A DNA stretch of 21,187 nt from a virus. The notes below the pieces were generated by a model. The model saw only the letters and a list, made by a program, of their open reading frames with translations, ran no database searches and had not been told where the DNA came from. Shown piece by piece: positions 1 through 21,187 of this stretch. The translations under genes were made by a program, and so were the position numbers. Position 1 is the first letter of the stretch. The number at the start of each line of letters is the position of its first letter. Location: positions 1 through 21,187 of IMG/VR virus record IMGVR_UViG_3300027777_001013; one strand, 5' to 3'.

Positions 1-138
1 ATTCGCTTTGGTCAACAGGGTGTCACTGGGGACCATACTCCTACCGCACGACAGAAATCATTTAAGGCTCGCCATGCAACAAACATTGCTAAAGGCAAGA
101 TGAGCGCAGCGTACTGGGCAGATAAGGTGAAGTGGTAA
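1..138 (+). CDS. 3' end of a basic phage head/neck-region protein (partial)
   Basis: The reading frame is open from the first base of the window and ends at the TAA at 136-138, giving the last 45 residues of a protein whose start lies outside. The visible part is strongly basic, with a run of K/R/H residues around 'ARQKSFKARHATNIAKGK' followed by an aromatic ending 'AAYWADKVKW'. From memory this ending recurs in small proteins of the structural region of marine and freshwater phages. I know of no demonstrated function. A nucleic-acid-contacting or head-assembly role would be inference from charge and position only. The next gene starts inside the stop codon (TAATG), which suggests translational coupling. 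Confidence 0.7.
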   Translation: MRFGQQGVTGDHTPTARQKSFKARHATNIAKGKMSAAYWADKVKW

Positions 139-299
139 TGGCTAAAAAAGAAGTATGGGATAAACCAAACCCTAATAAAAAATCTACACCACTTTCACCT
201 GCTGCTAAAGCATCAGCAAAGGCTGCTGCTAAAAAGGCTGGCAGAAAATATCCTAATCTTGTGGACAACATGAGAGCAGCACAGAAGAAGGGTAAGTAA
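138..299 (+). CDS. Small Lys/Ala-rich phage protein, 53 aa
   Basis: ATG at 138-140 overlaps the previous TAA by one base, and the stop is TAA at 297-299. The product begins MAKKEVWDKPNP and has a lysine/alanine-rich middle (about residues 20-36) expected to be a basic helix. It ends with 'GRKYPNLVDNMRAAQKKGK'. The tail pattern 'GRxYPNLVDNMRAA' is one I associate with short proteins next to head genes in environmental phages, with function unknown. It is flanked by two structural-region genes with almost no spacing, so it is very probably part of the late operon. Too short for domain assignment. Confidence 0.65.
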   Translation: MAKKEVWDKPNPNKKSTPLSPAAKASAKAAAKKAGRKYPNLVDNMRAAQKKGK

Positions 300-301
300 T
301 T

Positions 302-580
302 ATGGCTACAGGTTACGAAGGCTCAACACTCGTTGCTGAATTAAATAGGCTTGCCAATGGCGGAACATATCCAGCCCGTACTGCTTTTCTTGAAGAAGCA
401 GCAGCAGCATGCAAGTGGGCTGGGTTTTCATATATTTATGAGACTGTACATGCTTTGAATCTTAAGGCTTCTTCTACTCGTTCGCCTGCAGATTTTAAAG
501 GTCTTAATGCAGTATGTAATGAACTTGCTGGTACCACTGGTAAGTCTGCAGTATCAGCCTTAAGGAGCATCAATCTGTGA
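302..580 (+). CDS. Conserved phage protein of the head-tail region, 92 aa
   Basis: ATG at 302 follows the previous stop by two bases, with a purine-rich stretch (AGAAGAAGGG) as a possible ribosome site. The protein is Ala-rich and mostly helical by composition. No membrane segment or known catalytic motif is visible. Its end overlaps the next gene by four bases (GTGA at 577-580). The position between a basic head-region protein and an adaptor-like protein suggests a connector, completion or scaffolding role, but this is context only and I do not recognise the family. Confidence 0.6.
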   Translation: MATGYEGSTLVAELNRLANGGTYPARTAFLEEAAAACKWAGFSYIYETVHALNLKASSTRSPADFKGLNAVCNELAGTTGKSAVSALRSINL

Positions 581-1494
581 GTACCCTTGAACAAATTACT
601 GACCGTGTGGATACACTCCTTCACGGCTACAGCCTTAACATGGAATCAACCACATGGCTTACTGCTGCTACTGATGCATCAACTACTAGCATTTCAGTTA
701 ATGATGCAAGCGTAGTTAGCCGTGGCTTCGTACAAGTTGGCGATGAGATTATGTATGTTAACTCAACCAACAACATTGATAACATTCTTAACCTTGCCCC
801 ATGGGGTCGTGGACAGCGCGGTACTATTGCAGCAGCCCACTCTAACTCCGACAGAGTAATGGTTGCCCCATTGTTCCCACGCTATGAAATCAAGCGTGCT
901 ATCAATGACACACTCAACGCTATGTACCCACAGGTATTTGCTGTCAAGCAATACCAGTTCAACTACATTGCAGCACGCACAACCTATGACATCCCAGACG
1001 AAGTACAGAATATCTTGTCAGTAACCCACTCAGTAATTGGACCATCTAAAGAATGGCTACCAGTTCGTGCATGGCAACTAGACCGTGTTGCTAACCCAGC
1101 AGCCTTTGGCGATGGTGTTAACTTTGGACACTCCCTTGGTATCTACTCACCAGTAGTTCCTGGTCGTCCTGTGAATGTGGCTTACTCAGCACGCCCAACA
1201 ATTTTTGATATTACTCCAACTGCTGCAAGCCAAGAGTTTGCAACTACTACAAAGATGCCTGACTATGCAGAAGATGTTGTCGTCTATGGCGCAGCCTTCC
1301 GTATGATTTCCTTCCTTGACCCATCACGCTTGGGTGCCCTATCTGCAGAAGCAGATGTGCTTGACAATCAGCGTGGAGCGCGAAGCGGTGAGAACGCAGC
1401 ACGCTTCTTGTTTAATGTATACACAACTCGTCTTAACGAAGTGGCGGAGAACCAGCGCCGTCAATTCCCTATTCGTTCACACTACCAGAGATAG
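577..1494 (+). CDS. Adaptor-like head-tail structural protein, 305 aa
   Basis: The GTG start is supported by AAGGAG at 562-567, nine bases upstream. Residues about 20-100 form a beta-rich segment with the pattern 'VQVGDEIMYV...GRGQRGT.AAAHS', which also occurs at the N-terminus of the fibre protein just downstream. The rest has 'RYEIKRAINDTLNAMYPQVF' and 'YDIPDEVQNILSV', the type of helix-plus-strand arrangement seen in podovirus adaptor/connector proteins that sit under the portal. The C-terminal 90 residues look helical. I infer a gp11-like adaptor from that pattern and from position. No tape-measure or tail-tube gene separates it from the fibres, which fits a short-tailed virion. A neck or baseplate protein of another morphology remains possible. 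Confidence 0.5.
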   Translation: MSTLEQITDRVDTLLHGYSLNMESTTWLTAATDASTTSISVNDASVVSRGFVQVGDEIMYVNSTNNIDNILNLAPWGRGQRGTIAAAHSNSDRVMVAPLFPRYEIKRAINDTLNAMYPQVFAVKQYQFNYIAARTTYDIPDEVQNILSVTHSVIGPSKEWLPVRAWQLDRVANPAAFGDGVNFGHSLGIYSPVVPGRPVNVAYSARPTIFDITPTAASQEFATTTKMPDYAEDVVVYGAAFRMISFLDPSRLGALSAEADVLDNQRGARSGENAARFLFNVYTTRLNEVAENQRRQFPIRSHYQR

Positions 1495-1504
1495 CAGGTA
1501 AACC

Positions 1505-3757
1505 ATGGCAGCAGGCGACCCAGGTACTAAGAAGCGGAACTACTCCGCAACAGCGATTGAAACAACGCTTGTCAGTTCAATGACATCAGCAGCGACAGGT
1601 GACACAACAACCTCCGTTGCTGTTGTATCTGTCAGCGGTTTTCCTAGCACAGTACCCTTTACTTTAATCCTTGGACCAGACACCAACAAAGAAGAAGTAG
1701 TTACAGTAACTGCAATCGCGGGAACTACCCTTACTGTTGTCCGTGGTCAAGATTTAACACAAGCAGTTGCTCACTCTGCGGGTACATCTGTACGCCACGG
1801 TGTATCTGCTCGTGAGTTCAAAGAACTGCAGACACACATTGCAGCCCGTGGTTATGATGCTGACTCAGCACTTCTTAATGGTGTTGATTCACATGTGCAC
1901 GGACTTGCATCGGGCGATGGTTCAGTGGTTGGGTCTGACCAATCAGTAACCCTTACTCGTAAGACCCTCACAACACCTACGGTCAATGGTGCTACGCTTA
2001 CTGGCACAGTAACTGCAACAACTGCAACTATTGCCAGCCCTACAATTACTAGCCCTACCATTTCAGGTAGCCCAGTTATTACTGGTCTTTCATCTGCTGG
2101 TATGTCTACATCATCGGCTGCACCTAAGTCTTATGTAGATGCATTGATTACTACTAATGCAGCCTATGCAACTGCTGCAGCCACTAGCGCTACAAGCGCT
2201 GCTACATCAGCCACAAGCGCAGCAACTTCTGCATCATCAGCATTAACTTCTCAAACCGCTGCTGCCACTAGCGCTACAAGCGCTGCTGGTAGCGCAACGG
2301 CTGCTGCTACCAGTGCCACAAGTGCTGCTGCTTCGGCTACCGCTGCTGCTGCTTCTACTTCTGCTGCTGCTGGTTCTGCTAGTGCTGCTGCAACTTCTGC
2401 AACATCGGCTGCTGCATCAGCAACTGCTGCTGCTGGTTCTGCTACCACAGCCTCAGGCTCTGCAGCCACTGCCGTCACTAATGCAACTAATGCAGCAACA
2501 AGTGCTACAAGTGCAGCCACAAGTGCAACATCTGCTGCAGCAAGCGCAACTTCTGCTGCTGCATCTGTAGCAACTATCGCTGGCTATTCAACTACAGCAT
2601 CTAATAGTGCTGCTGCTGCTGCAACAAGTGCAACCTCAGCAGCAACTTCTGCCACAAGTGCAGCAACAAGTGCTACAAGTGCTGCTACTTCTTACACAGC
2701 AATCGTTGACCAAACTGGTCGTGGACTTGTTCGTGATATGGGTAGTATTGCAGATGCTGATACAACCTCAGATACTTATGTTGGTATTACTACACAAGTA
2801 ACCCAGGCTACAGCCCAGGCTACAGCAGCAGCAACGAGCGCTACAAGTGCTGCAACTAGCGCAACTAGCGCTGCTAACAGCGCAACCACAGCAAGCAACT
2901 GGGCTATACAACTTGTTACTCCAGTAAGCGGAAGCGATTATTCTGCAAAATATAATGCTAATTTAGCAGCAACCTCAGCCACTTCTGCAGCAACATCAGC
3001 AACTAGCGCAGCAACCAGTGCAACGGCTGCTGCTACCAGTGCTACATCCGCTGCAGCATCTGCAACGGCAGCAGCCACAAGCGCTGCAAGTGCTGCTACA
3101 TCTGCAAGCACCGCTGCAGCAGCAGCATCGGCTGCAGTCAGTGGTAAATTAGACCTTGCTGGTGGCACTATGACTGGCAACCTTATTCTTAATGCTAACC
3201 CAACAACCGCACTAGGTGCTGCTCCTAAGCAGTATGTAGATTTAGTTGTAGCAGGCATTAACTTTCACCCTCCAGTAGTAGCAGCCTCGGTCAGCAACCT
3301 TTCGGTTGTTTACAGCAATGGCACTGCTGGCGTAGGAGCAACTCTTACTGCTGATACTAACCGTGCTTTTAGCACGCTTGATGGACAAACAGTAACCATT
3401 GGTCAGCGTGTGCTTATTAAAGACCAAACAACACAATTACAAAATGGTATCTATACATTAACTACTGTTGGCAGCGGTTCAGTGCCTTGGGTATTAACCC
3501 GTGCCTCAGATGCAGATAACAGCATTGCTGGCGAAATGGCTAATGGCGATGTTATCTTTACTATTGGTGGAACAACTAACACTGGTAAGACTTTTGTTAA
3601 CTCATCAACAGGAACAATTACTATTGGTACGACTGCCATTACATACAGTTCGTACTACACAGGACTTCCAGCCCAAACTGGTAGTGCTGGATATTTCTTA
3701 ACCACAGATGGAACCGCTCCTTCGTGGGTTAGCCTCTCAGATTGGGGAACAGTATAA
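1505..3757 (+). CDS. Long Ala/Ser/Thr-rich trimeric tail fibre, 750 aa
   Basis: Domains in order: an N-terminal beta domain (about 1-115) with 'VVRGQD...AVAHSAG', probably the virion attachment part; a T/S/P-rich linker with repeated 'TSPTIS'-like units (about 160-200); a 'AAPKSYVD' motif near 205; a long Ala/Ser/Thr heptad region (about 220-545) interrupted near 400-437 and 466-490 by non-repetitive inserts; 'KLDLAGGTMTGNLIL' at about 548; a second 'AAPKQYVD' near 573; and a distal beta-rich domain (about 585-750) with 'GQRVLIKDQTT..QNGIYTLT', familiar from many phage fibre proteins. The heptads predict a thin alanine coiled coil, and the YVD motifs mark known fibre folding units. The distal domain or the downstream proteins would bind the host. 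The next gene begins within the stop codon. Confidence 0.88.
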   Translation: MAAGDPGTKKRNYSATAIETTLVSSMTSAATGDTTTSVAVVSVSGFPSTVPFTLILGPDTNKEEVVTVTAIAGTTLTVVRGQDLTQAVAHSAGTSVRHGVSAREFKELQTHIAARGYDADSALLNGVDSHVHGLASGDGSVVGSDQSVTLTRKTLTTPTVNGATLTGTVTATTATIASPTITSPTISGSPVITGLSSAGMSTSSAAPKSYVDALITTNAAYATAAATSATSAATSATSAATSASSALTSQTAAATSATSAAGSATAAATSATSAAASATAAAASTSAAAGSASAAATSATSAAASATAAAGSATTASGSAATAVTNATNAATSATSAATSATSAAASATSAAASVATIAGYSTTASNSAAAAATSATSAATSATSAATSATSAATSYTAIVDQTGRGLVRDMGSIADADTTSDTYVGITTQVTQATAQATAAATSATSAATSATSAANSATTASNWAIQLVTPVSGSDYSAKYNANLAATSATSAATSATSAATSATAAATSATSAAASATAAATSAASAATSASTAAAAASAAVSGKLDLAGGTMTGNLILNANPTTALGAAPKQYVDLVVAGINFHPPVVAASVSNLSVVYSNGTAGVGATLTADTNRAFSTLDGQTVTIGQRVLIKDQTTQLQNGIYTLTTVGSGSVPWVLTRASDADNSIAGEMANGDVIFTIGGTTNTGKTFVNSSTGTITIGTTAITYSSYYTGLPAQTGSAGYFLTTDGTAPSWVSLSDWGTV
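2164..3138 (+). repeat. Coding repeats: Ala-coil heptads (TSAATSA type)
   Basis: Two blocks (about 2164-2697 and 2818-3138) encode dozens of imperfect copies of a seven-residue Ala/Ser/Thr unit such as 'SAATSAT'. At DNA level the 21-base units differ at many third positions (GCT/GCA, AGC/AGT/TCA/TCT), so protein repetition is kept while exact DNA repetition is broken. The blocks are interrupted by a normal-composition insert at about 2701-2815. These are not CRISPR repeats, because they lie in frame inside the fibre gene and have no regular spacers. Confidence 0.85.
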
Positions 3758-4224
3758 TGGCATTTGCCTTTCAACGCCGTAGGGGTACAACTTCTGCCCA
3801 CTCAACCTTCACTGGTCTGTTGGGTGAACTAACAGTTGATACCGATAAAAAAACCGTAGTAGTACACGATGGCTCAACAGCAGGTGGAACACCTCTATCT
3901 AAGCAGCGTGCAACTACTGGTACAACATCTGGTACAACATACACACTAGCCCTTGCTGATGCTAACAACATTGTTACCACAACATCAGCATCAGCAGTAA
4001 CTATCACAGTTCCACCAAGCGTATTTGCTGCGGGAGATAACATTACAATCCTTCAAGATGCTGCTGGACAAGTGACATTTTCTGCTGGCTCAGGTGTTAC
4101 TATTGTTTCTACTGGTGCCACAACAGCAGCGCCTAAGATTCGTGCAGCCTACGCAGGTGCTACCGTCTACTACAAAACAGGAGGCGCTTCACCTACGGTT
4201 ACAATCGTGGGAGATATTGCCTAA
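3757..4224 (+). CDS. Tail fibre component with Mtd-like N-terminal domain, 155 aa
   Basis: I choose ATG 3757, inside the TAATG junction, over the in-frame TTG at 3742, which lies inside the previous gene. The first 45 residues, 'AFQRRRGTT..H..F.G..GELTVDTDKKTVVVHDG..AGG.PL', match the N-terminal module of phage tropism-determinant and fibre proteins (Mtd N-terminal type), which anchors a fibre and trimerises. The remaining 110 residues are beta-strand and T/V/A rich ('ASAVTITVPPSVFAAGDNITILQ'), the typical small fibre-tip fold. It probably assembles with the long fibre upstream and the Gly-rich protein downstream. No C-type-lectin domain or diversity-generating cassette is visible here. Confidence 0.75.
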   Translation: MAFAFQRRRGTTSAHSTFTGLLGELTVDTDKKTVVVHDGSTAGGTPLSKQRATTGTTSGTTYTLALADANNIVTTTSASAVTITVPPSVFAAGDNITILQDAAGQVTFSAGSGVTIVSTGATTAAPKIRAAYAGATVYYKTGGASPTVTIVGDIA

Positions 4225-5132
4225 TGACACCAATAATTAAAGGCATTGTTGCCTCTGGAATATCAGGGCATCTAACTCCACCACAGGGCACAGCCTCAGG
4301 AGGCACTGCCTATCCTTCTGGTGGCTACATATATCGTTTGTTTAATGCCACTGGTACTTTAACCGTTTCTACTTACCCTCTTACTGCTGTTAATATCCTT
4401 ATGGTTGCAGGCGGTGGCGGTGGCGGAGATTACGGCGGAGGTGGCGGAGGCGCAGGTGGCGTACTTTTACGCACGAATCAAACTTTGCCTGCTGGCACAT
4501 ACCCTGTAACTGTAGGCGGTGGTGGAACAGGTTATCCTTCTGCTGGTGGCAAGGGTAACGACTCAGTATTTAATAACAACACAACTGCTGGTCAATATGC
4601 AGAAGGTGGTGGTACTGCGTACTACTCAAGCCTTCCTGCTCCAAACCTTAACGGTGGTTCAGGCGCTGGTGGTGGTTCTTACAACACCGTAACTGGCGGA
4701 ACTGCAAGTGGTAACGGTCTAGGCGGTAATGGTTCTAACTCATCTGGTGCTTCTTATTCAGGTGGTGGAGGCGGAGCCTCAGGTCCATCTACAGCCCGTG
4801 GAAGCGGAAATGTGGGCATTGGTGCCGATGGCGTTAATACCTATTCTGCTTATGCAACAGCAACTGGCACAGGCGCAGATAGTGGATACTACGGTGGCGG
4901 TGGAACCGCTGGTCGTACAGGTCCTGGTGGCGTTAACGGTTCAGGTTTGGCAGGTGGTCTTGGTGGTGGCGGTCAAGGTGGTCGCCGTGAATCATCTGGC
5001 GCTGATGGTACTGCAGGCACTGCCTATACAGGCGGTGGCGGTGGAGGCGGAGGTTCAGGCGGTCCTGGTGGAACTTACCACTCAGGTAAAGCGGGAGGCT
5101 CAGGAGTTGTAATTGTGAGGTACACACCATAA
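4224..5132 (+). CDS. Glycine-rich tail fibre / adhesin-like protein, 302 aa
   Basis: It starts at the ATG inside the TAATG junction. After an N-terminal beta segment with 'YIYRLFNATGTLTVS' and 'VNILMVAGGGGGG' (about residues 33-70), most of the protein is glycine-rich. There are many short runs of 3-7 glycines separated by small or aromatic residues, and it closes with 'GKAGGSGVVIVRYTP'. This arrangement (strand, 'vAGGGGGG', Gly tracts, final 'GSGVVIVRY') is the phage glycine-rich fibre domain. Related Gly-rich tips, such as T-even-type gp38 adhesins, form polyglycine-helix sandwiches and determine receptor binding. A receptor-binding tip is therefore likely by analogy. The partner is presumably the two preceding fibre proteins. 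Confidence 0.8.
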   Translation: MTPIIKGIVASGISGHLTPPQGTASGGTAYPSGGYIYRLFNATGTLTVSTYPLTAVNILMVAGGGGGGDYGGGGGGAGGVLLRTNQTLPAGTYPVTVGGGGTGYPSAGGKGNDSVFNNNTTAGQYAEGGGTAYYSSLPAPNLNGGSGAGGGSYNTVTGGTASGNGLGGNGSNSSGASYSGGGGGASGPSTARGSGNVGIGADGVNTYSAYATATGTGADSGYYGGGGTAGRTGPGGVNGSGLAGGLGGGGQGGRRESSGADGTAGTAYTGGGGGGGGSGGPGGTYHSGKAGGSGVVIVRYTP

Positions 5133-5500
5133 TGGCACATTTTGCAGAAATTGTAGACAATGTAGTAGTTAGAGTTCTTGTTGTTCCTGATGAGCAGCAA
5201 CACCGTGGGCAAGATTATCTTGCCAATGATGTCGCACTTGGTGGCACATGGATTCAAACTTCATATAACACTTTTCAAAATACACATACTAATGGTGGCA
5301 CTCCCCTTCGCGGGAATTACGCTGGCATAGGTATGATTTATGACCCAGAAAAAGATTTGTTCTATGGTCCTAAGCCGTATCCGTCTTGGGTATGGAGTGA
5401 TGCCAAGGCTAACTTTGTACCGCCAGTTGACATGCCTACCGATGGCGCAGGCTATGTGTGGGATGAATCACTAATTAACTGGAGAGTCTGGAACGCATAG
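5132..5500 (+). CDS. Phage tail-region protein of the 'WVQTSYNT' type, 122 aa
   Basis: ATG lies in a TAATG junction with the Gly-rich gene. The protein begins 'MAHFAEIVDNVVVRVLVV', has 'GTWIQTSYNTFQNTHTNGGTPLRGNYAGIG' around residues 38-67, then 'PKPYPSWVW' and a Trp-rich ending. This layout is common in small proteins next to fibre or structural genes of cyanophages and other aquatic phages. Its function is not known to me; a fibre accessory or small virion protein is the likely role. It is the last gene before the enzyme cassette, and the candidate promoter of that cassette begins inside its last codons. Confidence 0.7.
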   Translation: MAHFAEIVDNVVVRVLVVPDEQQHRGQDYLANDVALGGTWIQTSYNTFQNTHTNGGTPLRGNYAGIGMIYDPEKDLFYGPKPYPSWVWSDAKANFVPPVDMPTDGAGYVWDESLINWRVWNA

Positions 5501-5508
5501 TGTATACT
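5480..5508 (+). promoter_or_regulatory. Candidate sigma-70-type promoter for the enzyme cassette
   Basis: TGGAGA (5480-5485) is followed after 17 bases by TATACT (5503-5508), preceded directly by TG. That is 4/6 to the -35 and 5/6 to the -10 consensus at the ideal spacing. It sits 26 bases before the first cassette ATG, with AGGAGG at 5523-5528 as a strong ribosome site. Such matches can arise by chance, so this is only a candidate. Confidence 0.35.
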
Positions 5509-5533
5509 GATATGGATTCCTTAGGAGGATTCT

Positions 5534-6148
5534 ATGTACCTTATACCACCAGCACCGCTTGAACCTACAAGGGTACATGCTGGGTGCATCTATGAATACG
5601 AAAACATTTGGGAAGATAGCAAGAAGATTATTGCTGAGTTAGAAAAAGAAGTTTCTAAGCAAGATAATCTTTTTAGTTTTATTCCTGCTGACACCATTGA
5701 TGGTGGAGGTCAGGCTAGTAAAATTAGAACTAATGCTCACCTTGGTTTAAGTATGGTTGCTCAACAAAACGAGTGGTTCAGAGAATTAAACAATCGTTTT
5801 TATCAAACGCTAATTCCTACCGTAGAACATTACCGTAGAAATTACATAGATAATATACCTGAGTTGTTCCATGAACCATACAACTTGCTAAAGTATAAGG
5901 CTGGCACAGAGTATAAGGCTCATTATGATGGTGATACTGGTACTCGTAGGGCACTGTCTCCAATTCTGTATCTTAATGATGAATACACTGGCGGAGAATT
6001 AGAGTTTGTACACTTCGGTCTTAAGATTAAACCTAAGGCTGGAACTCTCTATCTTTTCCCAGCAAGTTTTCCTTATGCGCATATTGCACATCCAGTTCAG
6101 ACAGGCACCAAGTACGCCATTGTGACATGGTTACATGACGGCAGATAA
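5534..6148 (+). CDS. 2-oxoglutarate/Fe(II)-dependent oxygenase (prolyl-4-hydroxylase-like), 204 aa
   Basis: ATG 5534 lies five bases after a perfect AGGAGG. The C-terminal half shows the jelly-roll iron site: H130-x-D132 in 'YKAHYDGD', the distal His183 in 'AHIAHPVQTGTKY', and Lys193 where the family has the Arg/Lys that binds 2-oxoglutarate, followed by 'YAIVTW'. 'SPILYLNDEYTGGELEF' is the usual strand pair between them. The family hydroxylates protein side chains (often proline) or small molecules. The N-terminal 100 residues presumably shape substrate access. It overlaps the sulfotransferase gene by 14 bases, so the two are cotranslated. Possible substrates are fibre proteins, host surface molecules or a precursor to be sulfated. 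The chemistry is well supported but the substrate is unknown. Confidence 0.85.
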   Translation: MYLIPPAPLEPTRVHAGCIYEYENIWEDSKKIIAELEKEVSKQDNLFSFIPADTIDGGGQASKIRTNAHLGLSMVAQQNEWFRELNNRFYQTLIPTVEHYRRNYIDNIPELFHEPYNLLKYKAGTEYKAHYDGDTGTRRALSPILYLNDEYTGGELEFVHFGLKIKPKAGTLYLFPASFPYAHIAHPVQTGTKYAIVTWLHDGR

Positions 6149-6947
6149 ACAAAAGATATTTCTAACTGGCTTACCAAGGTCTGGTACAACGCTACTTACA
6201 TCTATTCTTAATCAGAACCCAGATGTATATGCCTCACCTAACTCAGCGTTGTGTCAGATACTTTGGGATACACAGTTAAGAATTTTTAATGATGAGCAGT
6301 TTAGAGCGCATCCTAATTACCAAGGCGCACTAAATGTATTGTCCAGCCTGGCTGACAACTACTATAAAGACCAGCCACAAAAAGTAATTATTGATAAGTG
6401 CAGAGACTGGGGCGTTCCGCCTAACCAGAAGATAACAAAACTTTATATTGACGACAACCCAAAGTACATTATTGTTGTCCGAAATGTACTAGATGTACTG
6501 GCTTCCTTTATTACATTGCTTAATAAAAAAGGTCAGAACACAGGGTACTTTGATAATGAAATAGGCTACACCTATAGGTCATTAGATGATGCACGCTGTG
6601 ATTACCTGATGAAACCTAATGGATTGATTGACCGCTCCCTTTGGTCTATTGCCTCGCTTCTTGACCCTAACAACAATGTTGGTTATTGCCTCATTAACTA
6701 TGATGAGATAGTAGATACGCCAGAGGTGGTCACCGATGCAATCTATGAGTTAATTGGCATTGATAAGTTTAAACATGATTTTAAGAACATTGAAAACAAA
6801 TATCCAGAAGATGACAACATCTATGGATTGACTGGGTTCCATAAGGTGCGCCCAACAATAAGCAAGAAGTCACTTCCTTATACTGAGGTACTGTCTGATT
6901 ATGTAATCAACAAGTACGCTAACTATAATATATGGGAGACTAAATGA
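6135..6947 (+). CDS. PAPS-dependent sulfotransferase-like protein, 270 aa
   Basis: The N-terminus carries the 5'-phosphosulfate loop 'FLTGLPRSGTTLLTSIL' (residues 9-25), typical of sulfotransferases that take sulfate from PAPS. The second donor site appears as 'YIIVVRNVLDVLASF' (R116...S124), equivalent to the family's RDPrDxxxS 3'-phosphate loop. Length and the order of the two sites match the bacterial Sulfotransfer_3-type family. No signal peptide is seen, so it should act in the cytoplasm. The acceptor (polysaccharide, lipid, protein or small molecule) cannot be read from sequence. It overlaps the oxygenase gene by 14 bases and the APS-kinase-like gene by four (ATGA), which suggests one pathway. 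AT content in sampled lines is higher than in the surrounding tail genes. Confidence 0.82.
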   Translation: MTADKQKIFLTGLPRSGTTLLTSILNQNPDVYASPNSALCQILWDTQLRIFNDEQFRAHPNYQGALNVLSSLADNYYKDQPQKVIIDKCRDWGVPPNQKITKLYIDDNPKYIIVVRNVLDVLASFITLLNKKGQNTGYFDNEIGYTYRSLDDARCDYLMKPNGLIDRSLWSIASLLDPNNNVGYCLINYDEIVDTPEVVTDAIYELIGIDKFKHDFKNIENKYPEDDNIYGLTGFHKVRPTISKKSLPYTEVLSDYVINKYANYNIWETK

Positions 6948-7693
6948 TTATCCAGATTATAGGATTACCTGGTGCTGGCAAGACTGCGTTAGCCATTGAA
7001 CTAGCATCCAGAGTAAATGGTATTCATCTTAATGCTGATGAGATTCGTGCTGACTTAAGCAAGGACCTTGGCTTTAGTGAAGAAGATAGAATTGAACAGG
7101 CTCGCCGTATTGGTGCAGTTGCACGCATCCTTGACAACCAAGGACATATTGTTATTGCTGACTTCATCTGCCCTACCGAAGCAACTCGCGTAGCATTTGG
7201 CACATCGCACTCATTAGTGTGGGTAGACCGTATTAAGGAAAGTCGTTTTCCTAATACAGATGCTATTTGGGAACAGCCTAAGGCTGACCTACGCATTGAA
7301 CATGGCTTAACCATTGAAGAAGAAGTACAACTTGTAATCAGTACATTTAAAATGCATGACTGGCGCAAACCAACAACACTTATGCTGGGTAGATACCAGC
7401 CCTGGCATGAGGGGCATCATGCATTACTGGAGAAAGCACATGAGCGAACAGAGCAAGTCCTTATTGCCGTCAGAGACACCCAAGGAACAAGCGAAAAAGA
7501 CCCACTCTCGTATCAGCAAGTTGCTGGACATATTGTTTCCTCCTATGCCAACGCACCTTTTGTAATGAAAGTTCCCAACATTACTAACATAGTTTATGGT
7601 CGTGATGTTGGATATAAGATTGAACAAGTAGACCTTGGTGCAGAAATTCACTCTATCTCTGCTACGCAGAAGCGTAAGGAGATGGGTATATGA
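6944..7693 (+). CDS. APS-kinase-like / HxGH nucleotidyltransferase fusion, 249 aa
   Basis: Residues 1-135 resemble adenylylsulfate kinase (CysC). They have a P-loop GLPGAGKT (7-14), then 'LNADEIRADLSKDLGFSEEDRIEQARRIG' in place of 'DGDNVR..LN.DLGFS.EDR.ENIRRIG', and 'FICP' where CysC has 'FISP'. The APS-contacting Asp32, Arg35 and Arg49 equivalents are kept, while the usual Asn after EDR.E is Gln52. Residues 143-249 are a compact nucleotidyltransferase with 'GRYQPWHEGH' (HxGH at 155-158), 'YGRDVG' near 218-223 and 'ISATQKRKEM' (238-247). That domain is far smaller than ATP sulfurylase and looks like the cytidylyl/NMN-adenylyltransferase group. Next to a sulfotransferase, PAPS supply is the simplest reading. 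A kinase for another nucleotide or sugar remains possible. Confidence 0.78.
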   Translation: MIIQIIGLPGAGKTALAIELASRVNGIHLNADEIRADLSKDLGFSEEDRIEQARRIGAVARILDNQGHIVIADFICPTEATRVAFGTSHSLVWVDRIKESRFPNTDAIWEQPKADLRIEHGLTIEEEVQLVISTFKMHDWRKPTTLMLGRYQPWHEGHHALLEKAHERTEQVLIAVRDTQGTSEKDPLSYQQVAGHIVSSYANAPFVMKVPNITNIVYGRDVGYKIEQVDLGAEIHSISATQKRKEMGI

Positions 7694-7899
7694 AAGTAAC
7701 TAAGGCTCGGTCATTTACCAAGTCACTTAGTTACCGCATCTTTGGAACTTTAAGTTCTTTTGCTGTAGTATTTGTTATCACTGGAAAAGGAACACTGTCA
7801 GCCCTTATTGCTTTTTGGGAGACGGTTGTTAAAGTAGGCATTTACTACTGGCACGAAAGAATCTGGGATAAAATTTCCTGGGGTAGAAAAAACAAATAA
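7690..7899 (+). CDS. DUF2061-type small membrane protein, 69 aa
   Basis: It starts in an ATGA overlap with the fusion gene. The sequence 'KSLSYRIFGTLSSFAVVFVITGKGTLSALIAFWETVVKVGIYYWHERIW' fits the DUF2061 pattern of two hydrophobic helices, a 'K..YR..GT' entry and a terminal 'K..YY.HERiW..i.wG'. Members are short inner-membrane proteins of unknown activity. As I recall, they are often encoded beside CysC/CysD/CysN sulfate-activation genes, which agrees with the neighbours here. A scaffold or transporter-like aid to sulfate use is conceivable but unproven. It is the last gene before a strong terminator and so closes the cassette. Confidence 0.8.
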   Translation: MKVTKARSFTKSLSYRIFGTLSSFAVVFVITGKGTLSALIAFWETVVKVGIYYWHERIWDKISWGRKNK

Positions 7900-7908
7900 C
7901 AACTAAAG

Positions 7909-7931
7909 AACCCGCTTCGGCGGGTTTTTTT
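7909..7931 (+). terminator. Rho-independent terminator after the enzyme cassette
   Basis: AACCCGC (7909-7915), loop TTCG, GCGGGTT (7920-7926), then a continuing T run to 7931. The stem is a perfect 7 bp with a stable tetraloop and a U-tract. The next gene starts at 7946, so there is no room for a full promoter between them. The tail and lysis genes downstream must depend on read-through, antitermination or a promoter lying inside the cassette. Confidence 0.9.
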
Positions 7932-7945
7932 ATTAAGGAGTTATA

Positions 7946-9952
7946 GTGGTATCACGCAGTCCAGATATTACCGAGCGCACGATAATTGATTTATCAGGTC
8001 GCGTATCTACATACTACGACCTTAACGCCAATGCCTTTGACATCGCTGTTGCTGGCTTGCCATTCATCATGGCTGTCACAGATAACACACCATACAAGCG
8101 ACAGACTGCAGAGTTTCGTGCTCAGCGCGTAGACCAAATGCGTGACCCAGGTGAGCACACCCTTGCTGGTTCAGGCTACTGGACTCGTTCACAATCTTCA
8201 TGGCACTACGGCGAAGGTATCCAATTCACCGAGCCAATGGAAGGTAACGATAACGAAGTACGCTTTCGTTTCCGTGATTCATCTGGCATAGATGTGTGGA
8301 CTCCAGGTCAGTTAAGCCTGCTTAAAAAGACCACACTTGTTCAGGCTTTTTCTGGCAAGGTAACACTTGCATCTGGTAATGATGCTGTAGCCAATAGAGT
8401 ATTTGCAATCAATGAAGATACCTATACCAGTGCAACCACTGCTATCTATAAGATTACATCTGCTGGTACATCTACTGCCTTTACAACTTATGCAAGCCTC
8501 GGCAATAAGACTGTCTTAAGTCAGACATCTGATGGTCAGACACTGTATGTATCTAATGACACAACAATCTATGACATTGATATGACAAGCGGTGCAGTAC
8601 ATGCTGCCTACACATGGAGCAAGACACCATCATCTGTCAAGTTAAAGTATGTTAAGTCTCGTGTTATTGCTGCCGTCACATACACAGATGGATTATCTGC
8701 AGCCTATGAACTCACTTTTCCTAACAAGGGTAGCGGTGCTGCAATCCTTACCAACACTCTTACCGCTATCAATGGTTCAACCACCCTTGCCAAGAACTGG
8801 ACATGGAGTGCCATCACAGAAGCAATCACATCTATCTACTTTGGTGGTAATGCTGGAGAACACTCAGCCCTATTCAAACTACAAGTAGATAATACTGGTG
8901 CCCTTGGCACGCTTGTAACTGTAGCCAACTTGCCACGCGGTGAAGTAATCACTGCGCTCTATGGCTACCTTGGTACATACATCATGCTTGGCACCAACAA
9001 AGGCGCACGCATTGCAACATCTGATACCAATGGCGACCTTACCTATGGTCCACTTGTTTACCATGATGAAGATGGTGTTTATGATTTTGAGGCACGCGAC
9101 TCTTATGTATGGGCAGGTAATACCAACGGAGTAAATGCTAGTTCTGGAACAACCCGTATTAACCTTGCTCAACCCATTACCCTTATCGGATATGCACAGC
9201 CTATTTCAACGGGTGTTTATGCCCGTGCTAACGATGTTTTTGCTGACTCAGTAACTGGGCGCGTGCAATCAATTCGTATCTTTGATTCACCAAGTCGTGT
9301 TGTGTTTTCTATCAATGGCTCAGGCGTATGGATGGAACACCCTACAGATTTAGTAGCCTCTGGTCAGATTCGCACTGGTCGTATCCGTTATGACACCATG
9401 GAAAACAAAGCATGGAAGCGTATCCGTATTCGTACCACTGACGATACAGCCAATGGTGATATTGAAGTCTATCAAATTGGACCTACAACCGACACAATTA
9501 TTACTACGCTATATGAAACTAATAGCACTGCAGCAGATATTGATTTAGGTAACGCCTATCCTAATGCATCACCTGATGCTTCATTTAAACTTGTTCTTAC
9601 TCGCAACACAACAGATGCAACCACTGGTCCTGTTGTTGTGGGTATTGCGGTGAAGGCTTTGCCTACACCTACACGCGCTCGCCTCTTACAGATTCCCTTG
9701 TTCTGCTATGACAAAGAGACTGATAAGACTGGCAACATTATTGGATATGAAGGCTACGCTAAGGAGCGTTTGCTTGCCCTTGAAACCATTGAAGCAAAGG
9801 GTGAGACAGTCATACTCCAAGACTTTAACGCTGGCGGTGACCCTTATGAAGTCATCATTGACCAGGTTACATTCACGCGCTCGACCCCCGCTAACCGTAA
9901 CTACTCAGGCTTTGGTGGCATTATCCAAATCATTGCCCGTACTGTCGTATAA
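7946..9952 (+). CDS. Large phage tail structural protein, 668 aa
   Basis: GTG 7946 is preceded by AAGGAG (7935-7940) with a five-base spacer. The N-terminal about 120 residues carry 'DLSGRVSTYYDLNANAFD', 'GSGYWTRSQSSWHYGEGIQF' and 'RFRDSSGIDVWTPGQLSLL', a pattern I associate with minor tail proteins of phages of Gram-positive hosts. The middle consists of repeated strand-rich units of about 45-60 residues containing 'TLYVSNDTTIYDID', 'TAIYKITSAGTSTAF' or 'LGTYIMLGTNKGARIATSD'. These look like blades of a beta-propeller. The C-terminus (about 480-668) is again beta-rich. A nozzle-like or receptor-contacting tail protein fits. It lies between the cassette terminator and the lysis genes. The structural role is well supported, the exact part is not. 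Confidence 0.7.
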   Translation: MVSRSPDITERTIIDLSGRVSTYYDLNANAFDIAVAGLPFIMAVTDNTPYKRQTAEFRAQRVDQMRDPGEHTLAGSGYWTRSQSSWHYGEGIQFTEPMEGNDNEVRFRFRDSSGIDVWTPGQLSLLKKTTLVQAFSGKVTLASGNDAVANRVFAINEDTYTSATTAIYKITSAGTSTAFTTYASLGNKTVLSQTSDGQTLYVSNDTTIYDIDMTSGAVHAAYTWSKTPSSVKLKYVKSRVIAAVTYTDGLSAAYELTFPNKGSGAAILTNTLTAINGSTTLAKNWTWSAITEAITSIYFGGNAGEHSALFKLQVDNTGALGTLVTVANLPRGEVITALYGYLGTYIMLGTNKGARIATSDTNGDLTYGPLVYHDEDGVYDFEARDSYVWAGNTNGVNASSGTTRINLAQPITLIGYAQPISTGVYARANDVFADSVTGRVQSIRIFDSPSRVVFSINGSGVWMEHPTDLVASGQIRTGRIRYDTMENKAWKRIRIRTTDDTANGDIEVYQIGPTTDTIITTLYETNSTAADIDLGNAYPNASPDASFKLVLTRNTTDATTGPVVVGIAVKALPTPTRARLLQIPLFCYDKETDKTGNIIGYEGYAKERLLALETIEAKGETVILQDFNAGGDPYEVIIDQVTFTRSTPANRNYSGFGGIIQIIARTVV

Positions 9953-9966
9953 GGAGAATCCTGCCC

Positions 9967-10221
9967 ATGTCATCCGATGTCGCAACCATCGTTTATTCCT
10001 ACTTCTTTGTTACAGCAGCAGTCCTTGCTGGTGTGGCAATGGTAGCCAAGCATACAATCCGTACACATACAGATGAACTCAAAGATAAGTTATCAAAGAT
10101 TGAGTATGCATTGTATAACGATGGACACACTGGCTTGATTAACAAGGTTGACCAACTTATTGAGAATCAGAACATCATCAAGATAGATGTTGAAGTTATG
10201 AAGGCAAGGGTAGAGGCATGA
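9967..10221 (+). CDS. Membrane-anchored coiled-coil protein of the lysis module, 84 aa
   Basis: AAGGAG shortly upstream supports ATG 9967. One hydrophobic helix (about residues 8-27) follows a short N-terminus. Then comes a charged helical region with heptad-like spacing of I/L/V (about 35-82: 'LKDKLSKIEYALYNDG', 'INKVDQLIENQNIIKIDVEVMKARV'). Together with its place directly before the endolysin (ATGA overlap), this suggests a second holin, a holin regulator or a hemolysin-XhlA-like membrane protein. No enzymatic motif is present. The r1t-like holin two genes downstream is the better holin candidate. Confidence 0.6.
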   Translation: MSSDVATIVYSYFFVTAAVLAGVAMVAKHTIRTHTDELKDKLSKIEYALYNDGHTGLINKVDQLIENQNIIKIDVEVMKARVEA

Positions 10222-10682
10222 GCGCAGCAAAAATTATTGAGATAGCCAAGAAAGAAGTTGGCTACAAAGAAGGTAAGAACAACGATACTAAGTATGGCGT
10301 TTGGTTCAAGATGAACAATGTACCTTGGTGCATGGAGTTCGTACAGTGGTGCATTGCACAGGCTGGTGAATCTGCTAAGGCTAAAAAGACAGCAGGTTGC
10401 CAAGACTTTGAAGCATGGGCTAAGCGTGAGGACCTCATCGTTCCAGTGAACATGGTTCAAGAAGGTGACATCCTTCTCTTTGACTTTACCAAAGGTGGTA
10501 AGTCAGAACATACTGGCTTTGCCCTTGGGTATAACCCACATACACATCTCATTGACACAGTAGAAGGTAACACTGCTGCTGATGGCAGTGGTAGTCAAGC
10601 AAACGGTGATGGGGTATACCTCAAACATCGTGCACCATCAACGGTGCGTTATGTAGTAAGACCGAAATGGAGTAACAAATGA
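10218..10682 (+). CDS. CHAP-domain endolysin (peptidoglycan hydrolase), 154 aa
   Basis: The whole protein is one CHAP/NlpC-P60-like domain. The opening 'IIEIAKKEVGYKEG' is followed by the catalytic Cys38 in 'VPWCMEFVQWC', then 'EGDILLFDF' (82-90), His98 in 'SEHTGFAL' and the polar Glu116/Asn118 in 'DTVEGNT'. These give the expected Cys-His-polar triad order. CHAP enzymes cut peptide bonds or the amide bond in peptidoglycan. No signal peptide or separate wall-binding domain is present, so release should depend on the holin encoded immediately after (ATGA overlap at 10679). The single-domain form is shorter than most endolysins of Gram-positive phages. Confidence 0.88.
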   Translation: MSAAKIIEIAKKEVGYKEGKNNDTKYGVWFKMNNVPWCMEFVQWCIAQAGESAKAKKTAGCQDFEAWAKREDLIVPVNMVQEGDILLFDFTKGGKSEHTGFALGYNPHTHLIDTVEGNTAADGSGSQANGDGVYLKHRAPSTVRYVVRPKWSNK

Positions 10683-10873
10683 ACGCAAAACTAAAAGAAC
10701 AACTTACAAGCATCGGTGGTACATACCTTCGTGCTTTCATTACTGGCACAGTCACAGCCTACACACTAGGTAAGACAGCGCCTAAAGACTTCCTTGCTGC
10801 TGGACTTGCTGCAATCATTCCACTTGTCATGCGCTGGGCAAATCCAAAAGATTCATTCCCACTCAAGAAGTAA
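10679..10873 (+). CDS. r1t-like holin, 64 aa
   Basis: The start overlaps the endolysin stop. The sequence shows two hydrophobic stretches (about 16-31 and 38-51) and the r1t-holin ending 'LAAGLAAIIPLVMRWANPKDSFPL', where the 'RW.NP.D..' signature follows the second helix. Such holins oligomerise in the inner membrane and release the endolysin at a set time. This is the last gene of the late operon and is followed directly by a terminator. Both the motif and the neighbour support the call. Confidence 0.87.
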   Translation: MNAKLKEQLTSIGGTYLRAFITGTVTAYTLGKTAPKDFLAAGLAAIIPLVMRWANPKDSFPLKK

Positions 10874-10887
10874 TTAGTTACAACACT

Positions 10888-10920
10888 AAAGCCCCTCGCT
10901 TAATTGCGGGGGGCTTTTTT
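10888..10920 (+). terminator. Rho-independent terminator of the late operon
   Basis: AAAGCCCCTCGC (10888-10899) pairs with GCGGGGGGCTTT (10906-10917): 12 bp with one T-G wobble, loop TTAATT, then T's to 10920. The stop codon of the leftward HNH gene (10900-10902) lies in the loop. Read on the minus strand the U-tract is only three bases, so termination in that direction would be weaker. Confidence 0.9.
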
Positions 10921-11268
10921 GTTTTCCCAATCTTGATTGCGTTGTGTCTTAAGACGATGGCAGTTAGCACATAGGGTCTGTAAGTTTGATAACGAATTGT
11001 TATTATGGTTGCCGTCTATATGGTCAATGTCTAATTGACTGCGGTGGACTGCAACGAATCCACATTCTTCACAGTGGTCTTTCTTATGCTTGGATAATTT
11101 GACACGGTTGTTGTTACTCTTAGTTCTACATGAGTACGAACCACGCTGTTTCTTTTTGAGTCGTGTTGGTCCACATACTGCACAGATAGCAAAGCGGAGC
11201 GTTGGGTTCTTGAGTAGCAGACGATGCTGCTGTGTCTCATCCGCCTGTCGAGTAGAATCCGCTACCAT
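10900..11268 (-). CDS. HNH endonuclease with zinc fingers, 122 aa
   Basis: The C-terminal half has the classic ββα-metal arrangement: 'HCEECG' (C66, C69), 'LDIDHIDGNHNNNSLSNLQTLC' with the D82-H83 and N residues, and 'CANCH' (C100, C103, H104). Upstream, C29/C32 and C47 suggest another small zinc-binding piece. ATG at 11268 has GAGG a few bases upstream. Free-standing HNH proteins of this type in phages are often homing endonucleases; others serve in packaging. Its isolated position on the opposite strand between the lysis module and the early region favours a mobile or homing gene. It overlaps the small zinc-ribbon gene upstream by 32 bases. Confidence 0.82.
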   Translation of the reverse strand: MVADSTRQADETQQHRLLLKNPTLRFAICAVCGPTRLKKKQRGSYSCRTKSNNNRVKLSKHKKDHCEECGFVAVHRSQLDIDHIDGNHNNNSLSNLQTLCANCHRLKTQRNQDWENKKAPRN

Positions 11269-11404
11269 TAAACCTCACGGGTACTGCTGAGTAGACTTGC
11301 CCCATAGATTCATTGCAACACACGGGCACCCAGTCGCTACCCATTGGTTTCTCTATCTCTTGCATGCTACCGCAGGCGTTGCACTTGTAATCATACCTTG
11401 CCAT
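11237..11404 (-). CDS. FmdB-like small zinc-ribbon protein, 55 aa
   Basis: The frame runs from ATG at 11404 to TGA at 11237-11239. The N-terminus 'MARYDYKCNACGSMQEIEKP' matches the start of FmdB-type zinc ribbons (MP.YDY.C..CG). A second knuckle 'VCC' at 28-30 and an ending 'VYSAVPVRFNGSGFYSTGG' are also typical of that family, whose C-terminus reads 'F.GsGFY.T'. The function of FmdB-type proteins in phages is unknown; a nucleic-acid or metal-binding adaptor is plausible. It overlaps the genes on both sides, consistent with a compact leftward operon. Confidence 0.72.
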   Translation of the reverse strand: MARYDYKCNACGSMQEIEKPMGSDWVPVCCNESMGQVYSAVPVRFNGSGFYSTGG

Positions 11405-11537
11405 TAAGTAGTTTCCTCAAAGCATTTAGCCTACGGATACGAGCCTGGCGTTCTTTCTTAAGACCCAATTTAAATCCAAAAAAAATAGATGTGATGTTGC
11501 TCACAATAAATGCAAGCATATAAATTATTTTAATCAT
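11391..11537 (-). CDS. Small membrane protein, 48 aa
   Basis: ATG at 11537 to TGA at 11391-11393. The first 23 residues ('IKIIYMLAFIVSNITSIFFGF') are a hydrophobic helix. They are followed by a strongly basic tail ('LGLKKERQARIRRLNALRKLL') expected to stay in the cytoplasm. It overlaps the preceding gene's end and the next gene's start, so it fits the operon. I do not recognise a family. The AT-rich codons of the helix (a run of eight A's on the plus strand) explain the local composition. Confidence 0.6.
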   Translation of the reverse strand: MIKIIYMLAFIVSNITSIFFGFKLGLKKERQARIRRLNALRKLLNGKV

Positions 11538-11670
11538 CTGCTGGTGTTGGTACTTTCACTAAGGCTCCACATAGAGCACACTCTGCATCCACAAACCACA
11601 GGCTTATATCATTATCTTCAAACATACAGCCCACTTTGAAAAGCATTGAGCCACATATACATGCATGCAC
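11530..11670 (-). CDS. Small zinc-ribbon protein, about 46 aa (start uncertain)
   Basis: The frame ends at 11530. Its last 46 residues have 'CICGSMLFKV' and 'ECALCGALVKVP', two CxC/CxxC knuckles about 30 residues apart with a beta-type middle ('DISLWFVDAECALCG'). This resembles small zinc ribbons common in phages of actinobacteria. The frame stays open to a GTG at 11826, but residues upstream of about 11670 look like non-coding sequence: they cover the hairpins of the divergent region and have odd composition. I therefore place the start at GTG 11668-11670, although no good Shine-Dalgarno site precedes it. Confidence 0.45.
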   Translation of the reverse strand: MHACICGSMLFKVGCMFEDNDISLWFVDAECALCGALVKVPTPADD

Positions 11671-11823
11671 AGGACCAAGGCTACGCAAGTCTGCCCCAAG
11701 GGGCGGAGCCAGCACACCCGCTCGGCTTAAGAGCCTCGCTAGTCTTATACTTAATCTGTTCAACACGAACAGCAGTGTACACATAAAGCAATTACACGAT
11801 TGTAATTCTTCTTCGGCGTGTCG

Positions 11824-11844
11824 CACAATAGAGCAGAGATTGTG
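11824..11844. promoter_or_regulatory. Operator-like palindrome CACAAT-N9-ATTGTG
   Basis: CACAAT (11824-11829) and ATTGTG (11839-11844) are perfect inverted half-sites with centres 15 bases apart, a spacing suited to a dimeric HTH repressor. The site lies 31 bases upstream of the first ATG of the replication operon. A role as operator is inferred from symmetry and position only. Confidence 0.4.
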
Positions 11845-11850
11845 TAGTAG

Positions 11851-11869
11851 TCTCCTCTATTGAAGGAGA
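11851..11869 (+). promoter_or_regulatory. Hairpin that covers the Shine-Dalgarno site of the first replication gene
   Basis: TCTCCT (11851-11856) pairs perfectly with AGGAGA (11864-11869) around a seven-base loop. The right arm contains most of the AAGGAG (11863-11868) that serves ATG 11875. In the folded state the ribosome site would be hidden, so opening it could control the first gene of the operon. A 6-bp stem is only moderately stable. Confidence 0.45.
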
Positions 11870-11874
11870 AACAA

Positions 11875-12714
11875 ATGACACTTGAACTCGTAACTGGCAA
11901 GAACTATGTCAGCCACAGCGCCATGTCTACATGGCTTAGTTGCGGTTGGCAGTATTACTTGTCCCGTGTACAGCATGTGCCCGAAGCCCCATCCTACTGG
12001 TTAGCAGGGGGTAAGGCAGTACATGAGTGCACGGAAATCTATGACATCACACCCGAAGGCTTTGACCCAACGGCTGCATTTAAAGAGCGTTGGGAACATA
12101 ACTTCAAGATGTCTGATAACGGCATGCCTTGGCGTGCTGGTGGTCGTGCCACTAAAGCATTTCCAAACAAAGAAGATACTCAATGGTGGCTTGACAATGG
12201 ACCAAAGATGGTTGACTTCTGGATTCAGTTCCGTGAAGAAAGCGGTTGGAAGATTTGGGATACACCCGAAGGAATCCCCGCTATTGAAACTGAAATGAAT
12301 CAGATAGTCAAGGGCGTAAACATTAAGGCGTTCTTAGACCGCGTAATGGTTGCACCTACAGGCGAGTTGGTGATTGTAGATATTAAGACAGGAAGTGCTG
12401 AGCCAAAGTCTCAGACACAACTTGGTATCTATGCAATCCTTGTGGAGAAAACCTTTGGTATTCGCCCACAACTCGGCTCTTATTTCATGGCACGCACAGG
12501 AGAACTTACCCCGCCTGTCAACCTTGACCGCTACACTGAGGCACGCCTTGGTAATTGGGTCAAGGGTTTTGAAATCGCAGTAACCAATAACATCTTCATA
12601 CCAGCACCTGGGTTTATGTGTGGCACCTGCCCTGTAAATTCAGCATGCTATGCCGTGGGTGGAAAAGACTCACACCTTTATCCCGAAGTAACTATAGGAG
12701 AAACAAATGACTGA
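11875..12714 (+). CDS. Cas4/RecB-like PD-(D/E)XK exonuclease with Fe-S cysteines, 279 aa
   Basis: ATG 11875, six bases after AAGGAG, is preferred to the in-frame TTG at 11860. Nuclease motifs: 'GKAVHE' (H50), 'FLDRV' (D155), 'IVDIKTG' (D169, K171) and 'SQTQLGIYA' (Q182). Four cysteines are placed as in Cas4 and AddB-type nucleases: C23 in the first helix ('SCGWQYYL') and C249, C252, C258 near the C-terminus. They should hold a [4Fe-4S] cluster that ties the ends together. Such phage enzymes resect DNA ends for recombination-dependent replication. Its stop lies eight bases inside the next gene, which has the same GGAGAAACAAATGAC start region. No CRISPR array or Cas1 is nearby, so an adaptation role is not suggested. 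Confidence 0.87.
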   Translation: MTLELVTGKNYVSHSAMSTWLSCGWQYYLSRVQHVPEAPSYWLAGGKAVHECTEIYDITPEGFDPTAAFKERWEHNFKMSDNGMPWRAGGRATKAFPNKEDTQWWLDNGPKMVDFWIQFREESGWKIWDTPEGIPAIETEMNQIVKGVNIKAFLDRVMVAPTGELVIVDIKTGSAEPKSQTQLGIYAILVEKTFGIRPQLGSYFMARTGELTPPVNLDRYTEARLGNWVKGFEIAVTNNIFIPAPGFMCGTCPVNSACYAVGGKDSHLYPEVTIGETND

Positions 12715-13111
12715 ACCGCTATACCAAATCAATGTAAAGACACCTAAGGGTTCTTTGCTCAACATCCGTGCTGCATCAGAAGCCGAACTAGACCAAGCAC
12801 TTGATGGTCTTACCCTTCGCATCTCTGCTATCGCTGACCTTGAGTCAAGTATTGATGCTATCTGTGCAGTTGCTGGCGCTGGTCTTAAGCCAGAAATTAT
12901 TGAGCACTCACCAGTTGCTCAGGTTGCACCTTCATACCCTGCACCAGTGGGCTACAAGCCAGCAGGTGCAGTACCTGATTGCACATGTGGTGGTGGAGCA
13001 ATGCGCCATGTACCAGCAGGTATCGCTAAGTCAACAGGTCGCCCTTACAAGGCGTTCTATGCATGCCCTAAGCCACAGGGACAGGCTTGCCAAAACAAGG
13101 TGCCTGCATAG
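12707..13111 (+). CDS. Zinc-ribbon protein of the recombination/replication operon, 134 aa
   Basis: ATG 12707 overlaps the exonuclease stop and has GGAG upstream. Residues 1-65 form a mixed helix/strand domain ('VKTPKGSLLNIRAASEAELDQAL') and 66-90 a Pro-rich linker. Residues 91-134 are a zinc ribbon: C92-x-C94 in 'DCTCGGGAMRHVPAG', 'TGRPYKAFYAC' (C120) and C128. The ribbon 'cp.cG..m...paG.sk.tGrpY.aFyaCp' resembles those used by DNA-binding proteins of actinophages. A single-strand-binding or exonuclease-partner role is likely from the position between the exonuclease and the ATPase, but it is an inference. Confidence 0.6.
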   Translation: MTEPLYQINVKTPKGSLLNIRAASEAELDQALDGLTLRISAIADLESSIDAICAVAGAGLKPEIIEHSPVAQVAPSYPAPVGYKPAGAVPDCTCGGGAMRHVPAGIAKSTGRPYKAFYACPKPQGQACQNKVPA

Positions 13112-13114
13112 TCC

Positions 13115-13894
13115 ATGCGCCTACTCAGCCGTGCTATTAAGACAGAATCCCGAGGGGGTGCGACCCTTCCTGTGGTTTGGCACTCACTCGCTGCTCAACA
13201 AATAGCAATCCGTTACGGCGAGGTAAGCATGATTGCTGGACCGCCAGGGGCAGGTAAGTCAACGCTTGCTCTGTCCTTGGCAGTCCGTGCAAATGTGCCT
13301 ACGCTTTACATCTCAGCGGATACACACTCACACACGATGAGCCTTCGCTTACTTGCATTACTAACAGGAAAGCAACAAGCAGAAGTTGAACCTTTGATGG
13401 AGATGGATAGAGACTGGGCTGCACAAATGCTCAAGCCTGCTGACCACATCTATTGGGAGTTTGATTCAGCACCAACGCTTAAGGATATTGAGGATGCAGT
13501 TCTTGCTACTCGTGAACGCTTAGGTGAGGATGTTCGTTTGATTGTTCTTGACAATGCAGTAGATGTAACAATGGATTCACAAGATGAGTTTGGTGGCTTG
13601 CGTACCTTAATGAAGGAACTCAAGTGGTGGGCGAGAGAGACTGGAGCAGCAGTAGTTGTGTGTCACCACACCAGCGAAGCAGTGCCAGGCAATCCGTGTC
13701 CACCACAGCGCGCCCTTCATGGCAAGGTTGCACAGACACCATCACTTATCCTCACGGTTATCAATCAGGTATCCACCATGGGTGTATGCGCTGTGAAGAA
13801 TCGTTATGGACCAGCCGATGCCAATGGTGGTTCACCAGTATGGCTTTCGTATGACCCCGCAAGTATGCAGGTACTAGATGTAGGACAACCTTAG
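13115..13894 (+). CDS. DnaB/RecA-like replicative ATPase, 259 aa
   Basis: The core is a RecA fold: Walker A 'AGPPGAGKST' (41-50), 'TLYISADTH' (63-71), Walker B 'RLIVLDNAVD' (141-150), 'GAAVVVCHHTSE' (178-188) and a terminal 'KNRYGP' (228-233). This order and the 'KNR.G' loop match the C-terminal motor of DnaB-type helicases and related RadA-like ATPases. There is no DnaB N-terminal domain, so it is either a minimal phage helicase or a helicase-like accessory ATPase. Its neighbours (exonuclease, Zn ribbon, split primase) support a replication role. ATG 13115 has only a weak ribosome site and follows the previous stop by three bases. Confidence 0.78.
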   Translation: MRLLSRAIKTESRGGATLPVVWHSLAAQQIAIRYGEVSMIAGPPGAGKSTLALSLAVRANVPTLYISADTHSHTMSLRLLALLTGKQQAEVEPLMEMDRDWAAQMLKPADHIYWEFDSAPTLKDIEDAVLATRERLGEDVRLIVLDNAVDVTMDSQDEFGGLRTLMKELKWWARETGAAVVVCHHTSEAVPGNPCPPQRALHGKVAQTPSLILTVINQVSTMGVCAVKNRYGPADANGGSPVWLSYDPASMQVLDVGQP

Positions 13895-13903
13895 GAGATT
13901 TAA

Positions 13904-14254
13904 ATGGGAGCAATGTTCATGGAAAAGATTGATAGCCCGTGGGAGTTATCAGTTGTAGAAAATGCAGGCGAGATTCCTGCCAGCGCAGTAGAAGATGAAT
14001 TAGCAGTCAAGACTGCACCGTTGATGACAGATATTAAGTCACAACTTATGTTGGTTCCCCGCACACTTTCATATACAGTTGGGTGGAAAGCACTTGTTTG
14101 GAAAAATAAAGAGACTGGCGCATATCAGGACCTTACGGAAGAAGAATACGCAGCCTATGTTGATGGCGGAATCGTCTCTTACACCCGAGGCAGTGGCGAA
14201 AGCAATGCAAAAGATGAAGGTGCCGAAGGAGATTCAGGAAGTAATCCTCTCTGA
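13904..14254 (+). CDS. Hypothetical acidic protein of the replication operon, 116 aa
   Basis: ATG 13904 follows TAGGAGATTTAA, a good ribosome site. The N-terminal 45 residues are acidic. A central part 'LSYTVGWKALVWKNKETGAYQDLTEEEYAAYVDGGIV' (about 60-97) looks like a small folded domain. The C-terminus is a disordered Gly/Ser/Glu/Asp tail. I do not recognise a family. Codon use and tight spacing to the ATPase gene indicate a real gene. Its end overlaps the next gene by about 50 bases. Confidence 0.55.
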   Translation: MGAMFMEKIDSPWELSVVENAGEIPASAVEDELAVKTAPLMTDIKSQLMLVPRTLSYTVGWKALVWKNKETGAYQDLTEEEYAAYVDGGIVSYTRGSGESNAKDEGAEGDSGSNPL

Positions 14255-14504
14255 ACTACCCAATGTCATTGAGCAAATAGATGAAGCGACTAAGCAAATC
14301 TATGACCCCAATACTATTTGGTTAGAGGCAATGCAGTTTGCTGATTATGTTTCACAGTTCGGTAAACATTTGCAAGAGAATCATGGACCTGATTGCGTTG
14401 AGGAAATTGCACAGCAGTTAATAAATATATCTGAGTCATTTAAATTCATGGGCGAAGGTGCATTAAAAGTTATAGACGAGACGGAGGAAATACATGGCTC
14501 ATAG
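14205..14504 (+). CDS. Hypothetical helical protein, about 99 aa (start uncertain)
   Basis: The frame extends upstream to 14079, but that part is a shifted reading of the preceding gene. The first plausible starts are GTG 14193, ATG 14205 and ATG 14214. The product is acidic and almost entirely helical ('PKEIQEVILSELPNVIEQIDEATKQIY', 'CVEEIAQQLINISESFKFMGEGALKVIDE') with no recognised motif. It overlaps the glycosyltransferase start by 11 bases. A protein-protein role is possible. Evidence that it is real comes from its protein-like composition and from the operon packing. Confidence 0.5.
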   Translation: MQKMKVPKEIQEVILSELPNVIEQIDEATKQIYDPNTIWLEAMQFADYVSQFGKHLQENHGPDCVEEIAQQLINISESFKFMGEGALKVIDETEEIHGS

Positions 14505-15240
14505 TTCTAACGAAACACTATCTATTGGATGGTGTGACAATGGTATGGTGGATGGTAAGTTCACAGAAGGTTTGATGTACACAACCATTACTGCACCTAC
14601 GCGTAAGTTGGCAGTCAACAATGCTATTCGTGTGCAAGGTAATCAAATTGGCAGACAACGACAGGCTCTGCTTGACATGTGGTATGACCAAGTAAAGACC
14701 GACTGGTTGCTGTGGGTGGACTCTGACATTGTGCTCACCCTTGATGTGCTTGAGATGTTGTGGAAAACAGCAGACAAAATAGCGCGACCAGTTGTATCGG
14801 GTGTGTACTTTATTTCCAAGCAGATGGAGTCATCGTTGATGCAACCTATGCCCGCACTATTCAATGAGACTGGTGATGAGTTTCAGATTAGATACCTTCA
14901 CCCACTACCAGCCAGTGAAGTTGTTGAGGTTGATAACGCAGGGCTTGGCTTGACTATGATGCACCGCAGTGTGGTTCCTTTATTAAGACAGAAGTTCCCT
15001 AATGAATCTATGTTTGCTGAGATTGAAAACCTTGGTGACAAGTTTGTTGGTGAGGACATTGTGTTCTTCCGTAAGTTAAAAGCAGCAGGTGTCAAGGTAC
15101 ATGCACATACAGGTGCACGGGTCAAGCACATGAAGCGCTTTGCCTATGATGATAACTACTATGCACTGTACTGGCAGGCTGCTCAAGCAGCAGAGCGACA
15201 GGCAAAGGAGAAGGCTAATGACAACACAGCAAAAGAGTAA
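14494..15240 (+). CDS. GT-A family glycosyltransferase, 248 aa
   Basis: ATG 14494 follows GGAGG (in GACGGAGGAAATAC). 'WLLWVDSDIVL' (71-81) contains the DxD metal/nucleotide-sugar site (D76-S-D78) after the usual 'R.....AL..W' helix. 'NAGLGLTMMHRSVV' and 'FVGEDIVFFRKLKAAGVKVHAHTGARVKHM' provide the acceptor region and the ED motif found in family-2-like transferases. There is no membrane helix, so it works in the cytoplasm. Phages use such enzymes to glycosylate modified DNA bases, virion proteins or host surfaces. Its place between DNA-metabolism genes makes DNA modification worth considering, but no base-hydroxymethylating enzyme is visible in this window. Confidence 0.75.
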   Translation: MAHSSNETLSIGWCDNGMVDGKFTEGLMYTTITAPTRKLAVNNAIRVQGNQIGRQRQALLDMWYDQVKTDWLLWVDSDIVLTLDVLEMLWKTADKIARPVVSGVYFISKQMESSLMQPMPALFNETGDEFQIRYLHPLPASEVVEVDNAGLGLTMMHRSVVPLLRQKFPNESMFAEIENLGDKFVGEDIVFFRKLKAAGVKVHAHTGARVKHMKRFAYDDNYYALYWQAAQAAERQAKEKANDNTAKE

Positions 15241-15583
15241 CAAGCGTAGGGGTGCAGCCTTTGAGATTGACTTGGCTGACCATCTTGTTGAAGGAGAATA
15301 CGAAGCGCAACGCTTGCCTCGTGCTGGTCGCAACGACATTGGTGATGTCTTTCTTAAGACAGTAAATGATTCGTATGTCATTGAAGCCAAGGCACCACGG
15401 CGTGATGGCAAGATAGATTTATCTGGCTGGATTCGTGAGGCTATGGTTGAGGCAGAGAACTATCGCATCTCCAAGAAATTAAAGGTAGCACCTACGCCAT
15501 TGGTTATTATCAAGGCATCTAACAAGGGGATTGAGGAGTCGTATGTAGTGCAAAGACTTAGTGATGCTCTTGCAAAACTCTAA
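15218..15583 (+). CDS. Holliday-junction-resolvase-like PD-(D/E)XK nuclease, 121 aa
   Basis: ATG 15218 is preceded by AAGGAG (about eight bases) and lies inside the end of the glycosyltransferase gene. The fold signature is complete: 'KRRGAAFEIDLADHL' with E16, 'RAGRNDIGDVF' with D43, 'YVIEAKA' with E56-x-K58, then a basic helix. This order matches archaeal Hjc and phage resolvases of the VRR-NUC/HJR group, which cut branched DNA before packaging. The enzyme is small, as expected for a dimer. The motif TTAAGACAG lies inside the gene at 15354. Confidence 0.8.
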   Translation: MTTQQKSNKRRGAAFEIDLADHLVEGEYEAQRLPRAGRNDIGDVFLKTVNDSYVIEAKAPRRDGKIDLSGWIREAMVEAENYRISKKLKVAPTPLVIIKASNKGIEESYVVQRLSDALAKL

Positions 15584-15953
15584 GCATGACCTCGCTAAAG
15601 TATTAGAACACTATGGCTTTGATATTCCACAGGGTAGGCGTGGCTGGATAACAGTACGCTGTGCCTTCCACGGCGACAGAGTAAAATCTGCTCGTCTTAA
15701 TACAGAAAACGGTGGGTTCCGTTGCTTCGGCTGTGACATGGCGGGAGATGTGTACTCAATTATTATGAAGAAAGAAGGAGTTACTTTCAATGAGGCTAAG
15801 CAAATCGCAGAGAGAATTACTGGAGAGAGCAACGGAGAACTACGCTCAAAACCTAGAGGAGATTCTTCCGTATCTGGAAACGAGAGGTATCACTCAACCG
15901 ACCGCAACTATGTTTCGCCTCGGCTTCGTAAAAACTCCAGAGGTGGGGCATGA
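15564..15953 (+). CDS. Primase zinc-finger subunit (DnaG N-terminal type), 129 aa
   Basis: Residues 1-87 form the CHC2 zinc domain of DnaG-type primases: C33-x2-H36 in 'VRCAFHGD' and C54-x2-C57 in 'GGFRCFGCDMAGDVYSII', then the 'GVTFNEAKQIAERI' helix. The catalytic TOPRIM part is in the next gene, in a different frame (+1). From about residue 88 the product is Ser/Arg/Asn-rich and looks like a by-product of the overlap. GTG 15561 is an alternative start; neither has a clear ribosome site. It overlaps the resolvase gene by 20 bases. Either the primase works as two polypeptides, or a frameshift (real or a sequence error) joins them. Confidence 0.75.
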   Translation: MLLQNSKHDLAKVLEHYGFDIPQGRRGWITVRCAFHGDRVKSARLNTENGGFRCFGCDMAGDVYSIIMKKEGVTFNEAKQIAERITGESNGELRSKPRGDSSVSGNERYHSTDRNYVSPRLRKNSRGGA

Positions 15954-16410
15954 GCCATACATTGGTAAGTTATCTATCCCATACCTGACACCATCAGGCA
16001 CCATTGACATACGCTTTCGTGCCTTAAGTCCTGATGCTACGGGTCCGAAGTATATGTCTCGACCTGGGGCTACTACTCACATCTTTAATATCAACGCATT
16101 GGGTAATGCTGATGACACGCTAGTGGTATGTGAAGGTGAATTAGATACAGTCATTGCTACACAAGCAGGCTTCACCGCAGTGGGATTGCCAGGGGCTAAC
16201 AACTGGAAACCTTTTTACTCTCGCGTGCTTGCTGATTGGGGCAAGGTAATCTTACTTTGTGATGGTGACAACGCAGGGCGTGAGATGGCTAAGAATCTAA
16301 GTCGTGAGTTGGATAATGTGTTCCCTGTTTTTATGCCTGAGGGACAAGATGTTAATGATGTGTACCTTGCCGAAGGTGCAGACGGGTTGCGTAAGAGGGC
16401 TGGTGTCTAG
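15790..16410 (+). CDS. Primase catalytic (TOPRIM) subunit, 206 aa
   Basis: ATG 15790 has its own AAGGAG at 15775-15780, nine bases upstream, although it lies 164 bases inside the zinc-finger gene. Residues 8-35 ('RELLERATENYAQNL', 'YLETRGIT') and 'MFRLGFV' correspond to the start of the DnaG RNA-polymerase domain. 'LVVCEGELDTVIA' (E115) and 'ILLCDGDNAGREMA' (D158, D160) are the TOPRIM metal ligands, and 'EGQDVND' closes the domain. The helicase-binding C-terminus of cellular DnaG is absent, as usual in phages. It should prime replication with the zinc-finger protein and the DnaB-like ATPase. Confidence 0.83.
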   Translation: MRLSKSQRELLERATENYAQNLEEILPYLETRGITQPTATMFRLGFVKTPEVGHEPYIGKLSIPYLTPSGTIDIRFRALSPDATGPKYMSRPGATTHIFNINALGNADDTLVVCEGELDTVIATQAGFTAVGLPGANNWKPFYSRVLADWGKVILLCDGDNAGREMAKNLSRELDNVFPVFMPEGQDVNDVYLAEGADGLRKRAGV

Positions 16411-16797
16411 GTGGCTAACCTCTCATCCTTTGACCTTGACTTTGGATATGGTAAGGGTGGCGAGAACTTAGTAGAAGAACTACTCACCAAAGGTAGAACA
16501 GTAGAAGTAAAGCGCGACCGCAAATGGCACATGACTGGCAACTTATATGTTGAAGTTGAGTGTTGGTATCAGAGGTCGCAGTCATGGGAACCATCGGGTT
16601 TGATGGCAAGTGAAGCAGATTACTGGGCGTTTGTATTGGAGCACGGCGTACTTATGGTGCCTCGTTCTCATGTACACTATGCATTAAGACACAATGGTAG
16701 AGAGATTACATGTGAGATTCCCCCGAACAGAAGCAAGGGCTATCTCATTACAGTTGATGATTTACTAGAGGCAATGAGGAAACTTAAAAATGAGTGA
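16411..16797 (+). CDS. Small PD-(D/E)XK nuclease-like protein, 128 aa
   Basis: The GTG start directly follows the primase stop. 'LDFGYGKGGENLVEELLTKGRTVEVKRDRKWHMTGNLYVEVE' (about 9-50) holds E18, then E32-x-K34, an arrangement like that of small resolvase-type endonucleases. The following 'SGLMASEADYWAFVL' and a strand-rich C-terminus resemble phage proteins of about 120 residues that I recall being labelled as nucleases. It overlaps the sigma-like gene by eight bases. If active it is the third PD-(D/E)XK protein in this operon. The role (resolvase, DNA repair or host DNA degradation) is open. Confidence 0.6.
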   Translation: MANLSSFDLDFGYGKGGENLVEELLTKGRTVEVKRDRKWHMTGNLYVEVECWYQRSQSWEPSGLMASEADYWAFVLEHGVLMVPRSHVHYALRHNGREITCEIPPNRSKGYLITVDDLLEAMRKLKNE

Positions 16798-17449
16798 GAA
16801 GGATGCGTTGTGGGAAGTTGTCTATCGGTGTGCTCGTGCATCGGCAACTAGATGTAATCGCATACACCGCAACTTAGTCACCACTGATGATGTGTTCCAA
16901 CACCTGAACCTATGGGCGCTAGAACATTGGCATAAGATTGAGGAGTGGGAAGAACAACAGTCGTTGGTATTCAAACTCAAGCGCACCTTTAACAATGAAG
17001 CGCAGAAGTATGCAGCGAAAGAGCGTGCATATAAGAGCAAGTCCACACCATCGGATGCGTTCTACTATACACATGAGATACTACAAGAGTTACTCAAAGA
17101 TGTATGGAACTACATGTATTGGGCTGACTCTATTTCACATAACCCTGAGGGTGAGTTCGTTAGTAAGACATCAAAGCCTAGCGAGGGTATGAATCGTGAG
17201 GCTATGCTGTCAGATGTATCGTTCGGTCTTAAGAAACTAAATAAGCAAGACCAGTTGCTATTGAATCGTAGGTTTGCAGATGGAGGTATAGACATAGATG
17301 CATTGGCTATCGAGTATTCCGTTAGTGACGAGGCTATTCGTAAGAGGGTTTCTCGTGCGCTTACAAAGTTACAAGAACGATTGGGTGGTGAACAACCACA
17401 ATGGAACAACCGCAGATACCGCAAACCCGACAAGGAGCAAGAGCAATGA
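16790..17449 (+). CDS. Sigma-70-like factor with region-4 HTH, 219 aa
   Basis: The C-terminal part 'LKKLNKQDQLLLNRRFADGGIDIDALAIEYSVSDEAIRKRVSRALTKLQERL' (about 148-198) is a sigma region-4 helix-turn-helix: a dimer-like first helix, 'iDalAieysVSdeaIRKRVsRA' as the turn and recognition helix, and a closing helix. The N-terminal 110 residues are helical and Trp-rich ('DDVFQHLNLWALEHWHKIEEWEEQ') and could be a diverged region 2. Phages use such factors to redirect host RNA polymerase. ATG 16790 overlaps the previous gene by eight bases. Its end (ATGA) overlaps a tiny gene. A transcription factor without sigma activity is the alternative. Confidence 0.72.
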   Translation: MSEKDALWEVVYRCARASATRCNRIHRNLVTTDDVFQHLNLWALEHWHKIEEWEEQQSLVFKLKRTFNNEAQKYAAKERAYKSKSTPSDAFYYTHEILQELLKDVWNYMYWADSISHNPEGEFVSKTSKPSEGMNREAMLSDVSFGLKKLNKQDQLLLNRRFADGGIDIDALAIEYSVSDEAIRKRVSRALTKLQERLGGEQPQWNNRRYRKPDKEQEQ

Positions 17450-17574
17450 CAATAACAAGTGAGTTTAATTGGCGTATGTTTTGTATTGGTGTAGTCCACT
17501 ATAAGAATCTCAAGTGCGTAGAGTTCTACCTCGGTGGCTTAGCCGTTGGGATTTGGTGGGGTATCGCTAAGTGA
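17446..17574 (+). CDS. Tiny hypothetical protein, 42 aa
   Basis: ATG 17446 forms an ATGA overlap with the sigma-like gene and has AAGGAG about ten bases upstream (in GACAAGGAGCAAGAGCA). The stop TGA at 17572-17574 overlaps the GTG of the next gene. The product is Trp/Cys/Gly-rich with a hydrophobic C-terminal half ('VEFYLGGLAVGIWWGIAK') that could touch a membrane. No family is recognised. The perfect packing between two genes is the main evidence. Confidence 0.55.
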   Translation: MTITSEFNWRMFCIGVVHYKNLKCVEFYLGGLAVGIWWGIAK

Positions 17575-18110
17575 TTATTGGATTGAGTGGATACGCACAG
17601 TCAGGTAAAGATGCAACATCTAATTTGTTGTGTCTTAATTACGAATACACACGCCGTGCTTTTGCTGACCCGATGAGACATGCTTTAACTATTATCAACC
17701 CTAAGTTGGATAGCATCACTCGTGTCTCTGATTATGTAGATGACTATGGCTGGGATATAGCAAAGAAGAATCCCGAAGTTCGCAGACTATTACAGGTACT
17801 CGGTACGGATTTTGGTCGCCGTATGATTGGCAATGATGTATGGATTAAGATGGCGATGTCTGACTTAAGACAGGGTGACCGCGTTGTTATCTCTGATGTT
17901 CGTTTTCCTAATGAGGCTCAAGCAATCAAGGCTATGGGCGGTAGCATGTGGCGTATTAACAGGCACAATCACAGTGCAGTTAACAATCATGCATCTGAAC
18001 GCGCTATGGATAACTACATGTTCGACCATGTGATTTACAATGACGGAACTCTTGATGACTTAAGTGATGAAGTATTTATGTTGGCTAAAGAACTCGGTCT
18101 TAATACATAG
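17571..18110 (+). CDS. Deoxynucleoside monophosphate kinase, 179 aa
   Basis: The GTG start at 17571 overlaps the previous stop (GTGA). 'IIGLSGYAQSGKD' carries the P-loop (about 7-14). 'RRAFADPMRHAL' (28-39), 'LLQVLGTDFGRRMIGNDVWIK' (73-93) and 'VVISDVRFPNEAQAI' (105-119) are the hallmarks of the phage dNMP kinase family (T4 gp1-like), which phosphorylates dNMPs for phage DNA synthesis. Length is within the usual range. This is the last gene of the rightward operon; a hairpin lies 45 bases downstream, before the converging WhiB gene. Confidence 0.85.
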   Translation: MIIGLSGYAQSGKDATSNLLCLNYEYTRRAFADPMRHALTIINPKLDSITRVSDYVDDYGWDIAKKNPEVRRLLQVLGTDFGRRMIGNDVWIKMAMSDLRQGDRVVISDVRFPNEAQAIKAMGGSMWRINRHNHSAVNNHASERAMDNYMFDHVIYNDGTLDDLSDEVFMLAKELGLNT

Positions 18111-18154
18111 AGAAACCCACCAGAGACAGGAGAGAATCTGATGGGCTTTTCTAT

Positions 18155-18194
18155 GTACACCAACCCCACGCTTCCCCTTCGGGGGCTGGTGTAC
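18155..18194. terminator. Hairpin between converging operons, probable bidirectional stop
   Basis: GTACACCA (18155-18162) pairs perfectly with TGGTGTAC (18187-18194). Inside, after an A-C mismatch, CCCC (18164-18167) can pair with GGGG (18182-18185); a competing small hairpin CCCC-TTC-GGGG lies within the loop. Neither strand has a proper T-run behind the stem, so it is not a classical intrinsic terminator. It could still block transcription or protect 3' ends of both mRNAs. Confidence 0.5.
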
Positions 18195-18206
18195 CTTAGA
18201 ATCATA

Positions 18207-18551
18207 TCATGTGTTGTGCTGTGGGTCAGATACCATGATGTTGTTGCGCTTGCGTATGGCGAACCGCTCGAAGGGTGTCGTTGCTCCCCATACTCCGTAC
18301 CTTTCCATCGCTACGCCCCACTCTAGGCAGGCTTCCATCACTGGGCAGTCCACACAGATACGCTTGAGTAACTCGGCTTCGCCTTCCTCAAACTTATCCT
18401 GTGCTGGGTAGAAGAACTCGGTGTCTATGCCTTGGCATGATGCACCCTTCCATTTGTTTGAGTCATACCTTAGGCGATAAGAGATAACCTGATTGCCTTT
18501 GTAACGAGATGTGCTCTGACTTAATACATGAAAGAACTTTATCTTAAACAT
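18207..18551 (-). CDS. WhiB-family Fe-S transcription regulator, 114 aa
   Basis: I use ATG 18551, in a TAATG junction with the upstream transglycosylase gene; a GTG at 18560 is the alternative. The four cluster cysteines are C39, C66, C69 and C75 ('ASCQGIDTEFF' and 'RICVDCPVMEACLEW'), followed by the WhiB turn 'RYGVWGATT' and a basic C-terminal tail ('FAIRKRNN'). WhiB proteins are confined to actinobacteria and their phages, bind a [4Fe-4S] cluster and act with the main sigma factor. The WhiB of mycobacteriophage TM4 represses host whiB2 and causes superinfection exclusion. It is the last gene of the leftward operon. Confidence 0.9.
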   Translation of the reverse strand: MFKIKFFHVLSQSTSRYKGNQVISYRLRYDSNKWKGASCQGIDTEFFYPAQDKFEEGEAELLKRICVDCPVMEACLEWGVAMERYGVWGATTPFERFAIRKRNNIMVSDPQHNT

Positions 18552-18991
18552 TAGTACCACCCCATCGCAAGGTGATGAGCATAAGCCTTGCAGATTGCGC
18601 CTTTGCCATAGTGTCTATCTATGTACTTGAGTCCAGCATCTACCTGCTTATATCCGTCTTGCGTGGGGAGGGTGTTGATGTTGCGCCATGTGCTTGGCTT
18701 TAGTTGTGCGATACCCATGGCTCCGCCATTTTTGTTGAGCGCATGCGGTCGCCAGTTACTCTCGCGTATCCACAATTCATAAAGACATGGATACTGTTCC
18801 AGTTCGTTGCGTGCTATCAACCTGTCCAATGCATAGCGTTGATAATCATTCTGATAGTAAGCAACTATCTTGCCATAAGGCGGTGTCTTAAATGGTGATG
18901 CTGGCTTAAGACATAGAATAAGTCCTAAGATAATTGCTGTTGCTATCCACAGTCGGGCGTGTGGGTGAATCTGTCTTAAGTCATTACGCAT
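18551..18991 (-). CDS. Membrane-anchored lytic transglycosylase (SLT type), 146 aa
   Basis: ATG 18991 overlaps the previous gene by eight bases; an in-frame ATG at 19021 would add ten residues. Residues 13-29 ('RLWIATAIILGLILCLK') are a signal or anchor helix. Then come 'CLYELWIRESNWRPHALNKNGGAMGIAQLKPSTW' (69-102) with the catalytic Glu77, the 'GAMGIAQ' loop, and 'DAGLKYIDRHYG' near the end. This is the lysozyme-like SLT fold, which cuts glycan strands of peptidoglycan. The gene is far from the late lysis module and lies among early-type genes, so a role in cell-wall remodelling or entry is as likely as lysis. The motif TTAAGACAG follows its start. Confidence 0.83.
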   Translation of the reverse strand: MRNDLRQIHPHARLWIATAIILGLILCLKPASPFKTPPYGKIVAYYQNDYQRYALDRLIARNELEQYPCLYELWIRESNWRPHALNKNGGAMGIAQLKPSTWRNINTLPTQDGYKQVDAGLKYIDRHYGKGAICKAYAHHLAMGWY

Positions 18992-19160
18992 TACTGTCCA
19001 ACTTTCTCTCGGCTTCGGCATGCAAGAAACTATCTATTGCTTTTTCTTCCATCTCTTTCTGCTTATCTGTGCAGTAATCACACTTTTCATACATGTAGTT
19101 CATTACCTTGGGGTTGGTCACTACTGTGCCACAACCAAGGCATTGCATGAGGATAGTCAT
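18984..19160 (-). CDS. Small two-knuckle zinc protein, 58 aa
   Basis: ATG at 19160 has AAGGAG five bases upstream and forms an ATGA overlap with the previous gene. Cysteines C7/C10 ('QCLGCGTVV') and C27/C30 ('KCDYCTDK') form a likely zinc ribbon. The last 28 residues are a charged helix ('KQKEMEEKAIDSFLHAEAERKLD'). Function unknown; small phage zinc proteins often bind host proteins or nucleic acid. Its stop overlaps the transglycosylase start. Confidence 0.65.
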   Translation of the reverse strand: MTILMQCLGCGTVVTNPKVMNYMYEKCDYCTDKQKEMEEKAIDSFLHAEAERKLDSNA

Positions 19161-19438
19161 GGCATCTCCTTCTTGGTGTGTGCCTCCAATGAATCAAGGA
19201 AATATCCCACACTCATGGTTCCTTCTTCGTCAATCCTATCTGCCCAATGTGGTGCCTCAATCCATCTACCTTCAAGGTCAAGCCATTGAATCTCAAAGCC
19301 ATCGTGGTCATCCCAATGTAGGATAACTCGTATCTCTTTGCCATCAAAGGTGAGGTTCATGTCTTTGTCGTATGCAGTTTGTGTCTTAAGTAATGCTCCG
19401 ACCTCTATTCCTTTTAGTTCTACTTCATGTATTGCCAT
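19157..19438 (-). CDS. Hypothetical protein, 93 aa
   Basis: I choose ATG 19438, which follows GGGAG (in GATGGGAGAACAGTAAG) and lies one base after the upstream stop. The longer frame to 19543 only re-reads the previous gene. The product is acidic, mixed alpha/beta, with 'LTFDGKEIRVILHWDDHDGFEIQWLDLEGRWIEAPHWADRI', a Trp- and Asp-rich strand region. No family recognised. The sequence CTTAAGACA, one base different from the repeated motif, encodes 'LLKT' near residue 18. Confidence 0.6.
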   Translation of the reverse strand: MAIHEVELKGIEVGALLKTQTAYDKDMNLTFDGKEIRVILHWDDHDGFEIQWLDLEGRWIEAPHWADRIDEEGTMSVGYFLDSLEAHTKKEMP

Positions 19439-19439
19439 C

Positions 19440-19604
19440 TTACTGTTCTCCCATCTCGTCATGTAATCTGTCAGGGTCAGGCTCTCCGCAATCGCAGTTA
19501 CCGCAATCGCAGTGTGACTCCCCATCTTTTGCTTCGCATACATCGCATGGTTGGTTGATACCTAAGGCAACATCGTCACCTTCTAGGTAGCGTGGCTCAC
19601 TCAT
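19440..19604 (-). CDS. Cysteine-rich acidic mini-protein, 54 aa
   Basis: ATG at 19604 follows ACAGGAGAAAACAA, the ribosome-site cassette repeated in this operon. Six cysteines lie in 20 residues: C20, C23, C32, C34, C37 and C39 ('CDVCEAKDGESHCDCGNCDC'), in an otherwise acidic chain. This resembles a compact metal-binding knot, and no known family comes to mind. It overlaps its upstream neighbour by four bases and ends one base before the next ATG. Confidence 0.6.
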   Translation of the reverse strand: MSEPRYLEGDDVALGINQPCDVCEAKDGESHCDCGNCDCGEPDPDRLHDEMGEQ

Positions 19605-19750
19605 TTGTTTTCTCCTGTCTGTAGTTTGTTTTCGTACTGTTCCATTATTGCATGCCAGTAATCAAAGTCTTTATCATTTGTGCTGGCGTTTCGTTGCTCT
19701 CTTGCTCGCTTAGCAAGGGTGCGTGTGGCTTTCATCTCTAGTGAATTCAT
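19601..19750 (-). CDS. Small basic helical protein, 49 aa
   Basis: ATG at 19750 forms an ATGA overlap with the previous gene, and its own stop forms the same with the next. The N-terminal half is basic ('MKATRTLAKRAREQRN'), the C-terminal half contains 'DFDYWHAIMEQYENKL'. The last residues 'LQTGENK' are encoded by the ribosome site of the following gene. Function unknown. Confidence 0.55.
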   Translation of the reverse strand: MNSLEMKATRTLAKRAREQRNASTNDKDFDYWHAIMEQYENKLQTGENK

Positions 19751-20040
19751 GATTCATCTTCTGTCTTAAGCACTGACAATAAAGATTCAAGGTGGTTAAG
19801 TGCCTGTTGCTTGCGCTTGTAGTTAGTACCTAGCATTTCGTTAGCCTTCTTAAGTGTGCTACCTCGTGCTGTCATCTTCATTCCTGTCTTAAGTTCTAAC
19901 TTAATCCACGATACGAGAGAGACGAGAACATATAAGTCCACGCCAATACCGCTTGCGCTGGTCATCTCTCCGTTCTCGTTGAAGTCCATGTGCTTATGAC
20001 CTTCGGTGATTGCTTCTAGTGTGCGCTCTGGTAGTGCCAT
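19747..20040 (-). CDS. Hypothetical protein, 97 aa
   Basis: ATG at 20040 follows CAGGAGATAACTAAC. The longer frame to 20073 re-reads the end of the upstream gene. The chain has a middle hydrophobic stretch 'VDLYVLVSLVSWIKLEL' (perhaps an amphipathic helix), followed by basic 'KMTARGSTLKKANEMLGTNYKRKQQALNHLESLL'. The motif TTAAGACAG occurs twice here (19884 and 19761), encoding 'LKTG' and 'LKTE'. No known family. Confidence 0.6.
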   Translation of the reverse strand: MALPERTLEAITEGHKHMDFNENGEMTSASGIGVDLYVLVSLVSWIKLELKTGMKMTARGSTLKKANEMLGTNYKRKQQALNHLESLLSVLKTEDES

Positions 20041-20041
20041 G

Positions 20042-20188
20042 TTAGTTATCTCCTGTCTTAAGTAGTAATTCATTGGCTAATTCAATGGCTCTTTGCTTGG
20101 TTGCTACGCAGTAAATCTGGCAGTTAATCTTAGGGTTGAGCGCCACGCGCCACTCTTTACCTGACTTATAGATTGCTACTTCGCTCAT
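20042..20188 (-). CDS. Small hypothetical protein, 48 aa
   Basis: ATG at 20188 lies in a TAATG junction, with GACAGGAGATAACT as ribosome site. The product starts 'MSEVAIYKSGKEWRVALNPK' (two strands) and continues into a helix 'KQRAIELANELLLKTGDN'. The compact strand-strand-helix pattern would make a small folded domain. Its last six residues are the same as those of the upstream gene because both are encoded by the same junction sequence. Function unknown. Confidence 0.58.
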   Translation of the reverse strand: MSEVAIYKSGKEWRVALNPKINCQIYCVATKQRAIELANELLLKTGDN

Positions 20189-20376
20189 TAGTTATCTCCT
20201 GTCTTAAGTACGAACCCTGCGTAGTATCCATCTTTGATGTCGTTCTTCATCCACTGTTCTGCGTTGGCTGTCCACTTTTCTACATCCACTGTTCGGCTCT
20301 CGCCATTCTGTGTGACTGTATAGGTGGTGCCTTCTGTTGTGATTGTGTCCCCGTTAGGGTGTGTCCATGTTGCCAT
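20188..20376 (-). CDS. Small hypothetical protein, 62 aa
   Basis: ATG at 20376 follows ACAGGAGAAAACAA and is preferred to the frame extension to 20436, which crosses the ribosome site and the upstream gene's end. The N-terminal 35 residues are Thr-rich with alternating hydrophobic positions ('GDTITTEGTTYTVTQNGESRTVDVEKW'), suggesting a beta hairpin. A short helix and 'YYAGFVLKTGDN' follow. No family recognised. Confidence 0.58.
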   Translation of the reverse strand: MATWTHPNGDTITTEGTTYTVTQNGESRTVDVEKWTANAEQWMKNDIKDGYYAGFVLKTGDN

Positions 20377-20404
20377 TTGTTTTCTCCTGTCTAGTTGGTA
20401 GTGA

Positions 20405-20497
20405 TTACTCTGCCACTTGTTGGCATAGTAGGTCAAGCATTTGTCGTGTGATGTTGGTCACATTCTGTCTTAATACATTATCTTGGGCAGTCATCAT
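20405..20497 (-). CDS. Possible micro-protein, 30 aa
   Basis: ATG at 20497 (or 20494) to TAA at 20405-20407. It fits between its neighbours, overlapping the upstream gene by 20 bases. The sequence is a single amphipathic helix ('DNVLRQNVTNITRQMLDLLCQQVAE'). There is no ribosome site at a useful distance (GGAG is about 20 bases away), so it may depend on coupling. The alternative is that this is spacer that happens to stay open. The motif TTAAGACAG lies inside it at 20465-20473. Confidence 0.35.
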   Translation of the reverse strand: MMTAQDNVLRQNVTNITRQMLDLLCQQVAE

Positions 20498-20603
20498 AAG
20501 GGAACTGTTCTTTCTCCTCACAAGTACAGAAGTTAAACCTCTCTACCTGTGTAGCGTGGGTAAGTTGTGCCAGTTCGCCCCATGAAATTGAATCATCGCT
20601 CAT
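20478..20603 (-). CDS. Small Cys-containing acidic protein, 41 aa
   Basis: ATG at 20603 sits in a TAATG junction with the previous gene, which also provides GGGAG upstream. The product is acidic with three cysteines near the end ('FNFCTCEEKEQFPYDDCP'), perhaps a metal site. No family recognised. Packing on both sides supports it. Confidence 0.5.
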   Translation of the reverse strand: MSDDSISWGELAQLTHATQVERFNFCTCEEKEQFPYDDCPR

Positions 20604-20764
20604 TAGTTGTGCTCCCATTTAAGAAGCGTGCATGTCCAGCCTTCGCTTGCCTGATGGCATTTGCCATACACGCGATGGTGTGTGGTGTAGAACTGAATCG
20701 CTAGTGTGAGGGCGATAAGTATTAAGACAGAACGCACTCGCTTGCCTCGCTTGTTAAGTCTCAT
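20603..20764 (-). CDS. Small secreted or membrane-anchored protein, 53 aa
   Basis: ATG at 20764 is preceded by AAGGAG (eight-base spacer) and overlaps the previous stop. It begins with a basic stretch 'MRLNKRGKRVR', then a hydrophobic helix 'SVLILIALTLAIQFY' (12-26). A short outside part with two cysteines (C36 and C45) follows, which could form a disulfide. This is the layout of a signal-anchor peptide. A role at the cell envelope is inferred; the transglycosylase later in the operon has a similar N-terminal anchor. Confidence 0.58.
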   Translation of the reverse strand: MRLNKRGKRVRSVLILIALTLAIQFYTTHHRVYGKCHQASEGWTCTLLKWEHN

Positions 20765-20910
20765 CGCTTGTACTCCTTTGCATGTGAGCATTGGTCAAGA
20801 GGGATAAGGCAGTCACCGCAGAGTGTGCCTTGATGTACCTCGCAGTAGTACCATGTGTCGTCTGTCTGTGCCCCACAATTTGAGGCGTGGCAGATAAGTG
20901 GCTTAGTCAT
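20761..20910 (-). CDS. Small zinc-finger (B-box-like) protein, 49 aa
   Basis: ATG at 20910 directly follows the upstream stop, and the TGA overlaps the next start (ATGA). Potential zinc ligands are C7, H8, C12, C23, H26, C31, C34, C41 and H43 ('CHASNC', 'YYCEVHQGTLCGDCLIPLDQCSH'), enough for two zinc ions in a cross-brace. The pattern is like a minimal B-box or treble clef. Function unknown, probably protein binding. Confidence 0.6.
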   Translation of the reverse strand: MTKPLICHASNCGAQTDDTWYYCEVHQGTLCGDCLIPLDQCSHAKEYKR

Positions 20911-21187
20911 TTACGCCACCGACTTTAGTTCTGTCTTAATACCTGACTCCATACCTGCCTTGATTGCATTGACCACGGCGAGGACTGTCTCCAGTTTCCA
21001 GTTCTTATATGTCTCGCGGTATCCGAAGTCGTCAATGTAGGAATTGAATCGCTCCTGCCCTGTGAGTTGGGCAATGAGGCTGTTGAGTTCCTTAACGGCT
21101 GGCTGATACTGCTCGCGTACCACCTTACGGCGGAGGTGTGCCTGATGTTTTTGGTCGCGGGTATCTATCCAACCTTTGACCTTGTAT
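20911..21187 (-). CDS. Hypothetical protein, C-terminal 91 aa (partial)
   Basis: The frame stays open to the right edge of the window, so the start lies outside. A GTG at 21123 is an internal alternative, but the residues before it ('KVKGWIDTRDQKHQAHLRRK') look protein-like and charged. The visible part is helical and polar, with 'LNSLIAQLTGQERFNSYIDDFGYRETYKNWKLETVLAVVNAIKAG'. It ends with 'GIKTELKSVA', where the repeated motif TTAAGACAG encodes 'KT'. No family recognised. Confidence 0.6.
   Translation of the reverse strand, partial: YKVKGWIDTRDQKHQAHLRRKVVREQYQPAVKELNSLIAQLTGQERFNSYIDDFGYRETYKNWKLETVLAVVNAIKAGMESGIKTELKSVA

Follow-up and report, generated by a model that had tools for sequence, protein, structure and literature searches.

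A phage gene cassette with a sulfotransferase and a putative PAPS synthase of kinase-nucleotidylyltransferase type

In animal PAPSS1/2, the bacterial Sat-CysC fusions and CysN/CysC, an APS kinase and a sulfate-adenylylating partner are united in one protein that provides PAPS for sulfotransferases. Among phages, cysC, cysD and cysH have been found in Lake Baikal viromes (PMC8066274), and OM43 phages encode sulfotransferases whose function is stated as unclear, accompanied in some by a 2OG oxygenase (PMC10580990). In SAR11 bacteria, which are among the most abundant in the ocean, the aprMBA locus has a proposed role in sulfite oxidation (PMC2211403, PMC12636525). AprAB belongs to the SAR11 core and is under strong purifying selection, the sulfate pathways of these bacteria look incomplete (PMC12636525), and the absence of an ATP sulfurylase from most SAR11 has been noted (PMC10356861).

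In this study, we examine four genes of a phage whose complete IMG/VR virus record, 21,187 bases long, constitutes the window analyzed here. The cassette is probably a phage sulfation module, in which a compact bifunctional PAPS synthase, carrying a NadM-like nucleotidylyltransferase (NTase) in place of ATP sulfurylase, would feed a sulfotransferase. The enzyme belongs to an undescribed family: open-licence papers on DUF2061 and sulfate, on phage PAPS synthesis and on an unusual SAR11 ATP sulfurylase contained no description of it.

A preliminary description of this DNA had proposed a four-gene cassette with overlaps of 14, 4 and 4 bases between successive genes, and the open reading frames and Pfam matches confirm both the layout and the coordinates. 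All four genes lie on the + strand and start with ATG. They encode a 2OG-Fe(II) oxygenase of prolyl-4-hydroxylase-like type (5534-6148; PF13640, 9.6e-16; phrog_61, 6.7e-31), a PAPS-type sulfotransferase (6135-6947; PF13469, 2.5e-12; PF00685, 2.9e-10; phrog_27463, 2e-75), a kinase-NTase fusion that we propose to be a PAPS synthase (6944-7693; PF01583, 1.1e-18; PF01467, 1.1e-5), and a small DUF2061 membrane protein, so classed by profile and hydropathy (7690-7899; PF09834, 1.5e-15). In the Pfam search every one of the four exceeded its curated cut-off and fell in the family that had been claimed for it. A good ribosome-binding site, AGGAGG, precedes the oxygenase gene. Ten bases past the DUF2061 stop lies a terminator-like hairpin (7909-7926, + strand; AACCCGC-TTCG-GCGGGTT, then TTTTTATT), with a 7-bp GC-rich stem, a TTCG loop and a T run on the + strand, which would mark the end of the transcription unit. 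A terminator scanner reported this stem on the - strand only. The cassette is flanked by tail-fibre genes, with matches to phrog_38058 and phrog_2295 upstream and to phrog_11667 downstream; the gene of a tail-fibre-adjacent protein lies at 5132-5500 on the + strand (phrog_7759, 1.3e-30). The phage is of freshwater type, and a WhiB gene in the window (18207-18560, - strand) points to an actinobacterial host.

The 249-residue fusion protein is APS-kinase-like from residue 1 to about 138 and NadM-like from about 142 to 249. Its earlier designation as an APS-kinase-like fusion thus holds for the kinase domain, while the second half, to which no name had been given, is a nucleotidylyltransferase. 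The PF01583 match (residues 2-84; 68.2 bits against a cut-off of 21.1) covers profile positions 4-91 of 152 only, and the kinase half scores below the NCBIfam apsK equivalog cut-off (TIGR00455; 64.7 against 138.7 bits), so that it should be regarded as an APS-kinase-type enzyme and not as a standard CysC. An AlphaFold2 model of the fusion, built with 36 relatives in the alignment, has two domains and is confident (pLDDT 91.7), and in a PDB fold search the best 47 matches to this predicted structure were all APS kinases (top E 1.1e-9). Residues D63, R66, F75, R80 and P108 of the Penicillium chrysogenum APS kinase, which we take to be those that hold APS, correspond to D32, R35, F44, R49 and P77 of the phage protein and are invariant in 20 relatives; in the same alignment, on which the P. 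chrysogenum numbering was verified, D61 and N83 are replaced by N30 and Q52.

The NTase half contains HxGH and ISATxxR motifs, and its PF01467 (CTP_transf_like) match spans residues 147-185. By profile it is nearest to the archaeal-type NMN adenylyltransferases (NadM/NMNAT), unlike ATP sulfurylases, and a fold search with the modeled domain in isolation gave weak matches of NadM, PPAT and PanC type (best E 0.013). It nevertheless scores well under the NCBIfam cut-offs for NMNATs (22.8 against 181.2 bits for TIGR01527; 27.6 against 127 for NF002243). Pfam detected no homology of the fusion to Sat (PF01747), CysD (PF01507) or CysN, PF01467 being the sole match in the NTase half, and sulfate-binding residues could not be demonstrated in this domain. 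The NTase is therefore likened to ATP sulfurylase by its proposed function alone and, judged by its sequence, lies outside the known ATP sulfurylase families.

These affinities raise the question of NAD salvage. NadR consists of an NMNAT joined to a P-loop kinase, and the phage protein might by analogy rebuild NAD during infection, its kinase acting on nicotinamide riboside and its NTase on NMN. The NadM/NMNAT profile match speaks for such a role, as does the overlap of the homologous gene in Casjensviridae with a gene for a NADAR-domain protein; the same phages, however, carry a Sulfotransfer_4-like gene next to NADAR. Moreover, the kinase fold and contact residues are of the APS kinase type, the cellular partners of the enzyme are aprBA, cysQ and cysH, and between matched stretches the NTase has about 24 residues where the NMNAT MJ0541 has 47, about 20 fewer; the extra MJ0541 stretch is presumably the NMN-binding part. 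NAD salvage is, in our judgment, quite unlikely, and it was dropped as the main reading because apr, cysQ and cysH accompany the cellular genes and a sulfotransferase gene lies in the same Casjensviridae clusters.

The other three proteins are consistent with a sulfation module. The sulfotransferase matches PF13469 at 48 bits (cut-off 27) and also exceeds the PF00685 cut-off; the family-invariant residues G12, R15, G17 and T19 form the 5' phosphosulfate loop, and R116 and S124, spaced 8 apart, the 3' phosphate motif. The nearest solved structures are the protein-tyrosine sulfotransferases TPST1/2, and tyrosine sulfation is for this reason a possibility, although the GEET motif, expected after the P-loop, is absent, being replaced by SPxS. 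The oxygenase (PF13640, 59 bits; cut-off 27) retains an HxD...H...K pattern. The DUF2061 protein (PF09834, 57.8 bits; cut-off 23.1) is hydrophobic from about residue 12 to residue 52 and is expected to form two short helices. In bacterial proteins DUF2061 is fused to CysN and to CysN-CysC. Small, hydrophobic and joined to these sulfate-activating proteins elsewhere, it is best read as a putative membrane partner of sulfate activation. The family is broad, and most alphaproteobacterial copies are not adjacent to sulfate genes.

The four genes had been described as one set, and a survey of their co-occurrence had been suggested. Across 111 phage fusion loci, obtained from two scans and including some near-duplicates, the exact quartet proved rare, occurring in the window and in one other locus only (L002), where the sulfotransferase is split into two reading frames. 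What is constant is a core of the fusion and DUF2061, whereas the oxygenase varies in type and is absent from most loci. DUF2061 is present in 92 of the 111; among 107 phage loci, 82 have it immediately 3' of the kinase-NTase gene and 12 more have it as the second gene downstream. A sulfotransferase lies near the kinase-NTase in 46 of 111 loci, or in 42 when the STgg group is left out, a sulfotransferase-like group (L008, L024, L161) that is defined by motif and gave no sulfotransferase Pfam match in the two members scanned. The position is sharply defined: sulfotransferase-like genes fill 45 of the 213 slots at -1/-2 of the kinase-NTase and none at -3 to -9, and with kinases clustered at 90% identity the figures are 20 of 97 and 0 of 254. 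Seen from the sulfotransferase side, a kinase lies within the fetched flanks in 13 of 79 loci, mostly touching or overlapping.

The transferases at these loci belong to several families, namely PF13469 as in the window, a small type, PF03567 (the L134-type loci, which combine it with an Asp/Arg beta-hydroxylase) and PF17784 (Casjensviridae). Such exchange of sulfotransferase and oxygenase for other families around an unchanging kinase-NTase/DUF2061 pair is expected of a donor-making core that serves various transferases. If unrelated accessory genes had come together by chance at a hot spot among the tail genes, the rarity of the exact quartet would be accounted for, oxygenases and sulfotransferases being accessory genes found near tail fibres, but this is scarcely credible given the adjacency of kinase-NTase and DUF2061, the narrow -1/-2 position of the sulfotransferase and its replacement by other families. 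In addition, a search of 50,697 phage records matched the DUF2061 protein in only 1, with no kinase-NTase annotated beside that copy, and the cassette genes are kept in close relatives at 59-86% protein identity, which itself argues that the cassette did not arise by chance.

In 65 of the 111 phage loci no sulfotransferase was recognized within three genes, so that some phages may rely on a host or distant gene, or may use PAPS otherwise. One such use would be an auxiliary metabolic one, in which the genes boost host sulfur assimilation by supplying PAPS for cysteine and the sulfotransferase is incidental; the loci without a nearby sulfotransferase and the cys genes of the Baikal viromes are both compatible with it. 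We consider this role unlikely, since several sulfotransferase families share one slot with overlapping reading frames, a sulfotransferase is fused to the module in one locus (L047), and no cysH, cysI or cysK was recognized among the open reading frames of the window with Pfam.

Homologues of the fusion in cellular genomes are themselves associated with sulfate enzymes. In Rhizobium, a single protein of 555 residues contains Sulfotransfer_2, APS_kinase and CTP_transf_like domains, while uncultured Alphaproteobacteria and Pelagibacteraceae encode the kinase and the NTase separately, in two genes that overlap. In marine Alphaproteobacteria they adjoin either aprMBA, for APS reductase, or cysQ, for PAP phosphatase. 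Among 80 fetched cellular loci, aprA lies within 1.5 kb in 33 and cysQ in the same locus in 32; in 26 of these 32, cysQ is just upstream and aprA is not present, the gap usually being 12 bases when the genes are adjacent. The neighboring AprA, AprB and CysQ all exceed their NCBIfam cut-offs. Two genomes carry a single operon of siroheme synthase, cysI, cysH, DUF2061, kinase and NTase (siroheme synthase identified by eye, the others by Pfam), in which ordinary genes account for all of sulfate assimilation but the ATP sulfurylase step, leaving the NTase as the operon's sole candidate for it.

This company also bears on the nature of the donor. For Cj1415 of Campylobacter, a CysC-like protein, a cytidine diphosphoramidate kinase activity is on record, and the broader cytidylyltransferase superfamily includes the NTase, so that the module might make another 3'-phosphonucleotide donor, for example of phosphoramidate, to be moved by the "sulfotransferase". 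The neighbors of the enzyme argue against it: adenosine sulfate compounds are the substrates of APS reductase, PAP phosphatase and PAPS reductase alike, and no phosphoramidate genes were recognized by Pfam among the reading frames near the window cassette. A donor of this kind is accordingly improbable in our estimate. The proposal of the preliminary description, that the phage supplies its own sulfate donor, remains the best reading, because physical and evolutionary ties connect the fusion with sulfotransferases and, in cells, with enzymes acting on APS, PAPS or PAP.

The association extends to genomes that were not selected for the NTase. Among 118 Pelagibacterales genomes, many of them incomplete single-cell genomes, the NTase is present in 85 and AprA in 86; 79 have both, 7 AprA only, 6 the NTase only, and 26 neither (odds ratio 49; Fisher 2.6e-14, uncorrected for shared ancestry). 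A PF01747 ATP sulfurylase occurs in 6 of the 118 and in 5 of the 86 AprA-positive genomes. Five genomes carry Sat and the NTase together, and in three the kinase lies beside apr with the NTase on another contig. Across 399 Pseudomonadota genomes the NTase was found in 2, one of which was the seed. It appears reasonably likely that this NadM-derived domain of about 108-130 residues represents a third ATP sulfurylase family, and is the missing SAR11 enzyme that works with AprBA in sulfite oxidation or with CysH in assimilation; phages would have fused it to an APS kinase as a minimal PAPS synthase for sulfating tail fibres or the host surface.

The following scheme builds on protein families, operon structure, conserved residues and genomic associations, all read from sequence; we infer from these each catalytic activity, the nature of the acceptor and the advantage to the phage. 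The NTase domain, which likely functions as an ATP sulfurylase, would convert ATP and sulfate to APS and PPi as a non-orthologous counterpart of that enzyme, although beside AprBA it may consume APS instead of making it. The kinase domain would phosphorylate APS at the 3' position, and it is very probable that the fusion as a whole makes PAPS. With the NTase as candidate sulfate adenylyltransferase, the phage would carry the whole path from sulfate to PAPS and not APS kinase alone. The consumers of PAPS would be CysH in some cells and, in phages and Rhizobium, sulfotransferases, with CysQ clearing the by-product PAP. In the window, the sulfotransferase at 6135-6947 very probably uses the PAPS made by the fusion, and would place the sulfo group on an acceptor. 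Tail-fibre proteins and host surface glycans are the likeliest candidates; we tentatively suggest a virion fibre protein, with a surface glycan possible to a slightly lesser degree. Sulfation of such a target might, as the preliminary description proposed, alter adsorption or superinfection. The main hint of a virion-related acceptor comes from four loci (L130, L190, L197, L199) where a small sulfotransferase, just 5' of the kinase-NTase, is fused to the N-terminal part of the tail-fibre-adjacent protein. DUF2061 may hold the enzyme at the membrane or help to supply sulfate. Before transfer, the oxygenase may hydroxylate the acceptor, providing a hydroxyl group on a fibre protein, or it may have some other target. 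In the L134-type loci a different hydroxylase family takes its place, which suggests that hydroxylation contributes to the same task in some phages.

If this scheme is correct, the NTase is a candidate for the ATP sulfurylase that most SAR11 genomes lack (PMC10356861). As AprBA is a strongly conserved part of the SAR11 core (PMC12636525), one small gene would make it possible to test what becomes of sulfite in a very large marine population. Phages would carry a complete path from sulfate through PAPS to product, phage sulfotransferases of unclear function (PMC10580990) would be explained, and DUF2061 would be placed in sulfate activation. The scheme would also suggest that sulfation of the virion or host surface is a common phage strategy.

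Compared with PAPSS1/2, Sat-CysC and CysN/CysC, the phage protein is compact, with 249 residues in kinase-NTase order and, in place of a PF01747 Sat or CysDN, a NadM-like partner of about 108 residues. With the NadM and NadR NMNATs the NTase shares a superfamily and the GRxQPxHxGH and ISxTxxR motifs, but it is shorter, and its genomic partners are sulfate enzymes and not NAD genes, save for NADAR in Casjensviridae. Cyanophages and marine phages, among them S-SKS1, S-SRM01 and the OM43 phages of PMC10580990, encode sulfotransferases homologous to that of the window at 29-41% identity, whereas the records of S-SKS1, S-SRM01 and the OM43 phage isolates, unlike the window, contain no kinase-NTase match. 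The Casjensviridae "kinase" phrog_10255, found in Clavibacter phage 33, Stenotrophomonas phage Bhz60 and Xanthomonas phage AhaSv, is a full-length kinase-NTase homologue with 36-39% identity; its loci differ from the window in lying near lysis genes, in lacking DUF2061, and in having NADAR between the kinase-NTase and the Sulfotransfer_4-like gene. These homologues are annotated merely as "kinase" or hypothetical. At the SAR11 aprMBA locus (PMC2211403, PMC12636525), the kinase and NTase homologues adjoin as separate genes, unlike the phage enzyme, in which the two are fused.

Gene fusions and gene order in related phage and cellular loci connect sulfotransferases and DUF2061 with the kinase and nucleotidyltransferase (NTase). 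A small sulfotransferase is joined to a tail-fibre-adjacent protein in four phage loci (L130:1788-2630, L190:4432-5274, L197:5144-6001 and L199:1012-1836); the fusion partner resembles the protein at 5132-5500 of the window, and the kinase-NTase and DUF2061 lie directly or closely downstream. In Casjensviridae phages, a NADAR-type gene stands between a Sulfotransfer_4-like gene and the kinase-NTase, all three being consecutive (Stenotrophomonas phage Bhz60, L040:4966-6729; also L039 and L046); their annotations are mostly hypothetical or "kinase".

Fusion to CysN-CysC (L304:1-1704) and to CysN (L303:1465-2610, minus strand) in Alphaproteobacteria ties the DUF2061 membrane domain to sulfate activation. 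Two small alphaproteobacterial genomes carry an operon of siroheme synthase, cysI, cysH, DUF2061, kinase and NTase (L310:3323-7657 and L311:3492-7853, minus strand). In another alphaproteobacterium, a kinase-NTase fusion overlaps an AMP-binding acyl-CoA-synthetase-like gene (L316:5352-6170, minus strand).

Elsewhere in the window, a WhiB-type regulator (18207-18560, minus strand; PF02467) suggests an actinobacterial host. Primase zinc-finger and Toprim halves occupy two plus-strand reading frames (15561-15953 and 15790-16410) that overlap by 164 bases, representing either a split primase or a frameshift.

Kinase and NTase can be unlinked, since in L106-L108 the kinase adjoins aprA and the NTase lies on another contig. 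Both genes adjoin aprMBA in L049-L066 (at L060:8001-8883, for instance) and in other Pelagibacteraceae loci of this kind, and these SAR11-type genomes are without a recognisable ATP sulfurylase; the NTase there is a candidate for the missing sulfite-oxidation enzyme.

Follow-up and report, generated by a model that had tools for sequence, protein, structure and literature searches.

The stretch of viral DNA analyzed here, hereafter the window, is the 21,187 nt of IMG/VR virus record IMGVR_UViG_3300027777_001013 and carries, in addition to late genes, genes for a PD-(D/E)XK exonuclease, a helicase, a primase, a sigma-like factor, a dNMP kinase and WhiB, as well as a leftward operon. The 9-mer TTAAGACAG occurs 14 times in this sequence, in the number and at the places given in an earlier note, with 13 copies between 12383 and 20939 and the remaining one at 8511. 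Dinucleotide shuffles, a comparison that the note had proposed, gave a mean of 0.29 copies and a maximum of 2, no copies of the control were present, and 34 copies were found with one mismatch allowed where 6.3 were expected. Chance or base composition as the cause is ruled out by the shuffles and by the weight matrix counts given below.

An 18-bp element concentrated in early genes

TTAAGACAG makes up one half of an imperfect palindrome of 18 bp, TT(C/A)TGTC-TTAA-GACA(G/T)AA. The 9-mer originally described is thus real, but the element is twice that length and has ~31 scored sites rather than 14. The position weight matrix (PWM) detected 31 sites in the window against an expectation of 0.2, with 25 located in the early half, and expectation maximization seeded with the asymmetric core converged on a symmetric matrix. 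Early genes hold ~35 sites per genome; for this record, which is partial, the number is ~30. No near-consensus palindrome was seen where ~13 were expected, an avoidance that would make sense if very tight blocks were harmful.

Site density is 2.5 per kb in the early region versus 0.4 per kb in the late region, and ~3 sites per kb are found inside genes. While ~85% of sites are coding, 14.5% lie between genes, which make up 4.8% of the sequence, and 27% lie at gene 3´ ends compared to a background of 9%. By our gene list, two of the 14 exact copies are intergenic. Those at 20053 and 20199 lead into TTAAGACAGGAGATAACTA(A)ATG, a ribosome site, as had been noted. Twelve of the 14 have the orientation of the surrounding genes, again in agreement with the earlier description, the exceptions being 8511 and 20722. 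This strand bias is genuine, though part of it reflects coding permissiveness, since one antisense frame contains TAA, and another part reflects overlap with an independent ribosome-site leader, GACAGGAGA. An orientation bias of ~3:1 is left over in the leftward operon (219 co-oriented sites to 68).

The copies are read in several frames, as first reported, with clear-cut counts of seven I/L-K-T and three L-R-Q, close to the eight and four of the note. Given these several frames, and codons that depend on the motif class described below, a protein motif alone is rejected for most sites. The claim that protein constraint is not the cause therefore holds for most copies but not for 12383 and 13137, which look partly protein-driven and are also present in some class B genomes.

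Predicted 18-bp sites and candidate genes (window coordinates; PWM, weight matrix score; Exact, position of the exact TTAAGACAG copy)
Feature	Coordinates	Strand	PWM	Exact	Remark
Site	6014..6031	-	13.8		late region
Site	7048..7065	-	15.9		late region
Site	8509..8526	-	17.1	8511	opposite to own gene
Site	10649..10666	+	16.1		end of lysis gene
Site	10942..10959	.	12.1		GTCTTAAGAC core
Site	11451..11468	+	21.0		intergenic
Site	12376..12393	+	14.8	12383	over catalytic DIKTG codons of PD-(D/E)XK exonuclease; partly protein-driven
Site	12878..12895	.	15.6		
Exact copy	13137..13145	+		13137	helicase RAIKT codons; left half poor, below PWM threshold; probably no full site
Site	14976..14993	+	20.5	14983	
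Site	15347..15364	+	18.2	15354	LKT here, LPA in class B
Site	15690..15707	-	13.2		GTTTAAAC in same alignment column in class B (ARLN, synonymous switch)
Site	16017..16034	.	16.2		in primase
Site	16677..16694	+	15.8		
Site	17222..17239	-	17.9		inside gene of sigma-like factor; 10 columns from a class B site
Site	17628..17645	-	17.2		dNMP kinase C-L-N codons: TGT CTT AAT in class A, TGT TTA AAC in class B
Site	17858..17875	+	19.2	17865	class B GTTTAAAC within same alignment cluster
Site	18053..18070	.	14.3		
Site	18093..18110	-	16.8		dNMP kinase stop
Site	18514..18531	-	18.8		in whiB
Site	18899..18916	+	17.8		in SLT gene
Site	18969..18986	-	18.8	18971	
Site	19379..19396	-	17.8		
Site	19759..19776	-	18.1	19761	near gene 3´ end
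Site	19882..19899	-	18.1	19884	
Site	20051..20068	-	16.6	20053	leads into ribosome site
Site	20197..20214	-	19.8	20199	gene junction; leads into ribosome site
Site	20463..20480	-	20.4	20465	
Site	20715..20732	+	17.3	20722	opposite to own gene
Site	20929..20946	-	21.1	20931	
Gene X	13904-14254				
Gene Y	14079-14504				
Sigma-like factor	16790..17449	+			gene tree not following motif class
dNMP kinase	17571..18110	+			only rightward gene tested whose tree matches motif class exactly
WhiB	18207..18560	-			sole recognizable transcription factor of class-linked module

Exclusive motif classes in related phages

Related IMG/VR phages carry mutually exclusive motif classes ("dialects"), denoted A, B and C, with the window in class A. 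Complete or near-complete class A genomes (site sequence TTCTGTCTTAAGACAGAA) contain 30-53 copies of TTAAGAC and mostly 1-5 of GTTTAAAC (10 in G005), whereas those of class B (site sequence CGTTTAAACG) contain 27-58 copies of GTTTAAAC and 2-6 of TTAAGAC; the class C word is GTTTAGAC. The 77 loci longer than 9 kb divide into 38 A, 37 B and 2 C, and the helicases of all three classes are 81-97% identical to that of the window. Sites found in the window recur in 60% of the remaining class A genomes, compared to 25% for background and 27% for a composition-matched control, and in 8% of class B genomes. The synonymous-site conservation check named in the earlier note, when run, did not refute the motif.

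Positions also coincide between dialects. Six of 12 conserved class B positions are within 11 alignment columns of a class A position, where 0.74 were expected (p = 3e-4), and classes A and B differ partly by coordinated synonymous switches, with Leu-Asn encoded by CTT-AAT in one and TTA-AAC in the other, for example in C-L-N and A-R-L-N. Such switches are strong evidence for DNA-level selection inside coding sequence.

The class difference maps to one or two genome modules. The genomes G025 (class A) and G026 (class B) share 97% identity across most of their length and differ in the early-leftward module with the sites and in a tail module; across the phages, class follows the entire accessory leftward operon. 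G018 (76.6 kb), which was checked for host DNA, looks like two phages joined.

The search for a candidate reader protein

Among the early and small proteins scanned, 53 in all, no HTH or repressor family was found among the best 25 families listed, and no HTH protein was recognizable besides the sigma-like factor and WhiB. The same scan gave no GntR protein among the best 25 families listed and no recognized integrase. Since no integrase was recognized and a search of bacterial genomes for prophages or hosts gave no helicase relative, a lysogeny repressor is not expected. Genes X and Y are present in motif-bearing relatives and missing from motif-poor ones, but they lie inside a stretch that is 97% identical in G025 and G026 and are therefore unlikely to set the class. 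The dNMP kinase tree requires one change for class, also with the site residues masked; as an enzyme that is itself site-rich, the kinase was rejected as class determinant, and its tree is read as a consequence of the sites or of linkage. SprT-like proteins stand at the head of the leftward operon; the structure model of the class A protein was of moderate confidence and matched no PDB entry confidently, and that for class B/C was too poor to use.

Proposed dispersed operators and the alternatives

The dialect pattern in these lake-phage relatives points to control sites for a putative protein. We lean slightly toward reading the early-gene sites as dispersed, stoperator-like operators at which a dimeric DNA-binding protein would influence early transcription. 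A sequence-specific dimer would sit on the dispersed 18-bp dyad-symmetric sites and slow or block transcription through the early operons, like cluster A 'stoperators', and early expression would thereby be damped or shut off together. In each lineage a single site word would be retained, and where the recognition protein changed, the sites would be replaced along with it, often at the same positions. We infer protein binding, the dimer, its phage origin and transcription elongation as its target. Of the roles suggested in the earlier note, protein binding, by a putative phage or nucleoid protein, has the best support, as the sites are palindromic, class-specific, conserved and coincident in position across dialects.

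The model for this reading is the stoperators of cluster A (L5-like) mycobacteriophages, 13-14 bp sites without dyad symmetry that are bound by a monomer and number 20-30 per genome, in promoters and short intergenic gaps, with a word that varies between phages along with the repressor (PMC6550527, PMC9283540). The window phage group has helicase and primase modules homologous to those of cluster A phages. As in cluster A, many short dispersed copies of one word (at least 20-30) are present per genome, their orientation follows transcription (as in the leftward operon, partly through coding constraint), and the word differs between related phages. The matrix here, in contrast, is symmetric and spans 18 bp, and no Rep gene (HTH plus stoperator domain) was recognized in these phages among the best 25 families listed for the 53 proteins. 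Counting against the preferred reading are the location of most sites inside coding sequence, unlike L5 stoperators, the scan result with no recognizable HTH protein besides the sigma-like factor and WhiB, and the expected lack of a lysogeny repressor. A stronger version, that in virulent freshwater phages class-specific palindromic roadblock sites in early coding sequence shut off early transcription and that dialect incompatibility limits gene exchange between near-identical phages, forming a lineage barrier, is conceivable, though we doubt it.

A host-encoded DNA-binding protein might instead read the sites, with dialects marking phages of different host lineages. The lack of a recognized phage regulator, the linkage of class to the whole accessory leftward operon and the tail-module difference between G025 and G026 all fit; nevertheless, we consider this reading unlikely. 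When 84,980 species genomes were scanned for the class A operator, 26 matches emerged, approximately the number expected by chance, with none in Actinomycetota, and G019 is of class B yet has large tail-region proteins of class-A type.

Enrichment at gene ends and between genes, in phages where module exchange occurs, could indicate a Chi-like or linker-like recombination or gene-boundary word aiding that exchange. The extended palindromic matrix, the exclusive dialects with their coordinated switches and the sites in conserved codons would be unexpected for linkers, and the recombination signal suggested earlier leaves the dialect switch unexplained, making this role improbable. We give similarly little credence to a word acting in RNA, at translation starts, in processing or as a hairpin. 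The bias toward the transcribed strand and the copies leading into ribosome sites are compatible with such a role, as is the clustering of class A sites ≤20 bp upstream of starts, though only a minority of all sites are near starts; for about half of the leftward-operon sites the next start is >200 bp downstream, and Rfam gave no match. An mRNA signal, also proposed in the note, is disfavored because the outer arm pairs lack co-variation, which does not exceed the expected level, and because the phages avoid near-perfect palindromes.

The note's suggestion that the phage sigma-like factor uses the word as a promoter element is very improbable. All motif-bearing phages with that region covered encode the factor, and sigma70-like promoters are below expectation in the early region, but motif-poor relatives encode the factor too, its tree rejects the class split (AU p = 3e-5), which excludes it as class determinant, and sites are dense inside genes. 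No second element was found within 60 bp of sites, all information being confined to -7..+10 relative to the core. A DNA modification or restriction signal is the most remote of these readings: the 8 bp of GTTTAAAC form a perfect palindrome, the type of word such enzymes read, but no methyltransferase was recognized among the best 25 families listed for the proteins scanned, and the strong enrichment is opposite to the depletion of restriction sites that is normal in phages.

The hosts of 'Ca. Nanopelagicales' phages rank among the most abundant bacteria of fresh water, and to our knowledge almost nothing is known about gene control in these phages. A word repeated tens of times in early genes and changing wholesale between close relatives offers a direct and testable example of a putative recognition protein co-evolving with dozens of sites. 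As a genomic marker, the word class may also show which phages can swap genes or exclude each other.

Other known sites were compared. Cluster K mycobacteriophages have SAS, non-palindromic GGGATAGGAGCCC sequences 3-7 bp before starts, and ESAS, which contain 17-bp imperfect inverted repeats (PMC3203893). The sites described here are likewise repeated in the non-structural half, some directly before ribosome sites, but unlike SAS are palindromic. GntR/HutC-type operators (NyGTMTAKACNy; PMC4494728) share their GT-N-TA-N-AC skeleton with the class B and C words, which match the M/K positions only partly; the class A spacing does not fit. The Planktophila phages E7 and F5 (OX376640/OX376641, PMC10202952) have related replication genes, with a helicase ~50% identical, and share the sigma-like factor, WhiB, 39-kb genomes and 45% GC with the window phage group. 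No dense palindromic word was found in the examined stretch of F5, and GACAGGAGA leaders are present in this phage too.

A symmetric element in early DNA

The over-representation of the 9-base motif TTAAGACAG claimed in an earlier note was borne out: 14 copies are found in the 21,187 bases of the window, compared to 0.29 expected from dinucleotide shuffles, and the reversed control is present in 0 copies. In class A genomes (classes A, B and C are "dialects" of related IMG/VR phages, each with its own repeated DNA word), we observed a weaker mirror copy in the flanks of 599 occurrences of the core TTAAGAC. Expectation-maximisation on the early DNA of 14 genomes (164 kb), starting from the asymmetric core, yielded a symmetric 18-bp matrix, TT(C/A)TGTC-TTAA-GACA(G/T)AA, with ~35 sites per early region; both strands were scored, such that palindromic sites entered the sum twice and half of the reported sum was taken as the site number. 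At a score of 12, the window carries 31 matrix sites, 25 of them right of position 11,860, versus an expectation of 0.18 based on motif-poor relatives; a whole class B genome has one site. Information content is limited to positions -7 to +10 relative to the core, and no further element lies within 60 bases of it. The two arms are not independent, as near-full matches of both arms number 0 where ~13 were expected (our estimate from the tabulated values), and when 2.9 million viral contigs were scanned for exact matches to the near-perfect form, one contig had it.

Exclusive words and the probable location of the class determinant

Among the related contigs, taken as the best 80 of each scan, many have 7-19 copies of TTAAGACAG per 10 kb, while others have 0 despite helicases that are 91-92% identical; the latter bear the palindrome GTTTAAAC instead, at tens of copies per 10-20 kb. 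TTAAGAC and GTTTAAAC are exclusive of each other in complete or near-complete genomes: class A has ~30-53 TTAAGAC and mostly 1-5 GTTTAAAC (10 in genome G005), and class B has 27-58 GTTTAAAC and 2-6 TTAAGAC, the class labels themselves being based on word counts. A class A genome with a truncated early region (G023) has 19 TTAAGAC. The word of the third class, GTTTAGAC/GTCTAAAC, is present in 33 and 25 copies, compared to 0 and 0 of either symmetric form, and B and C words are mixed in one contig. A distant relative (helicase 52%) has ~14 copies of a 16-bp palindrome, ATCCGTTTAAACGGAT, most of which are located at gene junctions in the leftward operon; no dense word was found in other relatives at 50-58% helicase identity. 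Five class changes are required on the helicase tree, indicating that the word has been switched repeatedly.

Between genomes G025 (class A) and G026 (class B), identity is 97% across the lysis-to-primase, terminase/portal and head genes. Two whole modules set them apart: one extends from the sigma-like factor through the leftward operon and contains nearly all of their class sites; the other is a tail module. The latter is inconsistent as a class marker, since G019 belongs to class B but has class-A-type proteins in it. In gene trees of 70-77 loci, one change separates A from B/C for the dNMP kinase, even when site residues are masked; 6-7 changes are required for the sigma-like factor and 4-5 for the helicase. 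A class A clade was rejected on the sigma-like factor tree (p = 3e-5) and was not rejected for WhiB (p = 0.57) or the transglycosylase-like gene (p = 0.36). The leftward operon consists of one of two gene sets: in class A, a SprT-like protein with HExxH plus small proteins, and in classes B and C, a glutamine amidotransferase, an amidoligase, DUF3846 and a SprT-like protein lacking HExxH. The module difference, the gene trees and the two operon gene sets suggest that the class determinant, if phage-encoded, most likely resides in the dNMP kinase-to-leftward-operon module, in which WhiB is the sole recognisable transcription factor.

Different words at the same positions

Across 19 genomes aligned over the early rightward region, the conserved sites of class B lie on or adjoin conserved class A sites at 6 of 12 places, compared to 0.74 expected by shifting. 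Coincidence at 11 columns gave p = 3e-4 and at 4 columns, with three places, p = 0.002. Since many contigs are near-copies, p-values treating genomes as independent are generous, whereas the coincidence test is a count of positions and not of genomes. For C-L-N in the dNMP kinase, the 13 aligned class A genomes all use TGT CTT AAT, and four of the six class B genomes use TGT TTA AAC. Directly 5´ of the primase gene, eight class A genomes encode A-R-L-N with CTT AAT, versus TTA AAC in 6/6 class B genomes. For the resolvase, the amino acids differ, with LKT in most class A versus LPA in most class B genomes.

The earlier note held that lack of conservation of its synonymous sites in relatives would refute the motif, a test that the motif withstood. 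Exact heptamers at window sites are retained in 60% of other class A genomes, compared to 25% when all other heptamers are considered and 27% for a composition-matched set; in class B, retention is 8% versus 16%. The copies at 12383 and 13137 are partly common to class B and look protein-driven.

Putative operators, likely host and other features

Sites occur at 2.5 per kb in early and 0.4 per kb in late genes, are over-represented in intergenic DNA and at gene ends, and show a transcribed-strand bias of 219:68 in the leftward operon. Given this distribution and the DNA-level conservation, the palindromic word fits dispersed putative operators that would damp transcription elongation, and a requirement for moderate affinity would be consistent with the avoidance of near-perfect sites. 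Among the proteins scanned, none was recognised as an integrase, and a helicase relative was not found in any bacterial genome, which argues for virulent phages in which the sites would serve early shut-off rather than lysogeny. The reader of the sites might be a host factor; the scan that speaks, weakly, against this covered only near-perfect class A operators, the form the phages themselves avoid. The symmetry might alternatively reflect an RNA hairpin, but complementarity of outer arm pairs is no commoner than expected, which is evidence against this. For such putative elongation-damping operators, the closest known system in function would be the stoperators of cluster A mycobacteriophages. 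However, those are defined by an asymmetric word, intergenic placement and a Rep gene, none of which was borne out by testing here, and we therefore call the phage sites stoperator-like, not a stoperator system.

The window record is shorter than complete relatives (~40 kb). Based on the simple ORF caller used for the phage genes, its left part encodes tail and lysis genes and its right part a RecB/Cas4-like exonuclease, DnaB-like helicase, glycosyltransferase, RusA-like resolvase, primase, sigma-like factor, dNMP kinase, WhiB and transglycosylase-like protein. Helicase and primase homologues are found in cluster A mycobacteriophages and their relatives in Propionibacterium, Streptomyces and Rhodococcus. 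Of the isolates found, Planktophila phages E7 and F5 (PMC10202952) are nearest, making a host among 'Ca. Nanopelagicales' likely. Many starts in these phages are preceded by an extended ribosome-site leader, GACAGGAGA. The leader is also present, in 9 copies, in F5, whose examined stretch lacks the dense word, and thus is independent of the motif.

Coordinates of features in the window and in relatives (G, genome handles; L, locus handles)
Feature	Location	Remarks
Sigma70-like promoter matches	window 10800-21187	6, fewer than the 16.9 in shuffles (sd 3.8)
Strong terminator-like hairpin	window 10888-10917	between lysis genes and early region; also in relatives G002 and G010
Two overlapping small genes	window 13904-14504	3´ of helicase; in motif-bearing clade, not found in motif-poor relatives
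GACAGGAGA leader	window 20041-20061, 20187-20207; L121	
ATCCGTTTAAACGGAT copies, distant relative	L200:5700-11850	
G025/G026 differences in two whole modules	L184-L187	one is the tail region
SprT-like gene, classes B/C	e.g. L073:10243-10788; L188:13355-13900	first leftward-operon gene
G018, 76.6-kb IMG/VR record	L202-L205	looks like a fusion, near 39.5 kb, of two actinophage genomes; carries a 108-bp repeat (99%)
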